Assembly: GCA_937883755.1 (NCBI GenBank)
Contig: CAKZYA010000059.1
Coordinates: forward strand, 1 to 64,000
Origin: an uncultured Flammeovirgaceae bacterium
Lineage (GTDB): Bacteria > Bacteroidota > Bacteroidia > Cytophagales > Cyclobacteriaceae
Direction: 5' to 3'
Length of the DNA: 64,000 nucleotides
This document shows positions 1 to 64,000 of this stretch, piece by piece. A program made the translations under genes and the position numbers. The first letter of the stretch is position 1. Every line of letters begins with the position of its first letter. The notes under the pieces are model-generated. The model saw only the letters and a list, made by a program, of their open reading frames with translations. It searched no databases and was not told the origin of the DNA.

Positions 1-46
1 TGAACCCAAAGTTTACAAGCTGACCTGCTCTTTTCAAAATTTAAAC

Positions 47-1165
47 ATGCTCTTATCCTTTATGAGTATTAAAACCTTAATTATCTTCTTTCTTTTTCTT
101 AGTAGTATTCTTGTTACCCAGTTTTCCTACTGTCAGAAGCTCCAACCCGGCTTTGATAAGGAAGAATATCTGGACTTGATAAGAATATCTGCTCAGTACG
201 GTGATTCGGCTTACCGATCGGGTATTCCCGTACCAAAAAAATACCAATTGGCTTATCGTTCACCCACGGTTGGTTTGGAGAACATGTGGGAGCTTTGGAT
301 TAGTGATGATCAAGTAGCTACTATCAGCTTACGAGGTACTACTAAAGAGAGTGAAAGTTGGCTAGCTAATCTATACGCAGCCATGGTACCGGCTCAAGGT
401 GAGCTCACCATTGGGGAAAACCAAACCTTTGAATATAAATTAGCTGCGCACCCTCAGGCAGCAATACACGTGGGGTGGCTTGTAAGTATGGCCTTTTTAG
501 CCGAAGACATTTTACCGAAAGTAGATTCCTGTTACAAAGCTGGGATACGCGATTTTTCCATAATTGGTCACAGCCAGGGTGGCGGTGTTGCATATTTACT
601 TACCGCTCATCTACACTCTCTGCAACAGCAAGACAAATTACCCCCTGATATACAGCTAAAAACGTACTGTAGTGCAGCTCCTAAGCCTGGTAATCTCTAC
701 TTTGCATACGATTACGAAGCAGTTACCCAAGGAGGTTGGGCTTATAGTGTAGTAAACTCTGCTGACTGGGTACCTGAAGTGCCCGTGTCTATTCAAACCT
801 TAGACGACTTTAATGAGGTCAATCCATTTAAAAATATCCAAGGGCTTATCAGTCAGCAAAAGCTACTGGCTCGGGTTGCGCTTAACTCTGCTTATAAAAA
901 ACTTTACAAGCCCACTCACAAAGCTCAGAAAAATTATCAGAAGATACTCGGTGATTACACTTCTCAGTACGTAGAGAAGGTAATTCCTGGTTTCAAAGCT
1001 CCTGAATACTACCATAGTAATCACTATGTACGAACTGGGTCCACGATTGTGCTGTTAGCTGATGCAGAATATACAGCTTGGAACCCTTACAAGGATAGTA
1101 AAGTATTTCCCCACCACTTTCACCCGCAGTATATGTATCTGGTTGAAAAACTACGCCTCGATTAG
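47..1165 (+). CDS. Secreted class-3 (alpha/beta hydrolase) lipase
   Basis: Predicted exported esterase/lipase of the fungal-type lipase (class 3) family. Residues 1-30 form a signal peptide; a second ATG at position 62 also leaves an intact signal sequence and could be the true start. The nucleophile elbow GHSQGG places the serine at about residue 176. The motif VNSADWVP puts the acid at about Asp240, and the histidine is probably in the HHFHPQ segment near residue 359, so the triad looks complete. The substrate cannot be deduced. It stands alone on the plus strand and faces a minus-strand gene, with a strong hairpin between them. Family call is firm; physiological role is not. Confidence 0.85.
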   Translation: MLLSFMSIKTLIIFFLFLSSILVTQFSYCQKLQPGFDKEEYLDLIRISAQYGDSAYRSGIPVPKKYQLAYRSPTVGLENMWELWISDDQVATISLRGTTKESESWLANLYAAMVPAQGELTIGENQTFEYKLAAHPQAAIHVGWLVSMAFLAEDILPKVDSCYKAGIRDFSIIGHSQGGGVAYLLTAHLHSLQQQDKLPPDIQLKTYCSAAPKPGNLYFAYDYEAVTQGGWAYSVVNSADWVPEVPVSIQTLDDFNEVNPFKNIQGLISQQKLLARVALNSAYKKLYKPTHKAQKNYQKILGDYTSQYVEKVIPGFKAPEYYHSNHYVRTGSTIVLLADAEYTAWNPYKDSKVFPHHFHPQYMYLVEKLRLD

Positions 1166-1302
1166 TTTCCTGGCTCGGGCATATTACCAAGGGAGGTAGT
1201 ATCGCCGGACCTAAGTTAATAGTCGCTAGCTTTTGAGAACAATAGGAATACCTTGTAGCGCCGTGAACAAGCTAAGAAGAGAATGATAGGAATAAAGAAG
1301 AG

Positions 1303-1329
1303 AAGAGAGAAGGACGTAGCTTCTCTCTT
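1303..1329. terminator. Bidirectional hairpin terminator between convergent genes
   Basis: Perfect 10-bp inverted repeat AAGAGAGAAG / CTTCTCTCTT with a 7-nt loop, between the 3' ends of the lipase and the convergent gene at 1351. The flanks are A/T-biased on both sides, as expected for a terminator working in both directions. Confidence 0.65.
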
Positions 1330-1350
1330 TACCATTACTTAATAAAAATA

Positions 1351-1773
1351 TTAACTACCCAGCATTTGCAGAGCATCGGTCAGCGTATCGCGGTTGCTGG
1401 CAAATGAATCGGTAAGCATACTTGGGTCAAGTCCTTTCACTAAAGAACTTAGCATGCTGCCTATGTCCGATAAACTACCCGCACTAAGCAGACTTTGAAG
1501 AAGTTCTTTCTTAGCCACTCCGGCTAAGGCACTGCCTTTTAAGCCTTTTGGTAATCCACCTACTTGGTCAGTTACGGCCGAAAGATTAGAAGCATCCATT
1601 GAGGCAACCTCCTCTTTCCACTCTTCTTTGTTTTTGTTGAACTTCCCTTTAAAAGCTTCGGGCTTTATTCCGTCGGCAATTTGGGTAAGCGCGCTACTAA
1701 TATCCTGCATCTGCGCTTCCGCTACCGGAGCTACTAAAAACAGAAAGATAATTACTGAAAATACGGCCTTCAT
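1351..1773 (-). CDS. Small secreted protein, unrecognised
   Basis: A 140-residue protein with a clear signal peptide (about residues 1-20, ending AEAQ). The mature part is predicted helical and rich in Ser, Leu, Asp and Lys, with repeated segments resembling LSSLVKGLDPSML. It has no cysteines and no catalytic motif I recognise. It is the last of a long minus-strand series of envelope genes and ends next to a bidirectional hairpin. It is real on signal peptide, codon usage and spacing, but I cannot name a family. Confidence 0.6.
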   Translation of the reverse strand: MKAVFSVIIFLFLVAPVAEAQMQDISSALTQIADGIKPEAFKGKFNKNKEEWKEEVASMDASNLSAVTDQVGGLPKGLKGSALAGVAKKELLQSLLSAGSLSDIGSMLSSLVKGLDPSMLTDSFASNRDTLTDALQMLGS

Positions 1774-1865
1774 AGTACGAAAAATTATAAGTTAAAAATG
1801 ATTGATAAGTGCAAAGAGTACATAATAAGATGGCTATTTATCCAAGTTGGAGTAAGCTTAGTGCA

Positions 1866-2507
1866 TTAGATTAGCCCCTCTTTTTTGAGGCGAGCTACAA
1901 TGATTCCTGCAAATTCCTCGGAAAAACTATCGATATCAATTGGGTTATAGGTGCGCGATTGGGCTGACCAGAGCAGTTTCTCAGTTTCAGCATCGTAGAG
2001 ATTGGTTTCTAAGAAATAGGTTTTGTCTTGCGTATAGTAACCCGGATCATATACTGCGGGATAGCGGTAGTTGTAGTAATTGTAAAACCCACCGTAAAAA
2101 CCAAAGCTTACCGTAGGCGCATACGTAGCAGCCCCCGGTACGTAGCGGGTTTCTGTCTTCTGGTCTAATAAAGCGATAGTCAGAATAGCGTCATTACCAT
2201 TTTCGCGAATCTTGGCAAGTAGCTTCTCTTTATCCTCGGCAATATCTTTGGTGAAATTAGGCGCAAATAGTTTTCCACTGTTAGTCACACCAACTTCTTC
2301 ATTTTGTAAAGCTACAACTAGTTCACCTTCCACGGTAGATTTTGCTTCCAGGTTGTGGGTTAGTGCGGCTACCAACAAGTTGTTGTATTCAGCATCTGTA
2401 TCGGGATCGTGCCAGGAAGCAGTAATTTGGGTGGAAGGAGCACAGGCATAAAGAATACCAGATAATAGAAGGCTCAAAAAAGCTGAATAGGAATAATACT
2501 TTCTCAT
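1866..2507 (-). CDS. DUF4136-like outer-membrane lipoprotein
   Basis: The start at 2507 (MRKYYS) is preferred over an upstream start at 2537 because it places the signal peptide at the N-terminus, followed by a lipobox (LYAC) and a mature Cys. The body fits the DUF4136 pattern: an early ASWHDPD segment, a stretch on non-additive small-molecule-like binding, a Tyr/Gly-rich middle (FGFYGGFYNYYNYRYP) and a C-terminal segment of the type LYDAETEKLLWSAQSRT. Two more proteins of this type lie at 7945 and 9234. Function unknown; predicted periplasm-facing lipoprotein. Confidence 0.7.
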   Translation of the reverse strand: MRKYYSYSAFLSLLLSGILYACAPSTQITASWHDPDTDAEYNNLLVAALTHNLEAKSTVEGELVVALQNEEVGVTNSGKLFAPNFTKDIAEDKEKLLAKIRENGNDAILTIALLDQKTETRYVPGAATYAPTVSFGFYGGFYNYYNYRYPAVYDPGYYTQDKTYFLETNLYDAETEKLLWSAQSRTYNPIDIDSFSEEFAGIIVARLKKEGLI

Positions 2508-2569
2508 AAAACTGAACTGTTGATGGTTAGATAACATATTAATTGATAGTGTATAATGAAATAGTAAGA

Positions 2570-3514
2570 CTACTCGGTTTCTTCTTCCTGCACGTCAACT
2601 ACTTCGTACATATTTTCACCGTCTACCTGAACGGGCTGATAGTAGGTTTCTCCGTACTTAACGTAAGTAACCTCTCCTACTTTTACTTCTTCTCCACCCT
2701 CAGGTAGATGCTCGACAACCGTACCTGAGGTTGGTGGTACTACCGTGTAACCTTCTTCGCCTTCTTCGTAATAAGCTCCGCCGTAGTAGTAATTATTCGT
2801 CGTTTCATTGACGACTATCTTTTCAGAACCTTCGGGTAATACTTCAATAGTGGCTCCCACGGGTGCTTGTACTACGGTGTATCCTCCGTCGCTTTCTACG
2901 TAATATACTCCTTGGTCGTAATGATACTGCTGATTTTCTATACTAATAACAATGGCGGTTGCGGCTAAGGTAGTGACAAAGAAGCCCCAAGGATGCCACA
3001 CCGGACCCCAGTAAAAAGGCCGGTAAGGGTGATAATAATAGGGACGATAAGCGTAAAAACTAAAGCCCCCGTACCGATGAGGTGGTCGCGGGTAAGGACG
3101 AGGGTTACGTATTACAACTGTATTGCGGTTATTACGGACGTTAATATTATTGTTAACATTGATATTGACATTTCTTCGGCTGTTATCAACATTCACCCTA
3201 TTTCTAGTATTTGTATTCCCAGAATTTCGGTTAACAGTATTGGAAACTCGGTCGCGATTGGTGGTGCTTACTCGGTTACGGGTATCCCGGTTGGAGGTTG
3301 ACGGACGGGTGGTAGGCCGAGTAGTATTTCGAGTCACCGCTTTTCGACTACCGCCATTAATAGAGCGATTAGCCGTACGAGTACTGGACTTGGCACGCGC
3401 ACTAGAACTATTACGTTTGAGGCGCTGGCTCTCGGCATCGGGAGCGTGAAATAGTAGTAGTACACTGAAAATTATAAAGTAGATAAACGGAGTATTTGTA
3501 ATCTTTGCTTTCAT
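2570..3514 (-). CDS. Secreted DUF6515-type protein with Asn/Arg-rich linker
   Basis: 314 residues: signal peptide (about 1-30), a low-complexity Arg/Asn/Thr/Ser-rich region (about 31-135) with many NRNTRN-type repeats, then a Tyr/Pro-rich segment (YRPYYYHPYRPFYWGP), a hydrophobic stretch near residues 180-195, and C-terminal repeats of the kind YYYGGAYYEEGEEGYTVV. The last part matches the DUF6515 layout, in which short modules read as G.TY...Y...V. The repeats produce long spurious open frames on the other strand. It lies 2 bp downstream of the DUF2092 gene and is probably cotranscribed. Role unknown; an envelope or surface protein is likely. Confidence 0.7.
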   Translation of the reverse strand: MKAKITNTPFIYFIIFSVLLLFHAPDAESQRLKRNSSSARAKSSTRTANRSINGGSRKAVTRNTTRPTTRPSTSNRDTRNRVSTTNRDRVSNTVNRNSGNTNTRNRVNVDNSRRNVNINVNNNINVRNNRNTVVIRNPRPYPRPPHRYGGFSFYAYRPYYYHPYRPFYWGPVWHPWGFFVTTLAATAIVISIENQQYHYDQGVYYVESDGGYTVVQAPVGATIEVLPEGSEKIVVNETTNNYYYGGAYYEEGEEGYTVVPPTSGTVVEHLPEGGEEVKVGEVTYVKYGETYYQPVQVDGENMYEVVDVQEEETE

Positions 3515-3516
3515 AG

Positions 3517-4299
3517 CTAGTTATTCAAGGTAGTATCTCGGGGGATAAGTTTTAATTCAGACGCACCGGGAGGTGGAAGAAAATTAAAGATGGCATCGGG
3601 CAGATTAGGGTTTAGCTGCCAATCAGTAAAAGTAGCTTCGTACTGCGGGCTATTTTCCTGATCTAAGTGTACAATGACTATTTTCTGAGGTAAGGTAAGA
3701 GCATCGTTAGAAATCCAGAGCTGCACACTCATTGTTTTTCCCGCAGCTACAATATGAAAGCACTCCTTATCATTTATCTCAGAAATACCCAAGTATAGCA
3801 CCTTATCGCTCTGAGCTAGCAAATCATCGGTGAAGTAGGGATTGAAGAAGTCAGCCGCCGGAAACTCTACTCCGTAGGTGGCATTAATAGCGTAGATAGT
3901 TTCTAAGATAGTCGCCGGGGCATCAAGTAGAGCGTAGTTATGTTCATCGTACGAGTAGTACGCTAATTGCTCGCCATTGTACCAGATACCTTGGTGACCT
4001 CGGTCGCCGTTAGCATTGACCAATAACTTATCTGGCCCTACCATATATACCTCATCTTTGGTGAAATGCTTAATTAGCCCTAGTCCCTCTTCAGGTAAGA
4101 AGAATGTATTATCCTGCAAATCTCGCGAGGTGTGAAGCGTGTAGCTGCAAGACGCTAATTCACCAATTACGGCACTCATCCGATCCAGGATAATCAGAGC
4201 CACTGAGTCGGCTTGGGTAGCATCTGCTGATGACGCTGACTGACTATAGGTTGTCAATGGAAGTAAGATACAAAACAGATAAACGAAGGTGGTTTTCAT
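3517..4299 (-). CDS. Secreted DUF2092 family protein
   Basis: 260 residues with a signal peptide ending near residue 20. The mature protein follows the DUF2092 plan, related to LolA/LolB-like half-barrel folds: an N-terminal helix (LIILDRMSAVIGELASCSYTLH), a series of beta strands that include LLVNANGDRGHQGIWYNGEQ, and a C-terminal strand set (ATFTDWQLN...FNFLPPPGA). It may bind a lipid-like ligand in the periplasm, but that is only inferred from the fold. It directly precedes the DUF6515 gene in the transcript, with the stop and the next start 2 bp apart, suggesting that they are expressed together. Confidence 0.75.
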   Translation of the reverse strand: MKTTFVYLFCILLPLTTYSQSASSADATQADSVALIILDRMSAVIGELASCSYTLHTSRDLQDNTFFLPEEGLGLIKHFTKDEVYMVGPDKLLVNANGDRGHQGIWYNGEQLAYYSYDEHNYALLDAPATILETIYAINATYGVEFPAADFFNPYFTDDLLAQSDKVLYLGISEINDKECFHIVAAGKTMSVQLWISNDALTLPQKIVIVHLDQENSPQYEATFTDWQLNPNLPDAIFNFLPPPGASELKLIPRDTTLNN

Positions 4300-4558
4300 G
4301 ATGTAGTGTAAAATCTTGAGCGAAAGATACGGTAATAGTTCAGGTTTTTAGATGTAGTTGCTAATGTATATTGATGCATTTGACCAAATGAAGCAAAATG
4401 ATGCCTCGTTTACTTACACGAATATCTTGGTTATTGCTCTCTTAATATTGAATCGAGTGAGGACAGAAATAAAGCTTTTCGGTAGTGACTGCTATCGCTT
4501 TGTTCTTTTTTGGCTTCAGCAGTCTTCTGGTAATCTAACGGAATCGGATTGTTTCATA

Positions 4559-6793
4559 CTATTGTAATTGATATTTAAGCTGGTAGCTGGTATAACTGCT
4601 AGAATCAACGGCTGTTGAGTCTACTGAAAGTGCTTGGAAGTCCCATTGTTCTGCTGATATATTCTCTTGCTGGCTAAAAAAAGCGTCTACTGCCACCTGG
4701 CGACGTTGCCAAAGCTGTTGTTGCACTGAGTCTATGGTCTTCGGTTCCACAATTGCTCGACAACTCGCTAAAAAGTTCTGCTCAGTGACAGAATCTATTA
4801 TTGGTAAAGAATTTTCCATAAATGCTACGAAAAGAGAATCGTCGGGTGTTAAATCTGTTTGGAGCAGCCAGGTTGAGTCCTGACTAACCAGACCCTGGCT
4901 AAACCAGTATGATTTTTTTACCTCAGATAAAGCAATCATATCTTCAGTTTCCTGATCTTCAGGAATAAACTCGAGAAACACCTTCAATGCCGGCTTTTGC
5001 TTCAGTAATTTAGCCACATAATTGAGCTTACGTTTTTGTTTGCTCTCGAGCTGATAGGATAGCGGTGAAAAGGATATATTTTTGAAATCTTCTTCTTTCC
5101 CTCCCACCAAATTGGCCATTAGGCGATAAGGCGAGGTCGCCGCCTTTACTAAAACATTGACTAGCACTTTCAGAATAATCCTTCCTAAATAATAATCCGG
5201 ATCGTTTAAATTCCCACTGATAGGCACCTTCAAATCTACGTTTCCCTTAGTGTCGCGTAGCAGGGTCACCGCCAACTTCATGGGTACGTTGTATAAAGCG
5301 TTTTTGTTAGATTTGTCACCTACCTCAATACTAGTTACAAACAGATTGTTTTCACTATTCAGGTAGTAATCCTCGATGCTATTTTTACTAGTAAAAAATA
5401 GATCGCCTTGTTGAAAAGGATGACCCATGTAGTGAGTAGTATAAGCATTTAAATCATTAACTGATAAGTTTTGGATCTCAAGATCCAATTCCATATTGCG
5501 AATGCCGCTCCGGCTAATTTGCAGATCACCGGATAAGTCGCCGGAACCGTTGACCTTCGAACTTATATCAAAATCAGCGTACTCATCTTGCTCAGTAATA
5601 TCAGTTGCCAGTGCCGATAACTCACTAAGTTGCATCTTGAACGGGTTCGCTAAGGTCTGATCGGTGTAATCTAGCGAACCTCCATCAATCAAAATAGTAT
5701 CGGCTACGTAGCTCGTAGAAAGATATGCCTGGGTAAGGTCGTAGAGGTACAGAGCCAGGAACTCAAAAGGACTGGTGAATTCAGTAGAATCTTGCAGCTC
5801 CTGTTGCACTACGCTATCGGCTTGAGATAAGGCAAGGGCACGACTAAAATTATCTCCCTCTGCGGTGAGTTCAAACAGCAAATAAGGTTGGGTCAGTTTA
5901 ATATTTCCGAAATCGTAGTACTGAGAAGCAGTATTCGCGCTATCAATGGCTATGTTCAGCTCGTTCCAGGCCAGTAAGCTATCTTGCTCCAAGTCGGTCA
6001 TTACCAAATCTTGTAAGCTAAATGTACCCGATAGAGCCAAACTATCGGTTTGACTGTAGCTGCCGACTAATGAAAAAGCAGCTCCTAGTTTACTATCAAA
6101 TTCGGTTAAATTAATGTGGGAAGTAAAGTACGGAGTAAACGGCTGAAGAGACCAATCAGCGATATTCGTTTGTAGCGAGTATGTCTCGTGGTTCAGATCC
6201 AGGGAAATTTGATTGCTCCACGTTCCTTCTCCCGACTGAAAGCTAAGGTGGGCAGGTAGTACCGTGGTTTGGTCAGATACGCTAGGAATAGTAATGGTCA
6301 CCGAATCGAGCACTAGTTGGCTTTCTACTAACTGATCTATGTACGTCAACTTGCCAGGGTTGAGCCATAGTGTATCAATCTGCCAGGTATAGGTCTTATC
6401 ATTCGTCGAGGATGCGCTGTCGCTTTCTGATAGCGCGAGAAGATCATCAAAATTGAACTGCTTCCCTCGCTGGATAACGCGTAGTTGAGGTGACTGCACA
6501 AACACTTCTTCCAAGTGAATTCTGTCTTGAAATAGCTCAGTCCAGGCAATTTGGATTCCTAACCGATCGGCCTGCAAAAAAATGTCCTGCTGATTGGGTT
6601 CGTATAATGTAACATCTTTTAGTTTAACCTTACCCGTGAAGAGGTTAAGATCAATATCGTCTAACTGTACTTCCCGACCAATGAGTTTTTGATCGTTTTT
6701 CTCAACGTACCATTTCAGACCGTAGGGCAATACAAGAACAACCGCGATCAATATCGCCATAAGTATTCCAATAACCCAAATCCACCATCGCAT
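4559..6793 (-). CDS. DUF748/AsmA-like inner-membrane-anchored protein
   Basis: 744 residues with a single N-terminal membrane segment (about 5-28) and a large periplasmic part. The early motif VQLDDIDLNLFTGKVKLKDVTLYEP is typical of DUF748/AsmA-like proteins, bridge-like beta-groove proteins linked to lipid transport and envelope integrity. A C-terminal stretch near residues 580-620 (LSPLSYQLESKQKRKLNYVAK) resembles the helix-strand unit seen next to OmpA-like domains in DUF748 proteins. It is monocistronic in appearance, with gaps of 120 bp or more on each side. Family call is good; the specific cargo is unknown. Confidence 0.75.
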   Translation of the reverse strand: MRWWIWVIGILMAILIAVVLVLPYGLKWYVEKNDQKLIGREVQLDDIDLNLFTGKVKLKDVTLYEPNQQDIFLQADRLGIQIAWTELFQDRIHLEEVFVQSPQLRVIQRGKQFNFDDLLALSESDSASSTNDKTYTWQIDTLWLNPGKLTYIDQLVESQLVLDSVTITIPSVSDQTTVLPAHLSFQSGEGTWSNQISLDLNHETYSLQTNIADWSLQPFTPYFTSHINLTEFDSKLGAAFSLVGSYSQTDSLALSGTFSLQDLVMTDLEQDSLLAWNELNIAIDSANTASQYYDFGNIKLTQPYLLFELTAEGDNFSRALALSQADSVVQQELQDSTEFTSPFEFLALYLYDLTQAYLSTSYVADTILIDGGSLDYTDQTLANPFKMQLSELSALATDITEQDEYADFDISSKVNGSGDLSGDLQISRSGIRNMELDLEIQNLSVNDLNAYTTHYMGHPFQQGDLFFTSKNSIEDYYLNSENNLFVTSIEVGDKSNKNALYNVPMKLAVTLLRDTKGNVDLKVPISGNLNDPDYYLGRIILKVLVNVLVKAATSPYRLMANLVGGKEEDFKNISFSPLSYQLESKQKRKLNYVAKLLKQKPALKVFLEFIPEDQETEDMIALSEVKKSYWFSQGLVSQDSTWLLQTDLTPDDSLFVAFMENSLPIIDSVTEQNFLASCRAIVEPKTIDSVQQQLWQRRQVAVDAFFSQQENISAEQWDFQALSVDSTAVDSSSYTSYQLKYQLQ

Positions 6794-6915
6794 GGCTATC
6801 TAATTTTAGCTTTATAACATTCGTTTTTTTTAGATGATATTTCTTCTTCAAAGCCTTTGACTAATTATTGTAAATGGGCGTAATTATCAATTTTTTCTAG
6901 CGCATTGGTGAGCAA

Positions 6916-7344
6916 TTAGTCAGTTTTACCAAAGGTCATAATTTCGCTTGCTTGCTCATCATAAATATACAAAATTTTGTCTTCAATTTTGTAGTTCTTT
7001 ACCCGACTGAGTAGACGACCGAACTGATTAGGAATTTTCATATCCAGACACATCATACGGGTAGTCGCCACAGGGTTTAATAGTAGCAAGGTACTATCTA
7101 CTTGCCTGATAGAGCCACTAAGACTATTACAACCATCGTGACCAATTACTCGCTGTTCAGCCAGATTAAATTCTAAATATGGGTTCTTTTGTAACTGAGC
7201 TACTTCTATCTTTTCTCCCTCTAACGTTTCTAGCACCCATATATCATTCAGTCGTAGCTTAGGGTCAACCTGCCTATCGGTTTTTTGGATAGTGGTACAT
7301 GTCATTATCGTTAGAATCAGTATAGGAATTGAGAGGATTTTCAT
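6916..7344 (-). CDS. META domain lipoprotein-like protein (HslJ type)
   Basis: 142 residues. An N-terminal hydrophobic segment carries a possible lipobox (LTIMTC), followed by one META domain (about 32-138). The domain shows the hallmark W.L......G and HDGCNSLSGS motifs, and a downstream TTRMMC segment, giving the conserved Cys pair of this family. In E. coli the META protein HslJ is linked to novobiocin resistance and heat shock, but most family members are uncharacterised. Surrounded by other envelope genes on the same strand. Confidence 0.8.
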   Translation of the reverse strand: MKILSIPILILTIMTCTTIQKTDRQVDPKLRLNDIWVLETLEGEKIEVAQLQKNPYLEFNLAEQRVIGHDGCNSLSGSIRQVDSTLLLLNPVATTRMMCLDMKIPNQFGRLLSRVKNYKIEDKILYIYDEQASEIMTFGKTD

Positions 7345-7452
7345 GATATAGGCTAATTGAACTACTACTGGAGGACTACATTAAACTGCGCTTTTAATTG
7401 TAAAATCAGAGCCTTCAATTACAAGGCACATAAGTATCTAAGAACTACCCGG

Positions 7453-7878
7453 CTACTTCATTCCAACGACCGTGATGTTGGCTTTTCCCCTGAGTATTCC
7501 TTTAGTATCGTACCAGAAATCAATTCTTCGGATACTTCTCTTACCTACCCCTCTTAAGTCTATGACCCGACTCTCACCGCCTTGTGCAATGTTTTGCCTA
7601 ACCTCAATTTTATCTGGTGCTCCATTATCATAGGTAACTACCAAACGGTGAAGGTTCAACGGTGCATTGGTCACTTTAAATTTTATTCTCCGAAAGTTAT
7701 CAAATGGCCCTTTAACAATAATACCATCGTGATCAGCAGTAAAATTGGCCTGGGTTGTACCAATTACTCGCCAACTACCTGCTTTTCCAGCACGAGGGTT
7801 TACTATCCGCTGCGAAAAAGCACTGATACTTAACAGTACGAATATAGTAGCTAGTAATGTCACATAAACTCGGGGCAT
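7453..7878 (-). CDS. Secreted DUF2541-like beta-sandwich protein
   Basis: 141 residues with a signal peptide (about 1-22). The mature protein is short and strand-rich, with motifs WRVIGTTQANFTADHDGIIV, FRRIKFKV and IDLRGVGKRSIRRIDFWYD. The pattern of a W.VIG opening followed by F..IKFKV and R.ID resembles DUF2541 (YaaI-like) proteins, but I judge this from memory of the family pattern only. No enzymatic residues are evident. It may be a small periplasmic binding or adhesive module. Confidence 0.6.
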   Translation of the reverse strand: MPRVYVTLLATIFVLLSISAFSQRIVNPRAGKAGSWRVIGTTQANFTADHDGIIVKGPFDNFRRIKFKVTNAPLNLHRLVVTYDNGAPDKIEVRQNIAQGGESRVIDLRGVGKRSIRRIDFWYDTKGILRGKANITVVGMK

Positions 7879-7944
7879 AGTATTATTGATTTAGGTATCA
7901 AAAGGTAAGCTAATAAAACTCTAATGTTTGTATTCCTGTGAAAG

Positions 7945-8508
7945 TCAAGGTTCGCGACTACCCCAAAGATCTTCAAAAACCTGAGCCATTCCTTCGTCAA
8001 TGCGTTTTTCCAGCTTTTCATCGTTTTCAATAATTACGCCACTGGCTACGGACTGCCCCACCATTCTATCGGCCTCGGCATCAATCAAATCTATTGTTAC
8101 GGTACCTTGTCGATATTCATCAACTACCACTTCCTCGCTTTCCCAATGATAGTTACGCTGGCCAAGGTAGATAGGAGCTTCGCGGATATCCGTTTGTCGG
8201 GTTTGGACTTTATCCTCTACCAGTACTCCAATATTAACCCAAAGATCAGGGTTTTCAGCTTTGGTTAGTCCTATAGCTTCTATCTCACGTTGGATTGCCT
8301 TTTTCAGCATATTTACTCTCTGTTCGCTTACCTGTTCAGGGTTGGGAGCATCTACTTTTAGGTCGTAGAAATTATAGGTCTGATACGTATCGACATTCAC
8401 GTCAGCATCCAATTCATTAGAAATAATGCGGATAGGCGAACAAGCGTAACTAAGCCCAATCAAAAGTAGCAGTACATTGATTACCGGTTGATAAAACTTA
8501 TTTTTCAT
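7945..8508 (-). CDS. DUF4136 lipoprotein
   Basis: 187 residues. The signal peptide ends in the lipobox LSYAC at about residue 23. The mature part has the typical DUF4136 opening (DVNVDTYQTYNFYDL), the middle segment on residues LKKAIQREIEAIGLTKAENPDLWVNIGV, and the closing GTVTIDLIDAEADRMVGQS...DEGMAQVF. This is the clearest DUF4136 member of the three in this part of the window. Function is not known; the family is predicted to sit in the outer membrane facing the periplasm. Confidence 0.85.
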   Translation of the reverse strand: MKNKFYQPVINVLLLLIGLSYACSPIRIISNELDADVNVDTYQTYNFYDLKVDAPNPEQVSEQRVNMLKKAIQREIEAIGLTKAENPDLWVNIGVLVEDKVQTRQTDIREAPIYLGQRNYHWESEEVVVDEYRQGTVTIDLIDAEADRMVGQSVASGVIIENDEKLEKRIDEGMAQVFEDLWGSREP

Positions 8509-8624
8509 AGTTCAAGCAATATATTAAAGTTAGAACAATAGTACTAGGAGAAAGGAAGAGCCGAATGCCGAACAGTAGTGTATAACTGAGAAATAGTATT
8601 TATACACAGTATACTATCTAATAA

Positions 8625-9227
8625 TTATCGTAATAGAACGATACCTAGACGAAAGTTTAAAGAGGCAGAATTATCAATTCCCAACGTGCTGCTCTCATTA
8701 GTAGCCCACAGATAATCAGCAGCAATTAGCAGTCCTGCTCTGCCGAAGGGAAAAATGGCTCCTACCTCGGGACGCACAGCGAAGCCCCACTCATTTTCTT
8801 CAATATTGTATATATTAAAGAATATCTCGTGCTCACTATACATTCCCCCGATACCTGCCCCTACGTAAGGCAGCACATTTTCTCCTATTGGAAAATAGTG
8901 GTGTACATTGAGCAAAATTGGCAGAGTATACGTGTATTTAACTAAATCAGTGGTGACCGCTCCGTTCTCGATAGCGTACGTCTGGCGCGGTTCATCTTCC
9001 TGATAGCCATTCCACCCAATAGATAAACCGAGCGATATATTACGCTCTGCTGGAAGAAAATCCCTAAATTCAAATTGCCCACCTCGTAGGCTGGTTTCAC
9101 CCACAAAATTGGTAGTAGAACCCGTTGGCACGCTCATATTCCAGGATAATCCCATGAGACTATTCTGTCCCCAGCTAACAGTAGGCCAAGTGACTAATAA
9201 GATACATATAATAAATCGTACAGACAT
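8625..9227 (-). CDS. Outer-membrane beta-barrel protein (OmpW/OMP_b-brl type)
   Basis: 200 residues with a signal peptide (about 1-20). The mature chain is made of alternating amphipathic strands (MGLSWNMSVPTG, ISLGLSIGWNGY, YTYTLPILLNVHHYF, LPYVGAGIGGMYSEHE) and ends in a strand LNFRLGIVLLR with a hydrophobic-rich C-terminus. This fits a small 8-stranded barrel of the porin-family superfamily common in Bacteroidota. It lies 6 bp downstream of the DUF4136 gene at 9234, so the two are very likely cotranscribed. Confidence 0.75.
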   Translation of the reverse strand: MSVRFIICILLVTWPTVSWGQNSLMGLSWNMSVPTGSTTNFVGETSLRGGQFEFRDFLPAERNISLGLSIGWNGYQEDEPRQTYAIENGAVTTDLVKYTYTLPILLNVHHYFPIGENVLPYVGAGIGGMYSEHEIFFNIYNIEENEWGFAVRPEVGAIFPFGRAGLLIAADYLWATNESSTLGIDNSASLNFRLGIVLLR

Positions 9228-9233
9228 AACAGA

Positions 9234-9878
9234 TTAAGGTTGAACGTTAGATGAAAACAAATAGGGAGACTGAGCAAACGCCTGATCCACAGCGGTAACG
9301 GCTTCTTGTACCGGATTACGCGCCGAGTATACTTCACCCATCCAGGCAGTCCATAAAATATCTAGACGCTGATTACCATCATTTGCATTCTTTAGATCAA
9401 CAAATTCAATAACCAGTGTACCCGTATTATAAGTATACACTGTACCCCAACCGTACCAAGGAAACCACCCCCCACAGTACCCCCAGTAGCAAGGATCCCA
9501 GTAACCAGGATATCCCCACCAGTAACCCGGATAGAACGCCCCGCCTACATTCAGATTTTCTAACACAATCACATTGATACCCAAATCGGGGTCATTTTCT
9601 TTATCTACTTCAGTAAAGCCCGCAGCGAGCATATTAGTACGTACTGAGGAAAGTACCGTAGCTGCCCGAGCATCGTCTACAAACTCTTCATCATCCTCAT
9701 TATCAGTAATAATACCAATGGAGTCGGGAATAGCAAAGGTAGCGTAATTGGTAAAGTCAGCCTGAGGATTAAAGTTTGTCACGACCAATAATTCGTCATC
9801 CAGACCACTTAAATCAGGTTCAGGATAGCACGAAACAATCAGTCCGGTCAATAAACAGAGAAGATAAATTCTATTCAT
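9234..9878 (-). CDS. DUF4136 lipoprotein with Trp/Tyr/Gly-rich insert
   Basis: The start at 9878 (MNRIYLL) is chosen over one at 9956 because it puts the signal peptide and lipobox (LIVSC) at the N-terminus and removes an overlap with the upstream gene. The protein is about 214 residues long, with the DUF4136 opening PQADFTNYATFAIPDS, a repeat LSSVRTNMLAAGF and the segment DPDLGINVIVLENLNVG. It also has an aromatic insert (about residues 125-150) with four or more WGYPGYW-like turns. It belongs with the barrel protein that follows at 8625. Function unknown. Confidence 0.8.
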   Translation of the reverse strand: MNRIYLLCLLTGLIVSCYPEPDLSGLDDELLVVTNFNPQADFTNYATFAIPDSIGIITDNEDDEEFVDDARAATVLSSVRTNMLAAGFTEVDKENDPDLGINVIVLENLNVGGAFYPGYWWGYPGYWDPCYWGYCGGWFPWYGWGTVYTYNTGTLVIEFVDLKNANDGNQRLDILWTAWMGEVYSARNPVQEAVTAVDQAFAQSPYLFSSNVQP

Positions 9879-9900
9879 ATTATGGATAAGGTTTAATAAC

Positions 9901-10473
9901 TTAAATGATAACGATGATCGTAGAGATTGCAATTGGAATAAAGAACCCATAAACAAAAAACATAGTCTTATGACCCCAGGGAATTAGGGTAGCCATAAAT
10001 GCTGAAGCTAGGCAGAAACTCGAGTCCTGAGATACAAAAGCAAGATAGTCTCGCCAATGGGAAAAGCCATTTTCAGAACGTAGCAGCGTGACAATACCCA
10101 TCATCAAAAAGAAAAATAGACTACCTGGCAACGCATAACGAACTTTATGATAGTAAGAAATACCATTTAGCCCCTCTCCCCTTTCATTTAATTCAGTAGT
10201 CAAAAATGAATCGGGAGTAGATGCAGCTAGTTGTAGAGGATATTTACCGTCTTCTGCCAATGGTGATACATTGATTGTTTTTTCTCTAATCTCTAATATG
10301 AGCTTTCTCATCTCTAGCATCATCTTAGCATCCTTTAATCGGCCTGATGAGCTTTTCCAATGTCGTACTCTTTCTATCAGGGGTAGAAAGAACAATGAAA
10401 AAGAAAATATGAGCAACATTATTTTGAGCGGATAATTAGGCAACTGACTAATGAGGTCAATGGCTACGTCCAT
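9901..10473 (-). CDS. Small membrane protein, unrecognised
   Basis: 190 residues with three to four predicted membrane segments (about 15-33, 118-135, 150-166 and 170-190) and a charged, helical cytosolic region between about 35 and 100 (SGRLKDAKMMLEMRKLILEIREK). No known family is recognisable. Codon usage is normal and it sits in line with the other minus-strand genes, so it is probably real. It lies just 22 bp upstream of the DUF4136 gene at 9234. Confidence 0.55.
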   Translation of the reverse strand: MDVAIDLISQLPNYPLKIMLLIFSFSLFFLPLIERVRHWKSSSGRLKDAKMMLEMRKLILEIREKTINVSPLAEDGKYPLQLAASTPDSFLTTELNERGEGLNGISYYHKVRYALPGSLFFFLMMGIVTLLRSENGFSHWRDYLAFVSQDSSFCLASAFMATLIPWGHKTMFFVYGFFIPIAISTIIVII

Positions 10474-10678
10474 AATAGATTAGTTACACATTATTATCTC
10501 AGCAAGGTAGTGGCACACTCAATCGCTTTTCTTAAAAGCTCGCTTAATTTTGATTCATCGGGACGATTTAATCAACTTGACGATTTGGCGTGGCTGCTAT
10601 TTGCGGCAGATAATGTACACTACAAGCACCTTTAATCTTATCATAATAACCGCCTTTCAAAGAAATACTAAGGACTTT

Positions 10679-11869
10679 TTAGTTCGGAATACTAATTTCC
10701 AATGGCTTTTTCTCCCTGAGTGACTCAATAAATTTGGAGGGTGTAAGCCCGGTCATCTTTTTCACTGAGTGCATAAAAGTAGTCCGCGATTTAAACCCCA
10801 CTTCAGACGCAATACCTTCAATGGTGAGTTGTGGATAGTTTATGGTCTCAAACTGATGTGCCAAGTGTAAGAGGCGGTGTTGATTAATAAGGTCGTTAAA
10901 CTTTACCCCCATGCCATTATTAAGAACGATAGAAAGATGGTTACGCGAGATTGCTAGTTCTTGCGCTAGGGTATTTAGGGATAGTTCAGGATTTAGATAC
11001 GGCTGGTGGGTTTGCATATACGCTTTTACCTGCTGGGCGTACTCTTCAATTTGTTCGTCAGAGATAGGAACGTAGCTATTCTTTTTTGTTTCTTTTGGCA
11101 ATACAGCTTCAACTACTGCCTGTCCGTAGAGTATTTCTGGGCAACGATAAAGCACTGAAGAAAGGAAGACAAATCCGAGGGTGTAAGTAGTGGTGTAAGT
11201 GTAAAACACGTTGATGTCCTTCTCTACGGAAGATAGTGTCCAAGCAAGCGTTAGAGCGCCAATTAACTGAAATACAATTAAGGCAGTCAGCCAAATCAAT
11301 TGCCGATCATCAATTTTAAGTCCTTTGGCATTGGTATTTTCTTTGGCACGAAGGTATAAAAGTCGCCCCTGAGCGAAAACATAGCCAATCCCTAGTATCA
11401 GCATAATCCAGAAGATACCGTTGGCCGGAAGGATACCTTCCGTTACTGAAAACACTCTGAAAGAAGAATCAGAGAGATAGGCCAAGTAGGCTTCTTGTTT
11501 AGAGACTGCACTACTTAAATAAAATGGCAATAAATCAAGAAATGCTAGCCCAGCAGGCAAGAAATATAACCAGCTAAAGGCAGAAATCTTTTTTTCTGGA
11601 TAGGTGATATTTTGAATGTATAGAAATGCCGTTGGTCCGATGAGAAATCCTAGAGGAATAGCTGTCCGAAACAGGTGGGGAAAGTCCATGATGATTCCAC
11701 TAGCAATGCTGGTAGTCACCAGCATAGTCCAGGCCCAACAAAAGACTAACAAGCAAAGAAGCTTATGGGTAAGTGAAGACTCTTTCCTATAACCAACGCT
11801 AAGAATGTAGAGGGTAAAAAAGGCGAGTCCGGTACCGACCCAGGCAATGTAGATACTTATTGGCTGCAC
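10679..11869 (-). CDS. AraC-family regulator with seven-helix membrane N-terminus
   Basis: 396 residues. Residues 1-245 contain about seven hydrophobic helices, and residues 290-390 form an AraC-type double helix-turn-helix (LSLNTLAQELAISRNHLSIVLN, then IEGIASEVGFKSRTTFMHSVKKMTGLTPSKF). This membrane-bound AraC architecture is common in Bacteroidota and suggests that the DNA-binding part works at the membrane. The start codon is GTG at 11867-11869. It is divergent from the efflux operon starting at 12247 across a 377-bp intergenic region, so it is the likely regulator of that operon. This link is inferred from position only. Confidence 0.85.
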   Translation of the reverse strand: MQPISIYIAWVGTGLAFFTLYILSVGYRKESSLTHKLLCLLVFCWAWTMLVTTSIASGIIMDFPHLFRTAIPLGFLIGPTAFLYIQNITYPEKKISAFSWLYFLPAGLAFLDLLPFYLSSAVSKQEAYLAYLSDSSFRVFSVTEGILPANGIFWIMLILGIGYVFAQGRLLYLRAKENTNAKGLKIDDRQLIWLTALIVFQLIGALTLAWTLSSVEKDINVFYTYTTTYTLGFVFLSSVLYRCPEILYGQAVVEAVLPKETKKNSYVPISDEQIEEYAQQVKAYMQTHQPYLNPELSLNTLAQELAISRNHLSIVLNNGMGVKFNDLINQHRLLHLAHQFETINYPQLTIEGIASEVGFKSRTTFMHSVKKMTGLTPSKFIESLREKKPLEISIPN

Positions 11870-12246
11870 TATTGTTAGGTTATATTGTTCCGTTAAACGA
11901 CATATATAGATACAATTTGTAAATTTATAATGTTTGTCTTTTATCTAATAAGAATCAGAGAAAGTATTAATTGATGATCACAAATGTGAAAAAATAGTGA
12001 AGTATGCTGAGCAGCATCCTTGTCTGCTTATGTTTGTACGAGATAATTACACTCCCCAACTGGCTCTCGCGTAGCACCATTTGTTTATCAAACCAATCAT
12101 TAGGTTTACTGGTGAAAACATAGCAAGTTTTGTATAAATTTTATTAAACTTGCATTCATTATCTGTTTTTACGGATTATGAGTAATACTCATGCCCAATA
12201 CTACCGCATTTACCAACGTACTATTATCTTATCTTCCTAACCCAAT
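11870..12246. promoter_or_regulatory. Divergent intergenic region, AraC regulator / efflux operon
   Basis: A 377-bp AT-rich gap between divergent genes, so it must hold promoters in both directions. One 11-bp palindrome, TACAA-T-TTGTA, lies at 11911-11921, about 45 bp upstream of the regulator start, and could be an operator. I could not find a convincing match to the Bacteroidota promoter consensus (TTTG, 19 bp, TAnnTTTG) on either strand, and I see no short gene. Confidence 0.4.
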
Positions 12247-14601
12247 ATGATTCGATCTATCACTAGTGCTTGTCTGGCGTTTATCCTTTTCACGGCCTAC
12301 CAGCCGGTATTTTCTCAAGATACTAGCCTAGGAGTCGTTACTGATTTTGAGCAATCAACTGCACTGGATTCTATCCTGCAAGTTATCGTGAGTGAGATCA
12401 ACCGTACTACCGGAACTAGCAAACAAGTAACACTAGCCCCGGAAGGGGTTCGCTACGGCAGTACTGATTTCACGAAAGCAAAAGACAACTATGATGTGCT
12501 CAGTGGGCAAGTGGACTTTATGCTTTTACTAGGTGATGTAAGCACTAAGGGAGCGCTTACGGATGGTCCTTTACCCGTACCCACTATTGGGTTGGGAGTG
12601 ATTGATCCCTACCTACAAAATATTCCCTTAGAAGACGGGGCTTCGGGTGTTGAAAACTTTAGTTACATCTGGTCAGCGATCAATCTAGCCGAGGAACTAG
12701 CTCAGTTCAAGGACATGTATTCGTTTGATAGCTTGGCCATTTTAGTAAACTCCCAATCGGTTAATACGTTTGATCAACAGAAAGGACAGCGAGCACTCGA
12801 TTCTATCAGCCAGGCTCTTTCTACTGTTATTACCATTGTTCCGGTAGGGGAAGATGTGGCTAGCTCATTATCGACCATTCCCACCAATACTGATGCAGTT
12901 TACCTCTCGAGTCTAGTCGGTAAGCCCCCCTCAGCAATCCGGCAAATTGCCGATGAGCTGAAAACCCGAAAACTTCCCTCTTTTTCTGCCGATAAGTCGT
13001 TTGTGGATCAGGGAATTCTGGCCTGTATTGCTGATGAAAATGGGTTCGGCCAGGCCTTGCGGAAGCTGTCCATTATGGTAGATGATGCACTAGGAGGCTC
13101 TCCCCTATCAGAAATGTCCGTGGCCATCAATTTTAAAGAACGGTTCTATCTGAATATGACAACGGCTCGGGCGATTGCGTTTTCGCCTCCCTTTGAATTG
13201 TTTTTTACCGCTCGCCTCATTGGTGAAGACGAACGAAATGGAAAAACGATCTACTCGCTGGAAGATATTATGGAGCGGGCTCTAGAACAAAACCTCGCCA
13301 TTGCGATTAGCTACCAAGACATTGAGCTGTCGGAGCAAGATATTCGTGCCGCTCGGTCAGCACTTTTACCTAATTTGGGGCTGTCACTTAGTGGCTCTCA
13401 GATCAATCCAGACCAGGCGAATGCCCTATTTGGTCAGGCTGAACGGCAGCTATCAGGAACGCTCAACTTTCAGCAACTCATCTACGCTGAGCAAGCGGTA
13501 GCCAATGTGAAAATTGCCAAATTCATCAAGGAAGCCCAGGAGTACGATACCCAAGCCGATGTGTTATCGGTATTACTGGATACCTACAATGAGTACTTCC
13601 GGGTGTTAGCCGCCAAGACCGATGCGCAGATTCAGGAAGAAAACCTGAGTATTTCCGAAACGAATTTAGAACTGGCGCGAGTCCGGGTGAATGTTGGTGC
13701 GGCTACCAATGCGGAAGTCTACCGCTGGGAAAGTGAAGTAGCGAGAGCCAAGCAAAATGCCATTAATGCCCAAACGGGGGTACTCGCTACAAAGCTAAGA
13801 TTAAACACCTTTCTGGCGAACTCGCTGGAGCAAGAATTTGATATTGATGACGTTACGATAGATGACACATTCTATCAGGAGTTGAGTAAATCGCCGATTT
13901 CTGAACTGGTCAGAACCCCCGCTGACCTGGCAATCGCTTCTGAATTTTTAGTACAGGAAGCGCTAGCAATCAACCCCAATAAAAACTTCTTACTGGCGAA
14001 TATTCGGCAGGCCGAACGACAAAGATTACAGAATCAACGCTTGTTTTATATCCCCGAGGTAGCCCTCACGGCTCAAGCCGGACGCATCCTGGGGCGAGGT
14101 GGCGAAGCTTCAGTGGAACCACCTGACATTAGTTTTATTGATAATACCTGGCAGATAGGCATCGGCCTAAATTACCCCATCTTTCAAGGCAATTTGCGAA
14201 AAGCTAATCTTCAACGATCCATTGTGCAGTTAGAGCAGCTAGATTTCGCCCGTCAGCAACTCGACCAAGACCTGACCCTGGCGGTACGCAGTAGCGTCCT
14301 TCAACTATTAAATGCCACCACCAACATTGGCTTTAGTGAAATTGCTTCGGATAATGCCCAGCGCAATTTTACCCTGGTACAGGATAATTACCGCCAAGGT
14401 ACCGTCAATATCACCCAACTCATTGATGCCCAGCAAGCAGCTATCCAAGCAAAGCTTAGCTATGCGTTGGCGATATACGATTATTTACAAGCCCAACTTC
14501 AGTTAGAGTTCACGGTGGGTTTCTTCTCGATGTTTACGGAAGAAAATCAATTGACGGACTTTGAAGATCGGTTTTTCCAATACAAGCAAGCAGCAGAATG
14601 A
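12247..14601 (+). CDS. TolC-family outer-membrane factor fused to a substrate-binding-like domain
   Basis: 784 residues, about 330 more than a usual TolC-family protein. After the signal peptide (about 1-24), residues 27-325 resemble an ABC-type periplasmic binding domain of the DUF534/ABC_sub_bind kind (SLGVVTDFEQ, VDFMLLLGDVSTKGAL, FSADKSFVDQGILACIAD). Residues 340-770 form the TolC part, with the characteristic repeated helices (LEDIMERALEQNLAIAISYQ, ELARVRVNVGAATNAEVYRWE, NYRQGTVNITQLIDAQQAA). It is the first gene of an efflux operon with the RND adaptor and pump, and would form the outer-membrane exit duct. What the extra domain binds is unknown. Confidence 0.85.
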   Translation: MIRSITSACLAFILFTAYQPVFSQDTSLGVVTDFEQSTALDSILQVIVSEINRTTGTSKQVTLAPEGVRYGSTDFTKAKDNYDVLSGQVDFMLLLGDVSTKGALTDGPLPVPTIGLGVIDPYLQNIPLEDGASGVENFSYIWSAINLAEELAQFKDMYSFDSLAILVNSQSVNTFDQQKGQRALDSISQALSTVITIVPVGEDVASSLSTIPTNTDAVYLSSLVGKPPSAIRQIADELKTRKLPSFSADKSFVDQGILACIADENGFGQALRKLSIMVDDALGGSPLSEMSVAINFKERFYLNMTTARAIAFSPPFELFFTARLIGEDERNGKTIYSLEDIMERALEQNLAIAISYQDIELSEQDIRAARSALLPNLGLSLSGSQINPDQANALFGQAERQLSGTLNFQQLIYAEQAVANVKIAKFIKEAQEYDTQADVLSVLLDTYNEYFRVLAAKTDAQIQEENLSISETNLELARVRVNVGAATNAEVYRWESEVARAKQNAINAQTGVLATKLRLNTFLANSLEQEFDIDDVTIDDTFYQELSKSPISELVRTPADLAIASEFLVQEALAINPNKNFLLANIRQAERQRLQNQRLFYIPEVALTAQAGRILGRGGEASVEPPDISFIDNTWQIGIGLNYPIFQGNLRKANLQRSIVQLEQLDFARQQLDQDLTLAVRSSVLQLLNATTNIGFSEIASDNAQRNFTLVQDNYRQGTVNITQLIDAQQAAIQAKLSYALAIYDYLQAQLQLEFTVGFFSMFTEENQLTDFEDRFFQYKQAAE

Positions 14602-14651
14602 AAATACATGATGATGTACCATACGTGACTAACCCTTTGTTCTACCGATTT

Positions 14652-15746
14652 ATGAAACATACTATTTACCTACTACCATTAGCATTAACACTTATTCTAG
14701 GAGCCTGTCAGGGCAAAGAAGAAGCAAAACAAGAAGTACTTCGTCCGGTAAAATATCAAGTGGCTGGCGCGGGCGATGGAGAGCGCATACGCACCTTCAG
14801 TGGAATCGCTAAAGCCGGTAACGAAATTGAACTCAGTTTTCGCAGTGGAGGCATTATTGAGGTGGCTAATGTAGAAACAGGTCAGCAGGTTAAAAAAGGA
14901 GCGCTGATTGCCCGATTGGACAATGTAGAAGCCAGCCTAGCTTACGAAAAGTCCGTCTCAGCATTGAATGGTGCTGAATCGGCGATGACCACTTCTCAAC
15001 AAGAGTTAGAACGGATTAAGTCGTTGTATGAGCAAGAAAGTGTTTCGCTCAGTGACTATGAACAGGCAAAAAACGCCTACCAAAACGCGCTAGCCCAGTT
15101 TGAGTCGGCTCAACGCAATCGTAGCCTGCAGCAAACCCAGATTGATTATGGCTACATTTACGCTCCCAGCGATGGGGTGATCGCCGATACCGAAGGATCG
15201 GTAAACGAGCGGGTAAGTGCCGGACACGTATTTGCCATTTTAAATGCGGGCGAGCAGATGAAAGTAGAGGTAGATCTACCAGAAAATGTCATCAATCAAA
15301 TCACTGTGGGTATGGAACCCACTATTACTTTTTCTGCTTTGTCGGGACAAACATTCCAGGGCAATGTGATTGAAGTTTCACCCGTGACCAGTCAAAATAC
15401 CGCTACTTATCCGATAGATGTAGAGATCACTGATGCTACCGAAGCCATTAAGTCTGGTATGGCTGCGCGGGTTACCTTTGATCTTGGTAATGGCGAAGAA
15501 CAGCAGAGTAATCAACTCGTTATCCCTATCAAAGCCGTAGGCGAAGATGGCAATGGTAATTTTGTCTTTATCATCGAGTCAGAAGATGGGGAAACTGGGC
15601 AGGTGAAAAAGCAACCCGTAGAGATTGGGCCAATTGCTACGGGTGGTTTTGTCATTAACAGTGGTCTGGAAGAAGGTCAACTGGTAGCGACCGCCGGATT
15701 ACAAACGCTTCTTGACGGACAAAAAGTACGATTGCAGCAGCCATGA
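14652..15746 (+). CDS. RND efflux periplasmic adaptor (membrane fusion lipoprotein)
   Basis: The start at 14652 (MKHTIYLL) gives an N-terminal signal peptide and a lipobox (LGAC) at about residue 20. An upstream ATG at 14598 overlaps the TolC stop codon as ATGA and could be used, but would add 18 residues before the signal. The mature protein has the biotinyl-lipoyl-like halves (ELSFRSGGIIEVANVETGQQVKKGALIARLD and YIYAPSDGVIADTEGSVNERVSAG) around a helical hairpin, then a beta-barrel and membrane-proximal domain. It links the pump to TolC. It overlaps the pump gene by 4 bp (ATGA). Confidence 0.9.
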   Translation: MKHTIYLLPLALTLILGACQGKEEAKQEVLRPVKYQVAGAGDGERIRTFSGIAKAGNEIELSFRSGGIIEVANVETGQQVKKGALIARLDNVEASLAYEKSVSALNGAESAMTTSQQELERIKSLYEQESVSLSDYEQAKNAYQNALAQFESAQRNRSLQQTQIDYGYIYAPSDGVIADTEGSVNERVSAGHVFAILNAGEQMKVEVDLPENVINQITVGMEPTITFSALSGQTFQGNVIEVSPVTSQNTATYPIDVEITDATEAIKSGMAARVTFDLGNGEEQQSNQLVIPIKAVGEDGNGNFVFIIESEDGETGQVKKQPVEIGPIATGGFVINSGLEEGQLVATAGLQTLLDGQKVRLQQP

Positions 15747-18700
15747 ATATCACACAGTTTTCTATTGAGAAGAACAGAATAGTTCTTAGCATTCTCACCG
15801 TCGTGATATTGACGGGTATCTTATCTTACCTGTCACTTCCTCGCGATAGTATGCCTCCTTATACCGTTCGCGTAGCTCCGATCATCACCGCCTTTCCGGG
15901 AGCAAGCCCAGAGCGGGTAGAAGAATTAGTCACTGATAAAGTTGAAAAAGTGGCTCAGGAACTCCCCGAACTCAAAGAAGTCTCAAGCACCTCTCGTACC
16001 GGATTATCGGTAGTAATGGTTGAGTTGCAGATGGATGTGGCTCCTGAAGACTTACAAGGTGTTTGGGATCGTTTACGTCGTAAGTTGAACACGATTGAAG
16101 GGTTGCCTAGCAACGTGAATCCACTGCTCGATGATGACGGTGTGGGGGAAGTATTTGGAATTGCCGTAGCCTTGACCAGCGATGGCTTCTCCTTTCAAGA
16201 AATGAAAGAGCAAGCCGATGACTTACGGGATGACCTTATTAAGTTAGAAGATGCGGCCAAAGTAGAAATCAACGGTGATCAGCAAGAACGGGTATTTATT
16301 ACCTTCGATAATGCTCAATTGCGAAACTACGGATTGACCGCCAATGGTCTTTCCAATCTGATCAGTACTACCAATATTTTAAATTCAGGGGGTGACATTA
16401 ACGTGCTTGAAGAAAGCATCATCCTGGAGCCTACGGGCAACTTTAATAATGTTACCGATATTGGGAATATGTTGATTCCCTTGGGTGATGGTGGGCAGGT
16501 AGTGACGCTCGGAGATATTACCACTATCCAGCGAGGCTACATTAATCCCCCGGAACAGAAAGCCCGCATTAATGGGCGAGATGCCATTTCGCTGCATATT
16601 TCGCTAAAAGATGACGCGAACATTTTAAAACTAGGTCAAGACGTAGATCAAGTACTCGCTAAGTGGGAGCAGAAGCTTCCGGTTGGTCTTGAAGTTCTTC
16701 GTATCTCCTCACTAGACGCTTATATTGATACAAAAGTAAGCAGCTTTGTGAATAATCTACTTCAGGCGGTCGTCATTGTTTTAGCGGTGATGCTAGTTTT
16801 TCTGGGTCTTCGTACTGGACTGATTGTGGCCAGCTTGGTGCCAATTGTCACGATCACCACCCTGATGATTATGGGAGTATTAGGGGTCGGTATTAATCAG
16901 ATCAGTTTGGCGGCTCTGATTATGGCATTAGGCATGATGGTAGATAATGGTATTGTGGTATCAGAATCTATTTTGGTAAAGTTAGAGCAGGGTATAGATG
17001 TAAAAAATGCAGCGATTGATTCTTGTTCTGAATTATTCGTTCCCCTACTAATTTCTACGCTGACAACTTCGGCTGCTTTTCTCTCCTTTTATTTAGCTGA
17101 CTCAGTAATGGGTGACTTAATGGGCCCTATCTTTGTCGTAATTACCATTGCTTTATTGTCCTCTTGGATAATTTCATTAAGTATCATCACACTATTCTGT
17201 GTCATTTTCCTGAAGATCAAAAAGAAGGAGCAGGATCAACCTAGTTTTCTGGATCGTACAATAAACAACCTGAAACTACAATACAAAAGCCTGATTCTGT
17301 TAGCCCTATCTGGGAAGCGGCTGGTACTGGTAAGTATTGTCGTGTTATTTGTATTGTCACTTTTTGGATTTACTCTTCTCTCCATTGTTTTCTTCCCGGA
17401 TAGTGATCGCAACATGATTACGGTCGATATTAATCTACCTGAAGGAACTAGTATCGAGACCACTGAGCAACTGGTACTGGATATCGAGCAGTTTATTGGC
17501 AACGAGTTGGAAATAAATGAGGAACGAGCCACAGGCGTCGTTAATTGGTCGGCTTTTATTGGAGAAGGCCCCTCTTCGTATGATCTGGGCTATAGCCCCG
17601 ATGAACCAAACTCTAACTATGCCCATATCCTGGTCAATACTACGTCGGATCTGGTCAATGGCAAAATGATTGCTCGGATAGACAGTTTTAGTTTTGCCAG
17701 TTTTCCCGATGCAGATATTAAAGTAGGCCGCTTAGGATCGGCCGGCGGTGGATCACCGGTAGAGATCAAAGTATCGGGCGATGATCCGGATAAACTTTCT
17801 CAAATTGCCACCGATATTAAATTTCAGCTCACTGGCATTGCCGGCACCAAAAATGTTAAAGATGACTGGGGGCCCAAGGGGAAAAAGTTTGTGATCGATA
17901 TTGATCAACGGCGAGCGCAATTGTCGGGGGTCACCAACCAGGATATTGCTACCTCGCTGCAAGCCGAGTTAGATGGTTTCCGCGCGGGTGAGTACCGAGA
18001 AGACGATAAGAATATTCCGATCATGATGATTGGTAACGACAATGAGCAACTATCCCTTAGCGCGTTAGAGACGATGAATGTGTTTGCTCAGAATTCGGGT
18101 CGCAGTGTCCCCCTATCCCAGGTAGCCGAAATTGTTCCACAGTGGCAATATTCTAAGATCAAGCGATTGGATATTACCCGAACGGTAAAGGTTTCCAGTG
18201 AGCTGACTGCTGAGGGTAATGCATCGGAAGTGGTAGGCGAACTTACTCCCTGGTTAGAAGAACAAGCAGCTCAGTGGGAAGATGGATACTTTTATCAACT
18301 TGGAGGCGACAGCCAGGATAGTGCCGAAAACATGGGGGCTGTGATCCAGTATTTGCCTTTGTCAGGATTCATCATCGTGATGCTGCTTATTATCCAGTTC
18401 AACTCCTTCCGCAAGATGATTATGATCGTCTGCACGATTCCACTTGGGGTAATCGGTATGGTAATCGGCCTACTCATCTTCGGAGTTCCCTTTGGTTTTA
18501 TGGCATTTCTAGGAGTAATTTCATTAGCAGGTATTGTGATTAACAACGCCATTGTGCTGATTGACCGCATTGAAATTGAGCAAAATGAGCTGAAAAGAAC
18601 ACCTCAGGATGCCATTATTGCCGCCTGCTTGCAGCGTTTCCGCCCTATTTTGCTCGCTACGTTTACCACTGTGCTAGGGTTAATTCCACTCTACCTGGGA

Positions 18701-18853
18701 GGTGGAGAGATCTGGGAGCCCATGGCTGTGACTATTATGGTTGGGTTGCTATTCGGTACAGTGATCACACTACTCTTCATTCCATCGTTTTATAGTGTGC
18801 TGTACAAGGTCGATTATAAAGAGTACCAGTTTAATCCCGCCCTACTAGAGTAG
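15743..18853 (+). CDS. RND-family efflux pump (AcrB-like permease)
   Basis: 1036 residues, the usual length of HAE-type RND pumps, with 12 predicted membrane helices and two large periplasmic loops. The start overlaps the adaptor stop codon (ATGA). The helix-4 motif reads MMVDNGIVVSE, so the Asp pair typical of AcrB (VDDAIV) is Asp-Asn here. Such a change is seen in several Bacteroidota RND pumps, but it matters because that site carries protons. The closing segment has FLGVISLAGIVINNAIVLIDRI. The exported substrate cannot be predicted; a TolC/adaptor/pump trio is complete in the operon. Confidence 0.9.
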   Translation: MNITQFSIEKNRIVLSILTVVILTGILSYLSLPRDSMPPYTVRVAPIITAFPGASPERVEELVTDKVEKVAQELPELKEVSSTSRTGLSVVMVELQMDVAPEDLQGVWDRLRRKLNTIEGLPSNVNPLLDDDGVGEVFGIAVALTSDGFSFQEMKEQADDLRDDLIKLEDAAKVEINGDQQERVFITFDNAQLRNYGLTANGLSNLISTTNILNSGGDINVLEESIILEPTGNFNNVTDIGNMLIPLGDGGQVVTLGDITTIQRGYINPPEQKARINGRDAISLHISLKDDANILKLGQDVDQVLAKWEQKLPVGLEVLRISSLDAYIDTKVSSFVNNLLQAVVIVLAVMLVFLGLRTGLIVASLVPIVTITTLMIMGVLGVGINQISLAALIMALGMMVDNGIVVSESILVKLEQGIDVKNAAIDSCSELFVPLLISTLTTSAAFLSFYLADSVMGDLMGPIFVVITIALLSSWIISLSIITLFCVIFLKIKKKEQDQPSFLDRTINNLKLQYKSLILLALSGKRLVLVSIVVLFVLSLFGFTLLSIVFFPDSDRNMITVDINLPEGTSIETTEQLVLDIEQFIGNELEINEERATGVVNWSAFIGEGPSSYDLGYSPDEPNSNYAHILVNTTSDLVNGKMIARIDSFSFASFPDADIKVGRLGSAGGGSPVEIKVSGDDPDKLSQIATDIKFQLTGIAGTKNVKDDWGPKGKKFVIDIDQRRAQLSGVTNQDIATSLQAELDGFRAGEYREDDKNIPIMMIGNDNEQLSLSALETMNVFAQNSGRSVPLSQVAEIVPQWQYSKIKRLDITRTVKVSSELTAEGNASEVVGELTPWLEEQAAQWEDGYFYQLGGDSQDSAENMGAVIQYLPLSGFIIVMLLIIQFNSFRKMIMIVCTIPLGVIGMVIGLLIFGVPFGFMAFLGVISLAGIVINNAIVLIDRIEIEQNELKRTPQDAIIAACLQRFRPILLATFTTVLGLIPLYLGGGEIWEPMAVTIMVGLLFGTVITLLFIPSFYSVLYKVDYKEYQFNPALLE

Positions 18854-18858
18854 CGGAT

Positions 18859-19524
18859 ATGTTGGCGAAGTTATATCCATACCGATTTAAGATCTTTTTC
18901 TTTAGTCAGGTATCGCTACTGTTTAGCTCGCTGGTCGTTCCAGCCGCTTTGCATGAAGCTATAGTGGCTCCCATGCTACTGTTAATCAATTTGGGGGCGG
19001 GTATACTGTTTCTGGCTCAAAAGCAACGAATGTTTTGGCTTTTGGTCATCTTACTGATAGCTTCTGGCACCATGTTTAGCTTGTCTTTGCTGAAGGGGAT
19101 GGATCAAAAGATGATTAACTTCATTGAGATGGGGTCTTCTTTCTTGTTCTACGCGATTGTAAGCTTAGAAATCATTAAGCAAGTATGGAAAGCAGTCTCA
19201 GTCGATGAGAATGTTATTCTCGGACTCATTAGTGGTTATCTATCGCTGGGCTTAATTGGCTTCTTTATCTGTATGAGTGTAGAAGTGGCGAACCCCGGAT
19301 CCTTCCGAGGGCTAGGTGGTGACCCAAAACTATTTGTGGAGTTGATCTACTATAGCTATATCACCCTGCTAACAATTGGGTACGGTGATATTATACCAGT
19401 TACCAACTTAGCTCGAAACTCTTCCGTACTGATTGGTCTGGTCGGGCAAATGTACCTGGTCATTATCACTGCCGTCGTGGTGGGAAAATACATTGGTCAG
19501 CATCAAGCTACAGAAGAAGCATAG
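18859..19524 (+). CDS. Ion-channel family membrane protein (K+ filter)
   Basis: 221 residues. Hydrophobic segments occur at about 10-30, 35-52, 58-76, 93-108, 120-140 and 188-210. Between the last two, the pore segment YSYITLLTIGYGDIIPVT carries the potassium selectivity filter TIGYGD (residues 172-177). The first four helices have no voltage-sensor arginine ladder, so it is not a canonical voltage-gated channel. It follows the RND pump with only 5 bp between stop and start, so it is probably cotranscribed with the efflux genes, an unusual partnership. Confidence 0.8.
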   Translation: MLAKLYPYRFKIFFFSQVSLLFSSLVVPAALHEAIVAPMLLLINLGAGILFLAQKQRMFWLLVILLIASGTMFSLSLLKGMDQKMINFIEMGSSFLFYAIVSLEIIKQVWKAVSVDENVILGLISGYLSLGLIGFFICMSVEVANPGSFRGLGGDPKLFVELIYYSYITLLTIGYGDIIPVTNLARNSSVLIGLVGQMYLVIITAVVVGKYIGQHQATEEA

Positions 19525-19553
19525 TAAAAACGCATAGCACCTAAATAATTAAA

Positions 19554-20753
19554 ATGGAATTAGATGCCCGCGAAACTGTTGTTATTGCCTGCTTAGTTCT
19601 TTTTTTAGGCAAATATCTGAATGGCAAAGTAGCTTTCTTTCGTGAATACAACATTCCCGAGCCAGTCACCGGTGGAGTTCTGTTTTCTATCTTCTTTGGG
19701 ATCATCTACTATATTTTCGGATTGGAAGCTTCGTTTGCGCTCGAGCTACGAGATGCTTTGCTGATTATCTTCTTTATTACTATTGGCCTTTCCTCTCGCT
19801 TGCAAACCTTACTGAAAGGGGGCCAAGCTTTAGTTGTGCTTCTGGTGGCAGCTGTGGCGTATTTGTTCATCCAAAACTTTACCGGTATTGGGGTGGCTTA
19901 CCTGACCGGGCTAGATCCAGTAGTGGGTATTCTGACGGGATCAATATCTTTTAGCGGCGGACATGGCACTACCATTGCTTGGGTACCTATTTTCCAGCAA
20001 GAATACGGGCTGACGAACGCAGCCGAGATTGGGATTGCCTGCGCTACATTTGGCCTGGTAATGGGAGGGCTGATTGGCGGACCGATTGCTAAATTCTTAA
20101 TTACTCGCAACAAGTTGCAGCCTAAGGAAGGCAAACCACTGACAGTAGGAGTAGAACATGAGCAAGAAAATATCCAGATTGACTACAATAAAGCACTCAA
20201 TACCATTTTTGTCATCTTCTTTACGGCGGGAGTTGGTATTATGTTCCGAGACCTTCTAGCCTTGGCAGGACTACAGCTTCCTTTGTTTGTTACCTCACTT
20301 TTTGGCGGTATTGTCGTCACTAACCTTATCCCGGTTTTGTTTAAAAAGATAAAGTGGAATCCGGAAGCCTCTAATTCGTTAGCAATGGCTGCTGACCTAT
20401 CGTTGGGACTATTTCTGGCGATGTCGCTGATGAGCTTACAGCTTTGGAGCGTAGTAGACTTGGCCGGAACCCTCATATTCATTGTTATTGCTCAGGTAAC
20501 CGTAATTACTGTCTTTGTCATATTAGTTGTTTTCTGGCTAATGGGAAGAGATTATGATGCAGCGGTAATGTCTGCTGGATACTCAGGGCTGGCATTAGGA
20601 GCTACTCCAACGGCTATTGCTAACATGACGGCTGTTACGCAGAAGTTTGGTGGGGCTCCCCGGGCATTTATTGTCGTACCGCTAGTAGGAGCTTTCTTTA
20701 TTGATATCGCCAATGCACTGATCATTAAATACCTGCTGAGCTTGTTTGGATAA
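19554..20753 (+). CDS. gltS: Sodium/glutamate symporter GltS
   Basis: 399 residues, the usual length of the ESS (GltS) family, with about ten membrane segments arranged as two inverted halves. Family features include the opening ARETVVIACLVLFLGKYL, a conserved RxYxIPEPVTGG (REYNIPEPVTGG) near residue 30, and glycine-rich hairpins GSISFSGGHGTTIAWVP and SAGYSGLALGATPTAIANM that match the two re-entrant loops. It should import glutamate with Na+. It sits 29 bp after the K+ channel gene on the same strand and precedes a terminator-like hairpin. Confidence 0.9.
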   Translation: MELDARETVVIACLVLFLGKYLNGKVAFFREYNIPEPVTGGVLFSIFFGIIYYIFGLEASFALELRDALLIIFFITIGLSSRLQTLLKGGQALVVLLVAAVAYLFIQNFTGIGVAYLTGLDPVVGILTGSISFSGGHGTTIAWVPIFQQEYGLTNAAEIGIACATFGLVMGGLIGGPIAKFLITRNKLQPKEGKPLTVGVEHEQENIQIDYNKALNTIFVIFFTAGVGIMFRDLLALAGLQLPLFVTSLFGGIVVTNLIPVLFKKIKWNPEASNSLAMAADLSLGLFLAMSLMSLQLWSVVDLAGTLIFIVIAQVTVITVFVILVVFWLMGRDYDAAVMSAGYSGLALGATPTAIANMTAVTQKFGGAPRAFIVVPLVGAFFIDIANALIIKYLLSLFG

Positions 20754-20858
20754 AAGCCCTCGCCATTGAACAAAGTTACCTACCCTTTGAATTGGTGTTC
20801 TTAATGCTTTAAATTGACAGGATAATCATAGTATGGTTTTCTGATATGCAGTGTATTT

Positions 20859-20893
20859 AACAGCTGAAAACAACTAAATGCGCTGTTTTTTTT
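20859..20893 (+). terminator. Terminator-like hairpin running into the mltF start codon
   Basis: Inverted repeat AACAGC (20859-20864) / GCTGTT (20882-20887), loop 17 nt, followed by a run of eight T residues ending at 20893. It looks like an intrinsic terminator for the efflux/channel/gltS transcript. The ATG of the next gene begins at 20894, right after the T run, leaving no room for a ribosome binding site. Confidence 0.5.
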
Positions 20894-22489
20894 ATGTTTA
20901 CGCACACTTATCTAATATATATCGTATTCTTTGCATTGGTATTCATGAGCCAGGGTTGTCGGTATGCTGATAAAAGTAAGGCGGATACAATATCTAAGGA
21001 GGACTCGATTGATATTGAACCTCCAACCGAGCTAGTTGGTGTGCCTCAACCACCGACGCTGGCCCCCGAAGACGAACTGTTAGGCTTGGGGGAGGTATGG
21101 ACCGGAGATCTAGATAGTATGATCACTCGAAGGCGTATCCGGGCTTTGGTACCCTATAATCATACTTACTACTTTATCGATGGAACCGAACGGCGAGGGT
21201 TAGCATTTGAAGCGTTGAACCTGTTTGAAGCTGAACTGAATAAAGAATTAGGCACTACCGCTGGCGTGCCGAAGGTACGAGTGGTGTTTATTCCTACAAG
21301 TCATGACCAACTCATTCCATTACTGAGGGCTGGCTACGGTGACCTGGCTTTTTCGGGACTGACCGTCACCCCCGAACGAGAAGAAGTTATTGATTTTTCT
21401 ATTCCTACCATCACTGGAATGAATGAAGTAGTCGTCAGTGGGCCAGCTTCTCCCACGATAAAAGGGCTTCGGGATCTGGCCGGACAGCCAGTGTATGTAC
21501 ACGCTACCAGTAGTTACCGTCAATCGCTCCGGTTACTAAGCGATTCACTGGTGAAGGCAGGCCACGAGGCTGTAAGAATTGAAATACTGGCCGAATATCT
21601 GGAAACCGAAGACGCCCTACAGATGGTACACGCCGGAGTGATTCCGTTTACAATCGTGGAGGATAACTTGGCTCAGCATTGGGCAAAAGTATTAGATGGC
21701 CTTACCGTGCATGATTCGTTAGTTGTTCGGGCTAATACTGCCTACGCTTGTGCCATTCGGGAAAATAGCCCTCAGTTGAAAGAGGTGATTAATCGCTTCA
21801 TTAGCGAAAACCGCAAAGGCACGAAGATGGGCAATATCCTCTATAATCGTTACTTGAAAAATAGTAAGTATATCCAAAATGCGATGAACCCTAGCGCAAT
21901 GGAGCGGTTTCGAAAAACTGAAGCCTTATTTCAGAAATATGGTAATAAATATAACCTGGATTGGCTATTGCTAGCGGCTCAGGGGTTTCAAGAGTCTCGA
22001 TTACAGCAAGAAGCAGTAAGTTCAACAGGAGCCGTAGGTATTATGCAGATTAAGCCCACCACTGCTGCTGGAAATCCGATTAGTATTGAGGGGGTAGATA
22101 AAGTAGAGAATAATATTCACGCGGGAGCTAAGTACTTACGCTTCCTAATGGATCGTTATTTTACCAAAGATAGCATTGACGAACTGAACCAACGTTTGTT
22201 TGCTATTGCCGCTTACAATGCTGGCCCCGCTCGAATCAATCGACTCCGAAAACAAGCTAAAGACCAAGGCTTGAATCCTAACCAGTGGTTTGACCAGGTA
22301 GAAATGGTGGTGGCCAAAGAGATTGGACGAGAAACCGTTCAATACGTAAGCAACATATACAAGTACTATACTTCTTACCGCTCACTACTTCAGTACGGAA
22401 AGCTCAAGCAAAAATTTAGTGTCAGCAGTCATCATTTCCAGCAGGATAAACAATGGTTAACAGGTGACCCTAGCGAGGAACTATACTAA
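20894..22489 (+). CDS. mltF: MltF-like lytic transglycosylase with substrate-binding domain
   Basis: 531 residues: signal peptide with lipobox (MSQGC) and lipidated Cys at about 22, a bacterial extracellular solute-binding family 3 domain (about 80-320), and a C-terminal SLT/lysozyme-like domain (about 340-500). The SLT domain shows AAQGFQESRLQQEA with catalytic Glu367, followed by STGAVGIMQIKPTTA and AAYNAGPARI. This is the MltF layout: a murein lytic transglycosylase regulated by a periplasmic binding domain that senses peptidoglycan fragments. It converges on the BamA/TamA-type gene, with only 13 bp between the two stop codons. Confidence 0.88.
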   Translation: MFTHTYLIYIVFFALVFMSQGCRYADKSKADTISKEDSIDIEPPTELVGVPQPPTLAPEDELLGLGEVWTGDLDSMITRRRIRALVPYNHTYYFIDGTERRGLAFEALNLFEAELNKELGTTAGVPKVRVVFIPTSHDQLIPLLRAGYGDLAFSGLTVTPEREEVIDFSIPTITGMNEVVVSGPASPTIKGLRDLAGQPVYVHATSSYRQSLRLLSDSLVKAGHEAVRIEILAEYLETEDALQMVHAGVIPFTIVEDNLAQHWAKVLDGLTVHDSLVVRANTAYACAIRENSPQLKEVINRFISENRKGTKMGNILYNRYLKNSKYIQNAMNPSAMERFRKTEALFQKYGNKYNLDWLLLAAQGFQESRLQQEAVSSTGAVGIMQIKPTTAAGNPISIEGVDKVENNIHAGAKYLRFLMDRYFTKDSIDELNQRLFAIAAYNAGPARINRLRKQAKDQGLNPNQWFDQVEMVVAKEIGRETVQYVSNIYKYYTSYRSLLQYGKLKQKFSVSSHHFQQDKQWLTGDPSEELY

Positions 22490-22502
22490 ACGCAATAAGA
22501 AT

Positions 22503-23612
22503 CTAAAAGGCTTCATTCACTCCAAAGTAAATACCGCCGTTATCGTCCTTACCAAATCCAATGTCGAAACGAAGTAAAGTATCTTGATCTTTCGTCAATT
22601 TAAACCTCACTCCACCACCTACCGCAGGCTTCAGGTCACTAAAAAAGTTGTTGGGCACATCAGCTACTTCACCCACTAATGCATATCCAGCAGCCGACCA
22701 GCGAGGGAGAAAACGATGCCGATATTCTATTTGCGCCACGTACTGATGATTGTCAATAAATCGCCCGCGGAAATACCCTCGAGCATAATCACCTCCTCCA
22801 AACCAGGCTTGTCCCTGAAACGGAACCTCGCCATAACTACTCTCCATATAGGCCTGCCAAGCGAAAACGCCCTTTTGTCCGACCGAATAATATGTTCGCC
22901 AATCGAAGATGAACTTGTTAAAACTAGACGTAGCCCCAAAGTTTTCACTGGAGAATCGAGCGTTCAGTGTAAGTAATTGCCCTGAATTAGGCGAGGCTAT
23001 ATTGTCGCGATTATCCAGACTAAACACAACTCCTAATCCACTGATAATGGCTAATTCACTACCCAATATGTCTTCACTTTCCAGTAAACCGCCTTCTTGT
23101 ATGGCGGTTACATTATGATTTTGATAGACAAACTCAAAACCAAAATTTAGCGCAGGGGGCAAACGCTTTAGAAAAGCAATTCTCAATTCATTCGAGGTCA
23201 TATCGTAGCTCTCCTCATTTATGGCAGGAGTAGTATTACCTATGCCCCAAAAGCTATTAGGAAAAACTTTGAATCGGTAGGCCATGTCTAGATAATAATC
23301 TCCGCCACCAAAAAATATCTGTGGCTTTATATCTACCATGAGTTGCTCATTCAATGTATAAATCCCGCTGAGCATGATATTAGAAAGCCGGGCGTTGTAT
23401 ACGTTAGACTGCTTTAGCAAAAATATCTGAGCACCTCCTCCAAAGCCTACATTGGTCTCCGGGGTGTAGAACGCCAATGGCAAGGCAATAATTCGGACAT
23501 TCTTGGTATTCCCTAACGAGTCTAGGGCATAGATTGACTCTTTCTCTTCCTGCGCCCACCCCCGGGTTATCCACATAATGTATAACAGAAGAAACAGAGT
23601 TTTTCGATACAT
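22503..23612 (-). CDS. BamA/TamA-family outer-membrane protein (barrel only)
   Basis: 369 residues with a signal peptide and then only barrel strands; no POTRA domain fits between them. Typical features are the opening NVGFGGGAQIF, the repeated SNIMLSGIYTLNEQLMVDIKP, and the C-terminal segment KPAVGGGVRFKLTKDQDTLLRFDIGFGKDD that matches the Omp85 surface-antigen (D15) region ending in a strand. The start codon overlaps the stop of the upstream barrel gene as TAATG, so the two are translationally coupled. Possible roles are secretion of a partner passenger or lipid transfer; no passenger is visible here. Confidence 0.8.
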   Translation of the reverse strand: MYRKTLFLLLYIMWITRGWAQEEKESIYALDSLGNTKNVRIIALPLAFYTPETNVGFGGGAQIFLLKQSNVYNARLSNIMLSGIYTLNEQLMVDIKPQIFFGGGDYYLDMAYRFKVFPNSFWGIGNTTPAINEESYDMTSNELRIAFLKRLPPALNFGFEFVYQNHNVTAIQEGGLLESEDILGSELAIISGLGVVFSLDNRDNIASPNSGQLLTLNARFSSENFGATSSFNKFIFDWRTYYSVGQKGVFAWQAYMESSYGEVPFQGQAWFGGGDYARGYFRGRFIDNHQYVAQIEYRHRFLPRWSAAGYALVGEVADVPNNFFSDLKPAVGGGVRFKLTKDQDTLLRFDIGFGKDDNGGIYFGVNEAF

Positions 23613-24286
23613 TAGAAGAAGAAACGATCAAGTAATACATTAAAACCAAAAAAAAAGGCTATATCACTCACATTAATGGTCTCATCACTGCGTAATCCAT
23701 CCGGGTCTACAGATCGCTCTGCACCAATCCAGAAGGTGTTTATATTTACGCCCAAATCAAAAGCAATGCGGTCATGAATCACGTATGAGTACCCTAAACT
23801 GAGTGCTCCCCCGATCCCGCTCCCTTCTACTCGGTTTTGTGTAGTGCTTCCATTTTGAACGGTACTCACTCGTTCGCGAAATTGAGCATAACCTGGAGCG
23901 ACCTTTACGAATACTGAACCGTATTCCAGATTAGAAAGATAATGAGCTATGGATGGACCAATGAAAAGTGTCTCCGATTCACGGCTTACTAGCCCTTCAC
24001 TGTTATCTCGATTAGCAAAAAAAAGAACTCCAACCAGCCAGCGATCACTTACAAATTTTCCGTTTGAAATATCGAAACTGTACTGGCTAGTAAAATCGCT
24101 ACCCCCAGCTGAGCCAAGGACGCTAGTAGTTGAACTAATGCTACCAGCTAATCCTGTGAGCCATCGCCCTTTACGAAAAGGTGTGCTCGTACTGTCTTGT
24201 TGTGTCTGTTGTGCATAGGTGGTTAAACTTGGAAACAGTATCATACTCCAGAAGAGTGAAGATGCGAAAAGAATGCGCTTAGGCAT
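23612..24286 (-). CDS. Outer-membrane beta-barrel protein
   Basis: The start at 24286 (MPKRILF) is preferred over a TTG at 24310 because it is an ATG and opens a proper signal peptide (about 1-26). The mature chain has outer-membrane porin-like strands (GKWLTGLAGSISS-like opening, LVGVLFFANRDN, GSVFVKVAPGYAQFRE, GALSLGYSYVIHDRIAFDLGV) and ends FNVLLDRFFF with a terminal Phe, typical of BAM recognition. It is translationally coupled to the Omp85-type gene that follows. Specific role unknown. Confidence 0.7.
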   Translation of the reverse strand: MPKRILFASSLFWSMILFPSLTTYAQQTQQDSTSTPFRKGRWLTGLAGSISSTTSVLGSAGGSDFTSQYSFDISNGKFVSDRWLVGVLFFANRDNSEGLVSRESETLFIGPSIAHYLSNLEYGSVFVKVAPGYAQFRERVSTVQNGSTTQNRVEGSGIGGALSLGYSYVIHDRIAFDLGVNINTFWIGAERSVDPDGLRSDETINVSDIAFFFGFNVLLDRFFF

Positions 24287-24771
24287 ATCAAAGTGATAAG
24301 TGTTTCTCAAAAGTACCCGAAAAATAGAGGATTTAAAATTGTAAATAGAAGTTCAGCAATTCCCTATTGAGGTAAAGACACGTGGCACTCCAGATTGGGT
24401 GAGATCCTCCGCTCAGTAGATTTCGCTATCTCTGCCACGCAGATAATCGCTTGTTTTGAAGCCTATCTAACATTAGAAATAGACGAAAATGGTTTATCAA
24501 GTAATGTTAATTTCACTTAATTACTAGTAAGAAAAGAGATGCAAGACTTCTGGCTTACCAGCCGAGAAGAATTCGTAGCTATTTTCCGGCAAAAAGTATT
24601 GTTGCCCTGGAATAAGCATCGGAAAAATACTGAGGTTAGAAGATAGTAAGAGATACTATAATCATCAAAATTCGGGCATAAGGATAGCCGTATTGACATC
24701 GATTATTCTACCTTTGCCCTAGATGACTATCTTATCAAAAAGCGAGTAGCATCAGCTTTAGCCTGCACATT
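24287..24771. other. Intergenic region with possible degenerate coding remnants
   Basis: A 485-bp gap between divergent genes, so promoters for the minus-strand barrel gene and the plus-strand kinase should be here. No convincing full-length gene is present. On the plus strand a 35-codon frame (24539 onward, MQDFWLTSREEFVAIFRQK...) and, after a frame change, a run FGHKDSRIDIDYSTFALDDY just before the kinase start read like pieces of one decayed coding sequence. I do not recognise the family. Confidence 0.3.
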
Positions 24772-25719
24772 ATGAGTCTTCCTGAGAATTTTATTAGCTG
24801 CGATTGGGGGACTTCCAATTTCAGATTACGAGTAGTAGAAACTGACTCACTAGAAGTTCTGGCTGAGCATAAAACTGATCAAGGGGTAAAAACTCTCTAC
24901 GAAAAATATCTAGTTCAACCTGAGAGTAGTCAGTTTCAGTTCTTTGCCCAGTACCTTAAAACCCAAATTCTGGAACTTCCCCAAGAGCATCGACATCTTC
25001 GGGTTGTGGCCGCCGGGATGGCTTCTTCCAACCTAGCCTTGCAAGAGTTACCCTATGCCGATTTGCCATTCAACCGAAATGGTGAGCAGTTAATCTGGAA
25101 ACAGATTACGAAAGATAATCTGGATTTGCTCTTGATATCAGGGGTGAAAAGTGCTGACGGAGTTATGCGAGGCGAAGAGGTTCAGGCAGTAGGGCTGGAA
25201 GAACATCTTCTCTCCTATGCCCGCGGTATCTTACTACTGCCCGGCACACACAGTAAGCATATCACCTTTGCCCATCAGCAATTTCAGAGTTTCAAGACGT
25301 TTATGACGGGAGAGTTATTTGATATTATTGCCAAGAAGAGTATTCTTTCTCGTTCAGTCGTTCCCTCCCCTTGGTTTAGTAAGCGAGCCGATGCTTTTCA
25401 AGCCGGACTAGAGCTAGGCTTCACAGGGCAGCTTACTGCTCAATTATTTTCCATCCGAGCCAGACATATTATTGACAATCGTAGCCCGGAAGATAGTTAC
25501 TACCAACTTAGTGGGATGCTTATTGGTGATGAATTGTCTTATCTGAAAGAGCAAGATTCACCCGTAGTTTTAGCAGCATCTGAGCCAGTGTTTAGCCTCT
25601 ATCGGCAGGCACTAGAATCAATTATTACCCCTGAACAACTGTTACTTTTAGAAGGTGAAACGCTAGAAAAAGCATTATTGATTGGACAAAAAAAAATCTT
25701 AGCATTGCATGGCAACTAA
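24772..25719 (+). CDS. dgoK: 2-dehydro-3-deoxygalactonokinase (DgoK type)
   Basis: 315 residues, matching the DgoK family. The N-terminal CDWGTSNFRLRVV is the phosphate-binding motif of the ASKHA fold. Further family marks are RVVAAGMASSNL, a SGVKSADGVMRGEEVQAVG loop, LLPGTHSKH and FMTGELFDIIAKKS. The enzyme phosphorylates 2-keto-3-deoxy-galactonate at C6, after dehydration of galactonate or opening of anhydrogalactonate. It overlaps the aldolase start by 11 bp, so the two are translationally coupled. Together they resemble the last two steps (kinase, aldolase) of the Zobellia DauC/DauD route. Confidence 0.85.
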   Translation: MSLPENFISCDWGTSNFRLRVVETDSLEVLAEHKTDQGVKTLYEKYLVQPESSQFQFFAQYLKTQILELPQEHRHLRVVAAGMASSNLALQELPYADLPFNRNGEQLIWKQITKDNLDLLLISGVKSADGVMRGEEVQAVGLEEHLLSYARGILLLPGTHSKHITFAHQQFQSFKTFMTGELFDIIAKKSILSRSVVPSPWFSKRADAFQAGLELGFTGQLTAQLFSIRARHIIDNRSPEDSYYQLSGMLIGDELSYLKEQDSPVVLAASEPVFSLYRQALESIITPEQLLLLEGETLEKALLIGQKKILALHGN

Positions 25720-26356
25720 CCCCTCATTCTCTTGGATCCGCTATTACCAGGCTCCCATTGTTGGTATTATCCGAGGATTGCCAACAGATACCGTTTTATC
25801 CATTACTCAAACTTATCAGGAGGCCGGACTATACACGCTGGAAATCACTATGAATACGCCTAGTGCTGTGGAAACCATCTCATTACTCAGAGAGAAATTC
25901 CCCAACATGAATATCGGAGCCGGAACGGTTTGCACAATGCATGATCTCACTTCAGCACTTGACGCTGGAGCGCAATTCATCGTCACTCCCATTTTGGATG
26001 AGCAAGTTGTTAAACATACCGTGGCGCAGCAAGTACCTGTTTTTCCAGGAGCGTACTCCCCTACCGAAATCTACCACGCCTGGTCGTGGGGAGCTTCGGC
26101 AGTAAAGGTATTCCCAGCCACTCAGTTAGGAGTACAGTTTATCAAAGATATTTTGGCACCGCTGAATAACATTAAGCTACTTCCCACCGGTGGGGTATCG
26201 CTCAAGAATATCCACTCATTTTTTGCTGCGGGAGTAATAGGAGTAGGTATGGGAAGTTCGCTGCTTGATAAGCAACTTATTCAGGAAGAGAATTTTGAAG
26301 GCTTGAAGCAGCATTTTATCCGAATCAAAAGAGAAATACAGGATTTTATCCAGTGA
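25709..26356 (+). CDS. dgoA: 2-dehydro-3-deoxy-6-phosphogalactonate/gluconate aldolase
   Basis: 215 residues, typical of the KDPG/KDPGal class I aldolases. The motif LEITMNT carries the catalytic Glu at about residue 45, GAGTV lies at about 71-74, and SAVKVFPA holds the Schiff-base Lys at about 133. LLPTGGVS is the phosphate-binding loop. It splits the phosphorylated keto-deoxy acid into pyruvate and glyceraldehyde 3-phosphate. With the kinase directly upstream, it is more likely KDPGal-directed (DgoA/DauD) than a housekeeping Eda, but sequence alone does not settle this. A strong hairpin follows 34 bp after the stop codon. Confidence 0.85.
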   Translation: MATNPSFSWIRYYQAPIVGIIRGLPTDTVLSITQTYQEAGLYTLEITMNTPSAVETISLLREKFPNMNIGAGTVCTMHDLTSALDAGAQFIVTPILDEQVVKHTVAQQVPVFPGAYSPTEIYHAWSWGASAVKVFPATQLGVQFIKDILAPLNNIKLLPTGGVSLKNIHSFFAAGVIGVGMGSSLLDKQLIQEENFEGLKQHFIRIKREIQDFIQ

Positions 26357-26389
26357 TATAGGGGAGGGTAGCTAATTGGAAGAAAAATG

Positions 26390-26423
26390 AAAACCTATCA
26401 AATCTTACAATTTGAGAGGTTTT
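26390..26423. terminator. Hairpin terminator downstream of the kinase/aldolase operon
   Basis: Nested inverted repeat AAAACCT-(AT)-CAAAT / ATTTG-(AG)-AGGTTTT with a 6-nt loop CTTACA. Both sides are rich in A or T runs, so the structure could work in both directions. It closes the dgoK-dgoA transcript and separates it from the mobile debris that follows. Confidence 0.75.
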
Positions 26424-26445
26424 ACCGACATTTATACCTTACGAA

Positions 26446-26490
26446 GTCGGGATGACTGGATTCGAACCAGCCTAGTAACCCTCTGCATTT
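26446..26490 (-). tRNA. tRNA-Pro-like 3' fragment (T arm and acceptor end), probably an attachment-site remnant
   Basis: On the minus strand this region reads GCTGGTTCGAATCCAGTC followed by ATCCCGA. That is a T arm (GCTGG / CCAGT around TTCGAAT) and a 3' acceptor half of the sequence CATCCCG with discriminator A, as in bacterial tRNA-Pro. The matching 5' half (CGGGATG) is not found where it should be, near 26515, so the gene is incomplete. Integrases often recombine in exactly this 3' part of a tRNA gene and leave such a copy behind. The nearby IS1 element and IS3-type remnant support a former integration site, but no integrase gene is present here. Confidence 0.45.
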
Positions 26491-26845
26491 CAATATCTTA
26501 TGAGAACTATTTTTGCCAGTTCACCGAATAGTTCACCTGATCAATGAGAAGAAGTTGAACTAATTCGTATATGTGGTAAAACAAATTTTAAGATACAGAT
26601 TGGTTGGTTTTGGTGCAAATTATTGTATCCTAACTTTGCTATTTCATCTATATGAGTCTAATAAGAACCTGGCATTTATTCGCCTTTAAAACTATAGAGA
26701 ACCGATTCCATAACCGTATGGACCCGGGTTCGGAATTAAATTTTAAAACCTCCTACCCTGATCGTATTTGATAAAATTGAAGAAGCTAGCTATTTAATAC
26801 AGGATGAACAGATAAAAGCTAACTTCGTGAATCCATTAATTATTT
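26491..26845. other. Intergenic stretch with small decayed frames before the IS element
   Basis: About 350 bp without a recognisable gene. A 39-codon plus-strand frame starts near 26651 (MSLIRTWHLFAFKTIENRFHN...). It is followed, after a frame change, by a run reading IVFDKIEEASYLIQDEQIKANF up to the left end of the IS element. The two together look like pieces of one disrupted coding sequence, possibly truncated by the IS insertion. I do not recognise the protein. Confidence 0.3.
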
Positions 26846-26929
26846 GGTAGTCCTTAAAAAGTAATGATGACTGGAAAAAGCCACAGACAGGCCGTAGTTT
26901 TGGGTTACCAAGCTCAAACCTACTTTATC

Positions 26930-27675
26930 ATGTTTGAACAACACGACTGTCCGGCCTGTGGCTCAGCAAAGGTAGCGGCTGCCGCGCAGTAAAAAATGGC
27001 TCAACCTATTATGGAAAAGCTCGCCTGAAATGTACAAGTTGCCAACGGCAGTTTGTTAAAAAACGCGTTCACACACCCCACTCTCAGGAGTGTAAACGTC
27101 GTGCGGAGCTCATGCTGGCTGAGCGTATTTCGCTGGAAGCTATCTGTCGCATTATGGAAATCAAACCGCATCAACTTTATCGCTATATGGATGAGTTGTA
27201 TGAGGAGGTTCCTGAGGATTTGGCTTGTTCTATTGCCGATGAGGCTCAAATTGATCTGGTAGAAGTATATGGTGAAGCAGATGAATTATGGAGCTTTGTC
27301 GCTTGTAAGACCAATAAACAATGGCTATGGCTGGCCCTAGACCGAAACAGCCGCCAGGTAGTCGCTCTTTTTATTGGAGATAGAGGTATGGAAGGAACCT
27401 TGGGTTTATGGCAAGCCATCCCTGAGCGTTATCGGCGACGAGCCACCTTCTATACCGACGACTGGCAAGCTTACCAGCAGGTTATTCCAGCGCACCAACA
27501 CTGCTTTGAAAAAACCAAGAAAAACACTAACCACGTAGAAAGATTCTTTTGTACGCTCCGTCAACGCTGCTCACGACTAGGTCGCTTGAGTCTTTCTTTT
27601 TCAAAGAAACTAGATAGACACATCAAAGCAATCAGATTCGTCGCTATGCATTATAATCTATCATTACATTCTTAG
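26930..27675 (+). pseudogene. IS1-type transposase, disrupted in the zinc ribbon
   Basis: Reading from ATG at 26930 gives CPACGSAKV and then a stop at 26990. The frame one base back then continues VKNGSTYYGKARLKCTSCQRQF into the InsB-like domain. The catalytic DDE residues are in place: Asp in YGEADELWSF, Asp in FYTDDWQAY, Glu in NHVERFF; LSLSFSK closes the family pattern. Removing the 14 bases between the two GTA triplets at 26971-26973 and 26988-26992 would restore CPACGSAKVKNGSTYYG, so a small GC-rich insertion broke the gene. A downstream ATG at 27112 could still yield a truncated InsB-like protein without the zinc ribbon. Confidence 0.75.
26974..26989 (+). repeat. 16-bp GC-rich palindromic unit (copy 1, inside transposase)
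   Basis: Sequence AGCGGCTGCCGCGCAG; its core GCGGC-T-GCCGC is a perfect palindrome. It matches 14 of 16 positions of the minus-strand copy at 54071-54086 (AGCGGCCGCCGCGCGG). Here it disrupts the IS1 transposase frame. The surrounding sequence is much poorer in GC, which makes the unit stand out. Confidence 0.5.
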
Positions 27676-27716
27676 GACTACCATAAAACGGGTAGGTAGC
27701 GAAGAATCGCTATTCA

Positions 27717-27878
27717 TTTCTCAGTGAATCTATCGGGTTAGCCAGAGCGGCTTTGAGGTCTGGGCAAAAACGGGAGTTAGTTCGGCACATGATACAGCAG
27801 CATCATGTCAGCCAGCGCCAGGCCTGTCAAGCAGTGTTCGCCCCCCGTCAAGAAATGTTTAGAAGCTGTGCTACTTGA
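27717..27878 (+). pseudogene. IS3-type transposase (OrfB) remnant
   Basis: A plus-strand open stretch of about 54 codons ending at the TGA at 27876-27878. It reads LRSGQKRELVRHMIQQHHVSQRQACQAVF, the typical N-terminal segment of IS3-family OrfB proteins (KRELV...VSxRxACxxx). No catalytic DDE domain follows, so only the N-terminal piece remains. It sits directly beside the right end of the IS1 element, again showing that this spot has collected mobile DNA. Confidence 0.5.
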
Positions 27879-27933
27879 ATACTTTATTCTTATAACAAAT
27901 GCGCGATTCTTCACTGGTGAGTATCTCAAGCAA

Positions 27934-29094
27934 TTACCAATTGGTAAATGAGCCATCGCGGCGTTTAAGGTGTGGCACTTCCTGAAGGATAAATGTTTGT
28001 TCTTTCGCTAATTCCTCGTTGAATTCTACCCCCAAACCGGGTAGATCTGGTACTGGATATCGGGCATTCTCTAATTTGGGCTGAACCGGATAGAATTTGG
28101 GCGAATTGTTCCCACTTTGGCCTACTGGGGTATTTATCTCTTCCAGCCAACTCATATTCGGGCTAGCTGCGGCCACGTGCAGAGAAGCCGCCGTACAGAT
28201 TGGTCCTAGAGGATTGTGAGGCATCAGATCGATGTAGTGAGATTCGGCCAAAGACGCTACTTTCATAGATTCGGTGATGCCACCTACATTGCAGACATCT
28301 ACCCGAGCAAACTGGGTAATGCCTCTCTCCAAGTAGGGCAAAAACTGCCACTTGCTGGCAAACTCTTCGCCAATCGCAAACGGTACCGATACCATTTTGC
28401 GGAGACTTTCGTAGGCTTCCGGGGTTTCGTCTCGAATGGGTTCTTCAATAAAATCCAGTGTGCCGACTGGCATCCGGTGTAAAAAGGATACAGTTTCGGT
28501 CGGGGTCAGCCGATGGTGATAATCGATACCGATGGTAGGCCGAAAACCTACTTCTTTCCGCAACTGAACAATCCACTCGGCAATCAGGGCGATGGACTCC
28601 CGAGGCTCAAAAACTTTGGGTTCGTCCGATACTTCGTATTCGGCGGGGGCGAGCCTCAGTACATTCCACCCCTCCTTTAACAGAGTACGAGCCTTCTCAA
28701 TTAGTTCTTCCTGCGAGGTAAATAACAGAGAGGCAAAACACTCCACATAGTCGCGCTGCTTACCCCCCAATAGCTCATAAACCGGTACATCCAGTGCTTT
28801 TCCCTTGATGTCGTACAGTGCAATATCAATAGCAGAAATAGCCGAAGTAAGCACCCGCCCTCCTTCAAAATACTGACTGCGGTACATCTCCTGCCAGATA
28901 GCCCCGATTCGTCGTGGGTCTTTGCCGAATAAGAAACCTTTGTAGTGTTCAATAGCTCCCATCACCGCTAGCTCCCGCCCCGATAAGCCCGAAGCCCCCC
29001 AGCCGTAGATATCCACATCAGTTTCTACCTTGACGATAAGATGGTTTCGGTAACCAATACTGGTCGGAAAGCATTTAATATTGGTAATTTTCAT
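27934..29094 (-). CDS. Enolase-superfamily sugar-acid dehydratase (galactonate dehydratase-like)
   Basis: 386 residues of the mandelate racemase/muconate lactonizing group. The metal ligands are Asp191 in IDYHHR, Glu217 in IEEP and Glu243 in GEE, with the catalytic His293 in MPHNPLGP. The latter motif and IDxHxR match D-galactonate dehydratase (DgoD). The second-strand base motif is VLRLAP, not the KxK or FKLN of classic members, so the substrate may differ. It is the last gene of the 33-kb minus-strand run and is preceded by an MFS sugar-acid carrier. If it makes 2-keto-3-deoxy-galactonate, the kinase/aldolase pair beyond the IS element would complete the route. Confidence 0.82.
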   Translation of the reverse strand: MKITNIKCFPTSIGYRNHLIVKVETDVDIYGWGASGLSGRELAVMGAIEHYKGFLFGKDPRRIGAIWQEMYRSQYFEGGRVLTSAISAIDIALYDIKGKALDVPVYELLGGKQRDYVECFASLLFTSQEELIEKARTLLKEGWNVLRLAPAEYEVSDEPKVFEPRESIALIAEWIVQLRKEVGFRPTIGIDYHHRLTPTETVSFLHRMPVGTLDFIEEPIRDETPEAYESLRKMVSVPFAIGEEFASKWQFLPYLERGITQFARVDVCNVGGITESMKVASLAESHYIDLMPHNPLGPICTAASLHVAAASPNMSWLEEINTPVGQSGNNSPKFYPVQPKLENARYPVPDLPGLGVEFNEELAKEQTFILQEVPHLKRRDGSFTNW

Positions 29095-29128
29095 AATTAA
29101 AGATTTATGACTAGGTGTGATCTGGAAC

Positions 29129-30418
29129 TCATGAAGTAATTCGTTGGACCTTTCCTACTAAAAATACGTAGCTAAAGAAGCCCAGTAAAGCTAGCATGCC
29201 AATAAAAAACAATGCCGGTCGGAAATCTCCTCCTTCCACCAGCACCCCGATAACTAGCGGAATAACTACCGCTGAAAGTCCTCCCATAAGGTTAAATACG
29301 CCGCCAATCAGGCCAATTAGACGCTGAGGGGCAATAGAGGAAACAAATACCCAGGTGATTGATGCCAGTCCATTGCCGAAGAAGGCTACTGCCAGACAAG
29401 CTATAATGAGCCAATTACTCTCAGCATAGTTCGCTCCAATAATAGAAACTGACAGTAACATACCAAATAAGACCGGAGCTTTACGGGCTACTTCGGCTGA
29501 GAAACCTCGTTTCAGCAAGAAATCAGAGAGAAAGCCGGATAACAACACCCCAACGAAAGCTGCCAAAAACGGAATAGAGGCCAGAAACCCGGATTCCAGA
29601 AAATCCATTCCCCGGTATTTTACCAAATAGGTAGGAAACCAGGTGAGGAAAAAGATCACCAACGAACCGATACAAAATTGCCCAATGTAAATTCCCCACA
29701 GCTTTCGGTAGCGAAAAGCCTGCCCAAAGTCGGCCCAATTGATTTTCTTACGATCAGACTCTCTCGTTCCCATGCCAATCAGTCCTCCTCCTTCAGAAAT
29801 ATAGTCTAGCTCCGACTGGCTCACAGTTTGATGCCGGGCGGGATCGCGGTAGAACATGTACCATACTACTGCCCATAGCAGCCCTACAATACCCGATACA
29901 ATAAACAAGCCCCGCCAGCCGAGGGCATCCTGAATAGCTACCAGCGTGGGAGTTAGAAAGGCCAACCCGATATACTGCCCCGAGGTATAAACGGCAATTG
30001 CCGAAGCCCGCTCTTTCTCGGGAAACCAACTGGTGACAATACGATTATTAGCCGGATAACTAGGTGCTTCAAAAACCCCCATACTTGCCCGAATCCCAAT
30101 GAACGTCAACAGTGAACTAGCAAACCCCTGAATCAATGTAGCTATCGACCAGAGAGCCATCATGAAGGTGTAAAGAATGCGAGGCCTTACCTTGTCAACC
30201 AGCATCCCCCCCGGAATCTGCAAGCCGGCGTAAGTCCAGGCAAAAGCCGAGAAAATCAGTCCCATTTGCACACTGCTCAGTGCTAAATCCTCGCTAATGG
30301 CAAAAGCAGCAATAGAAATATTACTCCGATCCATGTAGTTAATTACCACACTGAAAAACACCATAAATAGCATACGGTAGCGGGTTCCAGAAGCAGGCTT
30401 AGCTATGGTTGATTTCAT
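29129..30418 (-). CDS. MFS transporter, anion:cation symporter type (hexuronate/sugar acid)
   Basis: 429 residues with 12 predicted membrane helices. The N-terminal motif NYMDRSNISIAAFAISEDL is characteristic of the ACS family (ExuT, DgoT, GudP), which carries hexuronates, galactonate and glucarate with protons. The next loop has GGMLVDKVRPR, and the mid-loop and second half are typical of MFS. It lies 34 bp upstream of the dehydratase-like gene in the transcript, supporting a sugar-acid substrate. Which acid cannot be told from sequence. Confidence 0.88.
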   Translation of the reverse strand: MKSTIAKPASGTRYRMLFMVFFSVVINYMDRSNISIAAFAISEDLALSSVQMGLIFSAFAWTYAGLQIPGGMLVDKVRPRILYTFMMALWSIATLIQGFASSLLTFIGIRASMGVFEAPSYPANNRIVTSWFPEKERASAIAVYTSGQYIGLAFLTPTLVAIQDALGWRGLFIVSGIVGLLWAVVWYMFYRDPARHQTVSQSELDYISEGGGLIGMGTRESDRKKINWADFGQAFRYRKLWGIYIGQFCIGSLVIFFLTWFPTYLVKYRGMDFLESGFLASIPFLAAFVGVLLSGFLSDFLLKRGFSAEVARKAPVLFGMLLSVSIIGANYAESNWLIIACLAVAFFGNGLASITWVFVSSIAPQRLIGLIGGVFNLMGGLSAVVIPLVIGVLVEGGDFRPALFFIGMLALLGFFSYVFLVGKVQRITS

Positions 30419-30449
30419 TTAGGTTGGTTTAGTTGACAGTGGGTATATT

Positions 30450-31592
30450 TCATAGCCTTAACTCTTCATCTAACGAAGAATTATGCTCTCCCAGAATAGG
30501 CGCTCCCCGATTGGAAAATAGCTGTTCATCATTTAGCGTTATCGGACAACGAGTGGTTTGGTAAGACAAACCACTGCTCATCGTTACTGATTGAATCATA
30601 TTGAGCACTTCAAAGCCCTCGTGAGCCAGTAAGCGCTCCCAATCAAGTACGTCAGCGCACCAGATATCGGCTGGTTCCAGTACCTCCAGCCAAGCTTGGG
30701 TTGTTCGACGGGTAAGATGCTTCGCTAGAACAGCTTTTATTTCATCTCGCTGGGTGAACCAACTTTCTTTCTCTTGATACTTCAACAAATCAGGGCAGTC
30801 TAATAACTCTCCTAAAACTGGTATCTGTCCCATTGCCAGGGCGAGGTATCCATTGCTAGTTTGGTAAATTCCATAGGGTGCGCCCAAATAGGCATGAGCG
30901 TTGTTGTGAGCTGTTCGCTTTACCGGTTCCCCTCTATCCTGTAGGTAGGTTGTAATAGCTTCAAACTGGAGATCAAGGATAGACTCCATCATGTTTACTT
31001 CGATCAATGCTCCCTCCCCATTCATTCCTTTACGCACTAAGGCAGCCAAAATGCCCTGAGCCAGATGCGCTCCAGTAAAAATATCCGCAATGGCTAACCC
31101 CATCGGGGTCGACCCATTGTCCTCATTTCCACTCAGCCACGTTAGTCCCGAAAGAGACTGCACCAGCAAATCCTGACCAGGCTTTTTTGCCCAAGGCCCT
31201 TCGGCACCGTAACCGGAAATATGCCCGTAAACGATACCGGGCTTTCGCTGCTTGATGGTTTCGTAGGCTATTCCTAAACGCTCGGCTACTCCGGGCCGGA
31301 AATTGTGCATAACTACATCCGCCTGATCGATGAGCTTCAGCACTTTTGATCGGTCGTTTTCATCTTTCAGGTTGGCCGCGTAGCTTTCCTTATTGCGGTT
31401 GATGGCATAGAAGAAGGAAGACTCATCGTTGATGCGAACGCTAGACATATACAGATCGCGTCCAATATCACCGTGTTCGGGATGCTCAACTTTGATTACT
31501 CTCGCTCCCAAATCAGCCAACCGCAAGCTTGCTGAAGGGCCGGATAGAAACTGGCTTAGGTCTACGACCGTAATACCGTGCAATGGTTTCAT
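30450..31592 (-). CDS. Class III CoA-transferase (CaiB/BaiF family), paralogue 2
   Basis: 380 residues. The opening [29 protein letters not shown] and the [15 protein letters not shown] segment are CaiB/BaiF hallmarks. The predicted catalytic Asp141 lies in [13 protein letters not shown]. The start ATG overlaps the stop of the neighbouring paralogue at 31589 by 4 bp (ATGA), so the two are translationally coupled. They share motifs such as MHNFRPGV and the whole plan, so they arose by duplication. They could act as a heterodimer or on two related acids. CoA activation of a sugar-derived acid would be unusual for a galactan locus; the substrate is not known. Confidence 0.85.
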
Positions 31593-32746
31593 CGGGGCAG
31601 GTCGGTTAGGTTAAATTCTGCTTCAATACGCTGGTTATCCTCCCCTACCTTAGGGGCAGATTTGCGGGAGAATATCCGTTCGCCATCCACCCGGATTGGG
31701 CAGCGGGTAGTATGAATGACAGTTCCATCAGAAGTCTCAACCTGCTGTTCCATCTGTAAAACCTGGTACCCGGGGTGGTTCATCAGCTCAGCGTAATTCA
31801 GCACCTCAGCACACCATACGCCCGCCGATTCCAGCGTGTTTAGCCACTCCTGGATGGGTTTCTGCCTAAAGTGACTTGCGAGCCAGTTCATAATCTCGTC
31901 CCGCTGCTCAAACCAGGCATCAGGCTCTCGGTATGCTTCCGGTAGTTCTATTTGCATAAAATCAGTCAGCTTGGGCAATGGAACCATCGCAATGGCAATG
32001 TGACCATCTTGGGTAGGATAAACACCGTAAGGGGCACCCAAATAAGCGTGAGCGTTTCCAGATTCGGCCCGTTGGGGCGGCTTCTTTTCGCTGTTTAGGT
32101 AGGCAGTCAGCACTTCAAACTGAAAATCCAGGGCGGATTCTAGTAGGCTTACCGATACCTTGGCTCCTTCCCCGGTCTTTCCTCTTTGCACCAAAGTGGC
32201 TAGTATGCCCTGAGCCAGATGCGCTCCAGTGAGCATATCTACCACGGCCATACCCATCGGGGTGGGCGGATCGTTTTTGTTGCCAGTAAGGTAGGTTAAA
32301 CCCGACACCGACTGCACTAGTAAATCCTGTCCGGGTTTGGTAGCCCAAGGGGCTTGGCTGCCGTAACCACTCACCTCTCCGTACACAATCCGAGGATTAA
32401 TTTTTTGGACGGAAGCGTAGTCCAGACCAATTTTTTCCATCACCCCTGGACGAAAATTATGGGTCATAACATCGGCCTGAGCGATCAGCTTCTTTACTTT
32501 TGCTAGATCTTCTTCGTCCTTCAAATTAGCTGCGTAGGACTCTTTATTTCGGTTGATGGTATGAAATACCAGACTGTCATTACCTACGAAAAGATTCTTA
32601 ATCACAATTTGCCGTCCACCTTCACCACTGCTGGGGCGTTCAATCTTGATAACCCTGGCTCCCAAATCGGCCATTTTCAGTCCGGCGGATGGGCCAGCCA
32701 TGAACTGAGAAAATTCTAATACGGTGATGCCCTCTAGTAGCTTCAT
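31589..32746 (-). CDS. Class III CoA-transferase (CaiB/BaiF family), paralogue 1
   Basis: 385 residues with the same layout as the gene at 30450: [19 protein letters not shown] near the N-terminus, [25 protein letters not shown], and catalytic Asp141 in [13 protein letters not shown]. It lies 9 bp after the substrate-binding-like gene at 32756. The two paralogues keep all motif residues I can see, so neither looks inactive. Members of this family move CoA between carboxylic acids through an enzyme-anhydride intermediate. The partner acid in this cluster is unknown. Confidence 0.85.
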
Positions 32747-32755
32747 CTGTTCAGT

Positions 32756-33913
32756 CTAGTGGGTTTGCTCCAGCGATTCCCGATAAAGCTGATTTAATTC
32801 TTGCAATAACAACAGACTATCTCCACCCCGCATCATAAACTCTCGGATAGGTGCCCCCGCCCGATCCTGAAAATACATGTGTCCCGCGTAGCGGGGACGC
32901 AAAAACGCTCGGTCTAAGGTGGGTAACGTACTGCGGAAGTAGTTGGATAACCTAGCGTTGTTCGTTTCATCCAACCAGGCTTCCCGATGACCCGGCTGGC
33001 CGCCAAAATTCACGTAAAGTGTCTTTTGGATATTCGGGTGGGCTACGTAGGCAGCGTAACGAGCAGCCCATTCCGTATGTTGGCAATGTGTAGAAATAGC
33101 CAGTCCGGTGCCGCCCAGAGTAGTGATTAGGTTCTGCCCATCTATACTAACCGTATCGTGAAATATGAGCAGTTTACGGGCATAGCCCTCCTGAGCGTAG
33201 TTGGCATAACCGTAGGCGAAGGGAGAATAAACGTAGTCATCACCACTCGTCATTGCTTCGTAAACCTGAATCGGATTCCAGTTGAAGCACTCCTGATTGA
33301 TGTTCTTACCCAATTCGCGTAGCATCCCTAAGGCCTGACTACCTATCTTTTCCGAAACTACGTAATCAGAAGTGGTACACACGTCTTCACCCAGCGTGGA
33401 ACACAGCATATAAAAGCTCATCAACGTGTCTTGAGGGATTCCGGGAATGGCTACTATACCGCTTTCTGCCAGTGCCAATAGATTATCCCAGATTCGGGGT
33501 AGTTCATAACCATAATTACGCAGCAGATCAAGCCGGCTAGCAGCCACCGGAGTCGCCGCATCAATAGCCAACGCCCACTGCTGATTATTGTAGCTGTAAC
33601 TTTCGTGCGATTTGCCAACTGAGTTAGCAGCTAAATTCTCAAGCAGTCCTTCGGGCATTAGATCATTCAGGGGTTGAATTACTCCGGTTCGAGCCGCGAA
33701 ACCGGTCCAGGGATGGTCAATCACCAGCAGATCGTACCGCTGAGCTAACTGATCAATCGGCTCGTCGGCAAATGCCTGAAGCGATCGCTTGCTCCACTCA
33801 ATCTTCACCTCCGGATGCAATTCGTGAAACCGTTGAGCCGTAGCCACCATTGAGGTAAAGCCTCGGGTATGGTTCCAGGTAATTCCTTTAAGAGTGATGG
33901 ACGGTTGGTTCAT
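32756..33913 (-). CDS. Family 1 solute-binding-like protein without a signal peptide
   Basis: 385 residues resembling extracellular solute-binding proteins of ABC sugar importers (SBP family 1): an N-terminal strand-helix VKIEWSKRSLQAFADEPIDQLA, YDLLVIDHPWTGFAA, and hinge-like GTGLAISTH. The N-terminus is MNQPSITLKGITWNHTRG, with no signal peptide or lipobox and no hydrophobic helix, so it is predicted cytosolic. No later in-frame start would create a signal peptide either. There is no ABC permease or ATPase near it. It lies between the aldehyde dehydrogenase and the CoA-transferases. It may sense or hold an intermediate in the cytosol; that is inference. Confidence 0.75.
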   Translation of the reverse strand: MNQPSITLKGITWNHTRGFTSMVATAQRFHELHPEVKIEWSKRSLQAFADEPIDQLAQRYDLLVIDHPWTGFAARTGVIQPLNDLMPEGLLENLAANSVGKSHESYSYNNQQWALAIDAATPVAASRLDLLRNYGYELPRIWDNLLALAESGIVAIPGIPQDTLMSFYMLCSTLGEDVCTTSDYVVSEKIGSQALGMLRELGKNINQECFNWNPIQVYEAMTSGDDYVYSPFAYGYANYAQEGYARKLLIFHDTVSIDGQNLITTLGGTGLAISTHCQHTEWAARYAAYVAHPNIQKTLYVNFGGQPGHREAWLDETNNARLSNYFRSTLPTLDRAFLRPRYAGHMYFQDRAGAPIREFMMRGGDSLLLLQELNQLYRESLEQTH

Positions 33914-33960
33914 GGTTGGGTATCTACACTATTCTGAGAACACATTTGGACACTGGCAGT

Positions 33961-34004
33961 CATTGGTCATTGGTCATTGGTCATTGGTCATTGGTCATTG
34001 GTCA
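33961..34004. repeat. Tandem 7-bp repeat, six copies of CATTGGT
   Basis: Six perfect head-to-tail copies of CATTGGT between the aldehyde dehydrogenase and the solute-binding-like gene. It is the most regular member of a group of degenerate heptad repeats in intergenic gaps of this minus-strand run. Not a CRISPR: the unit has no spacers. Confidence 0.9.
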
Positions 34005-34074
34005 AAATACAGATTACACCTTGTCAAGAAGAAAAAACTCATAAATACCTCAACAAGTGACAAAGGACTAAGAG

Positions 34075-35541
34075 CTATCTTCCGTAATCCAGATAGATGG
34101 TTCGCTTTTGCAGGTACCCTTCTATACCGTAGACCCCATCTTCTCCGCCTAGGCCACTATGCTTGTGGCCGGAGTGATAACCTTGAATATAGCCCACAAT
34201 ACCCCGGTTAATGAAGATCGTACCTACCTGGAGGTTATCGATGGCGTGCATAAAACGAGTATAATCCTGAGTGTATAGATAAGCAGAAAGTCCTTCCTCT
34301 CGGGCATTGGTTAGTGCCAGAGCCTCCTCGTAGCCGGATATTCGCATAATGGGCAGCACCGGACCAAATATCTCCTGTTCGATAGCAGCGTGATCGTTTT
34401 GAGCGTTGAGCAACACGGTTGGTTCGTACCAGTTGCCACGCTCGAAGTATTTACCTTCAGGCCGTTTGCCTCCGGTGGCCAACTCGGCTCCCTGCGCTAG
34501 GCTCTGCTGCACAATATTGTTTACCCGAGCTAAATCGGCAGCACTTACTCCGGGCCCCATATCTACCTCCTCCATCGGGTTGCCTACTTTCAACTTCGCC
34601 ACTTGCTTCAGAACTTTATCGGTAAATTCATCGGCTATTTTCTTGTCTACCATGATCATTTCACTACAGATACATACCTGCCCGCAATTGGCGTAGCGAG
34701 CGATTACTGCGGCTTCAGCAGCTTTGTCAATATCCGCATCATCTAGTACGATGAAGGGTGCTTTTCCGCCTAACTCCAGCGAGAGAGCGGTGATATTGGG
34801 AGCCGCCGACTTGTAAATCTCCTGTCCCGCCCGGATGCTACCTGTCACGCTTACCAGTTTTGTAATTGGGCTTTCTACCAGTATGCGGCCCACGTCGGCT
34901 CCGGTTCCTACTACCAGATTCAGTACTCCGGCCGGAAATCCGGCTTCGTCGGCTAATCGGCAAAACTCAGATGCGGTAACCGGCGTCAGTTCGTGGGGCT
35001 TGATAATCATACTGTTCCCAGTTACCAAGGCCGGGCCAACTTTACGTCCGATCAACGCTAATGGGTAGTTATAAGCACACAAACCGATAGTAACTCCGTA
35101 AGGCACTTTATGGATGGATAACTGCTCGTACGGGTTATCCGAGGGGAAAATACTTCCTTCTAATCGGCGAGCGGCTTCGGCCGAATAGCTCAAGTAACGC
35201 ATGGTATCGTCAACTTCTCCATAAGCCTCGGCTAACGTTTTGCCCTGCTCCATCACCAACAAACGGGCGAAATAGTCCCGCTCTCTCTTAAGAAGATCGA
35301 CGATCTTCATTATATAGTTTCCCCGTTGGATTGCCGGTAACGCTTGCCAGGCTAACTGAGCCTTTTCGGAGGTTTCCAGGGCGTACTTTACCTGATCAGG
35401 GGTGCTTATGGCTACGCGGGAAAATACCTCTTCGTTAGCAGGGTTTTGTACTTCTATCCATTCACCGGAGGGGTCAACCCACTCGCCGTTGATGTAGCAG
35501 CGATAATCTTTCACTGCTTCTTTAGCCTTTACATTTTCCAT
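34075..35541 (-). CDS. Aldehyde dehydrogenase (AldA type), paralogue of the anhydrogalactose enzyme
   Basis: 488 residues of the NAD(P)-dependent ALDH superfamily. Catalytic Cys290 is in NCGQVC, and Glu256 lies in LELGGK. The C-terminal block [20 protein letters not shown]...[13 protein letters not shown] closely parallels the enzyme at 52590 ([21 protein letters not shown]...), so the two appear to be diverged copies of one sugar-aldehyde dehydrogenase group. Here it sits with the CoA-transferases and enoyl-CoA hydratase. It should make the acid that enters that set. Natural aldehyde unknown. Confidence 0.85.
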
Positions 35542-35616
35542 ATCTTTTAGGTGTTAAGGTGTTATAGTGTTTAGGTGTACTGGTCACTGGTCACTATTTC
35601 TAACTTCCTATCTCAA

Positions 35617-35644
35617 AACTTTGAACTTTAAACTCTGAACTTAA
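35617..35644. repeat. Degenerate heptad repeat (AACTTTG-type, four units)
   Basis: Four consecutive 7-bp units, AACTTTG, AACTTTA, AACTCTG and AACTTAA, in the gap between the enoyl-CoA hydratase and the aldehyde dehydrogenase. The same gap also has TGGTCACTGGTCACT (35579-35593), another 7-bp period. Units differ from those at 33961, but the period is the same. Confidence 0.6.
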
Positions 35645-35649
35645 ACCTT

Positions 35650-36438
35650 CTATTTTCCTTTAAACTGAGGTGGTCTCTTTTCAGCATAAGCAGCGTACCC
35701 CTCCGCGGCATCTTCTGAGTTGTATAAAGGGTTCCCCAGGCTTTCCTCTAGCTTTAATCCTACACTCAGAGTCATTCCCTCCCCCAGGCAAACGCTGCGC
35801 TTAATAGCTGCAATGGCTAGGGATGGCCCCGATGCCAGAGCCTGAGCATATTTCATAGCTTCTTCCGCAATTGTATCGGCCGGATAAAGTCGATTAACTA
35901 GTCCCAAGCGAAAGGCTTCCGAAGGATGGATGCTTTCTCCGGTAATCATTAGTTCCAGGGCTTTAGCAGCTCCGATCAACCGGAGCAATCGTTGCGTGCC
36001 GCCGTTACCCGGAATAAGCCCCAGTTTTACTTCCGGCAGGCCGAGTAGATAGTTTCCTTCAGCCGCCAGGCGCAAGTCACATGCCATTGCTAACTCTAGT
36101 CCGCCGCCTAGCGTATGCCCACTAAGAACGGCGATATAGATTTTCTTACTACTATTGATACGTTCCGCCACCTGACGAGCTTTGCTTACCAGTACCTGAT
36201 TGGTAGCCGTATCGTTCTTGCCGAACGCCCGAATGTCGGCTCCGGCGCAGAAGAACTTGGGCAGTGCGCTGTTTAGCAGAACAGTTTTCACGTCCTTATC
36301 TTCATTGGCAGCGATCACCCGCTTCTCTAGCTGAGTCATCAGGTCAATATCGTAAGCATTGGCCGGAGAGTGATTTAGCGTAATTATGCCGACTCCCTGC
36401 TGTTTGCTTAATAATACTTTTGTACCGGATTTGCTCAT
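35650..36438 (-). CDS. Enoyl-CoA hydratase/isomerase family protein
   Basis: 262 residues of the crotonase superfamily. The oxyanion-hole segments FFCAGADIRAFG and SGHTLGGGLELAMACD are present, and both catalytic glutamates of true hydratases are kept: Glu in GGLELAMACD and Glu in LPEVKLGLIPGNGGTQ. So a hydratase or retro-aldol type reaction on an acyl-CoA is likely. It lies 33 bp downstream of the cytosolic GH2 enzyme and upstream of the aldehyde dehydrogenase. Together with the two CoA-transferases it gives this sugar locus an acyl-CoA step, but the acyl group is unknown. Confidence 0.88.
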   Translation of the reverse strand: MSKSGTKVLLSKQQGVGIITLNHSPANAYDIDLMTQLEKRVIAANEDKDVKTVLLNSALPKFFCAGADIRAFGKNDTATNQVLVSKARQVAERINSSKKIYIAVLSGHTLGGGLELAMACDLRLAAEGNYLLGLPEVKLGLIPGNGGTQRLLRLIGAAKALELMITGESIHPSEAFRLGLVNRLYPADTIAEEAMKYAQALASGPSLAIAAIKRSVCLGEGMTLSVGLKLEESLGNPLYNSEDAAEGYAAYAEKRPPQFKGK

Positions 36439-36471
36439 GGTTAACTCTCTTCAGTTGAAAATTACTTGACG

Positions 36472-38910
36472 CTAAAACCCATTCGCTGTAGGCCGTTGCT
36501 CATCCGCTTCGGTTGAACCATCTTCCCCCGACAACCCCCGGAAGTAGCGGAAGTAATTCGCCCAGCCGAATTTATCCTTAATCCGTCGAGCCTCCTCACC
36601 TAGTGCCTTGAGCTTCGCTCGATCCACCGGTTCATCAGCTACTAAAAATGTATATTCATTAGCCGAAAGCTCCTGTCCGTGCTCATTGTTTAATGTTAGT
36701 TTGGCGAAGAACTTATCACCTATTGCCCCAGGAACCTCGCAGCTTACTTCGGCTACCGATGCTGAACTATCTTCCGCAATAGTAGCTACACTAAATTTTT
36801 CCTCGCTTAGCAGTTGCTGATTCTGACCTAGAAATTGCAGATGAGCAGCACAGTGAGTGTAGGTTAAGAAATAATCATTTACTACCCAGATATTTCCTTT
36901 AAAAGTCTCTCCGGGTTGCCACCGGCGGCTGTCGTGCTGCAACGTGATCAGCAAAGGCTGATAAGCTCGCTGCACATAGTCGTAGGAACGCTTGGTTTGT
37001 TGATAGTAGTCTACAATGCCCCACTTCATATCGGGAGCGAAGGTGATATAGTGGCATATGCATACCGCGCTGGTTCGCGGTTTACGGGTGCGGTAGTACT
37101 CCAACGCATACTGGAAGATAGTACCCTGAGTAATCTGAGTGGCTTCCACAAAATCATTTAAGGAGCCGATTGAGACATCACCCAACACTTCAAAATTGAG
37201 GGTTTTAAGCACGTCAAAGTCAGTCCAGTGGTGTCCCCAACTAGGGCCGGGAGGCCAGATTTCTGCTTCGGGAATGAACTTACGAATGCTATCTACATTG
37301 GGACAGGAAGAGATGGCCAGTTCCGGGATTACGGCGTAGTCCAGACTAGGAAAGTACTCTTCCATGGTAAACTCGCCTTCCCCGTAGAACAGGTCATTGG
37401 CGTGAAAGCTTTCGTTCGGTTTGAAACCTAATTTCAACCCCACTTCATCGCTCAAGGGAGAAGAAGGCAGAAAATGCAGGGAGGTATACGGACGGATAGC
37501 CTCACCTAACTCGTTCACAAATTGTAAATTATATTCCGGGTCAGCCGCCGTCATAAACAACTCCTCTGAGCCTTCTAGCAGCACTAAGCTAGGATGATTA
37601 CGCTGCTTTTTTACCAAATGAATGGCTTCATCGAACACAGCCTGTTTAAACTCATCATCTTTAGGAAGGGAGAGACTAGCCAAGGGCACCACATCCTGCC
37701 ATACGGTGATTCCAGCTTCATCACATAACTGATAATAGAGGGGTATCTCGGGGGGATGCCAACCAAAAATTCGCAGATTATTAAGATTGGCTTCCTTCGC
37801 CAGTCGGATTAGTTCACGATACTTGGATGGATGAGCCCGCCCGAAAAAGATGTCCGGTGGGCCGCCCCAGGTGCCGGATCGCATAAAGTGGGGTTGGCCA
37901 TTAATATTTACCGTCCAGGGATTCTCTACCTGCTCTTCACTAAAACCAGGGTTTCGTGTCATTTTCAGCTCCCGAATCCCGAAGCTAGTTTCGGTCTGAT
38001 CCTGAAAATTCTCCTTATCGTCCCGCACCACTACTTCAGCCTGATACAAATGCTGTTCGCCCCGATCCCAAGGCCACCACAATTGAGCATCGGGCACAGA
38101 TATCGAAAGACTAAGTTGAGTTTCACCGGCTTCGACTGAATGGCTAAGCTGAGCCGTATATTCTTCCGACTCAAAATTTGTTCCGGTAACCGTCACATCC
38201 ACCGTCACATCTCGAGCGGTTTCGCCGGGATTTTCCAGTTCAACCTGAACGTCAAGATCAGCCGATCCGTCAGGATTGATGGTAGATTGAACGTAAGTGT
38301 CTTCGATAGTAATTTCTCCCGTAGCCTCTAGTCGGATGGGACGCCAGATGCCGGTAGGAGGTAGGCTTACCCAGTAATCGCCGTGCCAAGCGGGCTTACG
38401 ACCAGCTACCTGACTATAGCGGCGCGGGGCCGGATGCAGACGAATCATCAGCACATTGGTACCGAAGCGGAGACTATCGAAGCGAACCAGCTCGGTCACA
38501 TCAAACTTAAATGCGGAAAACATGCCTTCGTGCGTGCCTAGTAGTTGGCCATTAAACCACACATCGCAGCCGAAATCTACTCCCTCAAATACTAGCCAGA
38601 TTCGCTTTCCTTCCATGCCGGACGGGACATCGAACTGCCGCTTGTACCACCACTCCCGCTCGGCTACCCATTTAGCTTTCAGGCTATTGCGTCCGAAGTG
38701 AGGATCATCGATCCAGCCTGCCCGCCACAGATCGGTATATACGTCGCCGGGTACCGTAGCAAATGACCAGTTGAAGGCATCCCCCGTGATATCCGGAGGC
38801 AATTCATTAAACCCTAATTCTATCCCCCGGCCGGGGGATATGCCTTCAAACTGCCACTGGTGGCCGCTTAAATCAAATATTATTTTTTCTGATTGTTTAG
38901 ACTTGTTCAT
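36472..38910 (-). CDS. GH2 glycoside hydrolase, mannosidase-like, cytosolic
   Basis: 812 residues with no signal peptide. The layout is a GH2 sugar-binding jelly roll (about 10-200), an immunoglobulin-like domain (about 200-310) and a TIM barrel (about 315-630). The second half of the barrel shows EGSEELF, the acid/base region (Glu449/Glu450), and VIPELAISSCPN, with the predicted nucleophile at Glu530. In canonical beta-mannosidases the residue before the acid/base Glu is Asn (GNNE); here it is Glu. A similar change occurs in the paralogue at 40589. It should hydrolyse a glycoside imported into the cytosol, most likely beta-linked mannose, glucosamine or a uronic-acid relative; the exact sugar is not clear. 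Confidence 0.82.
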   Translation of the reverse strand: MNKSKQSEKIIFDLSGHQWQFEGISPGRGIELGFNELPPDITGDAFNWSFATVPGDVYTDLWRAGWIDDPHFGRNSLKAKWVAEREWWYKRQFDVPSGMEGKRIWLVFEGVDFGCDVWFNGQLLGTHEGMFSAFKFDVTELVRFDSLRFGTNVLMIRLHPAPRRYSQVAGRKPAWHGDYWVSLPPTGIWRPIRLEATGEITIEDTYVQSTINPDGSADLDVQVELENPGETARDVTVDVTVTGTNFESEEYTAQLSHSVEAGETQLSLSISVPDAQLWWPWDRGEQHLYQAEVVVRDDKENFQDQTETSFGIRELKMTRNPGFSEEQVENPWTVNINGQPHFMRSGTWGGPPDIFFGRAHPSKYRELIRLAKEANLNNLRIFGWHPPEIPLYYQLCDEAGITVWQDVVPLASLSLPKDDEFKQAVFDEAIHLVKKQRNHPSLVLLEGSEELFMTAADPEYNLQFVNELGEAIRPYTSLHFLPSSPLSDEVGLKLGFKPNESFHANDLFYGEGEFTMEEYFPSLDYAVIPELAISSCPNVDSIRKFIPEAEIWPPGPSWGHHWTDFDVLKTLNFEVLGDVSIGSLNDFVEATQITQGTIFQYALEYYRTRKPRTSAVCICHYITFAPDMKWGIVDYYQQTKRSYDYVQRAYQPLLITLQHDSRRWQPGETFKGNIWVVNDYFLTYTHCAAHLQFLGQNQQLLSEEKFSVATIAEDSSASVAEVSCEVPGAIGDKFFAKLTLNNEHGQELSANEYTFLVADEPVDRAKLKALGEEARRIKDKFGWANYFRYFRGLSGEDGSTEADEQRPTANGF

Positions 38911-38933
38911 TAAAGATAAAATGATCGCGCACG

Positions 38934-40535
38934 CTAAATAGGTGTGCTGGTTTTGGTAGTAGTTAATTCAGCATCTCTTTTTACCAGCAAGGCCTCCAGC
39001 TCCTCCAAGGTTTTTCCTTTGGTTTCCGGTACTTTAGTGACGATAAATAATAGCCCTAATACGGCGAATAAAGCATAGATTAGAAAGGTGGTACCGCTTC
39101 CCAAGCGAGCTAGTTCCCAAGGGAAGATTAGTTGAATACCAAAGGCTATGGATAAGTTAACCAGCCCGACAAAAGAGATAGCCAACCCCCGCACCCGATT
39201 GGGGAACAATTCCGAGAATAGTACCCACATTACCGGCCCGATAGAACCTGCATAGGCAGCCACAAAACCCAGAATACCCAATAGAATCACCAGTGTATTT
39301 AGTGATATAGCTCCGTTTACCAAGGTAGTAGTAAACTGCTCTACGGTTTTTTCTCCAAGTGTATTGGTAAGGGCAAGTTTAAACGCTCCTTCACTCTCAA
39401 ACTGTTGCCCTTTGAGCGTTTCTAAAGCAGTTCGGTCAACCTCGGTGGGATAATTGGCCAATGCCTCATCGGTAATGGTGTAGGTAGCTGAATAGAAGCC
39501 AAAGGTCAGGACAAATAAGCAGAGAGCCATTCCGGCCATCCCGACAATTAGCAACGGTTTTCTTCCTAGCCGGTCAATGGTCGCCATAGCCAGCACGGTA
39601 GCCACTAGGTTCGTTAACCCCACCAAAATAGCCTGCACGAAGGAGCTATCGGTGCCGATACCGGTCTGCTCGAAGATCATTGGAGCGTAGAATAGCACCG
39701 AGTTAATTCCAGTAACCTGCTGAAAAATGGCTACGACAAGTCCCACAGTCAATACGAACCGTAGTTCCGGGGCGAAGAGATCATTGAGCGATACTGGTTT
39801 GCGTTTTCTGCTTTCTGCCAAGCTGTCCTTCATTTCTTTTACCTGCTCGGCAATTCCTTCTTCCGAACCAAAACGTCTCATTACATTCATAGCCTCTTCT
39901 TCTTGATTCTTCATCATCAGCCAGCGAGGGCTCCTGGGAACGAAGAATAGGCCCAGGAAGTAGAATATGGCCGGTAGCGTTTCCAGCCCTAGCATCCACC
40001 GCCAGTTCCATTTTCCAAACCCCAGCACTTGCGTCCATTCAGCATCGGATTGCCCAAACTGAAGAATAAGATAGTTGGTGAAAAAAGCGATCGAAATACC
40101 AATAACGATGTTCAGTTGGTTGAAAGAAACCAATAACCCGCGGTAGCGAGGAGGAGCCACCTCGGCAATATAAACCGGAGCGATAATCAGAGCCACTCCT
40201 ACCGCGAGTCCACCAATCAAACGGGCAACGATCAGCCAGAAGAAGGTCGGCGCCAGGGCTGAACCTAAAGCAGAAACCGTGAATAAAACGGCGGCATAAC
40301 TCAACAGGCGTCGACGGCCCAAATTATCACTGAGTGGCCCGGCTATCAGCGTTCCCAGAGCCGCGGTAAGTGTAATGGAACTTACGGCCCACCCCAACTC
40401 AATTTTGCTGAGATTGAACTCCGGCTCAATAAATTTGACTACCCCGGATATTACCGAAGCATCGAACCCCAGCAGGAAACCACCCAAAGCAACGATAATG
40501 GTTATCAGTACGATCTCTTGTTTTTGTCGAGGCAT
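38934..40535 (-). CDS. Sugar porter family MFS transporter
   Basis: 533 residues with 12 predicted helices. It has the sugar-porter marks GxxSDxxGRRRLL (LSDNLGRRRLL) after helix 2, DRLGRKPLL after helix 8, and PETKGKTLEELE at the C-terminal end. Residues 360-430 form a longer loop than usual between helices 9 and 10, predicted soluble. It lies between the two paralogous GH2 genes, one exported and one cytosolic, so it probably imports the product of the exported enzyme for further cleavage inside. Confidence 0.88.
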   Translation of the reverse strand: MPRQKQEIVLITIIVALGGFLLGFDASVISGVVKFIEPEFNLSKIELGWAVSSITLTAALGTLIAGPLSDNLGRRRLLSYAAVLFTVSALGSALAPTFFWLIVARLIGGLAVGVALIIAPVYIAEVAPPRYRGLLVSFNQLNIVIGISIAFFTNYLILQFGQSDAEWTQVLGFGKWNWRWMLGLETLPAIFYFLGLFFVPRSPRWLMMKNQEEEAMNVMRRFGSEEGIAEQVKEMKDSLAESRKRKPVSLNDLFAPELRFVLTVGLVVAIFQQVTGINSVLFYAPMIFEQTGIGTDSSFVQAILVGLTNLVATVLAMATIDRLGRKPLLIVGMAGMALCLFVLTFGFYSATYTITDEALANYPTEVDRTALETLKGQQFESEGAFKLALTNTLGEKTVEQFTTTLVNGAISLNTLVILLGILGFVAAYAGSIGPVMWVLFSELFPNRVRGLAISFVGLVNLSIAFGIQLIFPWELARLGSGTTFLIYALFAVLGLLFIVTKVPETKGKTLEELEALLVKRDAELTTTKTSTPI

Positions 40536-40588
40536 TATTTATTTTTTATTGCTGGTTGTTAAATTGTTAATTGTTCACTGCACATTGT

Positions 40589-43096
40589 TCATTGCTCAAA
40601 CCCTTTGGCTCGGGGTATTTCGGTTTCACTGTCCCATCCTTGTTCGCCATTCAGTTCGGGGAAGAAACGGTAGTAATTTCCGTAGGTGTATTTGCCGATG
40701 GTCTGATTGACTTCCTTGCCCATCTCCTTAAACTGAACTGAAGCTTGCTGTTGGTCACCGATAAGCAGCATATATTCGTTGGTAGATAATTGCTCTCCGT
40801 CCTTATCCACCAATTCCAGTTCAACCGTAAAGCTCTGATCTACCTTTGCTAGTACATCCTGATTGACATCCGTCAGTTTCACTGAGCTATTTTCGGTAAT
40901 CTCGTTTACAGCAATTGTTTCCTCAGTAAGGGTACTGCCATCATCACCTACTATCCGAAGTTTTACCTCCCCTCCTTCATATTTTTTATAAAAATCATTA
41001 ATGATCCAGATTTCGCCCGCAAACGGTTCGTCGTTTTTCCACCGCCGCTTATCAAATTGCAGGCTGACTAATAAAGGCTGGTACGCCCGTTTCACATAGT
41101 TGTAGGAGCGCTTAGGCTGTTGGTAATTGTCGACGATACCCCACTTCATATCCGGCCAGTAAGTGATGAAGTGGCAGAGGCTAATGCCACTGTTCCGAGG
41201 CTTTTGCCGACGAAAATGCTCTACCGATAGCTGGAAGATAATTCCCTGAGCATCCTGGGTGGCGTTTACAAACTCCTCTAGCGAGCTGGTACGTTCATCG
41301 CCAAAAGCATCAAAGTTTTGAATTCGCAATCGGTCGATGTCAGCCCAGTGGTGGCCCCAACTCAGGCCTGGAGGCCACATTTCTTCTTCGGGGATAAATT
41401 TTTTCAGGCTTTCTACCGAAGGAACCGAGGTAATCGCCAGTTCGGGTACAATGGGGAAATCCAATGCGCTAAACCAATCTTCCATCAGGGCGTGACCCAT
41501 ACCGTAAAAGTACATAAGAGCGTGAACTGCTTCTTTGGGTTTGTAGCCTACGCTGAGCGCAGTCTCCGAAGTAAGCGGTGAATCCGGTACGTAGGGTAAA
41601 TCAACGTACTGCTGCAACGAATCACCTAAGCGTAGTAGAAAATTGTTCGTGAACTCAGGGTTCGATGCTCGTAGAAACATCTCTTCCCCACCCTCAATTA
41701 ATATCAGGCAAGGATGATTGCGTCGCTCTTTGATTACCGCCACGCCTTCGGCAATGACCCCATCCAAAAACTCCTGATCGCGAGGCATATTGCCCGTACC
41801 TAGGGGAATCACGTCCTGCCAGACGGTGAGGCCAGCTTCGTTGCACATCTGGTAAAATTCCGGGATTTCGGGCGAATGCCAACCAAATATCCGGATGTTG
41901 TTCATGTTAGCCTCTTTCGCCAGCCGAATCAGTTCCTGATACTCTTCCACCGAGGTGCGGCCAACAAAGATATCGGGAGGGCCGCCCCAACATGCAGAAC
42001 GTATGAAATGATTCTTCCCGTTGAGCTTTACCGTTCGGGGGAAGCTTACCTCGTCTTTGGTGAACCCCGGATTCCACTCCATTTCAATCTCTCGGATACC
42101 GAAGGTAGTCTCGGTCTTATCCTGGAAGGCATCGCCTTCGTGCACGGTAACCTGGGCTTTGTATAAGTTGGGATCGCCTAAATCCCAGGGCCACCACAGC
42201 TTAGGCTGCTCTACGGGTACTGTTTTCTTAATTGTGTGCAAGCCAGGAGGCAGGGTTTCGGTGATCTGTACCGCAATGGGTTCAGATGTGAAGTTATGTC
42301 CTTGTAAAGACGTGCTTATCGTTACTTCGCGAGCTGTGCTGCCGGTATTTTCCAGGGTTATTTCCAGATTCACATTCGCTGCGTTATTCTCTTCAAGATC
42401 GGAATGCACGTACAGATCGTCGATACGTACCGCACTGGTGGCTTCAATTCTGATCGGTCGCCAGATGCCGAAGGGCACCAAATCGCGCCAGTAGTCGCTA
42501 AACCAGGGAGTTTTGCTACCTACCACCTGATTGTTGACCTGCGGTGGGGGATCTAATTTGACAACCAGGATATTCTGACTCTCCAGTCGGTTTTGGGCAG
42601 CGCGGATTTCTTTAGTAATATCAAAAGAGAACGGGGAGAAAGCTCCCTCGTGGCTGCCGAGGCGTACGCCATTGAGCCATACCTCACAGCTATAGTCCAC
42701 TCCATCAAAGTGCAGCCGGATTGCTTTATCGGTCAGATCATCGGTTACGTTGAACTGCGTTACGTACCACCATTCATCGTACATCACCCACTGAGCTTTA
42801 GCACTGTTCCGGCCAAAGTAGGGATCATCAATCACTCCGGCTTTCCACAGATCAGTATACACATCGCCCGGTACACTGGCGGGATTCCAAACCAGGGTCT
42901 CGATATCTTCCGGTGGTAGTTGCGGGATTCCTGCCTTAACGCCTTGCCCTGGATACATTTTCTTCATTTTCCAGTGATGCCCGCTCAGGTCCCGAATCAA
43001 CTGGCTACTTTCCCGGTAGGCTTCGGTAGGTTGAGGCTGCGCCTGAATATCGCAGATAAGTAGGGTGATAAATGTGATTAATAAAGGATATTTCAT
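40589..43096 (-). CDS. GH2 glycoside hydrolase, mannosidase-like, exported
   Basis: 835 residues, beginning with a signal peptide (about 1-20) that the paralogue at 36472 lacks. The domain plan is the same: sugar-binding domain (about 30-220), immunoglobulin-like domain (about 220-330) and TIM barrel (about 335-650). The acid/base region reads EGGEEMF (Glu471/Glu472) and the nucleophile is predicted at Glu552 in VPELAITSVPS. The two paralogues share many segments, for example SVPGDVYTDLWKAGVIDDPYFGRNS. The exported form would act in the periplasm or at the surface, feeding the sugar porter at 38934. Confidence 0.82.
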   Translation of the reverse strand: MKYPLLITFITLLICDIQAQPQPTEAYRESSQLIRDLSGHHWKMKKMYPGQGVKAGIPQLPPEDIETLVWNPASVPGDVYTDLWKAGVIDDPYFGRNSAKAQWVMYDEWWYVTQFNVTDDLTDKAIRLHFDGVDYSCEVWLNGVRLGSHEGAFSPFSFDITKEIRAAQNRLESQNILVVKLDPPPQVNNQVVGSKTPWFSDYWRDLVPFGIWRPIRIEATSAVRIDDLYVHSDLEENNAANVNLEITLENTGSTAREVTISTSLQGHNFTSEPIAVQITETLPPGLHTIKKTVPVEQPKLWWPWDLGDPNLYKAQVTVHEGDAFQDKTETTFGIREIEMEWNPGFTKDEVSFPRTVKLNGKNHFIRSACWGGPPDIFVGRTSVEEYQELIRLAKEANMNNIRIFGWHSPEIPEFYQMCNEAGLTVWQDVIPLGTGNMPRDQEFLDGVIAEGVAVIKERRNHPCLILIEGGEEMFLRASNPEFTNNFLLRLGDSLQQYVDLPYVPDSPLTSETALSVGYKPKEAVHALMYFYGMGHALMEDWFSALDFPIVPELAITSVPSVESLKKFIPEEEMWPPGLSWGHHWADIDRLRIQNFDAFGDERTSSLEEFVNATQDAQGIIFQLSVEHFRRQKPRNSGISLCHFITYWPDMKWGIVDNYQQPKRSYNYVKRAYQPLLVSLQFDKRRWKNDEPFAGEIWIINDFYKKYEGGEVKLRIVGDDGSTLTEETIAVNEITENSSVKLTDVNQDVLAKVDQSFTVELELVDKDGEQLSTNEYMLLIGDQQQASVQFKEMGKEVNQTIGKYTYGNYYRFFPELNGEQGWDSETEIPRAKGFEQ

Positions 43097-43234
43097 AGGT
43101 TCGATTGTTCAATTGTTGGTTGCTAAATGGTCATTTGTCCTTGGTCAATAGTCTCTATTCGTTATTCTTTTTCATTATCCATTTTCCACTGTCAATTATC
43201 AACTGTAAACTGTCCATTGCTCATTGTTAATTGT
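43097..43234. repeat. AT-rich gap with degenerate heptad repeats
   Basis: Between the exported GH2 gene and the RhaT-like gene. It contains many short motifs resembling ATTGTTAATTG, CATTGCTCATTGTT and TGGTCATTTGTCCTTGGTCA, with a rough 7-bp spacing. Similar sequences are at 40553-40598. No clear promoter or hairpin is visible. Confidence 0.5.
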
Positions 43235-44236
43235 TTATACCAAGCTGTTTCCGATGGCAATGAGGATGATTCCTACTACCATGCAACCCAGGCCAAAGTA
43301 GAGTAGTCGGCGGGCTTTCGCGGAGGCATTCACCCACTCTCCCGTAATCAGTCCGCTGACAATGGCCGTGGCTACACTGGCGGTATTGAAGATAGCGTAA
43401 CCTACGGTGTTACCCGCTTCGCCCAGCCGGAAAGCGGCGTAGGCAAACAATGCCGAGGCAGCGTAGTGAAACACCGCCATCACCGAAATCAAACCGAAGT
43501 TTTTGCTGAAGTGGGGAGTGCTGAAGTTACCCCAGGCTCCTTTAGCTGAAAGTTGCCAGATAAAGTAAGCGGTCATGACCACCCCCCCGCTAATAAAAAT
43601 AGGAAACATCACCACTACCGCGGTAATCCAATCAGCGTTTCCCGCCTGCTGACTGGCTTCGTGCAGTACCGGTCGTCCCACGGCGTTGGCGTAGCTGAAA
43701 CCGGTAGCCAGTAACCCACCCCCCACGGCAATCAGGATTCCTAAGCCGGTAGAACTTTTCTCAGTGTCATCGGCTGATTCAGTCTCCCGCATCAGGCCTG
43801 CTCGGCCGTTGGCAATGATGCCCGCCAAGACGATGAAAAGACCTAGCAAAATTACTAGCAAAGCATTGGTTGGAGGCAAGCCATCTACCAAAAAGGGAAG
43901 CAAGGAACCGACCAGAATTACGGTGCCAATGAAGAGGGAAAAGCCTAACGAAAGACCAATATGGTTGATGGCTTTACTCCACATCATTACCCCAGTACCC
44001 CACAAGAAACTGGCTAGGGCCATCTTAATCAGAATATCGGTTGGCAAAGAAGTGAACACCTCGCTAAAGCCATCAATGAGCGTCAGTGAGGCGATAATGG
44101 GTACGACGAACATGGTAAGTAGGAAGAAAAGACTCCAGGTGTTTTCGTACTTAAAATCCTTCGTAAATTTCTCGGGTAAGGCGTACAAACCAAGCGTCAG
44201 CCCGGCGAAGATCGCCCATAAAACTCCTTCGGTCAT
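43235..44236 (-). CDS. RhaT-like sugar:proton symporter (DMT superfamily)
   Basis: 333 residues with ten predicted membrane helices, the length and topology of the L-rhamnose-proton symporter group in the drug/metabolite transporter superfamily. The opening MTEGVLWAIFAGLTLGLYALPEKFTKDFKYENTW is similar to RhaT. In this locus it may carry a deoxy, methylated or other hexose rather than rhamnose itself. It is next to an aldose 1-epimerase gene (7 bp gap), consistent with sugar uptake. Confidence 0.78.
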   Translation of the reverse strand: MTEGVLWAIFAGLTLGLYALPEKFTKDFKYENTWSLFFLLTMFVVPIIASLTLIDGFSEVFTSLPTDILIKMALASFLWGTGVMMWSKAINHIGLSLGFSLFIGTVILVGSLLPFLVDGLPPTNALLVILLGLFIVLAGIIANGRAGLMRETESADDTEKSSTGLGILIAVGGGLLATGFSYANAVGRPVLHEASQQAGNADWITAVVVMFPIFISGGVVMTAYFIWQLSAKGAWGNFSTPHFSKNFGLISVMAVFHYAASALFAYAAFRLGEAGNTVGYAIFNTASVATAIVSGLITGEWVNASAKARRLLYFGLGCMVVGIILIAIGNSLV

Positions 44237-44243
44237 AGTTAGG

Positions 44244-45293
44244 TTAGTTGTTAGTATTTATCGTAAATATTGTCTCGCTTCGGTAGGGTTTGCCCGGTGA
44301 GGTAAGTGAACCCGGCGAATCCTCCAGGTTTGGGCCGTTAGGATAACGGGAAGTCTCACAGCAGAACCCGAGGTACCGCCCGTACTGATTGCCATTTTCT
44401 CGCTGTAAGTGATCAGAAGTAAAGTAACCGGTATAGAATAACATGCCCGGTTCGGTAGTCGCTACTTCCAGAGTACGTCCACTGGCTGGTTCGGCAAACT
44501 CCGCTACTTTTTGCAGAGCGCCTGTGTTCTCAAATTGGTAGTAGTGTTCAAAACCAGTTTCCAGCTCCTGAAAGGCCTCTTTCAGTATTTTTCCGCTTCG
44601 CAGATCGGCAGGAGTTCTTTCAACCGCAGCCACCTCCCCTACCGGAACATTGGTTTCATCTGGGGCTAGGTAGGCCTCGGAGTAAATGGTAGCTCGATGG
44701 TTCTCAATCGTATCCTGAAAGCCCGAAAGATTAAAATAAGTGTGATTGGTGAGTGAAAGTGGAGTGGTTTGGTTAGTTTCCGCGAAGTAGCGGATTGATA
44801 GTTGATTTTTGTTGTTTAGTAGAAAAGTTACGGTTACATCTACCTGGCCCGGATAGCCTTCGTCGCCATCAGGGCTGGTAAGCGACATTTTCACCCCAAC
44901 CGCATCCTCCTGCTCTACGGTTTCAGCCGACCATACTTGCTTATCGAGACCTACTATGCCGCCGTGTAAATGGTTTGAGTTGTCGTTAATTGCCAGCGAA
45001 TACTTCTTTCCATCGATCTTAAATTGTCCGTCTTTAATCCGAGAAGCATAGCGCCCTACGGTACAGCCAAAGTAGGGAGCATTTTGCCGGTAGGCTTCCG
45101 AAAAATAACTCTCCAGCGTATCAAACCCACAGGCTAGTTCCACGCTTTTGCCCGAAGAATCCGGTACTGAGATGGAGGTAATCGTAGCTCCGTAGTTGAT
45201 AATCTTCACGACCATATTCTGGTCGTTAGTCAGCATATATTGATTGATTGGTTCTCCCTGGTATTCTCCAAATGGCTTAGTGTTGATTTTCAT
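44244..45293 (-). CDS. galM: Aldose 1-epimerase (galactose mutarotase)
   Basis: 349 residues typical of GalM. Substrate-binding and catalytic motifs are present: NDNSNHLHGGIVG (His near residue 107), LTNHTYFNLSG (His near 185), and LEDSPGSLTSPGKPYRSETIF at the C-terminus, where the conserved Glu is expected just before. It interconverts alpha and beta anomers of galactose or related aldoses. No signal peptide, so cytosolic. It is the first gene of the distal half of the minus-strand run and follows a 231-bp gap. Confidence 0.9.
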   Translation of the reverse strand: MKINTKPFGEYQGEPINQYMLTNDQNMVVKIINYGATITSISVPDSSGKSVELACGFDTLESYFSEAYRQNAPYFGCTVGRYASRIKDGQFKIDGKKYSLAINDNSNHLHGGIVGLDKQVWSAETVEQEDAVGVKMSLTSPDGDEGYPGQVDVTVTFLLNNKNQLSIRYFAETNQTTPLSLTNHTYFNLSGFQDTIENHRATIYSEAYLAPDETNVPVGEVAAVERTPADLRSGKILKEAFQELETGFEHYYQFENTGALQKVAEFAEPASGRTLEVATTEPGMLFYTGYFTSDHLQRENGNQYGRYLGFCCETSRYPNGPNLEDSPGSLTSPGKPYRSETIFTINTNN

Positions 45294-45407
45294 AGGTTGT
45301 TGTCATCGGGGTAGTAAATGTTAGGTGTAACTTTAGGATATTACAATACGATTGAGGTCTGTTGTCGATTCCTCAATAGCTTGCTCAAGGGTAAGCATAT
45401 TCTTGCG

Positions 45408-45422
45408 GTTTCTCTAAGAAAC
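45408..45422. promoter_or_regulatory. 15-bp palindrome upstream of the mutarotase-led gene set
   Basis: GTTTCT-CTA-AGAAAC, a perfect dyad with a 3-bp centre, in the 231-bp gap between the TRAP permease gene and the mutarotase. It is about 115 bp upstream of the mutarotase start and could be an operator for a separate transcript. No promoter consensus was found. Confidence 0.35.
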
Positions 45423-45524
45423 TACATAGACTTAAACTAGACAGAAGGTTCAGTTAGGCTGACTTAGTGCCAATGAGCCTGAATTACCGCTTTTAAAAGG
45501 TACTCGTACAGTAGAAAGCTGTAA

Positions 45525-46799
45525 TCAATCCATAAATAGGCCAGGCAAGAATAGCGCTAACTCCGGGACTAAAGTGACCAGTACCAGAACGAGCAAGCTC
45601 ACGGCTAAGAACGGAAGTGTGGCCCGACTGACCTTGCTCAAAGAAACCTTACCGATACTGGATGCTACAAACAGACAAACCCCTACCGGCGGGGTGGTGA
45701 GTCCGATAATCAGGTTGAGTACGGCAATGACGGCAAAGTGAACGGGATCTACTTCTACCGCCATTGCCACCTTTAGCAAAATAGGAAACAGAATGAGCAA
45801 GGCCGCAATGGTTTCCATGAAAGTCCCTACAAAGATCAGCAGCAGGTTGATCAGCAGCAGCACCACGTACTTGTTCGTAGAAAAGTCCAGAATAGCGTTA
45901 GCGATAAGTTGGGGGAAACGCTCGGTAATTAAAATCCACCCGAACAGATTGGCAAACCCGACCAGCACCATGAGCGAAGCAGAGGTTTTCATTGAGTCCA
46001 GTACGATCTGGGGCAGATTTTTAGCATTGAGCTTCTTGTACACCAGCCAGCCGACCAGCAACGCATAAAGTACCGCAACAATAGAGGCTTCGGTAGGAGT
46101 AAATACTCCCCCTATAATCCCGAACAGAATGATAAAAGTCATTAACAATGCCCAGAACGTATCAATAAACGCCCGGCCAATCTGGCGAAAGCTACTGCGG
46201 GGATGTTTGGGGAAATTCTTCTTGACCGAGATGTAGTAGGCCACCACCATCAATCCCGTGCCCAACAGTAAGCCCGGAACCGCTCCGGCCAGGAATAACC
46301 TTCCCACGGATAAACCCGTAAGGGTAGCGGCAATAATCATGGGAACACTGGGGGGGATGATGGGTCCGACCGTGGATGAAGAAGCAGTAACGGAGCAGGA
46401 AAACCCGGCATCGTAACCTTCTTTTTTCATAGCGGGAATCAGGATAGCCCCAATGCTGGCCGTATCGGAAACCGCCGTGCCTGAGATACCAGCAAAGAGC
46501 ATAGACGCTCCGATGTTCGCCAGTGCCAGACCACCCCGGATGTGCCCTAACAGATGATTACAAAATCCGATAATTTTCTCGGTTAGCCCTCCGGCATTCA
46601 TCAGGTTACCGGCTAGAATAAACCCAGGGATACTCAGCAGAATAAACACATCAATGCCCGAGTACATTTTCATGGGCAACACAATCAGCGGAATACCGGC
46701 CAACAGTACGTATACCAGACAGGAGAACCCCAGTGAAAAAGCAATAGGAAAGCGTAAGATGAGCCCTACGATGAATACGATAATTAGTACTCCAATCAT
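45525..46799 (-). CDS. TRAP transporter large permease (DctM type)
   Basis: 424 residues with about 12 membrane segments. Typical DctM features include FAGISGTAVSDTASIGAILIPAM, STVGPIIPPSVPMIIAA and LTTPPVGVCLFVASSI. It overlaps the small permease gene by 4 bp (ATGA). Together with DctQ and DctP it forms a complete tripartite, Na+-driven importer, which normally takes carboxylated sugars or other organic acids. In this locus the substrate may be an acid released during breakdown of the galactan. Confidence 0.92.
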   Translation of the reverse strand: MIGVLIIVFIVGLILRFPIAFSLGFSCLVYVLLAGIPLIVLPMKMYSGIDVFILLSIPGFILAGNLMNAGGLTEKIIGFCNHLLGHIRGGLALANIGASMLFAGISGTAVSDTASIGAILIPAMKKEGYDAGFSCSVTASSSTVGPIIPPSVPMIIAATLTGLSVGRLFLAGAVPGLLLGTGLMVVAYYISVKKNFPKHPRSSFRQIGRAFIDTFWALLMTFIILFGIIGGVFTPTEASIVAVLYALLVGWLVYKKLNAKNLPQIVLDSMKTSASLMVLVGFANLFGWILITERFPQLIANAILDFSTNKYVVLLLINLLLIFVGTFMETIAALLILFPILLKVAMAVEVDPVHFAVIAVLNLIIGLTTPPVGVCLFVASSIGKVSLSKVSRATLPFLAVSLLVLVLVTLVPELALFLPGLFMD

Positions 46800-47263
46800 G
46801 GTTGCTTCTTCAATAGGTTGACTGTATCCATGAGGGCGTAAAAACTAACCGAAGCTCCCATAATAAACAGGCTACCAAAAGCTAGTGCCATCGTTAATCC
46901 CAGGCTAGGTGATTTTTCGGGAATACCCAGTACAATAAACTGTACCGAATAAATAGTCAAGATCATGAAGAGAATGAAAGTACAGGCGGATATACCTAGC
47001 CGCAGTCTGCTTTTCTGCTGGACACTCAGGCGATTATAGAGCACATCCAAACTGACGTAGTAGTGGTCTTTCAGCGCGATTCCGGCGGCAAAGCTCATGG
47101 CGTAGACGAAGAAAAAGCGGGCTACTTCTTCAGTCCAGGAGGGAGCACTCTCCATAAAGAAGCGTGCGTAAATTTGAATCAGGGTAGAAGCAATAAATCC
47201 GGTCGCACTCAGTAGGGTGCCTAACCGAAGTAGGTAGGTAATGAGTCGAGTAGTTTGGTTCAT
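46796..47263 (-). CDS. TRAP transporter small permease (DctQ type)
   Basis: 155 residues with four predicted membrane helices and the characteristic segment WTEEVARFFFVYAMSFAAGIALKDHYYVSLD near residues 40-70. It overlaps both neighbours, the DctM-type gene and the DctP-type gene, by 4 bp (ATGA at each junction). It is the bridging subunit between the binding protein and the large permease. Confidence 0.9.
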   Translation of the reverse strand: MNQTTRLITYLLRLGTLLSATGFIASTLIQIYARFFMESAPSWTEEVARFFFVYAMSFAAGIALKDHYYVSLDVLYNRLSVQQKSRLRLGISACTFILFMILTIYSVQFIVLGIPEKSPSLGLTMALAFGSLFIMGASVSFYALMDTVNLLKKQP

Positions 47264-48243
47264 CTTATTTGGTGGATAACCTCGTCGTAGACAGTTTGCA
47301 TTTCTGGAGACAGACTACGGTATATATCGTCGCGCGCTTTCTCGATGAAGGCTGTTTTATCTACTTCAATAAATTCCATGCCGGCTGCTTCTAATTCATT
47401 CTTCACGCTACGGCTACCTTCCAGAAAAAGTTGATGCTCGTACTGTTGCATATCCCAGGCAGCCTCCAGAAAGACCTCCTTTAGATCATCAGGAAAACGC
47501 TGAAATTGCTTTTCGCCAATGACCGGATATACCCAGCTAATAACGTGAGCTGTAAGGTTTACGTACTGCTGCACTTCAGAAAACCCTCCGGCTTTGATGG
47601 TTGCTAATGGATTTTCCATCGCTTCAATAGTACCCTGCTGAAGTGAAATAAATACTTCTGAATAGGCCATTGGAGTAGGTTTGGCTCCTAATGCCTGCCA
47701 GGCAGTTACAAAGGAAGGTACACTGGGTACGCGCACAATCAGTCCGTTCAATTCGTCGGGGTGTCGAATAGGGCGATTGGAAGTAAGGTGGCGGGCTCCG
47801 GCTTCAAAGTAGCCAACAATCCGCAGTCCGGTTTTCTCCCGTATTTCCTGTTCAATTCTTTCTCCTACCGGACTGTTGATCAGCGTCTGCATATCGGCAG
47901 AGTCCCGCAGCAGAAACGGTAATTCGCAAAAGGCGGCTATCTCAATCCAGTTGTTAAGCAACGAGCCAGTTACGGCCATATCGATCACCCCGGCCTGAAT
48001 GAGGCGAATCGCCTCTATTTCCTTGGCCATTTGTTCTGCCGGATAGGTCTCTAGCTTGATGCGCCCAGCCGAACGTTCCCACAATATCTCTTCAAAATAC
48101 TGAAAGGCTTTGGTTTGGGTATGCTGCTCGTTGGTAAGCAAGCTGGCCCGAAGCAGAAATTCTGGTTCCTGAGAATCAGTACCTATGCAGCTAACAAAAA
48201 GGGTAGCGAGTAGGGTAAATAGATGGAGCGGGAGTAATTTCAT
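47260..48243 (-). CDS. TRAP transporter substrate-binding lipoprotein (DctP type)
   Basis: 327 residues with a lipobox (LFVSC) and predicted lipidated Cys19. The DctP fold is marked by HTQTKAFQYFEEILWERSAGRIKLETYP and by LNGLIVRVPSVP, where the Arg normally binds the ligand's carboxylate group. This indicates an acidic substrate such as a sugar acid. The start overlaps the stop of the sulfatase at 48240 (ATGA), tying uptake to desulfation in one transcript. Confidence 0.9.
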   Translation of the reverse strand: MKLLPLHLFTLLATLFVSCIGTDSQEPEFLLRASLLTNEQHTQTKAFQYFEEILWERSAGRIKLETYPAEQMAKEIEAIRLIQAGVIDMAVTGSLLNNWIEIAAFCELPFLLRDSADMQTLINSPVGERIEQEIREKTGLRIVGYFEAGARHLTSNRPIRHPDELNGLIVRVPSVPSFVTAWQALGAKPTPMAYSEVFISLQQGTIEAMENPLATIKAGGFSEVQQYVNLTAHVISWVYPVIGEKQFQRFPDDLKEVFLEAAWDMQQYEHQLFLEGSRSVKNELEAAGMEFIEVDKTAFIEKARDDIYRSLSPEMQTVYDEVIHQIR

Positions 48244-50024
48244 TTATTCATCCTTTCCGCGTAAAGATAATATACTCCGTATCGCTCTCCATTCTCGACG
48301 AAGTCAGCTTTGAGCATCGTTTTTCCTTTCGGTAGCTCCAACTCAAAAACTACTTCTTCGGTACCCGGCAGAATGGGTTTTTCGTATTCCTGGTCAAACA
48401 GCTCAATACGAACTTTCTCGGGAGAAATGCTTTCGTACGCAAAATCGTGCTTAGGATGTATGGTCGGAGTACTTGTGATGGCTCCCGGATATTCTTCCGG
48501 CCAGCGTCTACAGCTAATCCGGTACTTCCCCTGTTGGGCGATGGCAATAGCGTGTGCGTTATTTTTGTTTTTTACTCCCTGAGCGATTTGCTCAGGCTTC
48601 CACAGCGGTCCATCGTCCCCTACCGCATGTTGAATGGTAAATGTGGCCACTTTTTGCTGATCGCTACCGATGATGGTATAAGGAAGCTCCTGATATTCTT
48701 CGCGCTGTTTGGCATCGGCGACAAATGTCTTGTTAGCTGATAATAGACTTTCTACTACTCTGGGCTGTTGATCCACCAAATTATTTTCCTGAGCTCGATC
48801 TTGTTGAATGTCGTACAAGGCCTGACCATCTATTAGTCGCCAGTCATCCTTCATTATACAAGTCTGGTCTACATCCTTAGGTGGTCGCCAATCTTGCCGA
48901 TGGTGGACAAATACGGTTCTATCCAGTATGCTAGTAGTTGTATCCGTAAATAAGCCCGAAAAGTCTAGGCCGTCCAGCGATAAGTCGTCGGGCATCTTTA
49001 TCTGACACAAACTCGCTAAGGTCGGAAACAAGTCAATGTGGGTGAGCAAGTTATCGATATCTCGCCCCCCCTGAATTCCGGCCTGAGGCCAACGGATAAA
49101 GAAGGGCACCCGATGGCCTCCTTCCAATTTATCCCCCTTGTTTCCTCGATAGCCCTGATTAAAGCCTAGCTGCTCTTCTTCGTAGAAACCAAATTGAGTA
49201 CCGTTGTCTGAACAAAAAATCAAGATAGTATTTTTGGCCAACCCGGTTGTTTGTAGCAAGCTATCCAGTCGCCCGAAGTTTTCATCAATATTAGCAATCA
49301 TCCCGTAGTATTCGACACTAGGAATTTGAGAACCCTCCAAATGCTCGTAAGGCTCAGAATATTTATCGGCAACTATTAGTGGCGCATGAGGAGCATTGGT
49401 CGGTAAATAGACAAAAAAGGGCTCTTCCTGATGCTGAAGAATGAACTGGCTGGCTTCTTCAAACCAAATATCAGTACAGTATCCTTCAAACTGAGTCAGT
49501 TCATTATTGACCAGATATACATCGTTAAAATAGGAGTTGCCCCAAAAATCGGATATCTCTCCTACTCCACCAGAATTATGGTGTACGGCATAGTCAAAAC
49601 CACAGTCGGTGGGACGGGCCGGATAGTTATCACCCATGTGCCACTTGCCAAACATCCCGGTAGTGTAGCCATTCTGCTGAAATACTTCAGCAATGGTTGG
49701 TGAATTATGGTGTAAAGAAGCTCGCCCCTTAAAAGTAGCCCAGGCTCCGTTATGAATAGGGTATTGTCCGGTAATTATAGCTGCTCGGGTGGGAGTACAT
49801 AGCGGACTGACGTGAAAATTAGTCAATCGAACGGACTCGCTATAAAACTTATCCAAGTTAGGAGTTTTTATCCAGGGATTTCCATGGCAACCCAGATCAC
49901 CAATTCCCTGGTCGTCGGTCATTACTAAAATTACGTTGGGTGGACTATCAGCATTATACGTACTGTAACTTGGTAAACTGACCAGTAGGCATAGTATTAC
50001 TAACGTGGTTATCCTATAAAACAA
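48240..50024 (-). CDS. Secreted sulfatase (type I, S1 family) with C-terminal extra domain
   Basis: 594 residues, starting at a TTG (50022-50024); no ATG precedes the signal peptide (about 1-22) in this frame. The formylglycine motif SPLCTPTRAAIITGQ puts the modified Cys at about residue 76. PNVILVMTDDQGIGDLG carries the two metal Asp residues. The sulfatase domain ends near residue 440, and about 150 residues follow that are predicted beta-rich (FDQEYEKPILPGTEEVVFELELPKG), perhaps a binding module. It removes sulfate esters from a galactan or its oligosaccharides. It overlaps the TRAP binding-protein gene by 4 bp. Confidence 0.88.
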   Translation of the reverse strand: MFYRITTLVILCLLVSLPSYSTYNADSPPNVILVMTDDQGIGDLGCHGNPWIKTPNLDKFYSESVRLTNFHVSPLCTPTRAAIITGQYPIHNGAWATFKGRASLHHNSPTIAEVFQQNGYTTGMFGKWHMGDNYPARPTDCGFDYAVHHNSGGVGEISDFWGNSYFNDVYLVNNELTQFEGYCTDIWFEEASQFILQHQEEPFFVYLPTNAPHAPLIVADKYSEPYEHLEGSQIPSVEYYGMIANIDENFGRLDSLLQTTGLAKNTILIFCSDNGTQFGFYEEEQLGFNQGYRGNKGDKLEGGHRVPFFIRWPQAGIQGGRDIDNLLTHIDLFPTLASLCQIKMPDDLSLDGLDFSGLFTDTTTSILDRTVFVHHRQDWRPPKDVDQTCIMKDDWRLIDGQALYDIQQDRAQENNLVDQQPRVVESLLSANKTFVADAKQREEYQELPYTIIGSDQQKVATFTIQHAVGDDGPLWKPEQIAQGVKNKNNAHAIAIAQQGKYRISCRRWPEEYPGAITSTPTIHPKHDFAYESISPEKVRIELFDQEYEKPILPGTEEVVFELELPKGKTMLKADFVENGERYGVYYLYAERMNK

Positions 50025-50044
50025 AGAATATTGATTTTAAAGAA

Positions 50045-51448
50045 TTAATTTTTTTGCTTACGATAGTTATCCATTCGTTTCATAGCAGCACCTTCGTATT
50101 TTCGTTGAAGTTGCCACAACGGGCGCTCCAGTGTTAATTCCCAATCGAATAGTTTTTTATACATTTCTCTTACCCGATCGGGATACGTGGCAGCTAAGTT
50201 ATCTATTTCTGATATATCATTTTTGATATTGTACAATTCGGCTGGACGGTCAGGAAAACGTATTAGTTTCCAATCGCCTTCCCGAATTACCCCCCGGTTT
50301 TCTTTTTTCCAGTAGAGTACCGGATGGGGTCGCTCAGGGTTCTGTCCCAGCAGGTATGGCAACAAATCAACCCCGTCTATTTCGGCAAGGGAATCTATAT
50401 TTCCTCCTCCTGCAAGGTAAAAAGTAGGTAATAGATTAAGGGTACTAATGGGATATTCGTACACTGAGTTTTCGGGAATTACGCCTGACCATCGCAATAG
50501 AAACGGAACTCGAATACCACCCTCCAGGTGATTGGCTTTGGTACCACTCAAGGGATCATTCACTGACACATTTGTATCGGAAGGGCCACCATTATCATTG
50601 GTAAAAACTACAATCGTATTTTCCTCTAATTCTAGCTCGGTCAGTTTATCTAATACTCCTCCGCAGGCACGATCTAGTGCCAAGGTCATAGCAGCTAGTT
50701 TCTGCCGCTTACCGGTTAAGTCGGAAAACTCCGCCAAATCGTCTTCCGTCGCGTCCATTGGGGTATGCACCGCATTGAATGCCAGCATGATAAAAAAAGC
50801 TGTATCTTGATTTTTTTCTATAAACCGCGCTGTTTCTTTAGCCAAGTCATCGGTAAGATACTCCTCCGGTTCAACAAATTTACCGAACCCTAGCTCTAAT
50901 CGATCTTCCGGTCGGTTATTCAGATTATTATCATCAAATGGAAAATAACTTCGAGCCCCACCCCGGAACCCGTAAAACTCATCGAAGCCCCGTTTGGTCG
51001 GGTGATAACGATCAGCATTCCCTTGATGCCATTTTCCGAAGATCGCTGTTTTATAGCCTAGCTCCTTCAGGTAGTCTCCCATCGTTTTCTGATCTAATGG
51101 CAGCCCCATTTCATCGCCCATCAGTCCAGACTGACTCATGTAACCCGGTACGTTATTTTCCTCAAATCCGAAGCGTTGTTGATATCTTCCAGTTAAGATA
51201 CCCGCTCGGGACGGCCCGCAGACGGCTGCTGTAATATAAGCCTGCTGAAATTTCATACCCTGTTGGGCTAACCTATCCAGGTTTGGCGTTTTCATAACAT
51301 TGCTTCCCTGAAAACCAAGATCTGCGTATCCAGCATCATCAGAGATGATGAGAACGATATTGGGTTTTTGTTGTGAGAAGGAAGCAAAAGGAGCAAAAAG
51401 TAGTAGTAGAAAAATTGGCGTTAGTGTATACTCATTAGCTTTTTTCAT
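50045..51448 (-). CDS. Secreted sulfatase (type I, S1 family)
   Basis: 467 residues with a signal peptide (about 1-25). [20 protein letters not shown] carries the two metal Asp residues. The formylglycine motif [16 protein letters not shown] puts the modified Cys at about residue 77. Later segments [28 protein letters not shown] and FTNDNGGP are typical of arylsulfatase A-like enzymes. It lacks the C-terminal extension of the neighbouring sulfatase, so the two probably have different positional preferences. A sulfatase-maturing enzyme is not in this window and must be elsewhere. Confidence 0.9.
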
Positions 51449-51478
51449 AAACTGATTGATCTCCTATTTTTTAAGCTA

Positions 51479-52588
51479 CTAAACTTTTATTGCGTAACCC
51501 ACCTCGTATTCCATCAATTTCTCCCAATCGAAGGTTACCCCAACGCCAGGTTCATCGGGAGCTACCGCTCGGTGATTTTCAACCACCAGTGGGCGAGTGG
51601 TATATTCATCTATCGGGAAGCTGTGTACTTCTAGCCAGCCGGCATTAGATTGAGCCGATACCAGACTGACGTGTAGCTCCTGCATACCGTGAGAACAGAC
51701 CGGGATACCGTACTTTCGCGACATCTCGGCCACTTTGAGCCAGCCGCTCACTCCACCGCAGTTGGAGGCATCGGGTTGAATAAAGGATAGCTTCGCTTGC
51801 TCAAAAGCGTAACCAAATTCGTAGAGGGTATGCAGATTCTCTCCCATCGCCAGTGGCATACCGGTGGCTTCAGCAATTTGGGCAAAACCCAAGTAGTTAT
51901 CAGGAATAATCGGCTCCTCGAACCATTTTAAGTTATAAGGTTCAAACGCCTGAGCGGCCTTAATGGCCTGTTCCACATTCATGGAATAGTTGGCATCTAC
52001 CATAAAGGGGCGGTCGTTGCCTAGTAGCTCCCGCACGGCTTTCACCCGTTCTAGGTCTTCTTGCAACTTCGGACGGCCAATTTTGATCTTAACTGCGTTA
52101 AATCCTAAGTCCAGGTAACCTTGTACATTCTTGAGTAATTTTTCCAAAGGAAATTGCAGATCAATTCCTCCACAGTAGGCATTACAGGTATTATTTACTG
52201 CTCCGGCAACTTGCCATAGCGGCTTTTCGGCCTTTTTACAGCGAATATCCCACAGGGCAATATCAACGGCGGAGATGGCAAAAGAGGTAATCCCGCCTCT
52301 ACCCACGTAGTGGATGTGCCACTCCATAAAATCAAAAATGCTTTCCACGTCTTCGCCGTCTTGCCCAATTAAAGCGGGAGCAATATCGTGCTCAACTACC
52401 GCTTTGATGGCGTGACCACCTTTGCCCCCAGTGTAGGTGTAGCCAGTACCCTCGCTGCCATCCGCTAGTGTGACCGTAACAGTGACCAGTTCAAAGTGGG
52501 TATGGTCGCCGTGCTTAGCATCGCTTAGCACCTCTGGCAGTGGAACGTTAAATAAACGGGGCTGGACTCTAACAATTGAACTTCCCAT
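51479..52588 (-). CDS. 3,6-anhydro-L-galactonate cycloisomerase-like enzyme (enolase superfamily)
   Basis: 369 residues. The pattern matches what I know of Vibrio EJY3 anhydrogalactonate cycloisomerase: [63 protein letters not shown] and [16 protein letters not shown]. Enolase-type residues are KIKIG (Lys167/Lys169), metal ligands Asp198, Glu224, Glu250, and His300. It should convert 3,6-anhydrogalactonate into 2-keto-3-deoxy-galactonate. Its start is 1 bp from the stop codon of the aldehyde dehydrogenase gene that supplies the substrate. Confidence 0.88.
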
Positions 52589-52589
52589 A

Positions 52590-54044
52590 TTAGGCCTGAT
52601 ATTTTACATAAAAGGTTTTCTTATCTAGGTACTGCTCAAAGCCATATTTTCCGTCTTCACCTCCGGTTCCACTTAGTTTGTAACCGTTATGGAATCCCTG
52701 ATGCTGCTCACCGTGGCCTCGGTTAACGTATATCTCTCCGAACTCCAACTCATCGTTACAGCGCATAATGGTGCTTAAATCGTTAGTGTAGACCATCGCT
52801 GCTAATCCGTACTCACAATCATTGGCGTAGTTCATTACTTCATCAAACGCTCTAAATTTTATTACCGGCAGAATAGGCCCGAACGATTCTTCATGTACAA
52901 TGGTCATTTCCTGCTTCACATCGGTTAGAATGGTAGGCTCGAACCAGTGACCTTTCTCGAACTGCGAGCCTTCGGGACGTTTGCCACCATAGGCCAGAGT
53001 CGCTCCTTCTTCCACGCTGGTTGCTACTAAATGCTCCATATGTTCTAGTTCTTTTCCATTCACTTTAGGACCCAGCTCAGTAGCTTCATCCAACGGATCA
53101 CCAATTTTTAGGGCTTCAACTTTCTTCATGAATTTTTCCATGAAGGGCTCGTAAATATCTTTGTGCAAGTACAGCCGCTCGTTGCAGGTACACACTTGAC
53201 CACAGTTATCAAAGCGGGAATGCAAGGCCCCTTCTACCGCGGCATCAAGGTCAGCGTCAGGAAACACGATGCAGGGTGCTTTCCCCCCTAATTCAAGTTG
53301 CACGTAGGTTAGGTTTTCGGCCGCAGTGCGGAAGATTTGCTGTCCGGCAGGGGTACTGCCAGTCATAGTTACCATTTTGGTGATCGGGTTGGCTACTAAA
53401 GCATTTCCCAGCACCCGACCCTTTCCGGTTACAATGTTGAGTAGCCCAGGAGGCAACCCTACTTTTTGGGCGATATTTCCTAGCTCCAGTGTAGCCAGTG
53501 GAGTTTCCTGGGTAGGTTTTACCACTACACTATTTCCGGCTACCAAAGCTGGGCCAATTTTTCGTCCTGCCAGTGCCAATGGAAAGTTCCAGGCAGTGAT
53601 GGCTACCACCACACCCCGGGGAATTTTGTTGATCCAAATCTGCTCGTTCGGGTTATCCGAAGGAATAATATCTCCTTCAATCTGACGAGCCCAATCGCAG
53701 GCATATTCAATAAATGTGGCAGTCACTTCTACTTCCATTCGGGCTACGCCAATCAGTTTTCCTTGTTCTCTGACGAGTAAAGGAGCCAGATAGTTTTTTT
53801 GGGCACGAATTTCAGCTGCGAACTTTCGCATAATATCCGCTCGTTTTTTGGCCGGAACTTTCTTCCAGGCTTTCTGAGCTTGAGCGGCGGCTTCTAGTGC
53901 CCGTTGGGCATCAGCTTCTATCCCCATTTGTACTGAGCCTACTACTGATTCGTCAGTAGGGCTGGTAATATTTTCCTGATCTCCGGTATAGGAATCCACC
54001 CACTCACCGTCAATAAAAAGTTGGTATTGTTTTACTTCAGACAT
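52590..54044 (-). CDS. 3,6-anhydrogalactose dehydrogenase-like aldehyde dehydrogenase
   Basis: 484 residues of the ALDH superfamily, with Glu251 in LELGGK and Cys285 in NCGQVC. The C-terminal block [22 protein letters not shown] and the close pairing with the cycloisomerase gene point to 3,6-anhydrogalactose dehydrogenase, the first step of anhydrosugar use, forming 3,6-anhydrogalactonate. Whether it prefers the L form (agar, porphyran) or the D form (carrageenan) cannot be read from this, but the GH117 genes suggest the L form. It is in one operon with the SDR and ADH genes upstream. Confidence 0.85.
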
Positions 54045-54140
54045 CGCTATAATGAGTAATGATTAATGACCGCGCGGCGGCCGCTGATGAATAATGTGTA
54101 GCAACCAATGAATGATGAATGATTATTCATTACTCATTGA
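54045..54140. repeat. 96-bp gap flanked by 12-bp inverted repeats, with heptad repeats and a GC-rich unit
   Basis: The intergenic region is bracketed by AATGAGTAATGA (54051-54062) and its complement TCATTACTCATT (54127-54138). Just inside are 7-bp units (TAATGAG TAATGAT TAATGAC; ATGAATG ATGAATG). The GC-rich unit at 54070-54086 sits in this AT-rich background; its minus-strand sequence AGCGGCCGCCGCGCGG matches 14 of 16 positions of the copy at 26974. The layout suggests a small repeat element rather than simple linker DNA. Confidence 0.55.
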
Positions 54141-54908
54141 TTATCTTCCCATCCAGCCTCCGTCGACGAGCATGGTTGTGCCGTGCATATAGTTGGCAGC
54201 AGGTGAGCAAAGGAATACAATCGGACCGGCAAAATCTTCCGGTTCACCCCAACGTCCGGCTGGAATTCGGGATAGAATAGATTCAGATCGATCAGGATCA
54301 TTACGCAGGGCTTCGGTATTATCGGTGCTGATGTAGCCGGGGGCAATGGCGTTGACGTTCACTCCTTTACTGGCCCACTCGTTCGCGAAGGCCATCGTCA
54401 TCTGCCCGATAGCCCCTTTACTGGCGGCGTAGCCAGGAACGGTAATGCCACCCTGAAACGTCAGTAAGGAAGCAGTAAACACGATCTTCCCGCTACCGCG
54501 CTCCACCATATCTTTCCCAAATTCGCGGGTCAGAATAAACTGGGCGTTCTGATTGACTTCAATCACCTTGTCCCACATCTCATCGGGATGTTCCGCCGCT
54601 GGTTTCCGTAGAATAGTTCCGGCATTATTCACCAGAATATCAATCTGGTCGTAATCCGATTTTACTTGTTCAATGAACTGATACAGTGCCTGGCGGTCGG
54701 AAAAATCGCATTGGTAGGCTTTAAATGACGCGCCTTTTTCAGTGACTTCTTTTTCAACATCGCTGCCTGACAATTCTAGTGAGGCAGATACCCCGATAAT
54801 CTCGGCTCCAGCCTCGGCTAAGGCTACTGCCATCGCTTTTCCGATCCCTCGTTTGCATCCGGTGACTAAGGCTGTTTTTCCGTTTAGTTTGAATTGGTCT
54901 AATATCAT
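54141..54908 (-). CDS. SDR-family oxidoreductase, KduD-like
   Basis: 255 residues. The cofactor motif VTGCKRGIGKA (TGxxxGIG), NNAG at about 94-97, and the catalytic set Ser147, Tyr160 and Lys164 (YAASK) are complete. The overall pattern is that of 2-dehydro-3-deoxy-D-gluconate 5-dehydrogenase (KduD). In the anhydrogalactose route of Pseudoalteromonas this activity runs in reverse, reducing 2,5-diketo-3-deoxy acid to 2-keto-3-deoxy-gluconate. It is preceded by the Zn-type ADH (15 bp), which would produce that diketo acid. Confidence 0.8.
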   Translation of the reverse strand: MILDQFKLNGKTALVTGCKRGIGKAMAVALAEAGAEIIGVSASLELSGSDVEKEVTEKGASFKAYQCDFSDRQALYQFIEQVKSDYDQIDILVNNAGTILRKPAAEHPDEMWDKVIEVNQNAQFILTREFGKDMVERGSGKIVFTASLLTFQGGITVPGYAASKGAIGQMTMAFANEWASKGVNVNAIAPGYISTDNTEALRNDPDRSESILSRIPAGRWGEPEDFAGPIVFLCSPAANYMHGTTMLVDGGWMGR

Positions 54909-54923
54909 AGGTTGTGTTGTAAG

Positions 54924-55943
54924 TTAAGATTGGCAGTTGATTAAGTACTTCATCCCGGCTGGGTTATTATCAATGGCTTCGAACACCTGCTGAATCTCGT
55001 CCAACGGGTTCTCCTGGGTGATTAGCTCATCAAAAGGAATATTACCGGAAGCCGCCATTCGGATAGCTTCTTCGTAGTCTTCTTCCTCGTAGAGGCGGGC
55101 ACCCAGCATTTCAATCTCCGACCAGAAGAATTTAAAGAGGTCAACCTCCCTTGGCCCACCCCCGTGAATGGCGACCATCACAATTCGCCCCCGAACGTTG
55201 ACTAGCTCAGTCATGGTTTTCACTCCAGCCGCCGAACCCGATACTTCAAATACACAGTCGGCCAGTGCCTCATCGGTCAGTCTGCTAACCCGCTCCACAA
55301 TATCTTCTTTAAGGGGGTTGATCACTTCAAAACCAAACCCCGATAGCATCTCCAGTCGCTTCTCGTTTACTTCCGACACAATAGCATTCGCGCCTATTTC
55401 TCGCAACACAAAGGCGATCAGCGTTCCGATGGGCCCACCACCGATGACTAGACAGTTTTCACCGGCTTTCACCCGACCAATTTTTACATCGTGACAGGCT
55501 ACGGACAGCGGCTCAATAAATGCCCCATGCCGCAGGGATAGACCTTCGGGCAGAGTATGTAAGGTGTAAGCGGGTACTACCCAGCTGTTCTGAAAGGCCC
55601 CAGGTGCATCAATACCGATGAACTTCAGATTTTTACCTACGTGGGCGTGTCCTTTATCAAACGGATGGGCTTCGCCAAATTTGAGCGGACGCACGGCTAC
55701 TTTATCACCTACTTTTATATTGTCCACTCCTGCTCCTACTTCGGCTACGGTAGCGGAGGCTTCGTGCCCGACAATCTGGGGCGGTTGAATTCGCTGATCC
55801 ATGACCCCGTGGTAGATATGCACATCGGTGCCACAGACTCCACAGTAAGCTACTTCCAGCCGGACTTCGCCCTTACCAGGTTTCTTGAGTTCGGTTTCCC
55901 CTACCTTAAATCTTCGTTTCTCCTGATAAAATGCTGCTTTCAT
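54924..55943 (-). CDS. Zinc-type alcohol dehydrogenase, candidate 2-keto-3-deoxy-L-galactonate 5-dehydrogenase
   Basis: 339 residues of the medium-chain dehydrogenase family. Catalytic zinc ligands are in CGVCGTD (Cys37) and GHEA (His60/Glu61), and Glu144 in AFIEPLS may be the fourth. The Rossmann motif reads GGGPIG. The usual structural-zinc lobe of four cysteines (near residues 85-115) is absent: RPLKFGEAHPFDKGHAHVGK contains none. In the known anhydrogalactose route an ADH of this family oxidises 2-keto-3-deoxy-L-galactonate at C5, and the gene order here fits that. Confidence 0.78.
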   Translation of the reverse strand: MKAAFYQEKRRFKVGETELKKPGKGEVRLEVAYCGVCGTDVHIYHGVMDQRIQPPQIVGHEASATVAEVGAGVDNIKVGDKVAVRPLKFGEAHPFDKGHAHVGKNLKFIGIDAPGAFQNSWVVPAYTLHTLPEGLSLRHGAFIEPLSVACHDVKIGRVKAGENCLVIGGGPIGTLIAFVLREIGANAIVSEVNEKRLEMLSGFGFEVINPLKEDIVERVSRLTDEALADCVFEVSGSAAGVKTMTELVNVRGRIVMVAIHGGGPREVDLFKFFWSEIEMLGARLYEEEDYEEAIRMAASGNIPFDELITQENPLDEIQQVFEAIDNNPAGMKYLINCQS

Positions 55944-55979
55944 AAGATTATTAAATTAAGTCGTGCATATCAGTTTTTC

Positions 55980-57323
55980 TTATTCTTGTTGGATAGTTGC
56001 AACGGGTTGGTTGGCGTCAATACGCCGACGCTGCTGTTCACTCAATCCAAACTGAAAGTTAATATCAGGATGGTTAAAAATATCGCTTTGCTTCATTTCG
56101 GGGTCGTGAACATCTAGACTAAGATCACATTCAAACCTGGCCAATATGCTATGGCTTTTACCTTCAGCCAATCCTATATTCCGAAAGTGGCACAGCCCCC
56201 AGGTAATTCCTCGTCCGTTTCCAGTATCTTCAAAAGCATCAGGAACATAAGCACCGGGCGCAATCGGAAATAAACTGGATATGGCGGCAACCTGAAAATT
56301 AACTCCATCAGGGGAGTATTGTATGGTATTGTGTTCTAGGCCATGTCGGCTTACCAAAGCGGCAACACCTTCTTTAAAAGGAAACAGCGCCGTTTCGTGT
56401 CCCGAGTTAATTACCGGGTTGAGCGGGTGCTTCTCGAATGACCCCAACGGATCTTCGGCTATCGCTAATCCTTGCGCCCGTACTCTAGGGTCACCTCCCA
56501 TTTCTCCTTTATAATAGAGATGAATTTTCCCTTGATAAATTAACGGGTAGGGATCATGAATTACGTACTGATCCCAAGTTCCCGATGGGCCATTCTCTAC
56601 TACTATCTTATTCGATGGAGTCCAGGGCCCATCAGGAGAATCAGACCAGGAGACTGAAACCGGACAGTCGTCTCCCTGAGTACCAGGCCCCCCGGGCATA
56701 TAAAGATAAGCCTGATAATAGAGATAGTATTTTCCTTTCCATACCAGAATGTCTGGTGTTGAGACTGATCGCCATCCAGCGTAGGGTTTTTCCATTCGAG
56801 AAACAGCTACTCCCTGTTCCTCCCAAGTGAAGCCATCTTCACTAGTAGCATACCAAATTTCCGCTAGATCCCAGTCCCTTGATGGAATAGTGTCATTCCC
56901 GTATTTTGCACTAGGAGGAGTTGAAGTTTCCCGTCGGGTATACCAGACGTAATATTTACCATTAGCAAAAATAACCTTGGAGACATCTCGCCGGGAGATA
57001 GTTCCGTCGCCATCATGATAATCCAGACCTTCCAGAGGCGTATACTTAAAGTTAGAAAACAATTCATTTGTTTCTACTTCCTTGCTGGTATAGCTTCCTT
57101 CGTAAACCCGGTTCATAGCTTCACTCAACGGCATATTGGGTTTATCCGGAGGCACATTTCCATAAGGAAAAATAGCTGACTGATTGTTTTCAGACATTTT
57201 TTCGGATTGGCATCCTATGATAACAAATACTAGCAGAGGTATCAATCCAAAAAGTCTGTTTTTGGGGAGGTTATATGGTAAGGACACAGCCATAAGGTAT
57301 AGGTTATTTTTAGTTGTAGACAT
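55980..57323 (-). CDS. GH117 glycoside hydrolase, lipoprotein (divergent member)
   Basis: 447 residues; start at 57323, or possibly at 57293. The lipobox VIIGC gives a predicted lipidated Cys at about 38. The rest is a five-bladed propeller of GH117 type. Family segments include DVSKVIFANGKYYVWYTRRET, LAEIWYATSEDGFTWEEQG, VIHDPYPLIYQGKIHLYYKGE and NPVINSGHETALF, and the last one contains the conserved His/Glu. GH117 enzymes release 3,6-anhydro-L-galactose from the non-reducing end of neoagaro-oligosaccharides. This copy differs in many places from the neighbour at 57343, so it may act on a sulfated or other variant. Confidence 0.82.
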   Translation of the reverse strand: MSTTKNNLYLMAVSLPYNLPKNRLFGLIPLLVFVIIGCQSEKMSENNQSAIFPYGNVPPDKPNMPLSEAMNRVYEGSYTSKEVETNELFSNFKYTPLEGLDYHDGDGTISRRDVSKVIFANGKYYVWYTRRETSTPPSAKYGNDTIPSRDWDLAEIWYATSEDGFTWEEQGVAVSRMEKPYAGWRSVSTPDILVWKGKYYLYYQAYLYMPGGPGTQGDDCPVSVSWSDSPDGPWTPSNKIVVENGPSGTWDQYVIHDPYPLIYQGKIHLYYKGEMGGDPRVRAQGLAIAEDPLGSFEKHPLNPVINSGHETALFPFKEGVAALVSRHGLEHNTIQYSPDGVNFQVAAISSLFPIAPGAYVPDAFEDTGNGRGITWGLCHFRNIGLAEGKSHSILARFECDLSLDVHDPEMKQSDIFNHPDINFQFGLSEQQRRRIDANQPVATIQQE

Positions 57324-57342
57324 CCCCTATCAGGTTCAAAAA

Positions 57343-58542
57343 TCAAGGAGCAAAAGGTTGCTTGTATTCAAACCGCATAATTTTCTGCCAGTCGTAGCTG
57401 ACATATTGATGAGTCAGTCCCCATTCAAGTGCTGCCGCCGGATACTCTTCAAAATCAAGTTCTCGAACTAACCCGGCCGCCGGAGGCCCCCACTTAATAT
57501 GTGATTTAATCTCGAAGTTAATGCCGTCGGACGACCACTGAATGGTATTACGCTCCGGTCCGTCAGTGATGATAAGTGCCGAGATACCGCCGTTATACTC
57601 CCAAACACACAGCTCATGACCACTGTTAGTAATTGGGTTGTAATCGGACTTAACGTAAGGCCCAGTAAGATTATCAGAAATAGCCACCCCCCATTTAATT
57701 TCCCGGCCACCAAAGGTTAGTTGTTCGCCCATACGTTCGCCTTTGTAATACAGATAGTACTTATTGTTGTAATAAAGCAGCGTAGGATCGTGTACCTTAT
57801 GACTATCGAATGAACCCTGTTTTTTTACTTTGAAACGAGTGTCTTCTTCACCTAGCCACTCGCCATCATTGCTAGGCGAAAGAATGGGGGCATCTAGCTT
57901 TTCAAATGGTCCGTCAGGCGAGTCGGCAATAGCCATACCTACCTGATTCTTCACACGGTTTACGTAGGGTGCTTTCACGGTTTGATACACCAGCACGTAT
58001 TTGCCATCGTGTACCATTATCTGAGGGGTAAACACTGAACGGTCGTCATAGGCTCCGGCTTCACCCCGGGCAACAACTCGTTCTTGTTCATCCCAGGTCC
58101 AGCCGTCTTTGGAGGTGGCGTACCAGATTTCGGTCTTATCCCAGGGGAACACTTTGTTCTCCGGGTCGCCCGAACCAAAGCCGACGGTTTTTCCAGTAGC
58201 TTTGGAGTAATAGACGTAGTAGGTACCATCAACCGTGATAATATCACTAGGGTCGCGACGGGTTACTCCTTCTTCATAGGCTAAGTCACCCTTCAGTTCG
58301 TGCATGGTAAATTCTGCGAACCACTCCGGCCCCTGGCCGTAGTTACGCTCCAGTGCTCGCTTAGATGCTGCACTAAGAGGTTTATCTTTGGGAATAGCTA
58401 GATAATCGTACACCGAGTCGGGGTACTGTGATGAGGTTTCCTCCATATTTTGCTGAGTTGAAGTTGAATCAGATGGTTCACAGCCGAACATACCCCAGGT
58501 GAGACAGGTCAGACTGAGAAATACAAGTTTATAGTTATTCAT
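57343..58542 (-). CDS. GH117 glycoside hydrolase, alpha-neoagaro-oligosaccharide hydrolase-like
   Basis: 399 residues, with a lipobox (GMFGC, Cys21). The chain follows Zobellia AhgA closely as I remember it: [86 protein letters not shown] and [13 protein letters not shown]. This is the more canonical GH117 of the pair and is predicted to release 3,6-anhydro-L-galactose. It is preceded by the GH2 gene (overlap 4 bp, ATGA) and followed by the second GH117. Confidence 0.9.
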
Positions 58543-61082
58543 AATTCTTTGTATGTAATGATAGTAGTTTCTTCGGATGAAAGACCTTCTCCCTCAGCAC
58601 TAATTGTGATGGTAGAAGGTTCTTCGGTAGATTGTAAAATCAGTAACGCCCTACCTTGATCAGTGACTAAGCTATTGGATTGAAAGTCCTGCACGTTATC
58701 GGGAGATCCGTTGTCTACTCCCAGTAATTTATAATCACCCGCCAGTGTAAAGCTAATTTCCCGTTCTTGATTTTTCACCGGGTTTCCGATTTCATCTACT
58801 AGCTGGGCTACAATATGGGCAACCGATTCTCCATCAGCAGCTATGGTTTCTTCGTACGTCGAGAGCTGAATTCCGGCTGGCTCGCCTGCAGTGATCCGTT
58901 TGAGAGTAGCTGGTTTTCCATCTTTAATGCCTCTGGCTTCCAGCGTTCCGGCAGTAAAGGGCACCGCCCACTTGTAAATCCGGTCTTCAAAGTCAGCCAG
59001 GTATTTGGTTCCTAATGATTGGTCATTCAGTAGCAGTTCTACTTCCTCGCAATTAGAGTAGACTTCTACGATGGTCATGCAGTTTTCGGGATAGTTCCAG
59101 TGTTCGTTTACATCGTGCCATACCCATAGTGCTTTTTCCCAAGCACCGGGGTTCCGTTCCACCGGGTTGCCCCTGGCTTCGTCTATTTTGTAGATTGATT
59201 TTTCCTTGGTTTGGGTGGCAATGTAGATATGAGGCTCATCGCTCCACAGAGTTTTCATCATGTGGTACGAAGGCTTTTCAAAACCAGCCGTGTTGAGCAA
59301 CCCACTGGGAGTACTCTTTCGCGGCCACTGATTGTGTGATTCGCCCATGTAATCGATGCCTGTCCAGAGGAAAGTACCCGCAATGAATGGGCGATCGATT
59401 ACGCTTTTCCATTCGTGCCACTGCCCCAGGTTCTCGGTTCCCATAATGGGTTTATCCGGATAATGCTCGTGACCGTAGTCGTAAAGCACCCGGCGGTAGC
59501 TGTAGCCTACTACATCGAGGGCATCGGTGTAGCCCGATACATGACTTACCGAAGGAAGAATACAGTTCGCCACCACCGCGCGGGTAGTGTCCATTTCGCG
59601 GGTCCAGTTAGCTAGCTTATGCGCTGTTTCGCTCAATACATACTCTTCCTCAGGGCTTTCCTGGTAGCGTTGTTTTATCTCAGCCGAAGTGATAGGTGGC
59701 AGTTCCCAGAAATAATTTCCTTGCCAACCCATGTTGAAGTAGCCACTAGCGTGAGAGTAGCGAGGATACGACCACTCAATCTCGTTACCAATGCTCCACT
59801 GAATGATAGATGGATGGTTCCGATCCCGTAGCATGGTATTTTTTAAATCCCGTTCAGCCCACTCCTGAAAATACTCGGTATATCCCCGCGAAATGTAATC
59901 ATTGTGTCGCTCGTGTTGGTTTAGTCGCTTGTCCTTGGGATTATCCCACTCGTCAAAGAATTCGTTCTGCACTAGGAACCCCATCTCATCGCATAAATCC
60001 AAAAACTCTGCCGATCCGGGATTATGGGAGATGCGGATAGCATTACAGCCGGCGGCTTTCAGTTTTTCCAATCGGCGGCGCCACACTCCTTTCGGCACGG
60101 CAGCGCCCACTAGTCCGCCATCATGGTGCAAACACACTCCTTTGATTAGCGTATGCTCTCCGTTAAGGAAAAATCCCTGATCCGGATCAAAACGGATACT
60201 GCGGATGCCGAAGGGAGTTTCGTAACGATCTACCTCGTTTCCTTCTTGCAGAATTGAAGTTACCGATCGGTATTGCTGAGTATTCTGGATATCCCAAAGC
60301 TGAGGGTCAGTGACGGCTAGCTCCTGAGAAAATTCCTGTTCTTCACCGGAGGCCACTCTGAATTCATCGCTACGTTCTGCTACTTTATTCCCATCCGGAT
60401 TGTACAGTACTGTCTGTAGGGTAAAAGATTGGCTTTCGGATTCAGCATTTTTCACCTTTACCTCCAGATGTACGGTAGCTTCTTCTGAAGTAATTTTAGG
60501 AGTAGTAAGGTAAGTGCCCCACACTGGAATATGGAGTTTTGGCACGGTGATAAGCTTTACATCCCGGTAGATTCCCGAACCCGTATACCAACGACTGTCG
60601 GCATAACGGGTACGGTCAACTTTCACTTCTAACAAGTTTCTTGAATTATCCTGGTGTAAATAAGGTGTGATATCGTAGTAAAAGGGAGAATATCCGTAGG
60701 GATGAAAACCCAACTTCTTTCCGTTGAGCCACACTTCAGCGTTGTTATACACTCCATCGAAGTACAGATAAGTTTTGGTCTCGGTACTCTCAGGAGAATC
60801 AAATTTTTTACGGTACCAGCCCGTGCCACCAGGCAAATAACCGGTTGCCCCCTCATAGGCCGAATCAAATGAGGCTTCAATACTCCAGTCATGGGGAAGT
60901 GTGACAGATCGCCAGGCTAGTTCTTCGTCGGTGGATTTATGGCCAATAGAATCTAGTAGAGCAAATTCCCATTCTGCATTAAAATCAGCTTCACGGCTAA
61001 GAATTTCCGGCGGCTGGTCAGCTAGCAGAGCGATTAGGAATACAGTCGCCACCAGTAAAAAAAAGACAGTTCCTTTCAACAT
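58539..61082 (-). CDS. GH2 beta-galactosidase (agar/porphyran locus type)
   Basis: 847 residues. After an N-terminal signal or anchor (about 1-22) comes the sugar-binding domain with [22 protein letters not shown] and [14 protein letters not shown], an Ig-like domain, the TIM barrel with acid/base Glu434 (WSIGNEIEW) and nucleophile Glu550 (IMGTEN), and C-terminal beta domains (DUF4982-like and Ig-like). It should cleave terminal beta-galactose from galactan oligosaccharides, exposing anhydrogalactose for GH117. It is the first gene of the minus-strand run and probably directly downstream of the main promoter. Confidence 0.88.
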
Positions 61083-61515
61083 AAAAGGCTAGTCGCTTAG
61101 TGTAGGTTGTTAATTTTAGTCAAGCAGCTAATCTAGGTCAGCCGCTTTTTAGATGCATAAATGTTGAATTTATTTCCGACATTACCTGATAAACGAACTA
61201 GACAAAAACTAGATTCCCCATCAAAAAGCGAAAAAGGGCCTTTATAGTTGTATTCTAATCAGACCCTTTTGAGAATTATCCAAAGCATTTGATTCGAAAC
61301 GGCAACGATGAAATCTTAGCTACTGAAGGATAAAGTGACAATAGCTGGCGACAGATTACGACTCTCTTTTATTAATTTGATAAAGAAGTCTATTAAGTAT
61401 TCAGTTGTATTTCAATTATTGAAAAAAATGGGTAGACTTGGACTAGGCAAACGTATAATCTTGCCTAGATGTACCAAGCAGAACAAATCGAAGAAAACAT
61501 AAGGTTGCTTTACTG
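61083..61515. promoter_or_regulatory. Divergent intergenic region, galactan operon / regulator
   Basis: 433 bp between the GH2 gene (minus) and the TPR regulator (plus). It should hold the promoter of the 33-kb minus-strand run and that of the regulator. An AAAAGGG (61232-61238) / CCCTTTT (61264-61270) pair may form a hairpin with a 25-nt loop. I could not match the Bacteroidota promoter consensus confidently. The inverted repeat next to the regulator is listed separately. Confidence 0.45.
61443..61468. promoter_or_regulatory. Perfect 8-bp inverted repeat with 10-bp spacer, likely operator
   Basis: CTAGGCAA-N10-TTGCCTAG, half-site centres 18 bp apart, about two helical turns from end to end. 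It ends exactly where the mini-ORF ATG (61469) begins and lies 47 bp upstream of the regulator start. A dimeric regulator could bind it, or it could fold in the RNA leader. A matching half-site TGCCTAG occurs at 63342-63348, upstream of susC. Confidence 0.5.
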
Positions 61516-61519
61516 TTGA
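61469..61519 (+). CDS. 16-codon mini-ORF overlapping the regulator start
   Basis: ATG at 61469 encodes MYQAEQIEENIRLLYC and ends with TGA at 61517-61519. This stop codon overlaps the TTG start codon of the regulator (61516-61518) as TTGA. Such an overlap could couple translation of the two. It may also be chance; nothing supports expression other than position. Confidence 0.3.
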   Translation: MYQAEQIEENIRLLYC

Positions 61520-63174
61520 ATTCTCTACTACATAGCCTCGTTATAAGTTTTACTACCACTAGGTACTTGCTACTTCTGTTGGGGCTACTCATTGTATCCT
61601 CAGCAGTTGGGCAAAATAGGGAAACTAATTCTTCTACCCTCTCCGACCCTCTGGTGAGCGCCGAAGACTTAAGATTCACCGATCCAGACAGTGCAATAGC
61701 CTTGTACGAAGCTGAAATTGAGAAATCACTGGTTACTGGAGATACGCTAACGGCAATCCAGGGATTAATCGGACTTTCTTACTTATACGCCCATAATGCC
61801 AAATATAGTCGCTCTTACGATGGCTACTGGGAGGCTCTGCTACTAGCAGAACAAATGAACGATAAACAGGCCATTGCCGCAGTCTATAACCGTTTGGGCT
61901 GGTTGTACAGTTTTTATAAACGCCGAACCACCGCCATTGACTACTTCAATTTATCACTAAAGCTATACAAAGAACAAGCAAAGGAAGATGGCATCAATTA
62001 TCAGGTGCTGTTGGATGATTATTATGCCCTCGCCACGCTGTATAGAAAGGACAATGAAACTACCATGGCCCGGCTATATCTTGATAGCTGCCGAATGATG
62101 CGCAGGCTTATGAATAAAGGGCAGGGAAATGGGGCGTTTATTAAGGCCGAGTACGGCTACATTCTCAATAAAGAAGAAAAGTATCAGGCTGCCCTGGACT
62201 CATTACTAGAAGTTAAACAAGTTTTTGAAAGAGAAGATAGCTCCTACTTAGTAATCTTATATCCGTTTTTAGGCGACGTTTATCGTTCACTAGGCCAGTT
62301 GTCTGAAAGCGAATCCTATTATATCAAAGCGCTGGATATTTCCGAGGAGTACTCTAGCCACCGCGATCTGATTCCTGAAATTTATGAGAGCCTGGCGAAC
62401 CTCTACGTCCAGAAAAAACAGTACGAACTGGCGCACCAGTCGTTAGCGACGGCGAAAGAATTAAGCGAAGTTCAGTTCGGCAGCCGCAGTGAGCCTAACC
62501 TGGGTTTACTGGAGATTAAAGATGCCTACCGCCTTGAAAAGGAGAGGCAGAATGACCTGATACAACAGCAGCGACTGCTTCAGTTAGAGCAGGCTAATAA
62601 AATCCGTACGCTGCAAGCGATTATTCTGTTTGGGGCAATTCTATTTCTGTTGATACTTGGTCTGCTAGTTTACCGCTATCTGAGGGCTCGCTATAAAGCC
62701 GAAAAGCGCTTGCTTCAGCAACAGAAAGAGTTGGAAATACAAAAAGCCAATGAGGTACTTGAAGTAAAAAATAGAGAATTAACTGCTTCAGCGCTACAAG
62801 CCATTGCCCGGGAAGAACTATTGGCCGAAGTAAAAGACGAGTTACTAAAGCAAAAGCAGGAACCTAACCCCCGCAAGATCAGCAAGCTAGTGAGCAACAT
62901 TAACGTGAGTAACTCCCAAAACTGGGAGGAGTTTGAGCTTAGGTTTCTGTCAGTAAACGAGGGCTTTTATGGACGCCTTCAGGAAAGCTTTCCTGAGTTA
63001 AGCCAGCACGATCATAAGATTTGTGCCCTCATCAAACTAAATTTTTCTTCCAAAGATATGGCCCGGTTGTTAGGAATTTCAGTAGAATCGGTACACACTA
63101 CCCGCTACCGCCTACGCAAAAAACTCGGCCTAGACCGCAAAGTGAATCTGGAAGACTTCATCGCCAAGATTTAG
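61516..63174 (+). CDS. Membrane-anchored TPR / LuxR-type HTH regulator
   Basis: 552 residues. There is no ATG before the signal sequence in this frame; the TTG at 61516 starts a signal peptide-like segment (about 1-32). Residues 40-340 are TPR repeats (SDSAIALYEAEIEKS..., ALDSLLEVKQVFE..., QLSESESYYIKALDISEE), followed by a membrane helix (about 366-386), a coiled coil (about 390-455) and a LuxR-type HTH (about 490-550: FSSKDMARLLGISVESVHTTRYRLRKKLGL). So periplasmic TPRs and a cytosolic DNA-binding part are joined across the membrane, a common Bacteroidota regulator design. It probably controls the divergent galactan operon and/or the SusC gene. Confidence 0.82.
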   Translation: MNSLLHSLVISFTTTRYLLLLLGLLIVSSAVGQNRETNSSTLSDPLVSAEDLRFTDPDSAIALYEAEIEKSLVTGDTLTAIQGLIGLSYLYAHNAKYSRSYDGYWEALLLAEQMNDKQAIAAVYNRLGWLYSFYKRRTTAIDYFNLSLKLYKEQAKEDGINYQVLLDDYYALATLYRKDNETTMARLYLDSCRMMRRLMNKGQGNGAFIKAEYGYILNKEEKYQAALDSLLEVKQVFEREDSSYLVILYPFLGDVYRSLGQLSESESYYIKALDISEEYSSHRDLIPEIYESLANLYVQKKQYELAHQSLATAKELSEVQFGSRSEPNLGLLEIKDAYRLEKERQNDLIQQQRLLQLEQANKIRTLQAIILFGAILFLLILGLLVYRYLRARYKAEKRLLQQQKELEIQKANEVLEVKNRELTASALQAIAREELLAEVKDELLKQKQEPNPRKISKLVSNINVSNSQNWEEFELRFLSVNEGFYGRLQESFPELSQHDHKICALIKLNFSSKDMARLLGISVESVHTTRYRLRKKLGLDRKVNLEDFIAKI

Positions 63175-63666
63175 TGATTTTGCAGTTAAAGAAGTTTCTC
63201 CAGAAGCCGACCTTCTCTAGGCCATTCTATTGCTCTTCTTGTTTATTAAAGTACTAACTCCCCAGCCCCCAGTTTTTTGCCCAAATGACACGATATTAGG
63301 CATTACTGACTAGATGTATATAAGCCTACTTTTTAGAACTCTGCCTAGCCTAATAAACCAGAAGATTTGGAGAGTATGAGACATTCAATAGCACACTTTT
63401 CATCCCTAGCCCTCTCCTGCATTTCATTTTTTATAATGATTGTGTCCACTCATGCTAAAAATGTAAATAACAGTACCAAACCGAGGTCTGCAATATCACT
63501 TTAGTAATTTCCTTCACCATTATTCAGAGAAAGACCTGTACTGTCTAGTTTAAGTACAGTCCCAAAAATTCGATTCAACATCTGGTATATATACCTTCAG
63601 AAAAAGCTCGAAAGCTACCTCTCTAGCTTTTTAGTTAATCTGTATTTTCACCAACACACCTATACT
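63175..63666 (+). promoter_or_regulatory. susC leader region with several dyads
   Basis: 492 bp between the regulator and the SusC-type gene. It holds three dyads. The first is CTGTAC (63536-63541) / GTACAG (63554-63559). The second is a perfect 12-bp palindrome GGTATATATACC (63584-63595). The third is AAAAAGCT (63601-63608) / AGCTTTTT (63625-63632), a terminator-like hairpin 34 bp before the ATG. A short frame near 63377 (MRHSIAHFSSLALSC...) resembles a signal peptide but could not be confirmed. These suggest a regulated leader. Confidence 0.45.
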
Positions 63667-64000
63667 ATGATGAAACTTAAACAACCACCGTTACTTTGTC
63701 TACTGAAGAAGTACGCCCTCTGTGCTTCTCTTCTCCAAGGCATGGTATTCTCGACTTATCTGTCCGCTGAAACCCTCGCTGCGGATATTACTGTTTCCGG
63801 AGTCGTTACTGACGAAATAAATGAGCCACTGCCGGGGGTAAATATTATCGTAAAAGGAACCGCTACCGGAACCGTCACGGACGCCGAAGGTAGTTACAGT
63901 CTGAGTGCCCCGGAAGATGGTACACTCGTCTTCAGTTTCATCGGCTACCAGAATTTGGAAGTTCCGGTGAACGGGCAAAGCACCATCAGTGTCGTCATGC
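63667..64000 (+). CDS. SusC/RagA-type TonB-dependent receptor (N-terminal part only)
   Basis: Cut by the window end after about 111 residues. ATG at 63667 starts a long signal region (about 1-40). It is followed by a carboxypeptidase-regulatory-like domain with the sequence VSGVVTDEINEPLPGVNIIV and KGTATGTVTDAEGSYSL, ending DGTLVFSFIGYQ. This domain precedes the plug and barrel in SusC-type receptors, which take up oligosaccharides through the outer membrane with a SusD lipoprotein. SusD is expected just beyond the window. It follows the TPR/HTH regulator on the same strand. Confidence 0.9.
   Translation, partial: MMKLKQPPLLCLLKKYALCASLLQGMVFSTYLSAETLAADITVSGVVTDEINEPLPGVNIIVKGTATGTVTDAEGSYSLSAPEDGTLVFSFIGYQNLEVPVNGQSTISVVM

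Follow-up and report, generated by a model that had tools for sequence, protein, structure and literature searches.

The canonical pathway for 3,6-anhydro-L-galactose (AHG), made up of a GH117 3,6-anhydro-alpha-L-galactosidase, an AHG dehydrogenase and a cycloisomerase, uses no CoA to our knowledge. In the phenylacetate pathway, hydratases of the MaoC and ECH families act on a CoA-thioester enol ether in oxepin-CoA hydrolase, with an aldehyde dehydrogenase (ALDH) as partner, and DddD, a DMSP CoA-transferase/lyase, has two class III CoA-transferase domains in one protein. Here, a conserved gene set with two class III CoA-transferases within an agar locus is described, which apparently has not been studied so far: among the mostly open-access papers listed in the literature searches, none describes a CoA-transferase acting together with a solute-binding protein in the breakdown of agar or fucose.

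Results

The window analyzed, a stretch of 64,000 nucleotides from an uncultured Flammeovirgaceae bacterium, is a galactan locus of the agar type, encoding a GH117, an AHG dehydrogenase-like ALDH and an AHG-acid cycloisomerase. A set of five co-directional CoA-linked genes embedded in a sugar locus had been proposed in the original prediction, and both the setting and the five open reading frames (CoAT2 to ECH below), all on the minus strand, were confirmed. The genes considered were the following:

27934..29094, minus strand, enolase-superfamily sugar-acid dehydratase, galactonate-dehydratase-like (PRK14017, 269.8 bits, under the cut-off of 311)
29129..30418, minus strand, MFS transporter, galactonate-transporter-like (TIGR00893, 387.7 bits, under the cut-off of 395)
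30450..31592, minus strand, CoAT2, class III CoA-transferase (PF02515, E 7e-95)
31589..32746, minus strand, CoAT1, class III CoA-transferase (PF02515, CoA_transf_3, E 2.7e-102)
32756..33913, minus strand, S1, solute-binding-fold protein without signal peptide (PF01547, SBP_bac_1, E 2.8e-6, 28 bits, cut-off 26)
34075..35541, minus strand, ALDH1, relative of AHG dehydrogenase and AldA with conserved residues altered (Aldedh, E 5.3e-146)
35650..36438, minus strand, ECH, enoyl-CoA hydratase-family protein, hydratase of the type A module (PF00378, ECH_1, E 1.1e-54)
36472..38910, minus strand, GH2b, GH2 of the beta-mannosidase branch, adjoining the module (PDB 5n6u, E 5.1e-65)
38934..40535, minus strand, sugar porter MFS transporter (PF00083, E 6.4e-111)
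40589..43096, minus strand, GH2a, paralogue of GH2b (PDB 5n6u, E 1.3e-67; EGxEE motif)
51479..52588, minus strand, context, 3,6-anhydro-L-galactonate cycloisomerase (PDB 5xd7, E 1.2e-182)
52590..54044, minus strand, context, ALDH2, AHG dehydrogenase-like, gene adjoining that of the cycloisomerase (PDB 6j75, E 1.2e-227; we take 6j75, whose entry title reads aldehyde dehydrogenase A, to be AHG dehydrogenase)
54141..54908, minus strand, context, SDR, common to some type B modules (80-81% identity to the SDR of Flammeovirga-type type B loci)
54924..55943, minus strand, context, zinc alcohol dehydrogenase, common to some type B modules (56% identity to its counterpart in Flammeovirga-type type B loci)
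57343..58542, minus strand, context, GH117 3,6-anhydro-alpha-L-galactosidase (PDB 4ak5, E 5e-147; 3p2n, E 2.5e-145)

By sequence similarity, the window thus holds its own AHG route, and the CoA set should have a different or an additional purpose. The same relation was observed across genomes from type A loci (defined below), where GH117 was present in 32 of 34, against 10 of 395 in the sampled Bacteroidota background, and a relative of the cycloisomerase in 34/34. The module ALDH and an AHGD-like (AHG dehydrogenase-like) ALDH lay on one contig, within 80 kb, in 18/32. The CoA set therefore accompanies agar use without replacing the AHG route, and its interpretation as a substitute for that route was rejected. 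The core of the set extends further: seven genomes of Hymenobacter, Pedobacter, Mucilaginibacter and Pontibacter carry it and gave neither a GH117 nor a cycloisomerase match at the thresholds applied, and 15 of the 19 S1 carriers in the phylum sample lack GH117, so that its substrate cannot be AHG in general. Conversely, S1 is missing from six of the 10 sampled genomes that have GH117.

The original prediction depended on the neighborhood being conserved. A search of many genomes found the set beside glycosidases in many of them. Of 98 loci fetched by S1 similarity (86 distinct S1 sequences), 97 have the next CoA-transferase gene downstream of S1 on the same strand, at -38 to +547 bp; the lone exception (L058) has no CoA-transferase gene next to S1, and in another locus (L059) a short ORF was called between the two. 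S1 was also directly beside a CoA-transferase, in reversed gene order, in eight of the 10 annotated non-Bacteroidota plasmid loci read. Of the 395 Bacteroidota genomes sampled, 19 encode a relative of S1; such relatives were also detected on 145 plasmid records, of which 90 are from Sinorhizobium. An IclR-family regulator was present in 44 of the 86 unique loci.

What is common to different phyla is S1 with the CoA-transferases and not the five-gene set, ECH and ALDH being one of two contexts. Type A has ECH, usually with ALDH and GH2 (the GH2b cluster occurs in 33/46 type A loci), and type B has a second solute-binding protein (S2), a Gfo/Idh/MocA protein and often MaoC, resembling alphaproteobacterial loci with L-fucose-type genes. 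The two types were mapped on a quick tree of S1, thinned by 10 of the 86 unique loci (nine Hymenobacter and L123), in which 28 of 81 inner branches had support below 80; at least four changes between A and B were counted, and none of 500 label shuffles gave a number as low. The idea that S1 divided only once according to hydratase type was thus rejected, despite the clustering of the labels. Both contexts are served by S1 proteins related to each other, and the clustering makes some specialization of S1 by type possible.

S1 had been listed as a solute-binding-like member of the set; it is present, but no export signal accompanies it. In 79 of 98 rows, 4–12 residues precede the first conserved motif of S1. 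The most hydrophobic 12-residue window of its first 40 residues had a median of 0.53 and a largest value of 1.79, against 1.92–2.44 in six transporter solute-binding controls. By this simple hydropathy measure, no hydrophobic leader was found in the 98 S1 and nine alphaproteobacterial rows, whereas the six controls have one. Neither an ABC permease nor an ATPase was found among the scanned window genes (19554-61082), the neighbors in other loci being only partly annotated. In several alphaproteobacterial loci an ABC system is present that has a different solute-binding protein of its own, and in one locus (L134) an ABC system directly follows ECH. A role of S1 as part of a transporter was rejected on account of the missing signal peptide and of the missing permease among the neighboring window genes. 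S1 probably stays inside the cell, where it is proposed to be a partner of the CoA-transferases, and the label "extracellular solute-binding protein" on several annotated copies is probably misleading.

CoAT1 and CoAT2 belong to class III, with PF02515 scores of 343.1 and 318.7 bits against a gathering score of 23.3; the 7.6-Mb genome assembly has no other PF02515 match. They are 53% identical, their genes overlap by 4 bp as predicted, and in eight unique Hymenobacter loci they are fused into a single ORF of about 800 aa. Their best scores with named equivalogs (succinate-glutarate, mesaconate and oxalate CoA-transferases), 219 and 200.4 bits, fall below the NCBIfam cut-off of 750. Asp141, the Asp of "GQD", was predicted to be catalytic in both. 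The column is indeed invariant, with Asp in 169/169 single-domain homologues, but it is Asp170, equally invariant, that falls in the "aD(L/I)" column when solved class III enzymes are aligned. We take the Asp of this column to be the class III nucleophile (Asp169 of formyl-CoA transferase), which makes Asp170 the likely catalytic residue. The claim that both hydratase glutamates are kept in ECH extends to the whole cluster (E115 and E136 in 51/51 members).

The best PDB matches of ALDH1 were 3k2w (E 2.3e-139) and 6j75 (E 2.6e-134). In an alignment of 47 ALDH1 with 33 AHGD-like enzymes, ALDH1 lacks the residues conserved in AHG dehydrogenases: Glu446, Gln447, His448 and Thr286 of the AHGD-like enzymes (33, 32, 33 and 33 of 33) are Gly, Tyr, Ile and Ile (47, 47, 45 and 47 of 47). 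In AldA numbering, the column of Glu443 has Gly in 47/47 ALDH1 and Glu in AldA and 33/33 AHGD-like enzymes, and the residue beside Cys285 is Ile in 47/47, where AldA and AHGD-like enzymes have Asn or Thr. Mean identity of ALDH1 is 46% to AHGD-like enzymes and 40% to AldA, so other aldehydes would fit too. The module GH2 has E-G-x-E-E where 2vqu/2vjx and 9nfe show G-N-N-E; the pair E471-E472 of GH2a/GH2b is kept in at least 38 of 39, at positions that read NNE in 2vqu/2vjx and 9nfe and NNC in 5n6u. GH2a and GH2b therefore lack the Asn ahead of the acid/base Glu expected of a GH2 beta-mannosidase.

Discussion

From the gene content, its conservation, the absent signal peptide and the coexistence with the canonical route, we infer a CoA-thioester side-branch of red-algal galactan catabolism for L-galacto-configured acids, with 2-O-methyl-AHG favored, at a probability of about 0.5; each reaction, the physical partnership of S1 with the CoA-transferases and the substrate are part of this inference. 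ALDH1 would oxidize an aldehyde sugar related to AHG to a sugar acid. CoAT1/CoAT2 would then transfer CoA to this acid, S1 being a putative cytosolic acid-presenting subunit or chaperone, and ECH would act on the thioester, by beta-elimination or enol-ether hydrolysis. The resulting 2-keto-3-deoxy acid would enter the normal AHG/galactonate route, and CoA would be handed to the next acid. Oxidation, CoA transfer and hydration in this order were already predicted and remain the natural reading, but on something other than, or additional to, what the AHG route of the window handles. As substrate, an L-galacto-configured acid beyond the reach of ordinary enolase-superfamily enzymes or dehydratases is most probable.

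The earlier suggestion of an ether decoration survives in 2-O-methyl-AHG, which is favored but unproven. It depends on presumed roles of two residues together with a chair-geometry argument, and the Glu loss in ALDH1 (47/47) and the Asn replacement in GH2 (at least 38/39) support it indirectly. Against it, none of the scanned window genes has an assigned name that indicates methanol or formaldehyde handling. 2-O-methyl AHG is reported for Ahnfeltia agar (PMC10741836).

The set might instead dehydrate plain L-galactonate-type acids through CoA, in parallel with enolase-superfamily enzymes and with no methyl group involved. The acid would be AHG-acid for type A and either L-galactonate or L-fuconate for type B and the Alphaproteobacteria, and the use of ECH or MaoC would depend on whether a ring ether or a hydroxyl is the leaving group. 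Fully labeled Flammeovirga-type type B operons, from the RhaT-like gene to MaoC, agree with this in having no enolase-superfamily dehydratase yet containing the zinc alcohol dehydrogenase and the SDR, relatives of which are encoded next to the AHG enzymes in the window, as do the L-rhamnose mutarotase annotated in five alphaproteobacterial loci and the L-fuconate dehydratase annotated in three. The latter, like the cycloisomerase relative in every type A genome tested, would however make such dehydration redundant, and ALDH1 has lost the Glu that AHGD-like enzymes retain; we consider this reading rather unlikely.

A route for 6-O-methyl-D-galactose is quite unlikely. The sugar would be oxidized, dehydrated by the neighboring galactonate-dehydratase-like enzyme and cleaved by an aldolase to 3-O-methyl-glyceraldehyde, which ALDH1 would convert to 3-O-methyl-glycerate. 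Once CoA had been transferred to this acid, ECH would release methanol, giving pyruvate. The window operon does run on into the galactonate transporter- and dehydratase-like genes, KDGal kinase/aldolase genes are close by, and models for lactaldehyde and glyceraldehyde dehydrogenases also match ALDH1, with scores under their cut-offs. Nevertheless, within the stretches retrieved around S1 the galactonate genes form clusters with only 3–4 members, no such context is seen in type B and alphaproteobacterial modules, and a three-carbon acid seems not to need a sugar-binding-fold partner. P450s are the enzyme type known for demethylating 6-O-methyl-D-galactose (PMC10033563); a match at E 1e-20 is absent from 20 of 34 genomes (the window genome and 33 from type A loci), in line with this route, and present in 14, and a clear connection with P450 demethylases was rejected in either direction. 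Removal of a non-sugar substituent (an acyl group or aglycone), as originally proposed, with S1 as a non-catalytic sensor or carrier, fits the chemistry of the families by itself and an esterase-family gene (cluster f42) near 5/98 loci. This appears very unlikely, since no esterase cluster recurs across type A loci, where many neighbor genes are unannotated, and the type B context consists of sugar oxidoreductases.

If the side-branch reading is true, CoA-thioester chemistry joins sugar-acid catabolism, a solute-binding-fold protein gains a cytosolic role beside a CoA-transferase, and methylated agar sugars besides 6-O-methyl-galactose acquire a candidate route. An unlikely, bolder form of it would make the cytosolic solute-binding protein an obligate class III CoA-transferase subunit, in a sugar-acyl-CoA machine for methylated agar sugars, whose 2-O-methyl ether would leave as methanol; in other bacteria, MaoC would take the place of ECH and methylated L-fucose or L-galactose would be the substrate.

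Compared with known class III CoA-transferases (PF02515), including the two-subunit benzylsuccinate CoA-transferase (PDB 9fn0), the CoA set shares the fold family, the conserved Asp and tandem paralogous genes, but differs in its place in sugar catabolism, in the near-constant solute-binding-fold neighbor and in reaching no NCBIfam equivalog cut-off. DddD resembles the Hymenobacter fusion in its two domains per protein and differs in substrate and context. S1 belongs to the sequence family (SBP_bac_1) of what are presumably CUT1-type sugar solute-binding proteins, with profile matches to trehalose/maltose- and sulfoquinovosyl-glycerol-binding proteins; unlike these, it lacks a signal peptide and an ABC permease among the neighboring window genes and is tied to CoA-transferases. 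The combination of MaoC/ECH-family hydratases with an ALDH recalls oxepin-CoA hydrolase and its partner, which act in aromatic catabolism, and the window ECH scored 131.4 bits against the NF046063 cut-off of 300. The canonical AHG pathway, to whose dehydrogenase ALDH1 is related, is present in the window and in the type A genomes tested, and the CoA set is additional to it.

Identification of the CoA Gene Set and Its Locus

The original prediction described five co-directional genes, and all five ORFs were recovered on the minus strand with their families borne out by Pfam:

35650-36438 (-), enoyl-CoA hydratase (ECH)
34075-35541 (-), aldehyde dehydrogenase (ALDH1)
32756-33913 (-), S1, a solute-binding-fold protein without signal peptide
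31589-32746 (-), class III CoA-transferase CoAT1
30450-31592 (-), class III CoA-transferase CoAT2

The tandem CoA-transferase genes share the predicted 4 bp overlap. Asp141, named as catalytic in both transferases, is indeed invariant, but the column that we take to hold the class III nucleophile aligns with Asp170, which is likewise invariant. Apart from CoAT1 and CoAT2 (53% identical), the 7.6-Mb assembly held no PF02515 match, and the window ECH had five further matches elsewhere in the genome, all at most 35% identical.

A GH117 anhydrogalactosidase, a 3,6-anhydro-L-galactose (AHG) dehydrogenase-like ALDH and a 3,6-anhydro-L-galactonate cycloisomerase were all recognized by similarity in the same locus, together with two sulfatases, a TRAP transporter and more GH2/GH43-type hydrolases. 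Judged by this combination, the window is a predicted agar-type galactan locus carrying the canonical AHG route. Other genes were also observed:

12247-19524 (+), tripartite RND efflux set (OEP, HlyD-type, AcrB-type), then an ion-channel-domain protein, with a glutamate symporter gene downstream
24772-26356 (+), a De Ley-Doudoroff-like D-galactonate branch of 2-keto-3-deoxy-galactonate kinase and KDPG-type aldolase, running divergently from the operon
27112-27675 (+), IS1-type transposase gene, flanked on one side by the KDPG-type aldolase gene and on the other by the galactonate-dehydratase-like gene ending the operon
61516-63174 (+), TPR protein with a weak C-terminal sigma-70 region 4 match, which lies at the margin of the agar locus and may be a regulator

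Conservation of the S1-CoA-Transferase Core

S1 was matched in 15 of 241 genomes of the window's order (its own genome counted; one match marginal). The genome contig scan gave 479 relatives, and among the best 80 of these 479 loci, which were used here, the closest S1 (88%) came from an uncultured Flammeovirgaceae bacterium (L045). In 97 of 98 loci, comprising the window and 97 fetched loci, some fetched twice via different collections, a CoA-transferase gene was next downstream of S1 on the same strand, at -38 to +547 bp; the exception was L058. A short ORF was called between the two genes in L059. Since this neighbourhood is near-fixed, it argues for a functional, and possibly physical, partnership of S1 with the CoA-transferases.

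Removal of identical S1 copies left 86 loci, 46 with the core plus ECH (type A), 33 of type B, two of both and five of neither. ALDH accompanied 42/46 type A loci and a GH2 cluster 33/46; type B loci carried a second solute-binding protein, S2, in 33/33, Gfo/Idh/MocA in 30/33 and MaoC in view in 23/33. At least four changes between the types were needed on the S1 tree, yet the labels were clustered; related cores therefore pair with either ECH and ALDH or Gfo and MaoC. Both catalytic-type Glu residues of ECH were kept in 51/51, and of the catalytic-type MaoC residues the Asp was kept in 34/34 and the following His in 32/34. The CoA set is real and conserved, and apparently undescribed: no description of a CoA-transferase paired with a solute-binding protein was found among the open-access literature matches listed.

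Fusion of CoAT1 to CoAT2 was seen in eight unique loci, from Hymenobacter only. The fused ORFs (L039-L042, L112-L117, L120 and L122, Hymenobacter-type) are of ~800 aa, joined head to tail, and mostly adjoin GH78-type rhamnosidase and LacZ-type GH2 genes.

S1 matched SBP_bac_1 weakly (28 bits), and its profile matched trehalose/maltose and sulfoquinovosyl-glycerol binding proteins. It is well conserved (mean column identity 64%, 38 rows). Of the 98 rows, 79 had a called start 4-12 residues ahead of the conserved (G)xTWxH motif, 18 had longer called starts and one lacked the pattern. Leader hydrophobicity, a simple hydropathy measure rather than a trained predictor (the most hydrophobic 12-residue window in the first 40 residues), had a median of 0.53 and a maximum of 1.79 for S1, and 0.38 and 1.16 for S2. 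Nine alphaproteobacterial S proteins (S1 relatives) spanned -0.17 to 1.2, and six transporter solute-binding proteins 1.92 to 2.44. S2, also signal-less and of solute-binding fold (~413 aa, 43 cluster members), aligned with S1 at ~16% identity and was carried by L029, L034-L043, L046, L062, L063, L065-L067 and other type B loci.

Distribution of the Module

The type A genome sample (n = 34) was without L057 and L083 and included L058, which scores as both types. GH117 was present in 32/34 (E 1e-100 or better), the misses being Hirschia (G644, none) and Labilibaculum (G628, only 7.8e-51), against a background of 10/395 Bacteroidota genomes; cycloisomerase relatives (E 1e-124 or better) were present in 34/34. 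Type B loci contributed 14 genomes (L105 scores as both types): seven had both GH117 and a cycloisomerase relative, and neither was found in the other seven, from Hymenobacter, Pedobacter, Mucilaginibacter and Pontibacter. A search with the AHG dehydrogenase-like ALDH covered 32 genomes from type A loci, with placements counted by hand. ALDH1 and the best AHG dehydrogenase-like match shared a contig within 80 kb in 18/32, with the ALDH1 match inside the S1 locus range; they were ~122 kb apart in G640 and on separate contigs in 12/32, and no such match beside ALDH1 was found in G630. In the phylum sample (395 Bacteroidota), S1 occurred in 19 genomes, GH117 in 10 and both in four, so the module is not required by GH117; 15 of the 19 S1 carriers, unsorted by module type, lacked GH117.

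S1 relatives were also found in 145 plasmid records. The CoA-transferase gene was directly upstream of S in eight of ten annotated non-Bacteroidota plasmid loci (L125-L128, L131, L132, L134, L136), and a few kilobases away in Streptomyces (L133) and Jannaschia (L135). The pair was likewise present in an unannotated S. meliloti 1021 stretch (L130), and a Persicobacter plasmid (L129, Bacteroidota) had the type B order. The best identities of Roseibium to the fetched loci (MaoC 70%, CoA-transferase 59%, Gfo 47%, S 42%) indicate that the modules are homologous; the set in Jannaschia resembles type A (ALDH 62%, CoA-transferase 57%, S 38%, ECH 36%).

Clues to the Substrate

Beside the alphaproteobacterial modules, L-rhamnose mutarotase (L125, L126, L127, L131, L136) and L-fuconate dehydratase (L127, L131, L136) suggest L-fucose or L-galactose-type acids. 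Because the L-galacto arrangement is common to AHG, L-galactose and L-fucose, a single S1-CoA-transferase core could serve acids of all three types.

ALDH1 averaged 46% identity to AHG dehydrogenase-like enzymes and 40% to E. coli AldA. After two cluster members nearer AHG dehydrogenase were reassigned to that group, the AldA Glu443 column held Glu in 33/33 AHG dehydrogenase-like enzymes and Gly in 47/47 ALDH1. At the two positions directly after it, Gln/His gives way to Tyr/Ile in ALDH1, and at the AldA Asn286 position the Thr of AHG dehydrogenase-like enzymes gives way to Ile. Glu443 reportedly contacts the alpha-hydroxyl, as Di Costanzo et al. are said to have found in 2007. The module GH2 falls in the beta-mannosidase branch, with Glu replacing the Asn that precedes the acid/base Glu; in clan GH-A the usual contact of this Asn is the 2-hydroxyl. 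Judging from chair geometry, the 4C1 form of alpha-L-AHG would resemble a beta-mannoside at C1 and C2. Because of these ALDH1 changes, the GH2 replacement and this likeness, our hypothesis is that the substrate may be a sugar altered at C2, for example 2-O-methyl-AHG.

Hydrolysis of an enol ether in a CoA thioester is known for hydratase-family enzymes, namely the oxepin-CoA hydrolases. The proposed chemistry of the CoA set is plausible. Once the cycloisomerase had acted, a 2-O-methyl-AHG residue would be unable to tautomerise, and this would account for a further route through the CoA set. This sugar is reported in Ahnfeltia agar in an excerpt of PMC10741836. The known methyl-sugar route of agar and porphyran, as given in portions of PMC10033563 and PMC8360166, is P450 demethylation of 6-O-methyl-galactose.
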